DNA from: Isoetes taiwanensis
Taxonomy: Eukaryota; Streptophyta; Lycopodiopsida; Isoetales; Isoetaceae
Direction of reading: 5' to 3'
NCBI GenBank assembly: GCA_021234155.1
Contig: JAJEKV010000054.1
Coordinates: forward strand, 3,831,962 to 3,895,961
DNA length: 64,000 nt
Part shown: one piece after another, positions 1 through 64,000 of the stretch
Layout: the number at the start of each line of letters is the position of its first letter
Position numbering within the stretch: the stretch's first letter is position 1
Notes under the pieces: generated by a model
Databases searched by the model: none
Told to the model about the DNA's origin: nothing
What the model saw: only the letters and a program-made list of their open reading frames with translations
Position numbers and translations under genes: made by a program

Positions 1-1122
1 ATGGCCAAAAGCTCTTGGGCTATATCTTTCTGTGGCCTTCCCCTTGTCCTGATAGTACTGTTGCCTCGGTCCATTTGCTTGAGGTCCTGTTCCTTGTAAG
101 CTCACTGCCTTGAACTCTGCTTCTGACACTATCTTGGGGTTTATTACTCTCACCAGCTTTCTGATCTCCCCATTCAAGCCTTCAATGTACCCCTCTACTG
201 CATGTCTTTCACTTAATTTTGGCACATAGAGCTTCAGCCTCATGAACTCTTCGGTGTACTTTTGGATGTCTTATTGCCCTGCTCCAACCTATAGAACTGT
301 TGCATCATATGGCACTTGTGTTCCCTTGGTACATAATGACACTTAAATGCTTTGGCAAACTTCTTGAATCTGCAGCTATCTCTGCTTAACCCATGGGCTT
401 TGGCATAGCCTTTCCACCAAATCCTGGCTGCTCCCTTAAGGTTGGTCTGTTACTACCCTGCCCTTGTCCTTATCCTTCATGCTATACGCATTCCCATACT
501 CCCTCATTTCATCCAACCATGCCTTAGCTTCCATTCCAGATCTGTTGTCCCCTGAGAACTGTTCTAACTTCCTGGCTTTCCACACATTGCTCAATGCCGA
601 GTCAACTTTCTTCTGATAGTCGGCTTCCATTCTGCCCCTCTCACGGTTGGGACCTTCCCGGCGGTCCTGTCGCTCATTCTCCTGCTCTTCAGATTCGGAG
701 TCGGAGTCAGAACTAGAGTTGGAGGAATCCGTGCTGGGTGATCTTCTTCTCCGACTTCTCTTCTTTGCCTTGATTGCCCTGTCGGCCGGTGTCTCAGGTA
801 GTTGGACATTCTGGTCTGGTCCCATTGCTGCCGCTCCTACAAGCAAGGCTCTTATTTCGTGGATGTCCGACCTTATCTATGATATTTCTTCTTCTGGGGT
901 TGGTGCCTCGAACTCCTTGTACAGGCTCCTTGGCTGGAATTGCCTTGCGGGTGTCTGGTCTTCCAGAGGTTGTCTATCTTGTTCCACATTCCTGGGTGCT
1001 CTAGCTGTATACACATTAGATTGCACTCTGATGATTAGTTCTTTGTTTGTTATTGCATTGGTTTGTTTGATGATATAATTGTGGGGACAAAATATATCAA
1101 GAGACATGCGTAATATCACCAT
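1..1122 (-). pseudogene. gag (capsid) of element C, partial and broken
   Basis: This is a Ty3-type gag polyprotein, the structural protein of the intracellular particle. Reading leftward it has an N-terminal basic/serine part with an RRRRSPST stretch followed by a Ser/Asp/Glu run (about 690-770). A capsid-like core follows with KLEQFSG, AWLDEM, and then ARIWWKGYAKAHG near 370-440, all motifs shared with the gag of elements A and B. An in-frame stop after PTPEEEIS (about 877) and a frameshift near 436-450 split the frame. The zinc knuckle and the rest lie beyond the window edge. Assignment rests on motif sharing between three copies and its position after ORF-B. Confidence 0.75.
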
Positions 1123-1195
1123 TTATATTCATAGGATATAATATATATTTTTTACATTCAATAATAGAAAATAGAGTGTTAAAACTTTTTTAATT

Positions 1196-2553
1196 CTATT
1201 CTTGGAATCTTCTATAAGCTGGGTTGTCCTCCAAGAATTTCTTGACTTGAGTTGTGCCGACCGTTCGCCCCAAGTTCCTCAAGATGTTGGTGGTCGTGTC
1301 TCCTTGGAGTACGGTCACAAAATCTTCGACCCTTCTCTCTGACGTATAGGCTGCGGTGACTGCCAACCTGACCTGTCGCCTATAAGGGACCGCGAAGTCG
1401 AAGATGCTTAGAGCTATTGTCCTCTTGAAAAGGATGACATGATCGATGTTTGGGGCCATGCGAGCATGTCTTCCGAATTCTGAGAGGGCAATAAGCATAA
1501 AAACTCCTTCTTCCCCATGTGGGCTGAATTGGCGGTGTATAACCGCTATCCTTCCATCAATGAGAAAAGGTAAGTAGAACCTGAGCGCCTTATCATGCCA
1601 TGCCTCCTCTGCCTCCTCTCTGGATCTGATTGCAGCCCTGTGTCTTCCAGAGTATTCATCCACCAGTACTACTATCATTTCCCTGTAGTCGCCGAACATA
1701 GAAGATGCTAAGTTGATATTGCCTCTATCTTGTTCGGCTGGTGCTGCTGTCGAGGTGCTGGGTAGGAGCGCACTCGTTGTTTTCCCTCTGATTCCCATCC
1801 GCTCCTGGATTGCTAAGAACTCCTTCTCTGTGGGTAATTTCTGCTGAGCCATCATCTGCCTGATGCTGGTGTAGGCTTCTATGTCCGCTGATGATTGGCC
1901 CGTGTACGTCTGGGCCTCCCTTATAATGCTGATGGGGAAGTCCTGTATCTCCGGTCGATGAAGTCATCAAGGTCTGGTTGTTGACGTAGGAGATGTAGGA
2001 GCTCATCTATCCAGTATCCCATGTCCCTGCACTTTGGAAGGTTCTTGATGTCATAGAGGCTCAGGTACGCTTCTCCTTAAGGATGATTATCGGGGTTAAG
2101 CTTGTGATGCCTAGCCCAAGTGATGGAGCTGTCCTTGTGGTTCTCAGCCCCTCTTCAAAACTCTGAACTTCCTCCTCAGCTTGCTGCCTTTCTTGTGTTG
2201 GGTCGACGTCTATGATGTCCTCTACGTCCGACTCACGTCCTTCATCTTCCTCCTGCTCTGCCTCCCCGTACTCGAGAAGCATCTGCTCTTCTTCACCTGC
2301 TGCCATGGCCATAGGTTCGAGCTCTAGGGGTTGGACAGATGGTTCTCCTATCTGGATTTGGGCTCTATGAGATAGGAAAATAACTACAGCTGCGGTGTAT
2401 GAGAAATATCTCCTCCTATTTACAGCTACTGACATATAATTAGGCAAGCAGCTAGCGATATTTTCTAGGTACTTGTCTATCTTGGGGATGTCTTGCAGAG
2501 CTGTACGAAAGGGCCATGCTTGGTGCAAAGTATCCTATGCAAGGGGGAAGTTC
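1196..2553 (-). pseudogene. ORF-B of element C, 3' part (unknown retroelement protein)
   Basis: This is the second ORF of the H3-bearing elements. Recognisable blocks shared with the copies at 6754-8279 and 13760-15321 are LPPCIGYF at the break point, YFSYTAAVVIFLSHRA, GLGITSLTPIII, an acidic Glu/Asp run, EFLAIQERMGIR, LRFYLPFLIDGRIAVIH, FDFAVPYRR and a C-terminus with QVKKFLEDNPAYRRFQE. At least two frameshifts (about 2060 and 1860-2000) break it. No family is recognised. Its N-terminal part is at 61387-61571, separated by the insertion of element A. Confidence 0.7.
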
Positions 2554-4045
2554 TGTGACATTCCAGTACGATATATGGTCTTAAGACGATATCACCGCAT
2601 CTTGACCAATCACAGACATCGGCCCAATCGACGCGGTAATACGCCGGCGTACCCAAGCAAGGACGCCCTAGGGGGCAACTTGCAATGGTGCGCACACTTA
2701 GCAATGCGCGCACTTTTAGACCTTTAACCCATTAAAAGGCAGACCAAGGGTCATGGAAACCCTAAACCGGGACCGATAGCCTACATAAGGCACCAAACCC
2801 TAACTTTTTCTTTTTTCGCCCCTGCACCTTCCAGGCTCCAATTGGCCTAAGGAGTCAATTCCAACTCCCACGATCTGCCTGCGCCCCCTTTTGTCGATCA
2901 CTCTTCCGACCGCATCCCGGCTGAAATCAGAGACATGTACGCCTCTGGACGAGAGGAGTGAGGAATGATCAGTATTTGGTCGATTGAATAGCCTAAACCT
3001 TATTCCAGCCTTCGAAACCAAAGTAGGGTTTAGCCTATTAAATCACCCTTAGTAGCCAAGCTGATCCCGAGATTGACTCTAACTAAAGAACCTAACTCTC
3101 ACGAAATAGATTAGTTCTTATTACTTATGTTGATATGATGGACGGATGCATTCTCGTGGACTCATTGTATTGGGAAGGGGGTAGAGACTTAAAGCTTAGT
3201 AGATGATGCTCCTAGCTAGTCCCTCTTAGTGCATTACTAGATTTCGGCTGTGTACAAGAACCCCACCCTGGTTGTGGGTGAAGGGCGGACCGGCTTAGAA
3301 TGAGGTTCGTGTTTCGACCCTTGACCGATCCCTCCGTGTGTAAGGCCCTCTCTGGGGATGTGAGTGACTAGGTCTAATGGCTTGCCACCGAGTGTGGGTA
3401 AGGCATGGGCTCGACACCGTGGGGTGGAGTTCACCTTCCATGGGTTAAGTCGAATAAGGGCGGTGGCCCTCTAGTCACCTTTGGGTCAAGCATGGAAATC
3501 TCGGTGGGAGTGATCCCTACCGCCCCATCTGACTGGGGAGATGCAACCCGGGGAATAGCCCCTTTGGCTATGCATCCGTGAGACTCTGATCCCGGGTCCC
3601 AACACTTTTCAACCTACTACGCACAAAGTGTGCGGGAGGGGCGGATGGAGTGGACAACCCTAAACCATGTTCTTATGCCGCCCAATCCATTGTCACGATG
3701 CAAATGCCTTGAACTCTCGAGACCCAAGCTTGGGTCATCCCACGGAGTCCGAGCCTTGGGTAGGAACTTCCTTTGTATTGTGCTGATCTTTGTCTATGCA
3801 GATGTTGATGTGCCACCCCCGAGGTGGATATATGATGTTATATTCTTGGCGTGTATGTTTACGCCCGGCAGGCTAGGTAGGCCCTGAGGGAGACAGGGTA
3901 AAATGACCCCTTCATTCTTCCCACTGTGGACTCCAGACGGTCACAATGATATGTGGAGGGCCCTGTATCAGTATGGAGCTGGTATGGGGGATGAACTCCT
4001 GTTTGTATACGGTGCGGGCATCGTATATGAGTAGGGGACGTCACA
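2554..4045 (+). repeat. 5' LTR of element A
   Basis: The LTR begins TGTGACATTCCAG and ends GGGGACGTCACA, followed after one base by the primer-binding site. It matches the 3' LTR at 59887-61386 over its whole length (for example TACCCAAGCAAGGA, CCCTAGGGGGCAACTTGC, the block near 3240-3480 and the end near 3950-4045), with many small differences. Near its 3' part are stretches also found in the LTRs of elements B and D. The preceding AGTTC is the target duplication. Confidence 0.9.
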
Positions 4046-4046
4046 G

Positions 4047-4058
4047 TGGTATCAGAGC
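4047..4058 (+). promoter_or_regulatory. Primer-binding site, initiator Met-tRNA type
   Basis: TGGTATCAGAGC lies one base after the LTR end. It is the standard plant LTR-retrotransposon primer site, complementary to the 3' end of initiator methionine tRNA. Confidence 0.9.
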
Positions 4059-4250
4059 AATGTTCTTGGAGACCAAGAGCAAAGCACTGACCATGCTCCC
4101 AGTAGTACTAACTTGATAGGATCCTCAAACCTCGAAAAGTGGGAATTTTTTTTTCTCATTTTTGTAGTTTATGCTAAGCTAGTAACAGTTAAGTGAATTG
4201 GAACATAATAAGACTAAAAAGAATGAGCCAAAACCTCCTCAGGCAAGGTG

Positions 4251-4510
4251 GTCTCACACGTCGCGCCTAGTCAAAGAACTGAACTTTAGTTTTTGAGCAG
4301 GGCGCTACCTGTGAGACATCGAGCCAAGAACACCTTAAAACTTGATGAGTTTGAGAAAAGTAATATGGTAAGGCCAGTTCCAAGGTAAGAATTAGTTAAA
4401 ATAGTATGTTTAAATCACTTAAACTACTTAAAAATGTGTAAGATCTCACACGTAGCGCCTGGTCTAAAAACTAAACTCTAGTTTTTGAACAGGGCGCTAC
4501 CTGTGAGACC
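4251..4510 (+). repeat. Pair of long hairpins upstream of the H3 ORF (element A leader)
   Basis: There are two imperfect copies of a roughly 67-nt inverted repeat, at 4251-4317 and 4442-4510. The outer arms are (G)TCTCACA and TGTGAGA(C), the next arms contain CGCGCC/AGCGCC and GGCGCT, and the centre is itself palindromic (ACTAAA/TTTAGT). The same hairpin occurs twice more between the H3 ORF and ORF-B (6199-6465). They lie in the leader RNA between primer site and first ORF. Function is unknown; packaging, translation control or a promoter element are possibilities. Confidence 0.8.
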
Positions 4511-4719
4511 AATAATTAGAAATCTCTGAAATAAGTGTATGTTTTAAGTAAATAGGTGCCTTGGCACGTTAAATAGAGCAACTTAGATTTTGACCTAAAA
4601 TTGCCCAAACTATAAATAGATGTAGACCCCCCTCATTTGTATGTTCCCGCCTTAGAAATCTGCTCCCGCTCCCTAAGGCGATCTTTGGGCGCTGATATCC
4701 GATCAACGAGCCGTCAAAC

Positions 4720-6054
4720 ATGGCACGGACCAAGCAGACTGCCAGGAAAGCCCGCCCAGGCGAATCGACCAGCGCCCTTGATCCCAGCATGATTCGGCGC
4801 ATGCTTCAAGAGCGCCTCCTTAACCCCAATGGTCAATCTTCTTCGAGTGAGGGAGAACCTTCGAATGAGCACAATAGGGAAGGATCTCAGCAGAGAGGAG
4901 AGCAGAATGAAGAGATGGACCAGCAGATCAACCGGGAAGAAGACGTACACTCGGATGCAGGAACAGAGCTGCTCGAAAAGGAAGACGAGGGAGCACAGAG
5001 AGAAAGGAGAACCAAGGCTCTTGAGGAGCAGAGGCTGCCGATTCCAGAGCCGACCATTGAAGAGCAACTCGAAGCCTGGATCCGTGAGAAGGAGGCCGAG
5101 GAGCGAGAGGAATAGCGGGAGCCGAGGCTTGAGCCGGCGGAGGAAAAAGACCTCGCGGCGTTTATCGCGAAGTATGAACGCCGAGAAAAGAAAAGGGAAG
5201 AAAAGAAGAGGAAGAAGGAGGAGGAGGAGGAGGCGAAAGCAGCAGAGGAACTGAAACAGAAGAAGGGGAAATTTGTGGGGAGCCCAAGGAAGCTCAAGAA
5301 AGTCCCGCAAACCAAGAAGCCCAACCCTAAGATCGTGATCACTGAACGGTCAGCTGACCAGCCCCCGCACTCATCCGACGATTCCGATGAAGACTATGAC
5401 CCCAACACTGTGGGGGCAAGCTCTTCCAAACCCCCGGTTGTTGAGCAAGTAGTACCTGAGCAGATAGTGCCCGAGCAGGAGCAGCCGGACCAAGTGCAGA
5501 AGCCCCCTCCTTATCCGAAGTGGGACAGGAAGAAGCAACCACGGCCTGCCCGGGAGTCCTATGTCACGGACCCTGTCAAGATCTATCAGAGAAAGATGAG
5601 GGAGCACGAGGTATATATGAAGGAGTGGGAGGCTTACAACTCCTACTACCAGGAGAACAGGGTCAGAACTATCGAGGGCGGACATCCAACGAAGAGCCAG
5701 ACTCTAAGGCCGCCACCACCGAAGCCCAAGGTCCCGAAGAAGCCAGCCAAGAAGAAGCCCAGCAGGAAGGAGACCGAGAGAAGAGCACTAAGAGAGATTA
5801 GGCACTTCCAGCGCAGTTTCGGCCTCCTAATTCCCCGTGCCCCCTTTGCTCGTCTAGTCAGGGAAGTAATGCAGGATTTTAAGACCGACATGAGGGTCAC
5901 AGATGAGATGCTGCTGGCACTGCAGGAAGCGGCTGAGCAGAGGATAGTGCAACATTTTGAAGACTCGACGGCTTGCACTGTTCATGCGAAGCGAGTAACC
6001 CTCATGAGGAAGGACATGCAATTAGCTAGTTTAATTAAGGGAGGTCCCAAATAA
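4720..6054 (+). pseudogene. Retrotransposon-encoded histone H3 with long internal linker (one in-frame TAG)
   Basis: The frame starts MARTKQTARK, identical to the first nine residues of mature histone H3 (A1-K9 after Met removal). It ends with a region of about 91 residues (from about 5779) that aligns without gaps to the H3 histone fold: [51 protein letters not shown]. By hand count about 51 of 91 positions match a plant H3.1 fold as I remember it. C110, H113, K115, K122 and D123 equivalents are present; K56 and K64 equivalents are Arg. Between tail and fold are about 340 residues: acidic Glu-rich, then Lys/Glu-rich, then a Pro/Lys-rich segment with PPYPKW. The frame totals 445 codons but has a TAG at codon 132 (5113-5115), so as read it is broken unless suppressed. 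No introns. It lies between primer site and ORF-B. Confidence 0.93.
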
Positions 6055-6198
6055 ACATTTTGTAAATAATCAAAAATTTTGTAATATAGATCAATTTTGA
6101 GTGTTTTTATGTGTCTAAACTTGTTCAATTAGGGCAAGTTAGCAAGAAGTAGCTTTTGTTTTAGTAAAATAGCACATTTCTAGACCAAAAAGTGTGAT

Positions 6199-6465
6199 GT
6201 CTCACACGTCGCGCCTGGTAAAGAAACTAAAGTTTAGTTTTTGAACGAGGCACTACCTGTGAGACCTTGCCCAAATTTGCCCAAAACAGCTCCAAATTGA
6301 CCAAGTAAGGGGTCAATTCTGCCTAATTTGATGAGTCTGTCATCCTTATACCCTTATTTTACCCAAATTGGACATGTTTTGATCAAAATGGGACTGATGT
6401 CTCACACGTCGCGCCTAGTCAAGAAACTAAAGTGTAGCTTTTGAACGAGGCGCTACCTGTGAGAC
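6199..6465 (+). repeat. Pair of long hairpins between the H3 ORF and ORF-B (element A)
   Basis: Two copies (6199-6265 and 6399-6465) of the hairpin seen at 4251-4510. The arms are GTCTCACACGTCGCGCC and a partner with GGCGCTACCTGTGAGAC (GGCACT in the first copy). The H3 ORF is thus bracketed by two hairpins on each side, and both ORFs are each preceded by two hairpins at similar distance. Confidence 0.8.
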
Positions 6466-6753
6466 CTCCTACCATTTCTTCACCATAACTTGTCCAAGTG
6501 ATCTCCAACTTGTTATGTTAGGATCTTTAGGTAACCCAGTCATGCTCAAACCCTTAAATTAGTCTTCCAATTCCCATTTAGACCTCAATATAGGCTAGAA
6601 TTGCCCAACTCCAAGAATTTTCCAAGTCACCCAAAAATTAGGGTTTCCCCTTTTTTCTATAAATAGGTCCCTCATTTCTTACGTACCACCCTACGAACCT
6701 AGCTCCCTGAGGCGCTCTTGCATCTGTTTGCTACTCTCTTCCTCGCTACACTC

Positions 6754-8279
6754 ATGGCAACCTCTGATTTCAGGCGATGGTACAGCGCTAGCGCTCATGC
6801 TGCCGAGGCTGACATCGATGAGATTTTCCGGGTCTTCCGGAAAGAGATAGATGTCCAAGCAACCTTGCACGCAACCCCAGCATATAGCAGAGTCTTGTCT
6901 GAATTCCAAGCTAGGGTAGGGCCATCTTTAGTGCAGCTCCCACCTTGCATAGGCTACTTTGTTCATAGGCAATCCCTTCAAGCAGCCTTAGGCGATGTTC
7001 CAAACATTGCCAAGTATCTCACAAACAAGGCCCAACAAGATGCAGGAGCCAATGGTCCGGGATTGTCAAGCGGGGACCAAGTATTTCTCTTTCAACGCTG
7101 CCTTAGCAATTTTTCTTACCCACCGTGCCGAGAACCCCATGGGAGAAACCTCCATTCCCCCCATGGATGTGGACCCATTAGCCACAAAGAAGAAGACAAT
7201 GACTCCTTTTCGCAGACGTGAGCAAGAAAGAAAAGAAGAAGACAAGGAGTCAGAAGAAGGGGATGAGGACTACGTCGAGCTCGACCCAGCGGAAGAGCAG
7301 CGGCTAGCAGAACAAGAGTTGCAGGAATTCGAAAGAAGCCGGCAAACTCTCAGGATCGCGCCACCCCTTGGGCTAGGCATCACAAGCCTAGCCCCCATCA
7401 TCATCGAGAGCGAAGAGTATTTGCTCCTAAGCGACATCCAAAACCTCCCTGAGTGCAGGGAAAGAGAGTATCGACCCGACGAGCTGCTGCACCAACTCCG
7501 GAGAACAGACCTGGATGACTTCATCGTCCGAGGAACTTCCGACTTCCCACTCCAAGTAAGGGAAGCCGACACTTACACGGGAGAGTCGATCTCCGATATT
7601 CAAGCCTACGGCAACATCAGGCAGATTATGGAGGCGCGGCAACTATCGACGGAGGAGGAGTTCCTTGCTCTACAGGAACAGATGGGGATCCGCCACAAGA
7701 CCTCGAACATCTTAACGGCAAGTTCTTCGACAACACCTCCCCGAGAGCGAAGAGGCGAGTTCGACCTCAAGAGAGCTTCAGCGAATCCGAGAGACTGGGG
7801 AGCTCACCACGGTGGAGGTTCCATGACTATGCCAGCCAGACACGAGTTGGAGGCCGAGGCGAGGACCCCGCCACACAATGACAGTCGCTGCGGTATTACC
7901 TTCCCCTGCTGATGGACGGAAGAATAGCAGTAATTCACCGCAAATTCACCCCCAGGGGCGAGGAAGGAGTATCGATGCTAATTGCGCTCTCAGGCTTTGT
8001 TTCTAAGATGCTCGGCTACCTCCCAACACCGGTATGCCATCCTCGTGAAGAGAGCGGTAGCACTCGATATTTTGACTTCGCCATACCTTACAGACGGGCG
8101 GGGAAGGCTGGCAAAGGACCGCGACCTATACCTCCGAACGCAGGATAGAAGATTTGGCGAGAGCCTTGCAGGGTGGATCTTCAATCAACGTCCTTAGGAA
8201 CTTGGGTCATTCAGTAGGAACAGCCCAAGTGAAGAAGTTCCTAGAGGATAATCCATCATACTGGCGATTTCAAGAATAG
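6754..8279 (+). pseudogene. ORF-B of element A (conserved unknown retroelement protein), frameshifted
   Basis: The likely start is the ATG at 6754 (MATSDFRRWYS), because element C has the matching MATSAFRRW start. The frame then shows VGPSLVQLPPCIGYF, YFSFNAALAIFLTHRAE, an acidic stretch, GLGITSLAPIII, EFLALQEQMGIR, LRYYLP, DGRIAVIHRKFTPRGEEGV, DFAIPYRRAG and ends QVKKFLEDNPSYWRFQE. Frameshifts near 7010-7060, 7800-7910 and 8040-8140 break it. Intact length would be about 500 residues. I recognise no domain. It is not gag, which follows separately. Conservation in three elements between H3 and gag suggests a real element protein. Confidence 0.75.
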
Positions 8280-8449
8280 TTAGACTCTTGATCCCGGAAG
8301 CCTTTTTGTATTAACATATTATATAATATGAATATAATTTCTTTTGCACTTTAAGTGTTGTGTTGATGTAATTTTGTTCCGCAACTATACCAACAACATA
8401 TATAATGCAAGAAGAACAAATAAAACTAACTGTACAGCCATGACCAACT

Positions 8450-9710
8450 GTGTATGCAGATAGGGAACAACGAACGGTCGAGAAAAATAGGAGGCTCGAC
8501 GAAGATGAAAGGACCCCCGACAGACAACATATCCCAAGGAACCTGTTCGGCCAATATGGCCCCCTGACTCCAGAAGAGGAGATGTCACAAATGAGGACGG
8601 AGCTGGACCAGATTAAAGCTCTATTAGCGGCACAAGCATCATCCGGGCCGCAAACGACACCCCGAAAGTCGGGGAAAGACAAGAGGAGGAGTAAGAGAAG
8701 GAGGTCCCCCAGCACAGAAACCTCCGACTCAAGCTCGGCCTCGGACTCTGAGTCCGAGAAAGAGGCGGAAGAAGTGTTGGACCGCAGAGACGGTACCGGT
8801 AAGGAAGTTAAAGGCAATTGGATTACCGGAAGAAGGTAGACTTCTCAAGACCTGGGCAACGTATGGAAGGCCCGGAAACTCGAACAATTCTCGGGGGAGA
8901 ACATGTCGATTAGAAGCAGAGGCATGGCTGGGCCTAAATGAGTGAAACGGCAATGCCTATGGCATGAAGGACAAGGACAAAGGCGTGGTAGCAACCGCCA
9001 ATCCTTGAAGGGAGCCGCACGAATCTGGTGGAAGGGCTATGCTAAGGCGCATGGCTTGAGCAGTAGATCGGCAAGATTTAAGAAGTTCTCAAAAGCCTTC
9101 AAGTGCCACTATGTTCCGGGAACACAAGTCAAATATGATGCAGCAGTTCTACGATTTGCGGCAAGGCTACAAGACGGCAAGCGTATACACCGAAGAGTTT
9201 ATGAGACTAAGGTGTATGTGCGAAGTTGAGCGGTGAAACACCTTGATGGGAAAGCTACATAGAAGAACTGAACGAGGAGATCAGAAACCTCGTAAGGGCA
9301 ATAGACCCAACCACGATTAATGCGGGCGGAATCCAAGGCAATTAGTTTGCAAGGATCGGGGCCTGCAGGCAGTAGAAGCAGCCCTACTACCGGGATAGAG
9401 ACAAAGCAACGGGGAGTTCTGACCCTAGGGCAGCCAACCCAAGTCCAAACAAAGTCCCCATACAATAGCAACCGGGGAAACTTGGCCGGGGAAAAGAAAG
9501 GTGTCCTTCAAGGACAAACAGGGAAGGTTCCAACTACACCGAAGCGAAGACGGTCCTTCTTACAAAAGCGATGGCCAAGGAGAAAAAGAGGAATGCATGG
9601 AGAAGCGGCTCTGCTTTAGATGTTTCCAAAGACCAACCGAACGGCGAAGCGCCCATTTGTTATGAGCTCGGCCCTTAGCGAGAGTTGGGCGGATGGGACA
9701 CTCCATCGAT
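8450..9710 (+). pseudogene. gag of element A, broken
   Basis: This is capsid/nucleocapsid coding sequence. The start at 8450 (MYADREQ) is the first Met before conserved residues. It has a basic RRSPST stretch with a following Ser/Asp/Glu run (8690-8770), NVWKARKLEQFSG near 8860, ARIWWKGYAKAHG near 9020, FSKAFKCHYVPG near 9100 and a degenerate zinc knuckle CFRCF near 9610 that lacks the His and last Cys. A stop at 8837-8839 and several frameshifts are present. No intact protease with a DSG or DTG triad could be read between here and RT. Confidence 0.7.
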
Positions 9711-10319
9711 GATGAGGGCGAGGCAAAGACGCTGATTACATTGTGGTGAGTGCCACATCTTGGCCGCTATAGATCTGAAAATGCAGAGACCCAAGATAAG
9801 GTAATATCCCGGTAGGGAAGGCAAAGGCCAAGTCTTTCATAGTCTTGATAGACTCGAAGTAGCCATAACTTTGCATCCCCGAGGATGGTTGAAATGTTGA
9901 AATTAAAACCCTAAAGTCCAAACCAAGACCCGTAATCTTGGCAAGCTGAGCGATAAGACATCTGGTGGGAAAAGGATCAATTTCGACATTGACTTACCGG
10001 GAATAAATATCCCGATGGGGGAGCGTGATGATGGGCATTGGCAAGTCACGACCTCATAATAGGAATGGAGTACCTTGGGCCAGCGAGGAGCCATAATTGA
10101 TTGTGGAAAGCGGAAGGTGACCCTCACAGCGCCCGGCGGCAAAGTCATTGCGATCCGCGGGTAAAGAAGTTACTCCCGTCATGCGGTGTATATACGTTAA
10201 GAAGGCGCTCAAGTCTATAAAGAGCGGCGGGTAGCATACATCTTCAAACTTCGAGGTTGAGGAACCCGAAGTCGAGAGGGAAGCAAAGAAGACAAAGTGC
10301 TCGACAAGTTGCCCAAGCA

Positions 10320-11905
10320 AATCGCCAACTTGATCCGCGGAGTTCCACGATCTCTTTCCGGATGAGATCGAGCAGCTTCCTCCCTACAAGGGAGTAGAGT
10401 GTGAGATAACACTCGAACTAGGGACCAAGCCGACGAGCAAGGCCCCATATAGAATGACCACACAGGAACTCACGGACCTAAAGAAGCAGTTACAAGAATT
10501 GCTCGATCTAGGCTTCATCAGGCCTAGCGTCTCACCATTTGGGGCACCCATCCTCTTTGTCAAGAAAAAGGATGGAAGCTCGAGGATGTGCATAGATTAC
10601 AGACAATTGAACAAGCACACCATCAAGAACAATGCGCACTCCCCGGATCGGACGACTTGATGGATCAGCTCAAAAAGGGCAAAGGTCTTCTCAAGATCGA
10701 CCTAAAGGTCGAGGTTATCACCGGATCAGAATAAAGGAAGAGGACATCCACAAAGCGGCTTTTCAGAACCCGGTATGGGCATTACGAGTTCACCGTAATG
10801 CCATTTGGACTATCAATGCCCGGCTACGTTCATGAGACTCATGAACGACATCTTCAGAGAATTCTTGGACACCTTCGTTTCGTCATAGTATTCTTCGACG
10901 ATATTCTGGTGTATAGCAAATCCATTGAGGAGCATGCACAACACGTAAGAAAGGTGCTCGAGAAGTTAAGGAGGCATCAGTTGTATGCCAAGTTGTCGAA
11001 GTGCCGCCAATGAGAGAAGGTGGAATACCTCGCTCATGTGATTTCAGTGAAGGAATCTCGTGGACCCGCCAAGATTGAAGCAGTAATCCAATGGCCAGCA
11101 CCAAAAAACGTTGAGGTCAGAAATTTCCTTGGCCTAGCAGGGTATTACAGAAAGTTCGTGAAGAACTTCGCAAAGATAGCAGCCCCACTGACAGACTTGA
11201 CAAAGGCGGAGAAAGTGAAAAATTGGGCAGACCATTGGCTCAAGAAAGCCCAAGCAGGATTTGAATTGTTGAAGGAAGCTTTGACAACCGGCCCCGTCTT
11301 AACCCTGCCAGACCCGGAAAAGGACAAGTTAGTGGCGACGGACGCAAGCAAGATAGCCACCGGTGCAGTGCTCATGCAAGAAGAGCGGGTAATAGCGTAC
11401 GACTCAAGGAAGATGAGAGCAGCGAAATGCGTTACCGATACGACCAAGAGCTGCTAGCAGTTGTCAGGGCGTTAAGAATCTGGAGGCATTACCTCTTAGG
11501 GAGGAAGTTCCAACTGGACACTGATCACCAGAGCCTCCAATACGTATTCACGCAACCACATCTCAATCTGAGGCAGCGAAGGTGGATGGAGTTTCTCGAG
11601 GAGTACGACTTTGATATAGTCTACAAGCTCGGGAAACTTAATGTGGTAGCAGATGCGCTTTCAAGGCATCCGCTGACAACCAGGGTGCACTACAACGCAA
11701 TCTCGACGCTCTTCAGTGATTTCGGGAAAAAGATAGAAGAAACCTTGCCAACAGAGGTGGACTTCAAGGAAGTATGGGCAAGCTTGTGCAAGGAAGCGAG
11801 AACGGATAAGGAGAGGGAAACCTTCAAAAATTTTAAGAAGGAAGGTAACCTCCTATACCATAAGAACAAGTTGTGCGTGCCAGAATCATCTGGAGTAAGA
11901 AAGCT
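10320..11905 (+). pseudogene. pol of element A: reverse transcriptase and RNase H, broken
   Basis: This is Ty3-type RT. The RT approach is [21 protein letters not shown] and LDLGFIRPS, then [15 protein letters not shown] and CIDYRQLNK (10500-10620). The catalytic box reads FFDDILVYS near 10890 (10883-10918), with FLGLAGYYRKFV near 11130. RNase H follows with VATDASKIATGAVL, YDQELLAVV, FQLDTDHQSL and NVVADALSRHP (11330-11680). Stops and frameshifts occur near 10660, 10750-10860, 11013 and 11455. The reading ends at about 11905, where sequence of element B in the opposite orientation begins. The last part of the linker before integrase is missing. Confidence 0.85.
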
Positions 11906-12143
11906 TGAGGTCAACTAGCTCTGGAGTACTCATCCTATAGGGGGCCTTGCTGGTAGGCTTAGCATCTGGTGCTAGTGTGGTTTCACACTCGATACCCCTA
12001 TAGGGTGGTAATTGACGGATTTTATCCGTAAACACATCATGGAACTTCTTGATTAGCCTTGCTATTGGCCTAGGCAACTGGTTCAAGCTTGGCTCGCTTT
12101 TCTTCTCCTGACCGGGCTCAATTAGACTAAGGATATACTCCAC
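11905..12143 (-). pseudogene. pol fragment of element B (RT start), truncated
   Basis: The minus frame reads [36 protein letters not shown], homologous to the plus-strand RT approach at 10340-10490. It is cut after LVDLK, after which the frame runs into the antisense of element A's RNase H end. Only 84 bp separate it from the end of gag, so the protease region has been deleted in this copy. Confidence 0.8.
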
Positions 12144-12226
12144 TCTATCCTTAATTTAGCTTTTCTAACCTCTCCTGACTCAGCACAGATTCTACACTCA
12201 CCTTCAATGTCATCCTGAGGTTCTTG

Positions 12227-13340
12227 CTAGCCGTCTTCCTCGTCATCCCCTTCAGTCGGTGATTCCCAGTCGATGAGCTCTGCTAATGCTGACTGCATGA
12301 TAAAGAGGTAGTCATGTGTGCGGTGCCCTGGCTGGAAACATCCGAAGCACAATTTCTTCTTTATACATTCTTGTCTCTTCTCTTTCGGGATGCTGTTCAG
12401 AAAGAATCTTACTGATTTTCCCCCCTGGGCCTCCCTGTTGTTTTTGCTCCCCATAAGACCCTTTTCTATGTGTCTTCCCTTGGTACTGGCTCCCCACTAT
12501 TGTAGAGGGTGCTTGCCTGAGTTGATATGGTCCTTTTGCCTTCCCTTTGTATGCTAGTAATTTCTGCCCTGGAGTTACTGGTGCTTCTTCCAAACTCAAA
12601 GCCTTATCTTCGGCCTCCCCGACTATCTTCGGGTTGATGGCCCGTACCAACCTCTTAATGTTGCTATTCAACCCTTCAATGTAGCCATCCACTGCGTGCC
12701 TTTCCGTGATCCTCAGAACATTGAGTCTCAGCTCATGAATTCTTCTATGTATTTGGCCACGGATAAGTTGCCCTAGTCCAACCTATAGAATTACTGGATC
12801 TATCTACACGTGTGCGACCTTGGGATGTAATGCTTGCGAAAAGCCTTACTGAAGGTTCTGAATCTGCAATTATTTTTTCTTAACTTATTTGACTTGGCGT
12901 AACCCTTCCACCAAATCCGGGCTGGCCCAATTAGGTTTGTTGTTGCTACCTTCCCTATTTTCTTGTCCTTCATTCCATATGAATTCCCAAATTCTTCCAT
13001 TTCATCCAATCAAGCTTCTGCTTCCATTTCTGACCTGTCCTTTCCTGAGAACTGGCTCAATTTTCTTATTTTCCATACATTGCTCATTGCACTATCCACC
13101 TTCTTTTGATAGTCCTCTGTCCTCCGGTTCTTGTCCTTGCCCTGAGAAGTATTTGACCCACTGCCTGAACTACTTCGAGATTTACTCCCCATAGTGTCTG
13201 ATCGACTGGAGCTAGAAGGAGATGGACTCCTCCTACTTCTTCTTTTCCTCTTCTTGTTCTTCTCGGGTGCTTGGACTTCTTCCCTCTTCGCTGAGGAGCT
13301 TCATCTAGACCTCTTGATGGTGGAGGTGGCATCGGTTCAT
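12227..13340 (-). pseudogene. gag of element B, broken
   Basis: Reading leftward it contains NVWKIRKLSQFSGKDRSEME (13020-13080), EEFGNSYGMKDK, ARIWWKGYAKSN (12880-12920), FSKAFRKHYIPR and a zinc-knuckle-like CFGCFQPGHRTHDY near 12310-12350, in which the final Cys of CCHC is Tyr. An acidic C-terminus (DDEEDG) ends at 12227. Several frameshifts interrupt it. Same family as the gag at 8450 and at 1-1122. Confidence 0.75.
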
Positions 13341-13759
13341 ATTCTTAGACGTGCATAATGGTGTGGCCCACTGTAGTAGCTGTTACATTTGGTTCCTCAT
13401 CTGTGTCAACCTTGTGTTCACTACTTCTACTGTCATCTCTTGCTCTTCATCCTGCTCTCGGCAGAACAAGTTTATGGGTTGCCACTGATGTTGCCGACCC
13501 TAACCTTGGGACCTTGAGCCAGTGTTCCTGGCTGCAAGTATTAGTCTCCATGGTTGTTATTTAAAGTTATACATCACGTAACATCATTTATAGGTTGATT
13601 GTTGTTATCCATAAAAGAAATCAAGTTGAAATTTAACCTATAAGTTAACAATAGGTTATGATAGTTGATACATCAGAAGCTTGTACATTATAGAGAAATA
13701 GATAAGAGTACATGAAAGTTTTATACATATAATAATACAGAGGAACAAGGGGGTGTTTC

Positions 13760-15321
13760 ATCGTTGAGATCCCTTCATGGACTTGAAGAAATTCTTCACG
13801 TCCCTGAGTCGAAGGCCCTTGCCGACGTTAACGTAGGATGTTTCTAGATGATCCGCCTTTGAGAGCTCGAGCCATTTGAGGTGGTGGAAGTGGAGGTGCT
13901 ATGGCCGCTACGACCGTCATTGGTGCATCACAGGTGGCTCCTGGTGAAGTCGAGGTTGTAGAGTACTACGGATCTTTTGAAGAGAATGACATGATCCGTG
14001 TTGTCTCTCAACTTGGCGTGCTACCCAAACCCTGAGAGTACTATCAAGAGTGTTACGGCCTCCTCCCCTCGTGGGCTGAACTCCATGTGGAAGACAATCA
14101 ACTGGCCCTGACTAAGGACTGGGAGATAGTATCGAAGCGCCTTCCCAGATTCCGCCGCCTTTGACCCCGTGCCCTTCCTTTGAGCTGCTCTGCCATAGAC
14201 GTCCAGTGCTAGGTGGTCTTCATGGTCCCTCCACATGGTGGTTGCACTGTCTAGATTGATGTTGCTGGATGCCTCTCGCATGCTTCGTGCTCGAACAGGT
14301 TGGCTAGAGCTTGGGCCCCTCCCTGGTTTATACATCCTACTTTGGATCGCTTGAAACTCCTCCTCTGGAATGATTGGCGGCTGTCGGTGATACAATTCCC
14401 TTATGTATTCATATGCGGCGACGTCGAACATCGTGTCGCCGGCATAAGAGTGCCGCTCTGCTACCTCCCTTAGGACTTCTTGGTATGAATAGTCGATGAA
14501 GTCGCTCTGCTGTTCCTTTGCAATCAGACCTAAGAACTCGTCGATCCTGAGCCCTTCTTCTAAGATATATGGAAGATGGAGGATGTCATTTGCAAGGATG
14601 TACTCCTCCCCTTTGATCATTATCGGCGATAGTGTTGTAATGCCGATGGGTGGTTCGTTGACCCGCCTGATGTCTTCATCGTGCCTTGCTATTTGCCTCT
14701 CCATTCTTGCTGCTTCCCTGCTCTCCCAATCTTGATCGTCCTCCCCTTCCTGTTCATAGTCTTGCTCGATCTGAAGTGCCCCTGATGCAATGCCACGGTA
14801 GACATATTTTGAGGATTGAATCTCGTGGATCTGGTCTTGATCTACCCCGATGTTGAGTTGTGCAAGGTCCAAGGGTTGGATCGAAGGATCCCCCACCCTG
14901 TTGATTGCCCTGTAATGCATAAACAAAGATAGAGCCGCATGCGCCGAGACATACCTATGTCTGTGAGCCTTACAACTCATATAATCAGGCATATTCTTCG
15001 TCCTATCCCACAGCTGCCCCTTGACTCTGGATCCCCCGCCTATGACTTGACTTAACGACTCCAAAGACACCCACTCGCCTCCCCTTGGGGGAAGGCTGAC
15101 TTCCCAGGGTAAGACTTGTTGGTCATACTGGGATACTATATATCTGTGTAATAGGGGGTTCTGGTCAGGGTTGTATAAAAGTCGAAGAGATGATCAAAGA
15201 CATGGAAGGCCTCCTCTGCAGGGAAATCATGGATGTGGTTGGCATTGTTGTACCATTGAACAAGTTTATGGGCGCCATTGAGCAGAGATGAGAGCAGAAA
15301 ATGGTTTGGAAGGATTGACAA
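13760..15321 (-). pseudogene. ORF-B of element B (unknown retroelement protein), frameshifted
   Basis: The longest piece (14021-15070) retains VSAHAALSLFMHYRA, PSIQPLDL, a Glu/Asp/Gln-rich stretch, IGITTLSPIMI, EEFQAIQSRM, LRYYLPVLSQGQLIVFH and FSPRGEEAV. The upstream end (from 15321, with HKLVQWYNNANHIHDF and TRTPYYTDI) is joined through a TA-repeat slip near 15135. The downstream end continues through HVILFKRS to a C-terminus with VGKGLRLRDVKNFFKSM near 13760-13830. It is clearly homologous to the ORF-B copies in A and C, yet strongly diverged. Confidence 0.72.
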
Positions 15322-15569
15322 AGGACTGGAAAATCGCCTAAGAGGATGAAAACAACTTGGTAAAGAGAAAATGGCAAATGAGACCCCTTTTTATAGAAAG
15401 GCTGCCTAGGTTTCTGCGCCCAAGACTTCTTGATCAGGCAGACCTATGTTCTAAGGCTATGGATCTCCAAATTAGGTAATATGAAGTACAAATCTAAGCA
15501 AAATAAGTCAAGAAACTCTATATGGCAGTTTATTGGATCAAATTTGGGCAGTTTTGATCAAACATGGTC

Positions 15570-16043
15570 GACTCGGGTCAGGCCGTACGAAACGCATTTG
15601 AGTTCGCGACGCAGGGCCTATCGGCGCGGTGTTGACCTGAGTGGGTCATTTTTGGCAAAACTAGACATTTGCAAGAGCTATAAGACACTAAAATGATGTT
15701 GGGATTAATTCTACACTAATTAGCAACTTATTTTATGTTAAAATTACATGAAAAAGTGCAATTATGGCTGACTCGGGTCAGATCGTACGAAACGCGTCTG
15801 CGTTCGCACTGCAGGGGCCATCGGTGCGGTGTGACCCGAGTGGGCCATTTTTTACTGCTTTTTGATGTTTTTAACAAATTTTAAGTGCTACACTATATTT
15901 CTAAGCAAATTCTAAGCATTGTAACATCTTTTATTACAAAAATTTGATCAATTACCCCACAGTTCAAGCGACACGGGTCAGACCGCGCGAAACACGTTTG
16001 CGTTCGCGACGCAGGGGCCATCAACGCGGTGTGACCCGAATGG
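15570..16043 (-). repeat. Three long hairpins between H3 and ORF-B of element B
   Basis: The hairpins are at about 15570-15643, 15770-15841 and 15969-16043. The outer arms are ACTCGGGTCA and TGACCCGAGT (second copy perfect, the other two with mismatches), with internal GCGC-rich arms. They take the place of the hairpins at 6199-6465 in element A, but the arm sequence is unrelated while complementarity is kept. Confidence 0.75.
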
Positions 16044-16275
16044 GTTGACTTTGGCTCAAAATTTATTTTAAAGGCAAAATTTGACACTGATATTAACAAT
16101 AAGAACATTTTAACTACAATATGAAAGGTTTTACAACAATTTGATTTAGACAAAGAGCACTTTTATACATATAAGAAATTGATTCATACAGGAAGTACTT
16201 TTATATATAAGAATTTGACTTACTCAAAAGATAGTTTTACATGTATAATTTAACTAAGTACAAAATGGGAAGCTT

Positions 16276-17469
16276 CTAGGGCTTCTCCTTACGGATCCTC
16301 CTGACCAGATGGAGATCCTTGGGCATCACTGTCACCCTCTTCGCGTGGATGGCGCATAAGTTGCCCTCCTCAAGCTGGACCAGCTCTGCCTCTGTTGCCT
16401 CTTGCAGGGATCGGACCGTTAGGGGTGTGACACTATAATCGGTCTGGAACTCCTGCGTAATCTCTCGGAGGAGTCGTTCGAACGGCGCCTTCTGGATCAG
16501 GAGATTAGTGCACTGCTGGAAGTGCCTAATCTCCCGAAATACCCAGGCGTGCTTCGAATTAGGCCCGTGGTGGACCTTCTTCGGCAGCTCAAGCCGTGGT
16601 GGTGGCGGCTTTGGCTGGTTCTTCGGCCTCCTGCCCTTGACGTACTTCTGTGCGTTCTGCTTACAATACCAATCATTGTATCTCCTCCACCTGCGGAGGT
16701 ACTCTTGGTATGCCTTCTTCCATCTTTGGAACTCGCAGTCTTGCTTCAACATGAACTTGTGTTCCCCTACCTTCTGCGCTTCACTACCTTCGGTGGCTTG
16801 GGCCACTTCGGGTAGGGTGGACGGGCGTCGGGGTTAGATGTTTTTCCCGCGCCCCCCTCGGGGTTGTCCTCCTCCTGCCCGCCGCTTCCTTCTTCCTTAT
16901 TCTCCTCCTCCTTCTCCTCCTCGTCGGTTGCCTCCCGACGAGGTTCTTCGATGTGAACTGTCCCTCGAGGGCGATCCTGGTCCGTCTTGGACCTCTTTGC
17001 CCTCCGCCTGTTCTCCTCCTCCCTCTCCCTCTTCTTCCTCTTGGCCTGCTCCTCCGGCCATTCCGCTACCTTCTCCTTACCCTTCTTCTTGCTATAGGCG
17101 ACTTCTTCTTGCCTTTGCTCTTCCTCCTCTTTGCTCTCCTTCCTCACGGTCGCCCTCACATTCTTTCTTTGCTCCTCACAGCCCTTTGCGCCTGCTTCTT
17201 TGCTCCTCCTCTGGCTCGACACGGCAAAGGCGAGCTCGGCGGTCTCTCACGTCCCTTTGGGTAGCTCCCGACGAGCTACTCTGCGCCCGCTCCTAGGAGG
17301 CATGGAAAGTCTCGTTCGTCGAGCAGAACGACTCCTTGCGCTCCTCCTCCTCCCTCCCAGGCTTGAGGTGCTCTGGGATCTTCTTACCGCCACCCGCTAC
17401 TGCCTCCGCCATGGAAGAGGTGTGCCTTGGGCTCCTATACTTCTGAGCTGTGCATTTGGTTTGGGCCAT
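16276..17469 (-). pseudogene. Histone H3-like ORF of element B, broken
   Basis: The start is at 17469 and reads MAQTKCTAQK, aligned to the H3 tail with T3, K4, T6, A7 and K9 kept while R2, Q5 and R8 are changed. A charged linker follows, rich in Glu/Lys/Arg and ending PPYPKWPK. The C-terminus (16276-16545) is a very recognisable H3 fold: [34 protein letters not shown], then [15 protein letters not shown] and RRIRKEK. This copy is closer to canonical H3 at the C-terminal end than element A, but lacks one residue between helices 2 and 3. A TAG at 17293-17295, a frameshift near there and another near 16780-16850 make it non-functional. Confidence 0.9.
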
Positions 17470-17636
17470 ATCTTACGGTTAAGAAAATGGATTAGCTTAA
17501 GCTAGAGATCAAGAAAGAGAGGTTTAGGGTGAGAGAGAGAGAATGGGATGCTAAAATGATATTAAAAAAGGAAAGATGCTCTTAGGGCTAGGAATATTCT
17601 CCTACCATTAATAGCCCTTATTAATTAGGCCTCCTG

Positions 17637-17661
17637 AAAAAAAAAAAAAAAAAAAAAAAAA
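17637..17661 (+). repeat. A-rich homopolymer
   Basis: A run of about 25 A in the leader of element B, between the H3 start and the hairpin. Confidence 0.9.
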
Positions 17662-17907
17662 ATTAAATAAACCTATATATATACTTATTAATATATTGTT
17701 ACTACTTTATTATAATTAGAAATTCGAATTTTCCTAATGGTTTGGGGTGTTAATTATGGATTTGCGCCATTTTTCATCTGGGTCTCGAATTGGGATGATT
17801 CTTTGACCCATTTTGGGTGAAATTTGATGCTCATGCATAATTTGGGCGACCCTGAGCTATCAGATTGCTCTAATTATGCATCTATCTAGGTCAACATGGG
17901 TCCACCA

Positions 17908-17963
17908 CTCACACAGTACGCGAGAGGCAAATCCAAGAATCTCGGATTGGCCCACTCTGTGAG
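17908..17963 (-). repeat. Leader hairpin of element B
   Basis: Inverted repeat with arms CTCACACAGT and ACTCTGTGAG, upstream of the H3 ORF. It is the same type as the leader hairpins of element C (63639-63914), unlike the three spacer hairpins of element B. Only one clear copy was found in this leader. Confidence 0.75.
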
Positions 17964-18169
17964 GGGTCACACCTTTTTGGCCATGATTTCTAGGGTTTTT
18001 GCTAAAATTTCTTACTAACTTAGCATTTATCTACTTGCTGCACTAGAGATTGGGAAAAATTTTCCCAATTTTTGAGGTTCATGCTTGGGTGGCTGTTCCC
18101 AAGACTGGAAGTTTACTATTAGTCCTAACAGGGAATGGCCAGTGCTCGATCTTGGTCTACAAAGGTCAT

Positions 18170-18181
18170 GCTCTGATACCA
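18170..18181 (-). promoter_or_regulatory. Primer-binding site of element B
   Basis: The minus strand reads TGGTATCAGAGC one base after the LTR end, the same initiator-tRNA primer site as element A. Confidence 0.9.
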
Positions 18182-18182
18182 C

Positions 18183-19694
18183 TGTGACGTCCCCTACTCC
18201 CTCTACGATGCACACATCATATCTAAGGCGAGTATTCCGTGGCGACCATCTTGGCGGGGGCCATCCTGACACCAATCCCAAGGACTGAGCCAGCAAGGGA
18301 AGAGTGGATGTGTCATTTGCCCCATCTTCCTTCGGGTCGACCTAGCTGCGGAAGCGTGAATAAACATGAGCACATGTCAACAATACATCAATAGAGTCAC
18401 CCCGAAGGGTGAATACATCATAACATATCACGAACAAGCATCAACATAATAACAGTAACAAAGGGGAATCCTACCCAGGGCTCAGACTCATGGGGGATCG
18501 ACTGACGGCTTGGGTCTCCAGAAGTCAATGCAGACCGAATTCATGGCAAATGGATTGGGCTGGCATAAGAACATGGCTGTTGGGTAGTCCACTCCAACCG
18601 CCCCTTCCGTGCACACTTTGCAGAGTAGGTTGACAAGTATTGGGACCAGACCGTAGCCTGCCGGGTACATAGCCAAGAGGGCTACTGCTGGGTTGCATCT
18701 CCCTAGTCCCGATGAGGCAGGAGGAGAGTCACCTCTCCTCCAGAGGCATCCATGCCCATCACAGGTGGCTAGAGGGCCACTGCCAGAGGTGTCGAGCTCA
18801 TGCCTTGCCCACACTCAGTGGCAAACCATTAAGCCTAGCTCACTAAGATCCCTGGTAGGCTTTACACACCAGAGGGATCAATCAATGATGGGACAAGTCC
18901 CCCTTATTCCACCGGTCTAGCCCCTCCACCTACAACCAGACGGGCTCTTGTGCACGGGCCGCATTAATTAGGTATTAATGAGGTTATCTAGGAACATCTG
19001 CCACAGAGACTTTTAGGGTCTCTACCCCTCTTCCCAATACACGGGAGAGCATAGAATGAACACCATAATCATCAAAGAACTGAATTGTAGAATAATATCT
19101 AATCTAACTACCTAAACATCCAAAGTTAGGTTCTTTTGTTAGAGCTTATGATCTTGGGACCTATAAGGCCTCTAAGGCTGAACTAACATGCTAAATCAGC
19201 TCGTTGTCAAGCTAAAAGGCGGCTTTGCACAACAGAATGACCATTTACCTAGCCCCTGACTTGCTTCAGATCCTCAGAATGCGTCCATGCTTCTGATCCT
19301 GCTGAAGACTGTTGCTGCTGGAAGATCTGTTGTGCAAGGGTGTTTTTTCAGAGCCTGGCAATGCGAACTAGAGTCCTGGCTTGGCCGGAATGGCTCTGTG
19401 AAACCCTAATTGCGAAAAAGGAAGAAGGGTTTAGGGTTTAAGGGGGAAGCCCTTATATAGAAACCCTTAGGGTTAGGTTAACATTGGCCAAATGGGTTTT
19501 GCCATTTGGCATGGGGTTTATAGTTGCATATGTTTATCAAACATGCACAACATACGAGGTTGCCCCCTAGGTGCAATCCTTGCCCCCTAGGTGCAACCCT
19601 CTACGTCTCGCTAGTACTTGTCATGATGACATGTACGTGTGACGTGGCAGTATAATATACGTATTTGGGCCGTATATTATACTGGAACGTCACA
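18183..19694 (-). repeat. 5' LTR of element B
   Basis: On the minus strand it starts TGTGACGTTCCAGTATAATATACG and ends GGGACGTCACA. It shares blocks with the LTR of element A, for example CCCTAGGGGGCAA-like sequence near 19560-19590, the TACCAGGG/ACACGGGAGG region and the end. Near its start is a perfect 13-bp hairpin (19649-19661 with 19671-19683). The second LTR and target duplication are not available. Confidence 0.85.
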
Positions 19695-21069
19695 AGGCCC
19701 CGAACACAAAACCCACACCTCAAAGGCTGACCGTTTTCCAAGGAGTATGTTGACTCAACTTGGTAGTCAATGTTCGAGGTGAATTCTAAGGCTAAACACG
19801 TTTTCCTTATATTTAATAATACATCTGCTCAAAACAGACCAAATGGTGGTGCAAAAACTTTTTTTCCCTTAACAAAATGCCCTAAATCGCTTTGCAATCG
19901 TATTAAAGCCCGAAACAAGCTGATTTTGCTTATCGCGGCGAAGTTTCTTAGCGAAAATTTCGCGCGCCAGCGTGGCGAAAACCTTACGCAAAAATATTTT
20001 TCGTGTAAAGTGAAAGCAGGTTTTTTGAAAATTTCTCGGTTTTTGACGTATTATACTTCAAATTTGTGTCGTATCTTTCGAATAATACGTACTGCATATA
20101 AAACATATAGAGTATTGAACCTATCCCTGATATGTAGTTTTTCTTCTCAGTACAAAAGGACCTCTCCCAAGTCAGTTAACCTGGCTACGTGAGGAGCTAT
20201 ACAAGGTTTGAGAGGCGAGGCTTTAGAAAAAATGGGTAGTATATTGGGGAGGCATAGCAATCATCCTTAGCTAGTGGCCTCAAAACCCCCGGTTAGTGGC
20301 CTCAAAACCCCCGGTTGGATTGCTTTTAGCTGCTTCCTGGGTTTGGTTTTGTTTTACTCTTTTCCTTATTACTGTTATGATTTGTTATGGGGCATAGCCC
20401 ATAAGTTCTATTCTTGTCCATGTGGAATGGGGAGGGGCATTCTTGCGGTCCACGACACCTAAAAGTCGGGGCGTCATTGGTAGCGGCCGGATTCAGTCAA
20501 TTAGTCGGTAACAGAATGCCAACCTCTGCTCCACTATGTCAAGATATGCCGACTTGATTCTCCCGTTTTTTTGCATGCCAGTTTTCATTCTGGATAAGAA
20601 TGATTCTTGAATCCGTAGAAATCAATACCCACTTGCCTTGACGCAGGCATCGAAAAACTAGGAGTTAGTCTCCTAAATTTCCGGTCATAGAACCGAATTT
20701 TTATTTATCGGCAAACAAATTAAATTTGCGGTTTCCTTCAAAATTTGGCAAATAATCTTGAGTTTATATTCAAAATCCGGTGGAGCAATGACATTTACCG
20801 GCAAATTATCTTGTTAGAGCTATTTGGGGATTTCGAAGCCTGCCTTGACGTATATCCAATCCTCCCTTTGAAAATAGATAGTGGGATATTTTAAGTTCGT
20901 ACTTTTCAAAGTTTCTTCATCCTTCCTTAAAATAGATGACTTATGCAAAACGTAAGCTGGATCGAACCCCGGAATTTGCCTCACACTCAGGAATCCTTAA
21001 GATTCCAATCATTGCGTGGCCAGCTAAATAGAAGATTGATCCGACTTAGCTCTTACAGAAATATCAGAC
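19695..21069. other. Region between element B and the thioesterase gene
   Basis: This is presumably the promoter and 5' untranslated region of the thioesterase gene, but no TATA box or start site could be chosen with confidence. A tandem duplication of about 23 bp (AGTGGCCTCAAAACCCCCGGTT) lies at 20274-20316. No other gene is supported. Confidence 0.5.
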
Positions 21070-24000
21070 ATGGCTAGCCCCTCCCCCATAGATCGTCTTC
21101 ATGAAGGTAAACATCTATCTTTCCTTATGCAATTCTTTCGTTTCTTAGTGCATGAGTTTAGCCTGAAGTATTTTCTATTTAAATGCAACATAGAATTGCC
21201 CTTGTTTTGGGGTTTTAACAATCTGTACAATACAGTGACAGTAGTTGGAATAGCTGCATTTAGCACCTCTATATTTACTTCTATTTGATCAGGGAGTATG
21301 TAGAAAGGTCTGTAATGTTTTGGCAGTTCAAACCGATGGACTAAAACAGTTTGCATATTTCTAATTTCCCAAGTACTTTTCTAGCCTGTAGCTTCACAAT
21401 GGTGAGATTCTGTACAATCTAGAGCCCTCAGCTTTTTATAAGAGATATGGCTTCCTAATACCTGATAAGAAATTATTAGTAACTAATTGTGATTACTAAA
21501 CTTCAAGATACATTTCTAAAAGATTTTGCCATTAGCTACAAGAGAATTTATCTGTGCAGTTTTGTGTTTCTTCTTTCATGTCTTTGTTTTGTCCTTGCAG
21601 TGATGGACTTTCTGGGATCAATTCCTTTACTTCAGAAATTGCCAAGTGAATCAGTTAGAAAGGTAGCTGAGGCTATGCAGATAATGGATTTTGGTAAGCT
21701 TGTGTAAAATTGCTTTTTATTCTTCCATGTGTGAAATGAGGTATATTAGCACATTTAGGAAACAGTTTCTTTGTGTAATCAGTTTACGCTAACCAATCTC
21801 ACATTCACGGGCTACTATAGCAAGGATTCAAAAGCATGCTAATCACAAATAACTTGTGCTGATCAAGGACATGTTCTATACCAAATTATGTTGCAGGAAT
21901 GGGATGTTTCCGGATTAAGATTTCAAAAATGATGCAGATGTAATAACTCCAAGTTGATGTCGAAATTCTTCAAAGTTTGCTCTAACCAGGCCCCCGGTAA
22001 ATATACCAGCTAACTGTATATGTCTACAAAGGCTGGTAGTGTATAGGCAGGTCATGTTATAAGCAGAGGGTTATCCGATGGAAACTTAGGTCTTTGACTT
22101 GGGTATGCCTCATGAGGTGTCAATCCTATAACAGCATGAGGGGAGACGGATTCAAAATGTCCACAGCTGTATTAATGGCCTCAGCCCAGAACTTATGAGG
22201 CACATGATGATGTGCCGTAAGCATACACCTGGCAAGCTCACAGAGACTTCGGTTCTTGTGCTCAGCCACTCCATGTTGCTGGTGATGGTGAATTCTGCAA
22301 AGAAAAGATCTGAAATTCATGTGAGGTATGCTCACCTTCATTATCGAATCTTAGTATTTTTAATTGGCAAACCTGTTTCAGTTTCATCTATGACCTCAAA
22401 CACCTTGGACTTATGCTTAAGATAGTAAATCCATATCTTCCGCATTTGATCATTGATAAATGGGAGGAAATAGACTTAATACCTATATATGGAGTCTCGA
22501 TGTTTCCACACACATCGATATGTATGAGTTTTAATGGCTGCATCTCTTTTCGCAAAGGAGTACAAGCAACTCCTGCAACCAGTTCTCTCATGCCAAGAAG
22601 CGAAATCTCATCCTTATTAACACAATTTATAAAGCCCAATGTCGCGGACTGCCTTAGCCATCACTGGGACCTTTACACGTACAGGCTTCTTTTGGATAGA
22701 CATTTGCATTCATGTCATTAAATCTGGCATCCAGTTTCTGATCAGTAATGGAAGCAAGCTCAGGAACGCAATTGCACTGATTAATGCAACCTGGATTCAC
22801 CATCTGAAAGTAATAGTGAAATTTTTTCACATCGTTGGATATGACAAACTGTGTCATCACCCATTAATATTTCTTCACCTTCTTGGCAAGTAAACTGGTC
22901 AAACCAATCTCTCCTCCCTGTCATATGCTGAGTAGCACCACTATCAATATACCAGGCTGATGTGGTGACAGCATTTGTCCTTGCTGGCTACCACAAGATT
23001 TCGTGCTTCAGGATTTTCTGAGTCTTGCTCTCTGACTCAGCTGATGCCTTCCAACCACATTCAATAGCAAAATGACCATAAATGCCACAATATCGACAGT
23101 TACCTTTCCGAACTGTTCTGATGGGAGAGGGTGTTGTAAAAGTTGTCTCCTTAACTTCTTGGCCATTGCTTGGCTGCTAATCTTCTTTTCTAGCACACCT
23201 GCAGGTTCTCCAAAAATTCCCTTTCTTCGATGTTAGAGAGCTTGATCTCTTCGATCATCATGATAAAAATGATCAAGATTCCACACACTTCACTGTCAAG
23301 GTACTCACAACACCTTTCTAATGTCGACCAATTCTTTGATATAATTATTACCAATAGCTGCGTATGCTCTCAAGCCCTTCAACTTGGACAAATAAACACT
23401 TAAATTTGGACACACTTTATCAACTGATTTCTGAGATACACCCTCCGGGATGCACTTGAGTGTCAACTGATTTCTGAGATACACTCTCTGGGATGCACTT
23501 GAAAGATCATATACTTCAGAGTATCCCAAGCTTCTTTTAAGCATGACACAGCTGTCATATGCTGTCTGGCTGGGAACTGTATTAATTGACAAGAGAATCA
23601 AGGATAGAGCATCTTGATCCTTAATATCCCAAGCACACTGCTCTAGTTTACTGGGTCCAGTTTTAGGCTCTTCAATCTTATATACTGACTTCTTACCAAG
23701 TGTTTCTGCAACACCAACTCAGAGGCCAGAGCAGATCTTCTACCACTAGGCCTGGACTCTACAATCGGCCTCATCGAGATATCCTTCCTAAGAACCTTCC
23801 AATCACCATAGTTCCCATCATTCAATCTGTTATTACTATCTTGCATAAACTTCTCACAGTGATCCATCTTTCCTTTGCAACAATTTCGTCACCAAAGAGC
23901 TTGCCTTCTCCTCTTAAACAGTGTTATTCTCCCGTATGTTTCCTCTACTGACCAGATCGCCAACGTCTGGTATTACAAATAACAATGCGGCCCCTTTTGG

Positions 24001-27000
24001 AGACTCACATCCCAAAAAATAAACACCACTAGACATCAACACGTCCAAATTGGGACAACAATTCAGACACCAGCATAAAGGAATCCCAATTTGTCCACAC
24101 CACTAACAGGAGGACCCAATTGCTCACTTCAACTTTGCACGTCACGCGACTGCTGATTTGCCCAATGGAACACCTGGGAAAGGGACAGAAGGATAAACGC
24201 TGCTACAACCTGTTCAAAGCTCCAGGATCGAATGCTTTGATACCATGTAAACGTGAAGGAACAAACAAACACAGACTAGAGTAATGGAGATGGATGGTTT
24301 TATTATTGAACATCTTGATATATATACAATTTACTACGCTCGATGTTCAGTTTACAGGTGGACCATTCTATATTTGTCTCAATCTTATCATGGTCCTAGC
24401 CTAAGATAGTTAATACACTTAATATCTAACTACACATTCTCCCATGATGGGGGTTAATTTGTAAAACATACAAGAGAGATTAATCATCACATATTAACAT
24501 GCAGCAGCCCCTCCAACCAACATCAACAATGGACGCGATGCTTAAATATTATTGAAACAGCGTGCCCACACTCTACTGTAACGACACTCAGGAGAGAATC
24601 TCAAGGTCGAGATAGGCTCCATCATATCCGCCATAAGGTGCACAACTATATTTTGTGCATCTGCAGGTGAAGATGCAGCATGACAAGGTTTGTGTCAAGG
24701 GAATCATTCTATATACAGGTCCATGAGCCTTATGTGCTCTTACAACGATATGCAAATCACATTGTAATTATGTGTATATAGAGGCACATACATTGATACA
24801 TTTAACACCTATTTATATTGTTGATTTTTTGTAGATGTGACATACAATTTTCATTTTGCAGAAGTTGGCCAGGAAATTGTCCGAGGAGGTGATCCAAGTC
24901 AAGGGTTATATATTATTTGGCAAGGACAGGTAACTCCTTAAATTTTATGATAACATCCGTTGTTCAAGGAAACATTCATAGTCTTATAAAGTGGGGATAT
25001 CTGACAGGCAGAGGCTTATCCTCCACTTGATGGCATTGTTGGGCAGGCTCCAACTATATTGTTTCCAGGGGATTACTTTGGCTTTCGTAAGCCACTTATT
25101 CTGTGTGGCATCTGGGGGTATAACAGCTTTGGAGTGATGTGAACATTAGATATCGTGTCATAAATGTTCACAAAACCTTTACAGTAATTAAGTGACTTAA
25201 CTTACTGGTTATTAGTAAGATACAGAAGCTTAGGTCGAATCGAAAACCGCATTTTGTCTTTGCAGATAAAAGAGGGGTACAACTACTAATTTGTTCCATA
25301 GCATGGCTGTAAAATGCACTACTTTATTTTACAACATCTCACTGTCATGAAAGTAATGCATAAAGATTTTGAAATCTGACATATTTTGCTTACTATTGCA
25401 GCCTGTACAGACACTTCAGCAGACACCCACCAATTGAAAGTAACTGCCATTACTAAGGTTATATAGTCTATGCTTCTTTAGCATGCAATTCTTTGTTTCT
25501 TTAGGGTAGGACAACTAGGTAGTCCTTACCTGCCTAAGTTTACACCATTAGTGCTGTAAAGAAAGAAAGGGGTAGAGTTCCTTATATAGCACAACGCACA
25601 CACCCCACTTCAGACTGTTTTTGCCACATCCACCGTAAAAGTGCCGTCCGCAATTATAAAAGCTAAATAAAGTAACTTCAAAGCATGTCAGCCATGGACT
25701 ATTTAGATTCATTTGCTCATTCTTGTCATTCACTTTGTTTTGCCAATACATACACTCGATTGTTAGCGTCCCACTATATTTCATAAAGCTTTCATTCTTC
25801 AAAACTTATGAGCTGAGGCACTTCCAATTTTGAATATATTGTCTTTGTGTGGACCTCTTTATTGGTGTGTGTTCATTAAAGTTTATGGGCCATATATATT
25901 GCAATGTCTCATGCTTTCGATCATGAATTTGAGTAGTGGTATTCCAGGTCACATGCCTTGTTCTTTCTCACAATCATGCTGATCTGTTGTCAACCAAATC
26001 AAATTGGTCAAAAGATTTAAACGTAGCAACATTAATGGAACGTGTTTTACACTTGGAGAGACTTAAGGTGAGCTATTATTGTTTGTTTCATCCTTCAATT
26101 ATTCCTAACTTTGTTCGACTCGGTAGATATGGTAAATTAGCTTGCTTTGATGTGCCTGTTTTTCCTTAATTTACCTGATAGTTACAAAAAATTGCATGTA
26201 TTCAAGAAGCAAAATGACTGGAAAGTTTAGAAAATGAACTTAAAAATTAAAGGCTGTTAATCTATTACGCTGAAAAAGATTCCCACCTATCTGGGATCCA
26301 GACCCTCACAATTCGGGAGCATTCCAAACAAATGGTTTAACTGAAATAAGAAACTTGGATGACTCTTCAACAACTGCACCAAGACAACCTCCTCCCTTGT
26401 TTATCTCTTCTTTTTTTTCTTCTCCTCCATTTACTCTTTGCCATTCTTCTACCCTCTCCTTAATCGTTTGCCTCAAGCCTTCCTTAAAGCTCGTTTACAC
26501 TTTTGTTTCCCTGACTACCTTCAGAGATTTGGCTTGATGATAAGGATGGTTAATATTAATTTGGGGTCAATGATAAGGCTAGATGGTCTCTGGCTAATAT
26601 TGGCCCTAGGCCTGGACCTACGTTTGTGACCGACTATAAACTAGATCGTTAAAATAATGTTGGTGGAATCAGATCCCTGGAATGGTTATTTCCAATCCAA
26701 CTTGTGGGTTAGCAAGAATCTTATGCTATAACATGGCAATTTTGTTGCTGTATACTTTTCCCCTTATGGGATCAGACTCTTAGAAGCTTTTTTGGGTACT
26801 GCTATTATGCTGAGTAGAGTGCCATTGTCAACAGTTTCTATTCATCATCATATAAGTTATAGCTTGTGCGGGAAAGAGGGAAGGCTTTGCATTCATCATC
26901 GTATACTGTGTAGCTTTTGCAGGCAAGAGGAAAGGCAAGCTTGGAGTATCATGGATAACTCTGTTGCTGCAAACCTTACCCTCCAGCACTTTTTCTTTAG

Positions 27001-30000
27001 TGTTTGAGTCATTAGTTGGTGGAGTTGAACATTGTAGTGTGATCTAAGCAACGGCTTAGGACTGCACCCCTCCTGGTCCTCTTTTGTATCCCATATTGTG
27101 TTTTTGCACATAGTAATTTGTCATTTTTGGAATACCTCCTTCTGCAGTTTCTTGCATCTCTGACACCAGATTGATGTTCGTAAGAACACCTAGAATTGAT
27201 CTCAATGTACCATTGTACTTCCATGCAGCAATAACCAGGGATTTTATGGTTTCATATGGACCCTTAATTCATGATAATTTGTCCAAATCTATAAACAGGC
27301 CATTCGACTGGACTTTTTTTATGCCTTGGCGACTTCCCCTTTCTGCATCGGCATCAAAATCTTCATCCATACAGTCATACATTAGGCAGTGCCGCAAGTT
27401 TTCGTGTTCTTAGGGCCACTACTGATCAGAGGCTGTCCCCTTGGATTGCCTTGATTCACAATCCAAGCAGCTTCAATCTGGTGATCGCATGTTGGTAAAT
27501 GTGGTGAGCTGTGGTGAGCAGTCTCTGGACCCAGAACGCTGATGTTGCAGCGTTGGATTCTTCTCCTTTCCTCCTCTAGTGGCTGGCTTTTTGATAGATC
27601 CACCCATCAGAAGTTTCTAGGCGATGTGGATGAAGTTCTGATTCGATTTGTTCCAGTTCTTCAATCAATGGCAGTTTATGTATAATAACAATTTTATGAG
27701 CAGTTGTTTTAAATTCTATTCAATTGGTTTGTTTTGATTCCCACTTCAACGGTTTCTCGGTCCTTGGTATTAAACTTGCCAACCTCCATTCTTCATAGTT
27801 ATGACTGGTTAAAAAATGATAATTCAAAGGAGCTACGATCTGATAAAGCTGCTTAGTAAACTCAGAAGAAAAATACACCATGATTAGATTGTCCAGCAAG
27901 CCAGTTATATCACATGTACAATAGCACAAGTCCCTGACAAGGCTGAAGTCTAGCCAAAAGAAAGAAATCTCACACAAATCTTGCTGAGACTTCCAAGGAG
28001 CGAACTCCAAATCTGGTCCAAACCTCAAATAATCTAGAACCTCAAATAGTCCAAGAACACAGGAACCAGAAATTCAACACGAATTAGAAACATTTAAGAT
28101 TATAAAATCCATGTTCCAAACTCTTTGTTCTTGCTATTCGAGATCTTGTGCACAACGCCCAAACATATCTTCGCCTAAACTTGTAGATGAACAAAAGATA
28201 GAACGTATCTCTGTGCTTTTGCCATGAGTATCCCTAAATAACCAACGGAATATCCTGGATCATCCTGTTCCAAAAATAGATCCTGCGTTCAACAAATTCC
28301 TGCCCAAAAATAGACACAGTAGCAAAAACCTCATTCCGGCCCAGTACACGACTCAAAAAAAATCTTTAACGGAACGACACAAACCATGCCGAGTCCAGTT
28401 CCCTGATCCTTGTAAAATCGACCAACAGATCCCCGACCAACCTAGGTCGCAACTGCAGATCCAAACCCTAATGCTCCAAACCCTGATGCTGCGCCCAATG
28501 TTCAAAACCGACAAAATCTTGTTGCCGCAAACACCAGATCTGAGCAAAGCCCTGCTAAGCACAGCCAAATCGAATCAATCTTGAGAGATCAGCGTCGACA
28601 CTGTACGTGTCAGATACGCCCTGTGCTTGCACAATTTCGTCGAATTGTCAAGACTCCCAGTCTAGCCCTGTGCTTGCACAACTTCATCAAATTGTCAAGA
28701 CTCCCAGTCTAGTCCTGTGTTTGCACCATCTACAAGATTCCCAGTCCAGACGAATCTCACCTTAAATCCAGCCTTTTACAACCGAGAAATGTACAAATTC
28801 TTTGCAAGTCAATTGATCTTGCAAATAATATTGCCAAGAAATTGACTCCGAGTTTCACTGAACCAATCTACGCTAGATTTCTTAGAGCATCTGTACCAAT
28901 CTGTACCAAGATATCTCAGAACATCTGTGTCAAACTCATCAAGCCTTTAAAAAAAAAAACTCATCTGGAGATCAAGTGATCTCCTTGCTAACTTCCCCCT
29001 TCAGATAGGCTTGATACCTTGCTAACTTCCCCATTCAGATAGGCTTGATCCCATGATGACTTAGGAAATACTGAAGGATGAAAGAAAGACAAGGATGGAA
29101 GCTTAAGCACCTACTAACTCCTAGAGTGAACTAACTATATACACATGGATCTATTGCCTAAAATTTAAATATGAAGCTTGCCTAAAATTTAAATATGAAG
29201 CTTTTCTTATATTCAAACGTTTCAGTGCATTGGTTGAGAATCTGTTTTCTACCACTAGACCGTCCTATCTGACCGTCGTGCGAGATCCTTCGGCTCAGGT
29301 TGCTCTGGGACATATTCATGAAGTCTTTGCTTTTGTCATACGGATGGCTACTCTAAGAGCAGTCCTTGCACTTGTAGCCTCACAACAGTGGTCTGTCTAT
29401 CAATTAGATTTCAAATCTGCTTTCCTCAATGGAGATTTAGAGGAGAACATATACATGCAGCAACCAACATGCAGCAACCAACAAGGTTCAAAGATCCCCA
29501 ACATCCAGATTATGTGTGCAAATTGAATAAGAGCATTTATGGTCTTCGATAAGCTCCAAGATGCTAGAATCAAAAGATTAACTCATTCTTGCTTCATCTT
29601 GGTTATCACAGATCAAGAGCAGATTGCAATCTCTATTACAAAACTGAAAATGCAAAGACCTCCATTCTCTTGCTTTATGTCGATAACATGGTGCTCACAG
29701 GGGATGCAGCTGAACTATTGGCTTTTACCAAAGAATTGCTCAGCTTCAATTTTGACATCACGGATCTAGGTCTGATGCATTACTGTTCAGGTTTGGAAGT
29801 TTGGCAGCAACTCAATGGTGTCTACTTGACGCTATGCAAATACATATGTGAGACTTTGGAAAAGTTCAATATGCATGCATGCAATATGAACCAGGCCAGA
29901 TTCTTACTTCAGAATCCTCTCAAGAAGGTGCTGAGAGGCAACTAGTGGGAGCTCTTCTCTATTGCACCATTTCCAGGCCTGACATTGTCCTTACAGTTGG

Positions 30001-33000
30001 TGTACTCACACGATTTATGCAATATCCCAAGACAACTCATTGGACTGCAGCAAAACGTGTGTTACATTATCTACAAGCTACTTCAAATGAAGGTCTTCAT
30101 TACTTCCCATAGTTCCAACATGGCAACAAGTGGAATTGAATCCAGAAAATATCTCACAGATTATGTCTCCTTTTTTGCTGGCAATCCCATTGCTTGGCAC
30201 TCCAAAAAGCAGTCTACGACAAGTTTGAGTACTACGGAGGCTGAATTAAAAGCCCTTTGTGCAGCAGTACAAGGAATGTTATGGATTGTCCATTTGTTTG
30301 AAGACTTAGACATCAAAGTTTCTCCAGCATCCATTTTCTGTGATAACATGGGAGCTATCTCACATGCTAAAGACTATCAGTGGCATCCTAAATTGGAACA
30401 TATGGCCATCATCAAAACATGTTTCATTCGAGAATATTTGGAAAATGGATCTCTTATACTTCACTACCGTCCTACACACGAACAAGCAGCAGATGGATTT
30501 ACTAATATGTTACATCTTACTTCTTTTTCCCCCAGCAGTCCTCGTCATCATCATTAGGAGGCGTGTTAGCATTTAACACTTCTATAGCTTAGTGATGATG
30601 TCACACTGCTGAGGTGGCATGTAGATGACATGGAATATGTAAGCGATAGTCATCCTAAAGTTAACTTGGTTTTCTGTTGGGCATTACATAGAGCGTCTAC
30701 GGGCCGACTCTGGCATTTTGTATCTCCTTCATTCCGTATATGATCCAAAACTTCTTCAATGTCACATTTATGAAATCTCGTTAGGGAGTTCTGCAATGGT
30801 ATAAACAGTGAAAAAGGAGTTGTGCCAGCAATTTTCCACAATTTGATTTGAGTTGTTGTGCTCTTCAATTATTCATGTATAGGTAATTAATCATGTATTT
30901 TCTGGCCATCTGTTTGTTGGAACAGGTCGATCTATATCGCGGAATTCATTTACCAAGTGTTATTTCATGGGGTCCAATATATGGTGGAATGTTAATTGGG
31001 CAGGTATTAATTAGCTTAGTTATTGATTGTTTTTTTATTTCCAGTTTTTTGCATTATTATAGTCTCAAGTTGGCCACCAAAGATGATATGCATGTATATG
31101 AAGTTACAAAGGCCTTAGAAAACAATCAGAAGAAGCAGGAAGCTGTGAAATTGATTATTATATGCTTTTAAGCTCATGCATGTCACCCAAATCGGCTTGG
31201 CCTGCCAAGTCCAATTAATTACCACATTTTGCTGTGTTCAGCGTCATCCTTATATATGAGTTTGTTAATTCTCATTAGATATGGATTTCTGATAACTCTT
31301 AAGTAGAGTCCTGTTTTTGTGAATATTTCGTCTCCTAGACCGCAGGGTCCATATGAGATGTGAATAGATTTTCATTTCAGGAAACTAGATGACATAATGC
31401 CCTGTTCATATTTACTATATAATTTCTTGAACTCTCAACCTCGAAACGATAGCACTCAGCTCTAACCTAACTTGCTAAGTTTTTAAGTAGCAAAATATTT
31501 ATTATCAAGAACTAGGCAAGCATATCGCAAGAATTCAAATTCGAAAATGAATTTGCCGAAGTTTAAACTCAAACGCACTGTTTTTGCTTAGAGAGGACTA
31601 CACCTTATCCAACACACCAAGAACTTGTTTCTTGTTCATAATACTTCGTGGTTTCTAGCTATCAGTTTTGTAAACTGAAAAATAAAAGCCCAGATCTATT
31701 CTGTGGGTGCCAAAGTGGAACCAGAATGAAGCTTTCCACAGTTGCCTAGCGTTTAGAATCCTAGATTGAAGGGTGATTAACACACTGGAGGACCATTGAG
31801 TTGATACACAATGCTTTTGAACAGAATTTAGGGTAGATAATCATTCAATTTTACTCCGTGATGGCCATCTGCAGTCATGAATCTATCAATTCATTTGGCT
31901 GTTCCTAGCCTCGTTCAAAAGGATAATCCGAATGAGACAGAGAATAAGAAGTAGAATTAAGGTGAACGTTAGAACATATAGCATCATCCATATGACTACA
32001 CAAATCCAAGAATATTTTACCCCTAGCAGCTGCTTCATCTTCCACGAATTCTGTTGTGTCTCAGTAGGCCAGTCTTCCTCACGTCCCCTTTCCTCAACCA
32101 CAGCTCTAGCAAGTCCCATACCGTGGCATTTAGTTCTAGCACGGCTAAAGGATGACTTGGAAAGGAATTCCCTTTCCCATGTCCATCTGCTTTCCACCAT
32201 GGTGGTGATGTATGTGGTCCGAGTCCTAGGTGGTTTAGGAGTTATAAATATTGAAAAGCAGGGACTGGCTCTTGGCATTTGCATTACTGTGCATTCCAGA
32301 CTTCAATTTGCTAAGAAGACCACAAATAATAGCTCAATTACCACCTAGATGATTCAAGTGCTAGCTCTTGTGATTATGATTAACAGTCATTAATGATTGT
32401 GATCCTACAATGCTACAGAAGTAAGGTACTTGGGAGTTGGTATCTTCAGACAAATGGATGTTCAAGACTAAATACCAATATGATGGTACCTTATCTAAAC
32501 ATAAAGCAAGGTTAGCAACCAAAGGCTTCACAAAATGTATTTGCTCCAGGGGCCAGATTGGATACCTTAAGGGCAGTTGTAGCATTGGCAGCACACAAAG
32601 GCTGGCCTCTCTGCAACTGGATTTTAAATCAGCTTTCCTAATGGTGATCTGAAGGAGGAATTATACATGCAACAGCAACCTGGTTTATAGACAGGAACAT
32701 CCTACTTATGTGTGTAAGCTTAAGAAGAGCTTGTAATCTTAAGCATTAGAATCACAAGATAAATACATTTATTCTTTTTCTTATCTCTTATTCTATTATT
32801 CTACTTGATGATACTATCATGTCAGGTGATGCATCTAAGGTTATTTCTCATGCTAAAGAATCTCTCAAACACAGTTTTGAAGTCACTGATCTTGGACTTA
32901 TGCATTCCTGCCTTCGAATTGAAGTTTGGTAGAAGTCACAAGGCCCTGAAACTCTAGACAGCTTTCATATGGAAGACTATAAGAATCCCTGTGGTTTGGG

Positions 33001-36000
33001 CCAGATACTCACACTTGAGTTGGGCCATTAAGATGTAGACTCCACATTATACAAGTAGCTTGTGGGAGCATTATTACTCGTTCATATATTACCTATGCAG
33101 TTGGGGATCTCACATGATTTATGCATCAACCGAAAGAGCCACATTGGAAAAGAGTGTTATATTATCTAAAAGGCGCTCAAGCTGAAGGCATTTTACAACA
33201 AAGTTCTTAATTCTAAGCTAGCCTTTTTTTCAGACCTCTGACATGTCTTCCACGGATCTTAATTATAGGATGTGCCTAACAGGTTGTATTTCATTCCCTT
33301 TATTTGGGACTCAAAGAAATAAAAAACTAATACTACTGAAGCAGAAATCAAGGCTTTGGTAACTACAGTTCAAGAATTAAGATGGTTAGTCCATCTTTAT
33401 GAGGACTTAGGAGTTTTGACCAAACCAGTTTATTGTATAATAGTGGTATTATTTCACATGCTAAAGATCATAAGATGCATCTTCTATCAAGCCCCTTGTT
33501 ATCAAACCCTGTTTTATCAGGGAACAATTGGTTACTGGCTATCTTTCATTTTTTATTCTCTACTAAGGATCAAGTTGCTGATGGATTACAAAAGCACTAG
33601 AAGATTAATTTACTCAGTTCACTCACATGAAGCAGATCTTACATGTTCTATCTATTTTTAGTCCTGGGGGAATGTTTAGCATTGCTTTTTGTTTCATTGT
33701 TTCAGCCATGCTAGTCATCGGGGGGATGTTAGTATATTTTTATATTCTATCTCTTCACTTGATTCCTAGATCTTAGATTGTCTGCGTTCAGTCATTGTAT
33801 CTCATTTTCCTCCATGTATATACTGCCCTATTTAGTTAGGGCAGCAGATAAAAGCTCGTAAAACAGACAATGAGAAAGAGTATGCAAAATATTTAGCATC
33901 AACGAGAATCGACCGTCAAAAGGAGTAGCAGAACAAGAGATTAAAATGTACGAAATTTATCACAATCCATGCTTGCACATAAGCATTTGGCAGCATTGAT
34001 TGATGGGTCTTCCAAATTCAGCAAGATTAAACTCCATCACCTTTTTCACATGCATTTTAGTCAGGAAGTTGGAAAGAATAGCCTGGGTGAAGGGAAAGGG
34101 GTGTTATCATTACCCCTTTACACATAATAGAGGTTAGGGTGTATTGTGAGGTTTTGGAGAAAGCTCCGGGTTATCCAACAGTTCATGCACTGGTCATAGG
34201 TCGGTCCGAAGAAAAAAGTCTTTGAGTGCACATGGAATTGAATTATCTGCGTTGTTTTCTTGGTAGCTCAATGGTACTACCAGTAGGTTCAAATTCTAAC
34301 TCCAAGTGCACCATGCCCCTGAAAGGACTTTTCAAAAACCCGTCAACACCACAAGAGGATTTGGCTGACAAAAGCAAGAAGTAGAGAACTTAGTTAACTA
34401 AAATCTGATGCACATTGATATGGCACCATCCTGTTTCACTATGTTAGATTTCAGTTCCTTCATTCCAGCAGTTACAAATCTGTTAAGATAATTTGTTAAG
34501 ATAATCTGTTAAGATAATTTGTTAAGTTCTACTCTCAGGCATTGGCAGCAGCTAGCAAGTCTGTGGATCCTTCACTTCTTGTGCATCACGTCCATTCACA
34601 ATTTCTATATGTTGGTAATGATAGATGTAAGTGGCAATTTTTCTGTGATTGAAGATCTGATACGCAGACAATATCTTTTAAACACTTTGTGCTGTATAAG
34701 AACAACTAATGAATTCACATTGATTTACACTCGAGACCATATGTAGTTTACAAGAAGTTTCACTTGAGGCTTGGTTACTCCTGCACTGTCACTTTGTATG
34801 TATAATAATTTTTATGTGATGAAGAATCCTAGCGAGGGGGTCCTTGGTCATCTTAATATTGCCTAGAATGACTTTTACAATCACAATTATGTAGCTCTAT
34901 TATTTTGATCAAGGATAGTAACTTGTCTTTTCGTTGGTTCATTGCTATAGTACCAGTAGTTTACCAGGTGGAACGGATAAAAGATGGGCATACATATGCA
35001 ACCCGACATGTAACTGGGACACAGGAGGGACAAATCCTCTTCAGTATGGCAGCCTCTTTCCAGGTCTATGTTAGTTTCCAGTTAAAATGGTATGTGAAAC
35101 TAAATTTGATCTGCTTCGTACCTGAGCTGCAAGTGCAAACTGTTGATTATCATGTACAGGAGAGGAAGAGGAAGTGAAGGCAGAAGAGATGGAGTAGATC
35201 TTCATGTGTCATCATTGTTTCCTGTATCTGTCATTGCATAACCTGTAGACTTCCGATTAGTTTGGGCCTGTCCTTTGACACCCCTTGGACCTGCAGTAAT
35301 CATTGATTGCATCTCTGATAGTCCTTGTATTGATGATTAGAATCATTTTTTATCAAAGGGACTGGAGAAAGGTGGCCATAACATCCATTGTCTGCACCCT
35401 TGGCTTTGGTAAAAGTATCTTTCCAGATTGCTCGGCAGATTAGTGCACTTATGAAGGTTCCAAATAGAGAATTATTGAATGTCAGAAGACTTCAAGATGG
35501 TTCAGTCCTGGATTCGTGATTCTGTTGTATGTCGAACAGTGCCAGGACAAGGACGAGTCTTTTGCAGGATTATGGCTGATTTAATTATTTTCTCAATATA
35601 TGCAACAGTACTTTGTGTCAGATTTAGTGTGTAGCTCACTTGGAATAATGGCGTGGATTTACAGAGACCAGAAGAAGGTTTTGAACATCAACTACCAATG
35701 CCCGATGCTCCAGCACCTGAGAAGGTTTTTCCTTATATAGTTATGCACTCTTTGTGTTTTTTCACTCCATAACCTGGATATTTCTTTCCATGCCCAGGTT
35801 ATATCTCAGGAAGATGTTGCATCAGTTTATGGTGATCCTTGAACTCCTTCTCATGTGGCTTGTTTTCTTAGATAAAAGGGAAGCTAGAGAATGAGTTCAT
35901 TTTTTTTAACATTTGCAAGCATAAAAAATATCTCTACTATTTAACTTATCCACTTACATATATATATCTTTTAATTGTGTCCTTGCTAGTGCTACGAAAA

Positions 36001-39000
36001 AAATTGAGTAAAAACAGAGGGCAGGAGTTTCCTTTAGACGTTCGGCTTTGTGAACCTGTTAACGTTGTCAATCCCGAAAAGGCAGAGGCAAGGTATGGTA
36101 ATGCAATTTCTTGTGATTTAAAGTGACAATACTGAAACATAACCACTTGTCATTATTAGGCAACGGGTATGGTTTCGAACTAAGGAAAGAATGTCTGATG
36201 ACCAGGCACTACAACGGTGAGTAATTTTGGGGGTTGAAAGAATTAAGCCTTTCCACTTTATGATTGTGCTTTTTTAATAATTTCCCTGGCATAGGACGTC
36301 AGCCAATGCCCACACAAATAAATGAATATCATGTTATGTATTTCGGGTAAAAGCTGGTATTTTATGGTTATGTTTTTTGCCTCATGTCCCTGTGGGCTGA
36401 GTGATCCATAATGATTCCCATATGTTAGGTGGCTTCACTATATATTAGGGCACAAATGCAGGAAAACTATGATGGGACGATTTCCCAGTTAAAACTTTTA
36501 AACTTTTAAAGCATATGACAGGCTCACAAAGGGATATGCCTCGCTTGCAATGCTAGAGAAGAAATGTTTCAAAGCAGATTTTCAGGATGTCCCAGCAAAG
36601 ATTCATCTTTTCAATACCTTAGTTAGACCAGCTGCTCTATATGGAGCTTTGATGTGGGGAATGGATATGACAGCCAAAGAATGGGGTCATATAGAAAGAC
36701 TGCAAATTTATTTTCTGTCCAAAATGATTATGAGCAAAGCATCTGTGCCACATTCAATCATATTGGCAGAATTTTCAGCTCCTCGCTTCAACTGGGACGC
36801 AGCATTCCAGTTAGTCTCCTTTTGCATAAAGTGCACCAACTCGGTCCTCGCAGCAAGGCCAATGCAGGCTTCCATGGATTGCTCTCAAGAGCTCCAAAGA
36901 TCTGGCTGAAAAGGGAGTGCAGGAATGTTGGTGCGCAAAAGCATCGCATAATGGGCTGCTTCCTTAGGATTTGGCTTGGGAAACCTGCCCCCTTTCAACA
37001 TAATGTAGCTGCAGCTAATACAGCGGTAAAACCTGGAGCAAAAAAGAGACTTGAAAAGAGAAGAATCAGCTCATACGGCACGATCTGGAAATTTTATACA
37101 TATCAAGGACATGGTTAACCCCAAGTGATCTTCCTACCAAGATGCAATTTTACAAAGATCACTTCCTTGAGATCAATGAAGATGGTTTCATCGGCGACCA
37201 GGATATTTGAATATTCACCTCGCACATAAGGTGAGACATGCTATCGGTCAGCTCAGGGTCTCATCTCATCAGCTCGAGATCGAAGCTGGTCGTGCTAGTA
37301 GACCCGAAGGTGGAATTTCGAAAAGAATCTGCAGACTATGTCACTTGAATGTAATTGAGTCAGAGGAACATTTCATCTTCACATGTCCAGTCTATTATGA
37401 AATACGGGGCAGATTCCATTGCCTATTTCGGGAACCTACCTCCCTCTCCAAACTGATCGCCTATGAGGATCAGAAATGTATAGCTCTTTTTCTTCACCAA
37501 ATGACTGTGCATAGAAGAAATCTATTAAAGGAGCAAGCTGGGGAAGAGCGGGACATGAAAAGCGATCCTACGCATAAAGACTGATCACTTTCTTTCTCAT
37601 TGGAGGTGATAATGATAATAAACGGAAGGCAGATTCTCTCCCCGGACCATCTCATCCAATCTCAAAAGGAGTAACCATGAAAGTGTCGAGAAGAAGAAAG
37701 CGGACGGTAAAGGATAAACATAAGCAGTCCTTCAAAAGAGAAAACAAGTCTGACATTACTTTATACTTTGAGCCCGTGGCCAAGAAGACAAAAGTTTCTT
37801 AATCTCATTGTTTTAGTTTTCTTTTTCCTTTTTTATGCAATATCTCTAGGTGGCTGCAAATGCGCCCCTAGCTGGACATGATTGATGTATATTTGGTCTC
37901 ATAGACCCAAGCGGTCTCTCGTAGACGTTAATATAATCTTTCTTTCTTTCTTTCTTTCTCAATCGCAGAAAACATCAATTGTCCATCATATGTGAGTGGT
38001 ATTTATGATTGATATATATGCATATAAAATACTTTAATGGTTGGGGCACATTTTCAGGTGTGCAGCTGCGTATGGAACAGATTGGATTTTTCTGGAAACT
38101 GCTCTGAGACCTCATCCCATTCAACTTGGGCCAAGATATAAAATAGTAACTTTGAACCATTCGTATGTATACTTACCTCTTACAAAGAGTTGAAATAGGA
38201 TTGTTATGAAGAAATTCTTTGTAATTCAGAACTGGGCTTATACTCAATCTCTCTCTCTCTCTGTTTTGTTTTGTTTTTTTTTTTTTTTTTGTTGGGTTTT
38301 GTGTTTTTGGGGAAGGAGATGGGAAAAGAGAGGGTTGTGCGAGCATTAAAATAATTAAAACTTTTGTCACACAAAAACCAGTGAGAGCCCACTTTTCTTG
38401 TAAAATTGATCAATTCTTGGGAGTTTGGTTCTGATTATCTAGTGAGGATTTCCTAGAAGGGGTTGAGAAAGAAAGAAAGAATGACGTCTACAAAGACCAT
38501 GGGGGTGTTTGGGACCAACATGTAGAAGGTCTACGAGACCAACATGCATACTAGCTTTTAATGCTGCTAGGGGCCAATGAGTGCCACCTAGAAATTTATA
38601 GCGACAGAGAACTTACCAAAGAGATGAAATACAAGTAAGATGAATGATGATTATACAAATGACCACGATGGTCTATGAGACCAACATGTACAGAGGGTCT
38701 ATGTGACCAAGTTTGTACTGCTAGGGGCCAATGAGTGCTACCTAGAAAATTGTAGAAAACATAGAACTTATCAAATAGCGTGAAGAAAAAATATAGGAGC
38801 ATTTATATTTCTGCTTTTTCCTTACTGTTGGCAGCATGTATTAAGTCAAGAGATGTTTGCTGCTAGTATATCTCTCTCTTTTATGACATCCAAATAAACT
38901 CCAGGCTCATTCCATAATTTCCCATTGCAATTCCAGACTGCCAGTGATAATGAGCCTCTGGTGAAGTGAAGTGAAGAAAGAGAGTGAAGTGAAGTGAAGT

Positions 39001-42000
39001 GTGAAGAAACCCTGTATGCATGTATGCTAGAATGAAAGAGATACACGATATAGCTAGGCTATGAGTGAACTGGATAAAGAACTATAAAGCATGACTATGG
39101 CTTTATAGAAGAGCCATGTCAGCAACATATGTGGCATGCCTAGTCATCTAAGAGTAGTGACATGTCACGTCATTCTCTAACATCCCCCCTGATGACTAGC
39201 ATGACCCAAAATATCGAGAACAAAACCAGAACTACTAATGCAAAGTATCCCCCCTGAGATATAACGCTGCCTGGAAGGAATTCAGCATATGAAGCAAATT
39301 CAACCACAGAAGTAACCATGGCTGCCACTTGATGTTGGTGCTAAACCATAACATCCGGCCTCTGTACCATGCCCTTTTCCAGGAAACACAAGGAACGGTA
39401 TAAAACAACTTCCTTTGTCTCTGTAATGAACCATACTCAGCCTTCAACCCAAGGTTAAACCCATGTAAGTGTCCTGCTGAATCCTGGAGACATGTACAAC
39501 TAACAACACTCTCAGCAGTGAATGTTTTTACTTGACAGTTTGAACATCTTTCCGCCATAAAAGGTAGCACTTGTAACTTCGTAACACTCCTTAGGTAACC
39601 CAACCATACCAAGTGTTAGTGATTGCTTTAGAAGCTGTGCTGCTAATGCACTTCTGTCAGAAACCATATCATCTCTCTTTAGAAATACAGAATTGTGAAG
39701 ATCAAATAAAACCTGATTCTGTTTATGCTTACAACTGTAGCTAATTTTCGACATCTTGTTCAATTCGCCAACATCATAATGAGGCACATATCCCAAACAC
39801 TCAGGCAAGTTAGGATGATCCTCCAACCTTCCATCATGTGAACACGGTAATTCTAGCTGCTGAGTACAAATGTGAGCCATAGTAGAACCAAATTCAGGAA
39901 GGGTAGCATGAAGATCAACCCAAGGAAACTTAGAAATCTGTTCCTCTTTAATATGAAATTGCTTATGATCCATTGAAAAGGATGCTAATTTTAGTTCTTC
40001 TGAAGCACTTTGCAATGTAAACTTGTGGTCATTTTCAAAACATTCAGCTCGTATATACCCTACAGGGACATCAGCAGCTGTGTCCATGACAAGATCAGAG
40101 AGTATACCTTGTTCGGAAAAATCAGCACTCCATTCACATGAGACTACCATGTGCTCGTCTTCTATCTCATTGCAAATATCCTGAATCAGAGCACCCTGCA
40201 GAGCAGGTACAAGAGCAATATATAGCGGTGAAGACTCCGAGAACATCTCTGTTACAGCATAATCTGCTATGTCGAATGAAGTTTGGATCATAGAAGATGG
40301 ACTAATATCGTGAGCATTATCTTCATTGGACATAGTATGCTCTTGTTTGATCCGTGCAGCTTGCCCTTCTCCAAGGTTTTCCACAATTTTATAATCATCA
40401 TGGAAAAATGTATCAGGAATATCTTCTTGATGAACATCTGTGTCAGCTATCATGGCTGCCATAATTGCAACCTCATCCCTAGCATCACCAAGTGGAAGGG
40501 AATAATTAGCATGACGTAAGTCTTGGTCATGGCTCTGTCCAAATTGAAACCTTAGATAATCCCACAACTCCTTGGCAGTAAGGAATGATCTTTGCAAAAC
40601 CCTGATTGTAAAGTAGCATCAATGGTCAACATTATAGATCTGTAAACCGCGTCGTCTTCATCAAGAGTAGCTAAAAAGATTATTTCCTCCGACAACATGC
40701 CACATGCCTTGGGATATCAATGACCAGGTCATTTGAAATCTCCATTCTTCGTAGTTATGAATGGTTAAAATCTTACCTTTCAGAGGAGCTATAATCTGAT
40801 AAAGCTGCCTAGCAGACTCAGTAGTAAAATAGACCATGATTAGATTCTCTAGCAACACAGTTATATCACATCTACAATAGCACAAGTCTGACAAGACTGA
40901 AGCGTAGCAAGAAGAAAGAAATCTCACACAAATCTTGATGATCAGGGATTTGATGACTTCCAAGGAACAAACTCCAAATCTCTGTGCTTTTGCCAGGAGT
41001 ATCCCTCAATAACGAACGAAATATCCTGAGTCATCCTGTTCCAAAATAGATGTTCCGGAAATAGATCCTGCATGCAGACTTTTTACTTTCCTTTAAAACA
41101 GTCGTATATGAAACATGATTCGACCAAGTTGCCATTCCATCTAGGCAAAGCCTGGATTTGTCGCCACTCAATAAAAAGGAGACTCCAGATCTTCAGATCC
41201 ACCAATATCCGTTTTCCAGCGTATCACTGCCCTTTTTTGGTTTTTTTTTTTTTTTTTTTTTTACCGGATCAACAAAAATAGTATGCACCTTTTTCTTGTA
41301 TTCCAAGTAAGCCACGAACCAAAATAGCCATGTAATATGTCTCCGACGTTATACTGCCGATTTCGACGTTACAAATTCTACTGCCGATTTCGCCATATGG
41401 CACAAATCCGTCTGCAAAATATTCTCTCACGAGTCTTCCAGACGCCTCAGATGCGCGTCCAAACTACACAACTGAATCTCTTCTTCTTAACATCAGATGT
41501 GACTATAAACCTTGCTTGCAAACCGTAGCAAGAAGTAGACCTAATCAGACGAAGAATCTTGCAAGATTAGCAGAATCTTTGCAGAGATTTCTCGAGCTTT
41601 CATTCTAGACCCGTCCTAGACCCGCAGCACGTTCTAGACCCGTTCTAGACTAACTCTTGCACAAGGCAAGAAAGATGATGCCAGTTCCTCTGATCAGACC
41701 CGATACCACGTTCTGATCCCACCTGCTATACTCTGGCACTCATCTCATCCTGCATTCTGGCTCTGATACCATGAAGAAACCCTGTATGCATGTATGCTAG
41801 AATGAAAGAGATACACGATATAGCTAGGCTATGAGTGAACTGGATAAAGAACTATAAAGCATGACTATGGCTTTATAGAAGAGCCATGTCAGCAACATAT
41901 GTGGCATGCCTAGTCATCTAAGAGTAGTGACATGTCACGTCATTCTCTAACAAAGTGAAGTGCATTCTTGGCAACATCCTTCTTGGGATAGATGACGTCC

Positions 42001-44895
42001 CTTCATAGAGCACATTGTTTCTTACTAGAGAGTTAATGGTCATCTAGGACGAAGAGAGAGTGAAAGAAAGAGAGAGCAAATATTTATTACGTCTATGAAG
42101 GAACTTACAGGCCAATAATGACATTGACAAATATGTCATCAACAACGTTTCCCAAATCGGAAACTAATAACGATATTTTCCCATATTCTTCTTGACTTCA
42201 TCTCTCTTGTTCAAAACCTCAAAAACATAGTCTGGACAGGAGTTCTGAAAAGCATTTTCTTCATATCCCCAGTCCCACAGATGTGCTTTCCTACATTGTT
42301 TATGAAGTGCACATAAAGCCCTAATCCCATTCAAAAATCTCGATCAAAACGTTTGTTCTACCTATAGTTATCGATGATTATCCCTTATATTTGTATTATA
42401 TAACTGTCTCTAACATCTCTCCTTTAGAAGAAAATTCTCTTTAGTACACAGTAGCAATCACTTTAGTCTGGATATATGTTGACCCTCATATCTGTATGAT
42501 CTGAGAAAGCAGATAAGATATGTAAGTATCAAACAAATACTGTTGTGTTTTATTTCCTGGAAAGTCCCTTGGAAACACTGTTTTTCCATGAGGCCACCCC
42601 TTAGCAATTCTGGATCAAGCAGCTGCTTATCCGGATTTGATGCAATACGAAGCGGTAATCAAAGAGGTGCACAGACCAATACTTCATATTTGTCATATTC
42701 TTGAATCAGGGATAACAAAGAGAATGGAGCTGGAGATTCTAACGTAACGTGAATTGTTTCATATCATCCTCATATAGCGGAACGGGAATGCATTTCTTAC
42801 AACAGCATAGGACCTTCACCCCCTAGTGATAGGATAAGATTCACTAACTCATCATTGTATGGGCCAAATAAGTTAGGTGAGAGTTAGCAGTCCTGTTCTC
42901 TGATGGTCTTATGCATCTCATCTGACCCTTCATCATTCACTTTCACACATTCTCATATAGAGTCACCCCTCCCCAAATCAATTCATTTGGTAGGCCTAAG
43001 CTTTTTATTCTTTAAAACAACCTTTCCTTGGGGCTGTGTCAAAGGCCTTCTGCCTCATCAACCCCCATTTTCAAGATGTCCACCCAAAAAAGAGTAGGGA
43101 AAGGAGCATCTAGTGTGCAAGTTAGAGAGGAGGATATATGGTCCAAAACAAGTTCTTCGATGCTGGCATGAAAAGTTTGATGCATTTCTATTCCAAGATT
43201 TCACTAGGTCTAAGGCAGATTCGAGCTTGTACTCCAAACAGGATATTTGGATAGAAATAAGATATCTCTTCTCGCTTTATATGTGGATGACACTATCACA
43301 GGAAATGCAGAAAACCTAACTGAAGGAATGCCTCAAAAATTCATTTGAAATAACAGACCTTGGTCTCACACACTTCTATTTGAGGTATGGCAGCATGATG
43401 AGTAGATACAAATTACTCAATCCGAGTACATCAAGAGTTTCTTGATTGATTTTACATGCGAAAACTGTAAGTCTGTTATTACTCCATATGGAGCACTAAG
43501 CTTGCAATTGACATGGATGGGGAGCCATGTAATTATACAATCTACAAGCAACTAATAGGTTCTCTCCTGTGGTAGGGCAAAGCCTTTTGGGGCGCGTGTT
43601 GCATGGACGTGCTTGACTCACACCAGCTCCAAGAGTTGATGGGTGGCAAGAAGTAAATCATATCTATTCCACTCCGACTAATGTTATTTTTTAGACCTGC
43701 ATCACACTTTCTGTAGGATAAATGAGCAGGTTCATGCAGCATTGGGTAGCAACTAAGGAAAATTTGTCATACTTGAAAGGTTTTGTTTCAGAAGATATTG
43801 TATACCATAGAAATCAGAAACCAGTTCTTTCTTGGCAAAAATGCTCTCATATGAGCCTCCAGAAAACAAACAGCAGTGAGCTTAAGCACAACTGAAGCTG
43901 AGTTGAAGGGATTGTATACATATATACAGGGAATGCTTTGGTTGCTTCACTTGTTTCAGTATCTGAATAAAGAGATCAAGCCAGCCACATTACAGGTCGA
44001 TAATTTAGTCACATGAGATCTTAAGTATCATCCCTTGACAAAACACTCAGATATCCGGGTGTGTTTCACTCGAGAACAGCTGGAAACTTCATTTATTAAT
44101 CTATAGTACTGTCCTACAACACCTCAGTCTGCAGATGGTCTTGGTTAGATCGAAACGTTAATGACGCTAACATCTAATAAAATGATGTCGCGTACGACAT
44201 AATCATATGACATGTCATCATAAGTCACTTTTGTTTCATTCTTACTGACGTTTTCTACTGCAATATAAGTTCTTTCCTTGTGCCATTTCATCCTGTACTT
44301 TCCAAATTCGCACAGAAATCAAGTAATGTCAGGCTTCTAGGTGATTCTGCACTGTCTGGGCCAACGTTTAACCCTTCTCTTTAGATCTTCCATCCAAGTA
44401 GCCATCTTACATCTTATCTTCTCTAATATGTTGGACTGATGACTTTGAATTCTGATATATCAAATTTCCTCATAGGTTTTTTAACTTTCTAATGTTATAG
44501 GAAAACTATCATGAATGTTGGAAAGTATAAGCTGGATCATTTTTAAATGGCCCATTCATTTTCTGCAGGATTTGGTTCCACAGGTCTCTTAGAGCTGATG
44601 ACTGGCTCTTGTTTGTGGTACAATACTCTCGTACTTGTTCAACATGCATTTCTCAATGCCAGTTGCTAATGTTCACGTGCTTGTAGATGGAAAGCCCATG
44701 TGCCAGTACTGGGAGGGCCTTGATTACTGGGCATATATATAATCAGCAAGGACAGGTAGTCCATTATAAGCCTCTGGTGGTATTTTCTTTTAGATTGTCT
44801 GGTTCTCATCTAAATCTAAGCTGCATAATGCACAGTTAGTGGCATCAGCAGCACAAGAAGGCGCATTGCGAATATTAAAAAATTCCAAGTTATGA
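21070..44895 (+). CDS. ACH2: Peroxisomal acyl-CoA thioesterase with N-terminal cyclic-nucleotide-binding-like domain (17 exons)
   Basis: Hydrolyses fatty acyl-CoA to free acid and CoA; plant ACH2-type double-hotdog enzyme. Exons: 21070-21106, 21601-21693, 24862-24929, 25008-25086, 25402-25439, 25948-26067, 30926-31003, 34539-34626, 34951-35063, 35665-35724, 35798-35831, 35990-36092, 36160-36216, 38058-38162, 44569-44617, 44687-44755, 44836-44895. All introns are GT-AG and phases join, giving 416 residues, the family's usual size. Residues about 13-110 are the cNMP-binding-like domain, 145-235 the first hotdog, 310-410 the second. Residues corresponding to the bacterial TesB Asp-Thr-Gln catalytic set are D331, T354 and Q404. 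The protein ends NSKL, a PTS1 peroxisome signal. The start is the ATG giving MASPSPIDRLHE. No stop or frameshift is seen in any exon. Introns 2, 6, 7, 13 and 14 hold transposons. Exon prediction is by eye. Confidence 0.93.
21601..26067 (+). other. Exons 2-6: cNMP-binding-like domain of the thioesterase
   Basis: These exons encode FLGSIPLLQKLP, VGQEIVRGGDPSQGLYIIWQG, PGDYFGF and TCLVLSHNHADLL, the typical order of a cyclic-nucleotide-binding fold (hydrophobic start, G-E-I..GD....YII..G, PGDYFG). The phosphate-binding cassette of true cAMP binders (GELAL....RAA) is not evident, so ligand binding is doubtful. Exon 5 is only 38 nt and was placed by phase and by SADT..LK leading into VTCLVL. Confidence 0.85.
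22050..24435 (-). mobile_element. Ty1/copia fragment in intron 2 (LTR, gag, protease, integrase start)
   Basis: Reading leftward there is an LTR at 24246 to about 24433 and a primer site TGGTATCAAAGC at 24234-24245. A gag with NYGDWKVL (about 23820) and a complete zinc knuckle CRYCGIYGHFAIEC (about 23055-23095) follow, then a protease with WYIDSGATQHMTG (about 22925-22965), and an integrase beginning with HIDVCG (about 22520) and the later VAEHKNRSLCELARCML (about 22200-22260). RT and the second LTR are absent and several frameshifts occur. Inserted in antisense to the host gene. Confidence 0.82.
27700..28800 (-). mobile_element. Old copy of the non-autonomous LTR element's 5' region, intron 6
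   Basis: A gag-like minus frame at 27720-28028 has QLYQIVAPLNYHFLTSHNYEEWR, and the following bases up to about 28280 match 40780-41060 of the intact element at 39002-41952 (for example GAAAGAAATCTCACACAAATCTTG and GAGTATCCCT). It is diverged and without LTRs that I can find. Confidence 0.6.
29220..30900 (+). mobile_element. Ty1/copia 3' half in intron 6 (RT, RNase H, start of 3' LTR)
   Basis: Plus-strand RT reads WSVYQLDFKSAFLNGDLEENIYM (about 29390-29460). The catalytic region is LLLYVDNMVLTGD, where YVDD has become YVDN. Then come DLGLMHYCSGLEVW, LVGALLYCTISRPDI and RNase H with WHSKKQSTTSLSTTEAELKA and HEQAADGFTNML (30195-30505). A purine tract AGGAGGCG precedes TGTTAGCATTTAACAC at 30564, the probable 3' LTR start. 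Its end is not clear. Several frames are used, so it is dead. Confidence 0.82.
32430..33900 (+). mobile_element. Degenerate Ty1/copia RT/RNase H and LTR in intron 7
   Basis: Reads KWMFKTKYQYDGTLSKHKARLATKGF (split here: KWMFKTKYQYDG, LSKHKARLATKGF) at about 32450-32530, then LQLDFKSAFL, SFEVTDLGLMHS, TTEAEIKALV and LRWLVHLYEDLGV up to 33420. All are interrupted by stops. CCTGGGGGAA followed by TGTTTAGCATTGC at 33673 marks a 3' LTR start. Confidence 0.75.
36480..37965 (+). mobile_element. LINE 3' end in intron 13 (RT C-terminus, zinc-binding domain, C-terminal tail)
   Basis: A plus-strand frame reads LFNTLVRPAALYGALMWGMD (36610-36668), the segment after RT in plant LINEs. A zinc-binding zf-RVT-like domain follows with CRLCHLNVIESEEHFIFTC (37330-37387). 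After a frameshift there is a basic tail ending SDITLYFEPVAKKTKVS with stop at 37799-37801. The 3' untranslated region ends in a (TTTC)n repeat at 37938-37961 instead of poly-A. It is 5'-truncated, as is usual for LINE insertions, and lies in sense with the host gene. Confidence 0.82.
38270..38291 (+). repeat. T-rich homopolymer in intron 14
   Basis: A run of T following a TTTTG-rich stretch, preceded by a (CT)n repeat at 38250-38262. Confidence 0.8.
39002..41952 (-). mobile_element. Recent non-autonomous LTR retrotransposon in intron 14
   Basis: The LTRs of 181 bp at 39002-39182 and 41772-41952 are identical by eye. The 5-bp target duplication AAGTG is at 38997-39001 and 41953-41957. The minus-strand primer site TGGTATCAGAGC is at 41760-41771 and a purine tract (minus CATCAGGGGGGA) lies beside 39183. 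Length is 2,951 bp. There is no RT, RNase H or integrase, so it must rely on another element. It contains a gag-like region and a 361-codon ORF. Identical LTRs mean insertion was recent. Confidence 0.93.
39512..40963 (-). CDS. Gag-like ORF of the non-autonomous LTR element (361 residues intact)
   Basis: The minus frame at 39512-40597 is open for 361 codons. Its beginning (FLTAKELWDYLRFQFGQ, then HANYSL) resembles the middle of copia gag (TAKE.WDYL). The upstream part at 40661-40963 in another frame (YQIIAPL, NYEEWR) resembles the start of copia gag, so the full protein is probably shifted near 40600-40670. The remaining 300 residues are acidic, with no zinc knuckle, protease or polymerase motif I recognise. 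It may be an element-specific structural protein. Confidence 0.55.
42600..44165 (+). mobile_element. Degenerate Ty1/copia RT/RNase H remnant in intron 14
   Basis: Plus-strand fragments read RRIYGPKQVLRCWHEKFDAFL (split: RRIYGPKQVLR, CWHEKFDAFL; 43128-43190) with TRSKADSSLYSKQD, then LYMWMT where YVDD is expected, SFEITDLGLTHFYLR and, near 43875-43970, LSTTEAELKGLY and MLWLLHLFQYLN. Stops throughout. Confidence 0.72.
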
Positions 44896-47800
44896 AATGT
44901 AAGCAGTGCTATAAGTCACATTTTCATGAGTTTCTGATAAGAAACAGCAAGACTTGTTTTGTGCTAACATCTAGTGCATACAACATACAATTATAAAATT
45001 CCTAACACCAATGAAAGCTAACATGGATTGGCAATATATATTTTATAATAAATAAAAATGTTACTAATAATTGTTGTTAAAATAACAAAAAACACAAATT
45101 ATATTAATATAATATCACAAGTTTTTGTGGTTTGCATTTTTGTCTTATCATTTCAATTTTCATTCGCAGCACAGTTTCAGAACTGAAAATTTTTAATGTG
45201 TCCATTAGCATTGCAATTTAATGTGTGTTAAAGTTGAAGCTATAAATGCTGATGTCACGTACAACTTGCACATGTTGGTGCTATATATGTGTACATATTC
45301 ATATTGAGAGAGTCCATCCTCTCCTTCTCTCTTTTATGGATATCTCCCTTGCATCCTACATTCCTAACATGGGTCGTCTCTCTTGCATCTTACATTCCTA
45401 ACGTGATAAGAGAACCCTTGGTTCAAGGGAGATGGATAGTTTAGCTGCATGCATTCTTGTTGTGATAAGGTTTAAAGAAAGCACCATTCAGGTCGCATTT
45501 GAGCATTTGAGGCTTGTTTCACATACAAATCTTTGGAGACAACTGACTGGTGCTTTTCCAAAGTCATGTTGTATTCTTGGTTAATTTCAAGGGCATTCTT
45601 CAAATCTTGTCCAAATATCCATAAATTCGTCAAATTCTTAAAAAAAGGAGATCTGGACTGTTTTTCTAGGCCAATGATGTTTTTGGATGATTTTGTTAAT
45701 ATTAGTCGACTAGGAGATCTAAATCTAGCGTGTAGGAGGTTGATAGTTGAGCTAGATGTCCATGTTAAGGGGAAGCTATTCAAACTTTTTTATGGAAGAA
45801 TTACCAAAATGCCTCTAGATTTTGCAAAAGTTACCAAAATACCCTTCAAGCCAAGGACATTTTAGGAAATACGGCTCATCAAATGCAAACGTTGTCTTCA
45901 TAAAAGTTATAAATCATGATAAAGATCTTTTCAACAAGATCAAATTCATCTAAATCGGTGTCATAATTCACAAATTAAACTCTTTTGAGTTGTTTTTTGA
46001 AACACATATATTAAATCAAAATCTCATCCGCATGGTGACAACAGACTCAAATGTCATCATCGCCCTTGCTGACATCGAGCGCTAACCTCCTTTTCCCCTG
46101 CCTTTACCTCCAACCCTTCTCCTTCGTGTCCGAATAAGAGAGTCATTGTTCCCATTATACTGCACCCCTTCTTTGTAGCAACGACTCTAAGTCCACTTCT
46201 ACGTCCCTTTCATTATCGGTTGGATCTGCGCTACTGTTGTCGTCTGACGTTGTCAGCTTGTTCGTCGCCATCCTCGAAACAAGTGGCCACAATCTCTGGA
46301 TCACGATAACAACCTCCTGTCACTGTCAGTCGCTCATCTTTACTATCCTCGAAGTCATCTTCCTCAATGCCTACATTGGTAAGACTTAGATTCTCTGGCT
46401 GCTTCTTGTTGTTATTGTTGCAATTCAAGAGCCATCAGTTAGAGAAGTTGAACACCGGCTTGTTTCTTGTGAAGCAACCGATTGCATGACACCGAGTGAA
46501 TGTACTTGTAGGCACTCCAGTTCTTTTCACTTGCACTGTTTGACGAGGCATTGCGAGTGCTTGTAGTGTCACAGTGACTTGATCATGCATATGCCTCCAT
46601 GCTTGGCTTTTCCTTGTGGCTTTTGATATGGATATGGTAGCTCGGGGGAGTGGCCTTGAACGTTGGTCTTGGTGGACTAGCATGGGTGTGTGAGAAGGGC
46701 AAAGTAATAGCATGGCAAGGCAATTAAATGGCAATTGTAATGGTTATGGTCAATAATATCTATTAAGCCAAGCTAATCTCCTTGATAATATCGGTCAAAA
46801 TAGCGGTTTTAAAGGCCAACTTCAAAAGGTCATATCTCAGCGATTATAAGTCGGATTATTGCGATCCAGGGCTCATTGGAAAGCTCTCAGTGTCTAGTTT
46901 CAGGATTGGGGTCGCCCATTCGCTAGCTCCTTGTGGATCATGAGATATCGTCAAAAGAGTGGCCGTGGGTCAGATCATGAGATATCGTCAAAAGAGTGGC
47001 CGTGGGTCAGACTGGACTGCACAACCAAGATTGCCTTTTTGAAGAGAACCAAGCTCCTTGCCTAGAAATTGCCATTGCCTTCTGCCTTGCTGTTGATTTG
47101 CCAGATCTCAACACCGGTTGGCCCGGTTGGGTGGAGAACTGCCATTATTTGCCTTGTATTGTGAATCTTCCTCTAGTTTTGGCGAACTAGAGCCGGATCA
47201 TTCTGAGCTATTGGTGTAGTTCATATCAATTGGTGTATCTATTGGTGTATCTCGTATCTTATGTTCATTGGATCTGTGTTTATTTGCCTTCTTATCTCAT
47301 ATCTAGATCATTTTGTCATTGCTAACGGTTTATTCTGTGGATTCTCTAGCAGTCCTAGACGGTTTACAGGTTATGAGAATATGATTTGCTTGAAGAGGTC
47401 AGGTATTCTATTTGGAAGAGGTGAAAGGAATGGTTTATTGTTGTGAACCAAATCAGCTTTGCATCACTTCACCCAATTCCTCGTCTCCCCATTGGCCAAT
47501 TAGATTCTTGTACTCTGTTGACTCCGTGAGAAAAGCCTTGTAATCGGATGGGTTGGGATAGCATTGTTTGGCAACCACCTTTAATGATCACATCACCTCA
47601 TTGTCTACATGTTAGTCCATGTCATGGTTAGCTAGATCCAAGGCATGGCCGGCACCATGTAGATTTGTCCCAACGAGACATGACATCGGCCAGTAACTCC
47701 TTTCATTTGGCATTGTCAAGTGGTTGATCAGCGCCCACGTGTTGTAATGAGGCTTGTGCCAACACCTCCAGGCCTTGCTGGCGCTTGAAGTTGAAGAATC

Positions 47801-48350
47801 GAGTCTCCTCAGGGCATAATAAATAGGCCTCATACATTTCACAACATTTTCAACTCCTTTCCAAAATTATTCACGCACAACCAACTCTCTAAGTTCGTGA
47901 GCTTCTTGACGAGTCTTGGCCCCTCTAGTTCCACTTTGCTTTCTCTCCCACTCGAAAAACTCTGTGTGGTTGAAAGTGCTAATGACTTAATCGTGAATCT
48001 TATCAGCCTCTCCAAACAAGTGTAGTTGGTTGCAAAATGTGTTGGCCCGAGATTTATAAGTACCAAATTCTTAACTCCCAGGCTCTTATATATGGCATAC
48101 ACTCCAGTCTTCTTATTAATGAGCTTCACAACTCGACGCCCTTTGACAATTGGGTCAAACCACGTATGATTATGATACCAATCCTTCAGCAATAAGTTCA
48201 AACAAAGGTGTTGACACCCTCTACACTGTGTAAACTAGGGAATTCTATCTCCAACATCTCTCCTGCTTAACTGACACGGACTCATTCTTGGTCTCAACCC
48301 CCAGGATAGGCAATTATCTATCTATATATAATATTAACGCCAAAATAAGA
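44896..48350. other. Downstream intergenic region
   Basis: AATAAATAAAAATG at about 45046-45060 could be the polyadenylation signal of the thioesterase gene, some 150 bases after its stop. A tandem duplication of 37-38 bp (ATCATGAGATATCGTCAAAAG...) lies at 46937-47010. Open frames such as 46231-46428, 47839-48201 and 45472-45783 (minus) show no recognisable family and are not called. No other gene is supported. Confidence 0.5.
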
Positions 48351-48353
48351 TAA

Positions 48354-48431
48354 GATAAGATAAGATAAGATAAGATAAGATAAGATAAGATAAGATAAGA
48401 TAAGATAAGATAAGATAAGATAAGATAAGAT
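48354..48431 (+). repeat. Pentanucleotide microsatellite (TAAGA)n
   Basis: About 15 uninterrupted copies of a 5-bp unit, TAAGA/GATAA. Confidence 0.97.
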
Positions 48432-48943
48432 GAATTTTTACGTCCACGGGAACCCAACAGGTTATGGGACGGCACATGCAAGGGCAACAGCCCATCTAAA
48501 ACCTAGGGACTAGGCCCCATCACCAAATACAATAACCAAATATTAAAAGGCGACCAAGAATAAGATAAGATAATGCTAATGCTAGTGGTAAATTTATGCT
48601 TCTAAAATTATCTAGACATAGCCAATCCAAGGATTGGAAGGCCATTGATCTAGAATAATTGTTGCGCCTCCCCTGTACACTGCCCATTTCTTTTGCAGGC
48701 GGGCTGCCCTCACCTTGCAGAATATTGGCCGTTAGATAAATTTTTGGTGACATGGATGATAGAGATTGAGTTGCATTGCAGTGGGGTATCGCCATAAGCA
48801 AAGAATAACGGTTCTCTACGATTTGGCCGGAGGTGTTATGCCATCCATTGTTTATCGGGAGATGAATTTTCATGTTAGTAGCAATTTCTTTTTGTGAGGC
48901 CATGCCTGGGTGCTATGATGTTCAGTTTTATATATATATTTTT

Positions 48944-50042
48944 TAGGGAAAGTTCTAAAAATGCTCTTGTATTTGATAATAATTGTGAAAATGCCCCTGT
49001 ATTTTACTTAATTATCTAAATGCCCCCAATTTTTCTACTGTAGGAAGATAGCATATGATATGCTACTCTCAGTCCTGTCCTTTTACCTCATTGATTTGGT
49101 GCATGTTCTTTTGCCGCCTTGATTTCGTGCATGTTTTCTACTTCGATAAGAGAAATAACATCGTATTGATCCGTGATAACTAAATTTAGAAGTAATCTAT
49201 ACATATCAAAAGATATCCAGAGATTTCTATCGGTTTTCACCATAATCCAACTCCTTTATTGAATATATTTCGATCGGTTTTCACCATAATCCAACTCCTT
49301 TGTCGAATGCATCTTTACATCTATTAGTTTCTTGGCTTATCAAATCCGAAATTAGATCCATCGCTTGAAGTTGCTGCGATTTTGCTCAGCGATGCATGCA
49401 TGATCTTTTGCGTTGTATCTGCTGGGAATGGCCAAAACGTAAACAGCTTGGGACGTTAGAAATGGGATGGGAGGCAAATGTTGGGCGATTTTGATCGGTG
49501 TTAGAGCTCTAGCTTCACCCGGCCCTGCTCCATAGATTATATCAGGTAATCCTAATTTTATAGCAACTTTTAGTCGTAAATTCCAGCATCAGACTACGGA
49601 TTTGCATGTTAGTAGCCTTGCAACACTTCTGCTTCTTTCGTGTCTAGCTCCATTTCTTAGCAGCTTATTGGTTTGCATTGGTAGGTTCAGAAGAATGGGT
49701 TTGGTGCCTTCTTTTGGACGGACATGCCCAGATGCTATTCATATGATCTGTAAGCTTTCCAGCATCTCATTCAAGATGGGTAGTTTTGTGTAATTGGAAA
49801 TTGTCTAAATCTCCAACCAAGATTTTGCACACACGATCTGCTTTCCCAACCGCATTCACATCCTAGAATGGAATAGTAAAAGAAGAGCTGAGGAGATGAA
49901 ATGGCCATTTAGACTAAGCATGGATGGATTTGGAGCTGGATCTTTGGACTTCACCACGCGAGGGGCATTTTGACAATACCAAGAAATATAAGGGCATTTT
50001 CATAATTATTGCAAAATACAAAGGCATTTTTAGATTTTTCCC
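48944..50042. mobile_element. DNA transposon-like element with long terminal inverted repeats
   Basis: The left arm begins AGGGAAAGTTCTAAAAATGC (48944 onward, about 85 bp) and the right arm, read on the minus strand, begins AGGGAAAAATCTAAAAATGC (ending about 50042). The arms stay alignable through TTGTATTT..ATAAT..TGAAAATGCCC. Long arms and size (1.1 kb) fit a non-autonomous MULE-type element. No transposase is seen. The flanks are T-rich on both sides so the target duplication is not resolved. Confidence 0.65.
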
Positions 50043-52739
50043 TTTTTTTTTAATTTGTGATGCAAAATACAAATGCACGGCATTTACTAAGGTGCTAAAT
50101 GCTATCATTTTGCAAATAAAAGGGTGTCGACGTATTTGTTCTAGGGCAGACATTGAAGGTAGAAGGAACTAAGAAATAGCAAGAGTTTAATGCCCTTCTG
50201 AAGCTTAGAAAATGTATTGTGCATTCTTCTGATGCACACGAGCTCACCTAACTCTTTGATGGATATCATGCACCTTTTTTGTGGAGAGGGCTTAATGAAG
50301 TTATCATCCTTATTATGTAAATTGACAATGCTATTCTTGTTTATAGAAGCAGAAGATTTGCATTGCAATGGAGTCACTACAAGAGAATAAGCAATCTACA
50401 TCAATAGTTCTGTCATTTATGGGCTTAAAAATCACAATTTCAAAATTTTCAATTTTGACACAATAAATGACGGTACCCGTTGATGAAACTACATCAGGTA
50501 TATCGTCAGGCATAACATCATTAATAGCAATAGTTATAGTATCATATTTTATGTCATTGTAGTGTGACAAAACAATATCATTTTTAGCATCATCTATATT
50601 GCTATGGTTCGGGAAATTCCACGGAAGCCTTGTAAGCTACCGTGTGGAAATGAAAATTAGCAGCACAGTTTTGAAACAGTAGGAAAAGTTCCTGCTAAAA
50701 ACAGGCATTTTTCTTGGTACTTCCGGCAAAAATGGTGAGGGTGTTCATAGCTGGTAGGCTGCTCTAAATCTAGTAGGAAAACTGCCGATCACAGGCAAAA
50801 AATTTCCCGAACCAAGTTGCTACATTTGGCGTCACGTATAGCATCACCTATATTGCTACATTTGACATCATTTATAATGTCAACATTAACATCATTCTTT
50901 GTAATATGGTTGCTATCATATATAACATCAATGAGAATGCCCTAGATATTATCACACGTGTTAATATTTTACCATTTTTTGCGTCAGATATAATATCACA
51001 TATGAGTGAATGCCACAATAGTATCAAATATAACCACACATTTTTAACCACTTATAATGCCAAATGGTTCACGAGTTTTGCAAATCCTGGGGATTTGAAC
51101 CCCCTGCCAAATTGGCAGCACCAGCAGATAAAAAAAACTCAGCAGCCCTGCATAACAATGTATACAAGAGAATGAGGGTTTTTTTGTCAAAAAATCGTCA
51201 GATTATTGGCCAATGCTTTACCTGACAAATATTATCTAACCATTCAGTGTCAGAAAAATCGTATGTTTTTCTGACGATTAAGGTCAACAAAATCATACTT
51301 CACCATGACTTTAGAGATGTAGCATACGAATTTAACCTATGCATGGCCTTGTACACAACTATCTGTCCTAGATTAGCATTTCTAATATTATTAGACTCTA
51401 ACCTAAGATTCAGATTAGCGTGGCCATCATCATCAGTACATAAGCTGGCCAACAGGAGCATATAAGCAGGCATCAGTTGTAAACTTCACATGTCAATCAC
51501 AAATTCATATCTGGTAATTATCAGTTAAAAGTACAAACCTGATTTATGTACGCTTCCAACATTATAGTTTGGTCCTTGATCTATTGAACATCCTGTTAGT
51601 CTATTACCATAGATGCACCATCTCTATTTCGGCATGCTACACAGGCACCCAAGAATCAGTTAGGAATACACGAAATGCACAAAGGCATAAATCATATCAA
51701 CATTTTTAAATTTTTACCAGAGCAATATTTTGACTGAATCTGGAGCCTGCTAAAGTGTTTTTAGGCCACAAACACTGGCCACAAGAGCCTGTACAATAGA
51801 CGCATCCCCTGCACAGTAGCCACAGACCAATGCTGCAGCTATCTATAAGAGCAGCATATTCATAAAACTAAGCAGAAGGAACATGCAACAAATTCAAGGA
51901 AGACATATCTCATAGCTGGCCCAACACGCAGCAGCACCTGTTCAACATCAAATCATTATATGCAAAAGATAATCTATCAGCCAGTAAAAGCTAGAAATGA
52001 TAAAAGACCACTTTGGCTTATGCCCAAATAACCTGTACAATTGGATGCATTCATAACAATCGATTCTAAGGGCATCTCAGTTATCAATTTCAAGGTATAT
52101 ATATCTCTTCACAGCATATAACAAATTTCATGAGCAGATTCACAATCACTTTCAAACCTTAATCATGTTGCTTCAAATCCGTATATTTCTTTTGTTGGGT
52201 TGCTTATAAATCCATTTCGACTGCATCCATATCTGCCTTCCTTGAGACACTGAGGGTATAATGAGAAAGAAGGAGCACACTATCAGCACAAAGCCAAACA
52301 ACAGATCTTGTATCTATCTGCTTCCATTTTATTAAGCCAAAAGCAGCTTACCTAGCACAATCGCTCTTCTACCTTCACAATCAGACAGAGCATTGGAGCG
52401 CCTATTTGCGGCTGGACATCAATTCTACAAATGCCGTAGATGCAGGAAGCATTAATCGCTACCTTCGTGCAAGGGTTGCATGCCCAAAAAAACCTTGTGG
52501 CAAAAAATACCTCTACAATGGTAGCTACCTTTTCGACAGAGATTTAAGCAAAAGGAGCAGTACAAAAGCAATATACCTTTTTGCATGCATGTCCAGCTAA
52601 TCCGTTAGAGATATTTCTGGCAAATAGACAGCGAGATCATCTGTGTCACAGGATTAACATCATGAGACAGCCGGATTAACATCATGAGACAGCCGGATCA
52701 TGCCGTTAGGATCTGGATCTGTGCTATTCGGTAGAGCTA

Positions 52740-53103
52740 GGGGGGGTGCCCATATTCCGTGCACTTAAGGTTTGAATCAAAAAGAGGCTTAGTTTTTCTG
52801 ATCAAAACAGGGAAAAAAGCACGGTTCTGGAGAGCTCGAGGCCGGATCTGTTATGAGAAACAAAAATCAGAGAAATCGGGTCTCCACATCTCGAGTTGTG
52901 AGCCTTCAAAGTAGGCCTGTCATCTGACCATCACCGTTCACCTCCTGCCCATCTAGCGTGCACCCGAATTTTCAGTTCATTTTTCATGAAGAGGCACGGT
53001 TCCAGGGCTTCTGGGTGCACGGTTCCAGGGCTTTTGTGAGCGGAAGCTGGTACCAAAACTATGGCGGAACCTGGGCAAAGGCACGGAATATGGGCACCCC
53101 CCC
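52740..53103. mobile_element. MITE-like element with perfect terminal inverted repeats
   Basis: The left end GGGGTGCCCATATTCCGTGC and its exact reverse complement (GCACGGAATATGGGCACCCC) at 53081-53100 bound a segment of about 364 bp inside the CACTA element. The arms extend through a G/C homopolymer, so exact ends and target duplication are uncertain. Confidence 0.7.
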
Positions 53104-55151
53104 CCTATGAGCATCAAACATTCTCTTGCAAAAGCGGAACCCTAAAACAATCGTAAATTTTTTGCTCAAAAGACACGACAAGGTACCATGTTAAATTCCA
53201 ATTGTCCAATTTTGTGATACCAAGCAAAGGTATTATACTCCACCATTAAATCCAAATGAAAAACCAAGTCCTAAACGTGAGTCAATTAAGGTTCCCAAAT
53301 TATCTTTTACTATGATTTTGGCAGTGGTTTGGCGGGAAAAGAGGGATGGGGCTGAATATTGTATATTTTTTCCTAATGGTTAGAATTAGAAGATTTTTTA
53401 TCTGTGCAAGGACCGTCGAGCATGGTGCGGCTGCCAGATCTGAGTGCAGACTTGCCGTCCTGGTATGCTATGGCCGCTTCTGTTTGAATCCGGAAGTTTG
53501 AATCCGGAAGTTTGAAGCTGGGCCCTAAACAAGGCCATCGATTCTGGTATGTTATGGCCTCTATTTATTTTGCAGGTAACTCTGCAACTCAGTACTTCAT
53601 GGTTTTTGCTCTTGCTGCCGGTGTGCTTGGAGTGGCTTCAATCTTCGCTGGTTCTAACCACGTTGGCTTATGAAGAACTGAAAGCCTAGCTGCTGCCTAG
53701 CTTCCGGTCTTATTGCATGGCTTTTCACACTTCTAGCCTTTGGGTAACTTAAATTATCTTCTAGTCTCGCCTGCAAAGAAATCAACTCGGGGGATTCAGA
53801 AACAGAAGATTGGTAATTATCTTCGAATTGGGTTTTGCTTTTGTTAGTGGCGGCAGTCCGATCATGGTGGGCGGTGGGCACATGAGGTGAGGGAAGATCA
53901 GCGAAGTCAGCTTGGCCGGCGTAAAACAGGAGGTCTGCACAAAGCTTGGCTTCCTAAAGTTTGGATAGCTATGGCTACTCCAGCTATGGCTAGGTTTCTA
54001 AGGGATTGTCCTTATTTGTTCTTATTTCTTCAATTCAAGTTCTTATCTGTGCTTCAGTCTTCTTTGTTCTTATGTGTCTTTTTGTGAATGCAATGGTGTT
54101 CGTGGATTCTTGATGTGTATAGATTGAATTTTACCATGTATGTATATACGTATAATAGGTGTATGGGGTGCGCAAGCTTATACGTGGGTCTGATGTGGAA
54201 ATTGCACAACCCTTGATTTGGCATATTCATGGAATTATACGTGGATCCAATGATCCAAAAAAAACAATAAGGAGTGAGCAATAAGGAGTGAAATAAGCCA
54301 TCGAATTATTTTTCAAAAGTGCATGAGAAAAAAGCACCAAGGATGGATACTGGAAGCAAATGCAAAGACCAATAACCACCAATAACCACCTTATCGGGCT
54401 GATAACTAATTATATCTACCTTATCGGGATGATAACTAATTATCTCCTAGTGTTGATAACTAGTTATCACTCCTAGGAGTGATAACTTAATTATCGGACT
54501 CTCCCTTTACACTAGAGAGTCCGATAAGGATGGATACTAGAAACAAATGCAATTAATTGTGCCTAGGCCAAGTAGGATACCTTACATCCTGGCAGACACG
54601 GTTCAAGGGCCCAAACTTGTTTTGTGTGTTAATTTTATATTTTATTGTTTGTCTTGTGATGGGGCTTCGACTCCAGGTTTTCGTTTGGGCCTTGGCCCCT
54701 TGTTTAGTTTGAGCTTCTGCCCTTTTGTATTGTTCCATCCCATAAGCCTCTAAGCTTCTCGTGGACGTTAAAATTCTATCTTATTTTATCTTATCCTATC
54801 TTATCCAGGTTTCATCAACATGTCATGGTCTTTCACAAGTTAAAACCATAAGGCCATGCTTGGTTCAATGCTACTATGTTTTTACCCCCTAGAATTAACA
54901 TATGACATATGTGGCATTACCCACGAGGATTTCAAATGGTAAAGGTCAAATAGTCCCATCCATCCATGGTATTCACCATTAAGAAATCTAAGTTCACATT
55001 AACCTTTATCCATTATACAATTTCACATCCATTACTAATATTCATACTTAGAATCCTTCAAACACATTATAGTATTGGCTTAAATCCATAAGTATTAATT
55101 GGATTTATTTGCACCATTATTGCTTTTCAATTATTTGCACAATTATTCCTT

Positions 55152-55156
<5 letters not shown>

Positions 55157-55194
<38 letters not shown>
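55157..55194 (+). repeat. Trinucleotide microsatellite (ATT)n
   Basis: About 12 copies of ATT within the right part of the CACTA element. Confidence 0.95.
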
Positions 55195-55735
55195 CAAATT
55201 TATAATAATTATTGATAGTAAGAGTGACGTGAGTCGTGATATTATCCATGATGCTATTAGCAACATATATAATATCATTTGTTAGCACTGATATAATATT
55301 GTCAATATGTGATACTAGAGATGAAGCTATGTGTGATACTATAATATATTGTCATTAGCACCATTGGAATAATTAATGATGGTAAAGTTGATGCAATAGG
55401 TGATATTATTCATGACGGTAGTAGTAACACATATATTGTCGTTAATTAGTACTGATATAATTGTTGACCATATTTATGACGATGTCGATGATGCTATAGA
55501 TGATATATTTTGTATCATAAGTTGCATCACTAGACCCTGAATATCATTATTTATATCACTTAGTGCTTTTTGAGAATTTAAGTGATATTAAAGTGATGAT
55601 AAAGGGCTATCCTCTTGTAGTGAGTTGGTTACCATTGTATTCGGGGATCATGGATCATGGACAACGATTTGAAGATTCCAACTCTGTTTTAAACGATTCT
55701 ACTGTTATTGGATAGATCTCAGTCTCATTTATATG

Positions 55736-55867
55736 TTTTGTAAAAGCCAACTTCTAGTTTGATTAGCGAAAAAAGGTCATTACTAGTTTACCCAAACATC
55801 CTTTTGTAAAAGCCAACTTCTAATTTGATTAGCGAAAAAGGAACATTACTATTTTACCCAAACATCC
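55736..55867 (+). repeat. Two tandem copies of a 66-bp unit
   Basis: Units 55736-55801 and 55802-55867, each beginning TTTTGTAAAAGCCAACTTCT and ending CCCAAACATCC, with few differences. They lie just outside the CACTA right end, upstream of LTR D. Confidence 0.9.
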
Positions 55868-56282
55868 TAGTTTTAAAGGCATTTGGTATTTTTTGCCACG
55901 TCAAAGTAGGAACATACTCTTGTCGGTTATCCCTAAAGGTATAATTCCGCGTGACTATCCTTCATAGACAGGGTCACTTAGCTAGTCAAGGATTACAAAA
56001 TGGTTTTCCTTCTTGTAAAAAATGTCGCCTTGGCATTCCCTATGTACTCATGGGATATTTAATATTCCGCTTAGTCATCACACCTATCTCACCTTCCTAG
56101 GAGCAGACGTATGACTGCCCCCACCGTTCTCTATGGAGCTATTGTAATCTCAAACTATCCCATAACCTTCGGTCTTGTGTTGCCTTCCTTAAGGAGAGGG
56201 AGACTTTTCGTTGTAATATGTGATGTGTTGCGATGACGTAACCCGTATTTCTAGTCTAAATGCTGAGGACAACATCATTTTT

Positions 56283-56295
56283 AAGGAGGGGAGAA
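56283..56295 (+). promoter_or_regulatory. Polypurine tract of element D
   Basis: AAGGAGGGGAGAA immediately before an LTR beginning TGTGATG. It is the same arrangement as AAGGTGGGGAGAA before the 3' LTR of element A. Confidence 0.85.
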
Positions 56296-57647
56296 TGTGA
56301 TGTTGCACGTATTTACATGTTTTTTTAGGTATAAAAGGAATAATTAATGGTGCGTTAATTATTCATAAGCTAAGGTTAGCTATTTTAACTCATTAATTAT
56401 TAAGATGGAAAACCCTAAACCCTAATTCAAATTTAGGGCTTAACCTAATATTAAAAAGGCTAAAATATTAAATAAGTTAATGAAAAACTAATCTAGAATT
56501 GCCACCTGGCCCAAATCGATTGGGCAAGGCAGACTTGCTAACTTTGGATCACCCAAATTGGGGCTTCCACCCCAATTTGTCCCATGATTTGGGGGCAATT
56601 AGAGAAGGAGAAGGAGCTTATTCAACCAGCCGGGCATGGAGAACCTGAGAGATGGGAGATCTAGCTCAAATACCAGTTAGTAGGCTTAGTTAGCTTGGAT
56701 TCTAGTTAGGAACTAATCCTTGCTTGTTAGATGGATGATTAGTCTCTCTATTTTATGTTCTAGATGAGATTATGATGGATGTATCAGATATGAATGCGCT
56801 CTTTTTGTTCCTCCTGTGTTATATGGGAAAAAAAGGGGTAGAGACCTAAAGACCATTAGATATGCTCCTAGTTAGAACCCCTTAAATCCCATTAGATGCG
56901 GCATGTGCACAAGAGCCCACCTGGCTGTGGATGCTATGTTGTGATTCAGCATCAGATAATGGGTATGATGGTGAAACGGGGGTGGGATCTTGCCTAGCAT
57001 GGCTACAAGATTCCCCATGGTGTGCTAGGCTTATAGTCGGTCACTAAAGAGGCCAGGTATGGGTCTGACACTCCCTGAGTTATAGGATATGGCCATTGAG
57101 TGCCCTTAACTCGAACGGGCATGGTGAGCCGGCCTTTAAATTTAGGGGAGTAAGTCGGGTACAGATGCAGGGGCTGCTGATGTGGCACGTGCCCTCTAGC
57201 ACACCCAGGGATCCATTGTGCCCGGGAAGGGGACGCCTCCTTAACCTGTCTCATCGAACCGGGGAGATGTAACCCGGAGTAGTCTCATAGGGTGATTCCA
57301 TGAGATTGCGTCTCCGAAAGGCTACAATCGTGCCATAGCATGTTTTAGCCTATCTGCAAAGTGTGCACAGGAGGGCAGATGGAGTGGACTACCCTAGCCA
57401 TTGTTCTATGCCAGCCAACGCCATGTCTCTGTCTGTTGTTATCCGGAGACCTTGACCGTCAGCCGACCCCACGAAGTCTGAGCCCGGGGTAGAGCCTTAT
57501 TTACGGTGTATTTTCTCATGTTGTGTTGGTATTGTATTGTTGCTTATATGGAACATGGATGGACCACCCTTCGTGATAGTATATTATTTTGTGTATGGTT
57601 GGGGTTAAACCATGGAAGTGGGGGACACTTTTTGTGTCAGCGACACA
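56296..57647 (+). repeat. 3' or solo LTR of a further Ty3-type element (D)
   Basis: Starts TGTGATGTTGCACG after a polypurine tract. It shares with LTR A the region near AAAGTGTGCACAGGAGGGCAGATGGAGTGGAC (57360-57390; split here as AAAGTGTGCACAGG and GCAGATGGAGTGGAC) and CTGGCTGTGGATG-like sequence near 56930. The end is uncertain, at about 57627 (GGGGGACA) or 57647 (GCGACACA). The internal part of element D is not recognisable upstream. Confidence 0.75.
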
Positions 57648-57814
57648 TAGTGCTTAATAGGTGCTTTTTGGGACATTTTCTTTGTATTTTTGAAATATTT
57701 TTATTTTATTTTTTGGTATTTTTTCCTGAAACGCATTAATATTACGCGTCGGAATACAAAATTTCAGCCTTAATGGAATCATAGAAAAAAAGATAAAAAT
57801 AAATAAGTTTTCCA
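57648..57814. other. Junction segment between LTR D and element A integrase
   Basis: AT-rich, with no gene. It contains the right boundary of the block that separates element A's RNase H from its integrase; the boundary is placed near 57810-57820, where codons for GPGMKKQIAHH begin. Confidence 0.5.
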
Positions 57815-59058
57815 GCAATGGCCCAGGAATGAAGAAGCAGATAGCCCACCACATCAAGGAGTGTCAGCTATGCCAACAAACGAAGGCAGAACAACTTCGA
57901 ATACCAGGGGCATTAGAACCATTAGTGGTGCCAAACGCTAAGTGGGAGGTCGTCAACATGGACTTTATAACAGGACTGCCAAGGACAATAAGAGGTAAGG
58001 ATGCCTTGATGGTCGTGGTCGACAAGTTGTCGAAGATGGCCCATTTTGTGCCTTGCAGGACCACGGACACAACTATGGACACAGCAAAGCTCTTCACCAA
58101 AGAGATCTTCAGACTCCATGGCATGCCAAGGGAAATTATCTCCGACCGAGATCCGAAGTTCATCAGTGCCTTCTGGCAGGATCACTTCACAACGATTGGA
58201 ACAAACCTATCCATGAGCATGGCCTATCATCCACAGACGGATGGGCAAACGGAGCCTATCAACAGAATATTGGAAGACATGCTCCGAAACTATGTCTGGA
58301 ACAAGCAAGGTATGTGGGAGGAATTTATTCACTTGGTGGAGTTTGTATACGATAGCACCAAGCAGGAATCATCCCAAATGTCGCCGTTCATGATCAACTA
58401 TGGCTACCAATGCCTAACTCCAGACACGTGGCACAATCCCGTGTCAAAAGTGGAAGTTTCGCAGCAAATGTTGAGCGACATGCAGCAGCTTGTGGAAGAA
58501 GTCCGAGGGTACCTTCTAGCAGCAAGGAGTCGGCAGAAGAGCATTGCCGACAAACATCGGACAGCCAGAGAATTCCAAGTTGGAGATAATGTAAGGCTTA
58601 AGATCAAGGTAAAGCAGGCGAAGCTCCGCATCGGAAATTGCAAGAAGCTTGCTCCAAGGTGGGCTGGACCCTTCAGAATAATCAAGAGAGTGGGTAACCA
58701 ATCCTACAAGTTAGACTTGCCAGCACACCTAAAGATCCACAAAGTCTTCCACGTGAGTTTGCTGAAGAAGCACACTCCCAATCCAGATGAAGTCCTGGAC
58801 ACCCCAACGATGTTGGAAATGACAGAAGACCAGATAGAAATAGTTCCAGAACTAATTCTTGATAAAGCATTCAAGAAAACAAGGAGATCGGAGTTTCTCC
58901 AATACTTAGTCAAGTGGAAACACTTGCCGGTGGAAGACGTGACATGGGCACTTAAAAGAGACCTGGAAAAGCAGCATCCACAGTTTATGGAGCAATGGGA
59001 CGGCAAGGTCATCTCCGAAGAAATCGGCTCAGGCATGTCGATTTGTGTAGATTCATAG
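57815..59058 (+). CDS. Integrase of element A with C-terminal chromodomain
   Basis: Open for 409 codons from the Met at 57829, but its true N-terminus is missing: only the CxxC half of the HHCC zinc finger remains (CQLC). Numbering from that Met, the catalytic core has D45 (NMDFITGLP), D106 (ISDRDPKF) and E142 (GQTEPINR), an exact DD35E spacing. A beta-barrel-like C-terminal part follows (GDNVRLKI, LAPRWAGPFRI, FHVSLLKKH). Residues about 340-390 form a chromodomain-type segment (PELILDKAF, LQYLVKWKHLPVEDVTW). Only the central cage Trp (VKWKH) of the three aromatic residues of HP1 is present, as in some plant chromoviruses. Integrase joins element cDNA to the chromosome, and the chromodomain is thought to guide it to marked histone H3. 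Confidence 0.92.
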
Positions 59059-59080
59059 CTTGCCTAGTTAAGTATAATCT

Positions 59081-59226
59081 ACGCATGCAACCTATGAGGT
59101 AAGGGTTGCATGCGTTGTAACCGATGATGAGACTATTGCGGTGATCTCTAGGACGTGGTGTAATGTCAATGTAGGCATGACCGCGGTTCCGCTTGGAAAG
59201 TCTACTTCCGTCCCACGGAAGTAGAC
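59081..59226 (+). other. Two perfect hairpins between integrase and polypurine tract
   Basis: ACGCATGCAACC (59081-59092) pairs perfectly with GGTTGCATGCGT (59104-59115). GTCTACTTCCGT (59200-59211) pairs perfectly with ACGGAAGTAGAC (59215-59226) across a CCC loop. Both would form in the 3' untranslated part of the element RNA. Confidence 0.85.
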
Positions 59227-59873
59227 GACCTCGAGAGAAAGGAGGTCATTGAGGAATGCATTGATAGGAAAAGCACCTCTAGCCCCATATATGCTTTGAT
59301 AGGAGGAATCTGGCCTTCACGCCCCATATACGGGAAGGATCTATCCTCCACGCTGGGCAACTAAAGGTGTAGGCATGAGCGCCATATAGGCATTATAGGC
59401 GCTGTCTCCTCGGCCACGATGGAAGAATCATCCTCTTCCTACGCCGGGAGATTAGCCATGCATTCATGTAGATAGGTGGGGTGGTCACCATATAACCAAA
59501 ATTTTATTAATATTAATGGTACTAACGTAGTGTTGACCTGCAGGCCAATAGAGCGCTCCGGAGGGCCAGGAGGTCGAACTATGAAGACTTGTAACACAAT
59601 TTTGTCGTAATGTGTTGCAAGGAATAAAGAGTACCTCGAAGAATAATTGTACATATAATAATAAACCGAAACATTAGGAGTTATTGTTATAATGACATAA
59701 GTGATAACTATTGGATTGAATAATAGCATAATAATGTTCTATAAATATTACCTTGAGGTAATCCTATTAAATGTATAACTATAATAATAACTATGTCGTA
59801 TGCACGAGGTTGATTGCAGGTTAAGAAGATCCCAAGGTGGGGAGACCCACGATGCTGCGGACAACATCAATTC

Positions 59874-59886
59874 AAGGTGGGGAGAA
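59874..59886 (+). promoter_or_regulatory. Polypurine tract of element A
   Basis: AAGGTGGGGAGAA directly before the 3' LTR. A partial second copy (AAGGTGGGGAGA) is at 59834-59845. Confidence 0.9.
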
Positions 59887-61386
59887 TGTGACGTTCCAGT
59901 ACGATATACGGTCTCAAGACGTATACCGTACTGCACCGTCACGCGTACACGACGTCCAATCGACGTGTACGCCGACGTGTACCCAAGCAAGGATGCCCTA
60001 GGGGGCAACTTGCAATGGTGCGCACTCTTAGCAATGCGCGCACTTTTAGACCTTTAACCCATTAAAGGCAGACCAAGGGTCATGGAAACCCTAAACCTAA
60101 CTGATAGCCTACATAAGGCACCAAACCCTAACTTTCCCTTTTTCGCCCACAGACCTTCCGTGCTCCAATTCGCGCGCCTAAGGAGTCAATTCCAACTCCC
60201 ACGGTCTGCCCGTGCGCCCCAGCTTGTCAGATCACTCTTCCGACCGCATCCCGAAGCAGAACAGAGACATGTACGCCTTCGGATCGAGAGGAGTGAACCA
60301 GTGATCAGGTATTTGGTCGATTGAATAGCCTAAACCTTATTCCAGCCTTCGAACCAGTAGGTTTAGCCTATTAAATCACCCTTAGTAGCCAAGCTGATCC
60401 TGAGATTGACTCTAACTAAAGAACCTAACTCTACGAAATAGATTAGTTCTTATTACTTATGTTGATATGATGGACGGATGCATTCTGTGGACTCATTGTA
60501 TTGGGAAGGGGGGTAGAGACTTAAAGCTTAGTAGATGATGCTCCTAGCTAGTCCCTCTTAGTGCATTACTAGATTTCGGCCTGTGTACAAGAACCCCACC
60601 TGGTTGTGGGTGAAGGGCCGACCGGGCTTAGAATGAGGTTCGATGTTCTCGACCCTTGACCGATCCCTCCCGTGTGTAAGGCCCCACCGGGATCGAGAGT
60701 GACTAGGTCTAATGGCTTGCCACTGAGTGTGGGTAAGGCATGGGCTCGACACCCGTGGGGTGGAGTTCACCTTCCAGTGGGTTAAGTCGAATAAGGGCGG
60801 TGGCCCTCTAGTCACCTTGGGTCAGCATGGAGATCTCTGGTGGGAGTGATCCCTACCTGCCCCATCGGAACTGGGGAGATGCAACCCAGGAATAGCCCCT
60901 TTGGCTATGCATCCCCGGAAGGATACCGGGTCCCAACACTTTTCAACCTACTCTGCAAAGTGTGCACAGGAGGGGCAGATGGAATGGACAACCCTAAGCC
61001 ATGTTCTTATGCCAGCCCAATCCATTGTCACGATTCCGTCTGCACTGAACTCTGGAGACCCAAGCTTGTCAGTCATCCCCTGGAGTCTGAGCCTTGGGTA
61101 GGAACTTCCTTTGTATTGTGCTGATCTTTGTCTATGCAGATGTTGATGTGCCACCCTTCGAGGTGGATATATGATGTTATGTTACTGACGTGTATGTTTA
61201 CGCCTTCGGCAGCCTAGGTAGGCCGAGGGAGATCGGGGTAAAATGACCCTTCATTCTTCCCAACCGTGGACTCGTGACGGTCACGTTGATATGTGGAGGG
61301 CCCTCAGACGAAGATGGAGCTGGTATGGGGGATGAACTCCTATTTGTATACGGTGCGGGCATCGTATATGAGTAGGGGACGTCACA
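59887..61386 (+). repeat. 3' LTR of element A
   Basis: Starts TGTGACGTTCCAGTACGATATACGG and ends GTAGGGGACGTCACA, followed by target duplication AGTTC. A 13-bp near-perfect hairpin is at 59898-59910 with 59920-59932, close to its start. It corresponds end to end to 2554-4045. Confidence 0.92.
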
Positions 61387-61571
61387 AGTTCTACTAGAGA
61401 AGGACCTATCTTTGCATGGAATTTAGCCATGATCTCTTGGTAGTAGGGGGTAGCATTGATGGTTGCATCCACATCGATCTCCTTTCAAAAACAAATAAGA
61501 CCGAAGTTGATGTCACCCACCATTGAGCGAGCAAGGCGGCTGCACCATCGCCTAAATGCAGATGTTGCCAT
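61387..61571 (-). pseudogene. ORF-B of element C, N-terminal part
   Basis: Starts MATSAFRRW at 61571, then has an in-frame stop, KEIDVDATINATPYYQEIM and KIGPSLVEL, where element A is inserted. It matches the start of ORF-B at 6754, which supports that start. Continues at 2553. Confidence 0.78.
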
Positions 61572-61866
61572 GATGCTAGAGTTGCTGGGGATATCAAACA
61601 GATGAGGAAGCGCCTCTGGGAGCTGAAAAATCGTCTTCGAGTGAGGAGCAAAGGTGTAGGGTGCAAATGAGGGTTGTGGTCCTATTTATAGACAAAACCC
61701 TAATTTTGGAAAATTTTAGGGTTTGGGAATATCTATCATTCTAAGGTGCTGCTATGCAAATCATAGGCAAACTAGGTTAAAGAGTGCATTCTAAGAATCT
61801 TATTGCAACAAATTCCATCTAATTTGGAGGAAGTTGGGGCAAGTTAGGTCAAATTTGGTTTGACCA

Positions 61867-62133
61867 CTCACACAGTGCGCGAGAGGCAGTTCCAAAATTT
61901 TCGGATTGGCTCCTGGCGCACTCTGTGAGAGGTGGGGCTCTGTTTGGGTCTAAGATGGCTCAAAACTTGCAATCTAAGGGTCAAATCCTACTTATCTCGA
62001 CGAGTTAGGTCAGATTTTGTCCTTACTTTCTACATTTGGCCAAGTCTTGGCAAAGATTAGTGGCCGACCACTCACACAGTGCGCGAGAGGCAGTTCCAAA
62101 ATTTTCAGATTGGCTCCTGGCGCACTCTGTGAG
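61867..62133 (-). repeat. Hairpin pair between H3 and ORF-B of element C
   Basis: Inverted repeats at 61867-61929 and 62071-62133 with arms CTCACACAGTGCGC and GCGCACTCTGTGAG, nearly identical to each other. Confidence 0.82.
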
Positions 62134-62271
62134 GGTGGGGTCAAAATCACTGACTTTTGATCCAAATTGGATAATTCCAAATGCAGATATCATTAATACA
62201 ACCTAATTACTTACAATTTTACACTTTATCATGATCAAAACTTAATTTTGTATTTACAAAAAGTTCTATAT

Positions 62272-63414
62272 TTACACTTCTTTCTTAATAAATCTGGCTA
62301 GTTTCATGTCCCTGGGCATACAAGTTACTCTCTTAGCATGGAGAGCACATGCTAGAGAGTCTTCAGAGTGTTATACTAGCCTCTGCTCCACTGCCTCCTG
62401 CAATGCGAGTAACATGTCATCTGTTACTCTCTTTGTATTGTCAAACTCCTGCAAAATTTTGCAGGTCAGTCTCGCGAAGGCGGCTCGTGGGATCAACAGC
62501 TTGTAGCTCCTCTGAAAATGGCGGATCTCCCGAGCAGCTCTCGCAAAGTATGAATCCGCCTTTCTCTTCATTGGCTTCTTCGAGGGTGTTGATCTTTCCG
62601 GGGGCGGCTTCAGGGTGTTCTTCTTCGACGGCCTGCCTCCCTCCACATAGGTCACCTTGTGCTGCTCATAGTACTTCGAGTACTCCTCATACATTTTCAT
62701 GTATTGGTTGTACTCCTTCAGCTTCTTTCTGTACTCTTGCTCGTGCTTGAGTACATAGGACTCCCTTGCTGGCCGGCCCTTCTTGGGATCTGCTGTCGGC
62801 TTTGGCCACTTGGGGTAAAGGGCTGCTGCTGCCGCCGATTCCTCCTCTGAGCCTTCAGTTGGGCGGGGGATCCTTATCTCCTCCTCATCTGACTCAGTGT
62901 CAAAAGATGATGAAGGTGGCCTATCGGGCTCTCGCTCCGTTATGGTAACCCTTTTTGCCAGTGTTGATTTTGTCTTTCGTCGGGGTTCCTTCGGCACCTC
63001 TGGGTCCTTCCCTTTTTCTTCCCTCCCCTTCTTACACTCCTCCTTCAACCTTTTCCGCTCCATCTTCTCTTCGATCCTCTTCCTCTTGGCTGTCCTCTTC
63101 TTCTTCCCCGTCTTCGCCATCTTCTTTATCCTCCGCACTATCTCCTCTAGTGTATCGTCGTCCTCGTCCTCGTCATCCTCCTCGTTCTGGCCTCCATCAC
63201 CCTGGCTTTCAGGGTTTTCCTGCTCTTCGGTATCTTGGGCGTGTTCCTCTTGATCCTGCTGCTCCTGATCCTCCTCCTCGCCATCGGGATTTGGGTCCGG
63301 GTTCTCCTCTTGCCTGGCTCACTCCTGAGCCTCCCTGGCCTTCTGTTGAGCAGCTTGGGCGCTGATGTAGTCGTCGGATACTACCATCCTTGCAGTTTGT
63401 TTGGTCCGGACCAT
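62272..63414 (-). pseudogene. Histone H3-like ORF of element C, two in-frame stops
   Basis: Starts MVRTKQTARM at 63414, matching H3 residues 2-8 (R2, T3, K4, Q5, T6, A7, R8); K9 is Met. One frame of 381 codons runs to 62272, with a TGA at codon 32 (63319-63321) and a TAA (62371-62373) inside the fold. The linker is Gln/Glu/Asp-rich, then Lys/Arg-rich (MRRIKKMAKTGKKKRTAKRKR, here 63077-63138), then PKWPK. The H3 fold shows [53 protein letters not shown] and ends KKEV. It is closest to the copy in element A. The tail is separated from the fold by about 270 residues. Confidence 0.9.
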
Positions 63415-63638
63415 GTTTTGAAATAGCGTGATCGCCTTCCGGGCGCCTAAAAATCGCCTTGTTGGACGAAGAGCTGCTAATTGGAGAAGGAAGGTGAAAA
63501 TGAGGAACCTTTATGGTCAATTTATAGGTCTGGGGATTTTAGGGTTTGGACCTGCAATTTCATGTTGTATAATCCTGCAAGGTATTAGTGTTGGTAGAAT
63601 AATTACATTAGGTTTGTTTAGGCAAAAAGTGTCCACCA

Positions 63639-63914
63639 CTCACACAGTGCGCGAGAGGCACTTCCGAAAATTTTGGATTGGCCCAGGGCGCACTCTGTGA
63701 GGGGTCACCTCTTTTTTACTCCAATTTTCAATTTATAAAGTGTTTCTTAGTATTGTAACATACAGATCTAGCTCAATTTTAAGGATTAAGCTGCCTTGCA
63801 CTATCAGATTTCACTAATTATGCATCTTTCTAGGCCAACATGGGTCCACCACTCACGCACTACGCGAGAAGCCATTCCAAAATTCTCGGATTGGCACTGG
63901 GCGCACTCTGTGAG
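63639..63914 (-). repeat. Hairpin pair in the leader of element C, upstream of the H3 ORF
   Basis: Inverted repeats at 63639-63701 (arms CTCACACAGTGCGC and GCGCACTCTGTGAG) and 63852-63914 (arms CTCACGCACTACGC and GCGCACTCTGTGAG, weaker). They take the same position as 4251-4510 in element A. Confidence 0.8.
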
Positions 63915-64000
63915 GGGTCACACCTTTTTGGCCATAATTTTGCAAGGTACTTAGCATTTTTCTACTTGCTGCTCTAGAGATTGGAATTTTTTTTTTTTCC

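Follow-up and report, generated by a model that had tools for sequence, protein, structure and literature searches.

The window is a 64,000-nucleotide stretch of DNA in which three related LTR retrotransposons, elements A, B, and C, were identified. All three carry an H3-type ORF1, and in each of them this ORF is broken. Element A (2554-61386) is classified as a Ty3-group chromovirus with a histone H3 gene as its first ORF, the order being PBS, H3-ORF1, ORF2, Gag, and Pol. Its features are as follows.

2549..2553 (left) and 61387-61391 (right), no strand: TSD AGTTC, from comparison of the element ends
2554..4045, + strand: 5' LTR of element A, TGTGAC...GTCACA, from self-BLAST and reading of the ends
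4046..4058, + strand: PBS GTGGTATCAGAGC of element A, from a pattern search, the tRNA assignment being presumed
4720..4749, + strand: H3 tail MARTKQTARK of element A, from translation and comparison of copies
4720..5115, + strand: ORF1 part 1, tail and first part of the linker, up to the TAG at 5113-5115, from translation
5116..6054, + strand: ORF1 part 2, H3 fold preceded by the remaining linker and closed by the TAA, from translation and Pfam
5785..6042, + strand: H3 histone fold, ALREIR...LIKG, from Pfam, PDB match, and alignment
6703..8276, + strand: ORF2 of element A, in pieces, extent approximate, from open segments and likeness to B, C, and family II
8444..9226, + strand: Gag region of element A, extent approximate, from family II gag homology at 8852-9118 and open segments
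9812..11969, + strand: Pol of element A, fragmented, reaching through RNase H into the beginning of integrase, from domain matches and family II homology
57730..59055, + strand: Pol of element A, integrase core, SH3-like domain, and chromodomain, from domains and family II pol homology at 57823-58047
59887..61386, + strand: 3' LTR of element A, from self-BLAST and ends

The LTRs of element A are about 1.5 kb long and 89% identical to each other, and the 5-bp TSD lies outside both. The PBS at 4046, which we take to be of the initiator-tRNA type, has three matches in the window with one mismatch or fewer, compared to 0.09 expected. About 46 kb, including element B, separate the two pieces of Pol. 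The integrase core, the SH3-like domain, and the chromodomain (PF00385, E 1.1e-10, at the C-terminal end of the integrase) are all in the second piece. The ORF2 pieces of element A gave zero Pfam matches above the cut-off. A sequence-only reading of this DNA had placed an H3 gene between the primer site and the second ORF of a Ty3-type LTR element with an integrase, and the LTRs, TSD, and PBS found here bear this out. Element A resembles the plant Ty3/Gypsy chromoviruses (Metaviridae) in its LTRs, 5-bp TSD, PBS, Gag, protease-RT-RNase H-integrase, and integrase chromodomain. Unlike them, its lineage has two extra ORFs between the PBS and Gag, the first of which has the H3 fold.

ORF1 of element A begins with the codons for MARTKQTARK. 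The frame opening at 4720, MARTKQTARKARPGES..., is 131 codons long before the in-frame TAG, which splits ORF1 into 131 and 312 codons; the second part is closed by a TAA whose last base is 6054. Between the tail and the fold lie about 345 residues of linker. The sequence-only reading had described an exact H3 tail and a single frame from tail to fold. The tail is exact through K9, but S10 and the K27/S28 region are absent, and tail and fold do share a frame, although the TAG within it had been overlooked.

The second part of ORF1 matched the Pfam Histone profile (PF00125) with 101 bits and an E of 7e-29 (cut-off 26.4), confirming the H3 histone fold. When solved structures were searched, H3.3 from the PDB gave an E of 1.7e-28, and H3 chains were the top relatives. 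The fold aligned to H3 without gaps across 86 residues. Structure prediction was less decisive: the AlphaFold model of the H3 domain has five helices, but its confidence is modest to weak (pLDDT 63, pTM 0.39). The model gave 300 matches in the PDB (E up to 0.001), and the 50 of these that were listed are all nucleosome or chromatin complexes with 49-57% identity, but with TM scores of only 0.40-0.52.

Elements B and C contribute the following features.

13952..15193, - strand: ORF2 of element B, extent approximate, from an open frame and family II likeness
16276..17469, - strand: ORF1 of element B, tail MAQTKCTAQK, fold at 16279-16542, from Pfam Histone and alignment
18170..18182, - strand: PBS of element B, from a pattern search
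18183..19694, - strand: 5' LTR of element B, ends inferred through the match to the element A LTR, from self-comparison
291..633, - strand: Gag region of element C, from homology
1196..2534, - strand: remaining ORF2 of element C, in pieces, the N-terminal part lying across element A from 61387, from self-comparison
62272..63414, - strand: ORF1 of element C, MVRTKQTARM, fold at about 62284-62541, from alignment and Histone match

Element B is situated inside element A on the opposite strand, and its ORF1 combines a decayed tail with an H3 fold (Pfam Histone E 1.2e-25). In element C, ORF1 is interrupted by two in-frame stops and likewise includes an H3 fold; its sequence as far as the second of these stops matched Histone with an E of 9e-9. 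The TSD and the two ORF2 halves of element C indicate that element A is inserted within ORF2 of element C. No homologues of element B ORF2 were found among 6105 scored candidates at E up to 0.001 in a search of 5.8 billion proteins, and a structure model of this ORF2 was uninformative (pLDDT 44).

A search of the 1.66-Gb assembly with the 312-residue half of ORF1 gave 127 scored matches, a lower bound given 17,774 first-look candidates. By hand count, the matched stretch is free of stops in 78 of the 127 and has a stop inside in 49. Sites coding for exactly MARTKQTARK, found with a degenerate pattern across the 1.66 Gb, numbered 1051, while the reversed control pattern gave 0, which rules out a chance origin of the tail. 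The next codon begins WS in 25 of the 1051 exact tails (19 TC, 4 AC, 2 TG), host genes included. Ten tail sites were picked for codon diversity and judged by eye on ORF1 sequence. A-, B-, or C-type ORF1 sequence followed the tail in all ten, and an H3 fold piece lay in the tail's own frame in seven (not in L065, L067, and L069). With at least 127 scored copies, several subfamilies, and these ten tail sites, the H3 ORF is not the product of a single insertion event.

A set of 43 rows, consisting of 40 fetched copies of the 127 plus elements A, B, and C, was used for closer comparison. Of the 38 copies read, 9 have a frame that runs uninterrupted from tail to fold, giving ORFs of 403-450 residues. 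By the chosen cut-off, the tail was found in 34 of the 43 rows, and five of the remaining nine show a partial tail. Residues 1-9 are near invariant in the 34 rows (K4 in 34/34, K9 in 33/34), while the tail codons differ at silent sites. Residue 10 is A in 17 of these rows, P in 10, R in 6, T in 1, and S in 0. The PBS is readable in 27 rows, and in 26 of them the ORF1 start codon follows it by 649-679 nt. Inspection by eye of the complete linkers that were read, two of the open copies among them, showed no K27/S28 or K36 motif.

In a further search of the genome, the top 15 matches, 85-95% identical to the query, were canonical H3 genes of the host. The host H3 sequence (L056) and the PBS type look like those of the green lineage. 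Below the canonical genes came at least 135 matches with 52-84% identity, many of which lay within open frames 400-567 codons long. Nine, chosen mostly for their long frames, were fetched as the sample of a second group, family II. Eight of the nine are long proteins that start MA.TK(S or R)..DP.T and have a near-canonical H3 core, and the other, L055, is a C-terminal part only. The H3 tail is absent from all eight starts read. One family II copy, when read outward, contains a PBS, H3-ORF1, ORF2, Gag, protease, RT, RNase H, and an integrase zinc-binding domain; it presents the RT-RNase H-integrase order that element A has in pieces. The Pol pieces of element A are 41-80% identical to the Pol of this copy. 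ORF2 of elements A and B is recognizably related to the ORF2 of this copy, sharing 23-30% of residues with a best E of 1.6e-7 when few sequences were compared, and an ORF2 between the H3 ORF and Gag is common to both branches (L060:62-1507 in family II). Similarity between the linkers of family I and family II was undetectable.

The family II folds form one group (100/100) placed among the canonical H3s with weak support (82/85), and the family I folds, including that of element C, form a separate group (100/97). The element B fold falls outside both families in both trees, on a long branch that makes its place unsure. We read these relationships as probably reflecting one H3 capture in a common ancestor followed by divergence, with two or more captures as the alternative.

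Selection was estimated from dN/dS, calculated as mean dN over mean dS. The ratio for the fold was 0.05-0.11 (87 codons, 43 rows) in six dS bins from 0.05 to 4, using 651 of 903 pairs, the others being saturated or having a dS below 0.05. A middle piece of the linker (59 codons, 42 rows, 553 of 861 pairs) gave 0.07-0.15, and the family II fold gave 0.021 (36 pairs, 9 copies). All copies were picked via protein similarity, which biases dN downward. Mean dN in the fold comparison is near 0.1 at a dS of 1.5-4, a value that is hard to reach without constraint despite this bias. These ratios indicate that purifying selection acts on the H3 fold in both family I and family II.

Several of the H3 residues that contact H4, the second H3 (H3-H3'), and DNA are kept. 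R69, R72, R83, C110, H113, K115, D123, and L126 are present in 41 of 41 A-type rows, R116 and T118 in 39, and E97 in 38, and the H4 interface residues are largely kept in the A-type folds. ORF1 is like canonical H3 in its tail residues 1-9 and histone fold. Canonical H3 has about 135 residues with K27 and K36 motifs, whereas ORF1 has a long linker between tail and fold and lacks S10 and the K27/S28 region. R63 is changed to P in 41 of 41 A-type rows, K64 to R in 40, K56 to R in 37, and K122 to Q in 34, although the window copy retains K122; K79 is variable. The R42-P43-G44 entry segment is lost, and R42, P43, G44, and R63 are altered in all 41 rows where read. Judging from the residues kept and lost in the fold and tail, a protein made from ORF1 would be able to bind H4 as well as a second copy of itself. 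It could carry marks at K4 and K9, whereas marking at S10 or K27 would be impossible.

The H3 ORF is flanked on both its 5' and 3' sides by pairs of dyad-symmetric boxes of about 67-75 nt, whose sequence differs between subfamilies. Those in the window are listed below.

4251..4317, + strand: box 1 of element A, between PBS and ORF1, from sequence symmetry and RNA folding
4444..4509, + strand: box 2 of element A, about 192 bp past box 1, from sequence symmetry
6199..6265, + strand: box 3 of element A, between ORF1 and ORF2, from sequence symmetry and RNA folding
6399..6465, + strand: box 4 of element A, 200 bp past box 3, from sequence symmetry
15570..16044, - strand: three boxes of element B, 3' of ORF1, spaced 200 and 200 bp, from a box search
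61862..62140, - strand: two boxes of element C after ORF1, spaced 203-204 bp, from a box search
63623..63941, - strand: two boxes of element C before ORF1, spaced 213 bp, from a box search

By hand count, at least one box is present in 39 of 40 A-type copies. Both upstream boxes are seen in 31 A-type copies, 27 of which space them 190-194 bp apart; for the downstream boxes the distance is 199-201 bp in 30 of 32. In family II, two boxes were seen at three of eight ORF1 loci, separated there by 108 bp. As RNA hairpins, the boxes fold better than shuffled sequences, with z values of -5.3 and -5.6 (A), -2.7 (B), -6.7 (C), and -3.7 (family II). Within the hairpin alignment, changes on both sides were found in 7 of 22 pairs, two of the seven resting on a single row each. 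The covariation term was small (-0.64), and two of the pairs fail to form in 8 of 30 rows; the alignment contains one wrong-strand row, L036, that is to be dropped. A palindrome scan recovered only one of element A's boxes, and an Rfam search gave no lead.

The homology of ORF1, its position in the element, its copy number, its conservation, and the selection on it are shown by these data; how its product acts can be proposed from them. We tentatively favor a surrogate H3, one that would associate with host H4 and become part of chromatin. This reading draws on the tail and fold homology, the kept contact residues, and the selection on the fold, as well as on the 1051 tails, the presence of ORF1 in all three window elements, and the family II H3 core in the same place. 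The fold would pair with host H4, host chaperones would carry the protein, and it would be deposited in nucleosomes, either those forming on new DNA of the element or those of the host's chromatin. K4 and K9 enzymes and readers would then encounter the tail, and the linker of about 300-350 residues may be the element's own tether or effector. Phosphorylation of S10 and S28 is a mitotic switch and K27 is a methylation site; the loss of S10, K27, and S28 would keep K4/K9 marking and escape the mitotic phospho-switch and K27 methylation. Doubt about a surrogate H3 comes from the changes at R42, P43, G44, and R63, from the mostly Q residue at 122, and from the variation at K79. Another source of doubt is the 300-350 residues between tail and core, which would be unusual in a nucleosome. 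The weak structure model, the choice of the dN/dS copies by protein similarity, and the place of the element B fold outside family I also weigh against this reading. Since family II has no tail, the tail would not be needed by the whole lineage. Among the possible modes of action, nucleosome entry is judged the likeliest, followed by decoy action and then tethering.

The second of these modes, which we consider less likely, is that the product stays outside nucleosomes and titrates K4/K9 writers, readers, or H3 chaperones, weakening silencing. Short H3-tail mimicry provides precedents for such a decoy, and a tail that is exact through K9 and un-H3-like from residue 10 is comparable in length to the motifs that readers or enzymes recognize. 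However, a tail mimic needs no kept fold, yet the fold is under selection even in the tail-less family II.

Tethering of integration is somewhat unlikely. Here, the fold would bind H4, a chaperone, or nucleosomes and bring the pre-integration complex to replicating or new chromatin, with the linker binding Gag or integrase. ORF1 is ahead of ORF2 and Gag in element A and in the followed family II copy, and the linker's middle piece is conserved, both of which would suit a tether. The integrase chromodomain may also be relevant. A cage of aromatics in chromodomains binds methyl-lysine, and not all chromoviruses keep the complete cage. Read by eye in element A only, the chromodomain (VPELILD...VKWKHLP, 58600-59055) seems to be without two of the three cage aromatics, so another tether could help. 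The linkers of families I and II, though, share no detectable similarity. We also considered a closed loop, with the chromodomain reading K9 methylation on the element's own H3, and lowered it on account of the two aromatics that look lost.

It is doubtful, although suggested by box spacing of about one nucleosome repeat (192/200 bp in A, 200 in B, and 203-213 in C), that the lineage makes its own chromatin. The element H3, markable at K4 and K9, would be loaded on element DNA, with the boxes positioning particles or placing factors. If true, a mobile element would carry a self-specified epigenetic state. Given the 108-bp distance between family II boxes and the ability of the boxes to fold as RNA hairpins, an RNA role is equally likely, with the boxes serving as structured leaders of ORF1 and ORF2.

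Descent of the fold from plant centromeric H3, with targeting to centromeres, is improbable. Family I shares H53, F54, P63, A65, L119, and R121 with two proteins, P0058 and P0100, that we take from their sequence to be plant CENH3-like. Apart from these few fold residues, family I differs from plant CENH3 in its H3-like tail and in its loop 1, which has the canonical H3 length and is not lengthened as in CENH3. The best tree built with these CENH3-like rows keeps family I apart from them, and the tree joining them is 5.5 lnL worse (p-AU 0.105), a difference too small to reject it. That ORF1 is a functionless passenger, picked up from a host H3 gene and caught inside the element, is scarcely credible: many copies are broken, including all three in the window and the 49 of 127 with a stop, but the idea is rejected on the fold dN/dS of both families, and the conserved tail, the several subfamilies, and the 78 stop-free matches also speak against it.

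Transposons are usually viewed as targets of histone-based silencing. An element lineage with a selected H3 suggests that the parasite, too, works through histones, and about 1000 H3-tail sites in one genome, with tail and fold under selection, would point to an unsuspected route through host chromatin. This opens tests of the effect of a natural H3 without S10 and K27, of whether mobile elements specify their own chromatin, and of how far element-borne H3 genes distort histone gene counts, antibody work, and mass-spectrometry work in such hosts.

The sequence-only reading had known of no described LTR retrotransposon with its own H3, and this agrees with our search: no description of a retrotransposon-encoded H3 was found in the open literature searched, with subscription journals and most preprints outside its coverage. 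We likewise know of no described Ty3/Gypsy element with an H3-fold ORF. Virus-encoded histones include those of giant viruses and the bracovirus H4. These are also core histones captured by a parasite; the case here differs in being an LTR retrotransposon and in having a single H3-type protein. Scans of viral contigs with element A, P0075, and P0012 as queries and a search of a phage collection gave no lead.

Among the best 120 of 506 proteins matching the 312-residue half of ORF1, none was above 48% query cover. The contig proteins P0012, P0025, P0056, P0075, P0098, P0105, and P0110 mostly have a tail-like start, a long linker, and a C-terminal H3 fold, and similar H3 captures may have occurred elsewhere. 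The linkers of ten contig proteins tested, including P0012, P0025, P0056, P0075, and P0098, are unlike those of family I or II. The family II protein search was dominated by multi-H3 proteins among the best 120 of 5573.

Some additional observations were made. ARTKQTARK-like stretches, long linkers, and H3 folds were seen in P0056, P0063, P0075, P0098, P0105, P0110, P0120, and P0060, with one cluster of 156 members and one of 25 among them; these are possibly mobile-element H3s of other organisms. P0012 and P0025 are 345-360 aa long and branch near family I in both trees, and the P0012 fold has the best BLAST score to the element A fold among the best 120 proteins (62% identity). Within the window, a pair of short LTRs of 181 bp, 100% identical, lies at 39002-39182 and 41772-41952, beside a PBS-like sequence, ATGGTATCAGAGC, at 41760 (- strand) and an open frame at 39518-40618 (- strand). 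Together they may mark a small LTR element, different in kind from the others, that inserted recently.
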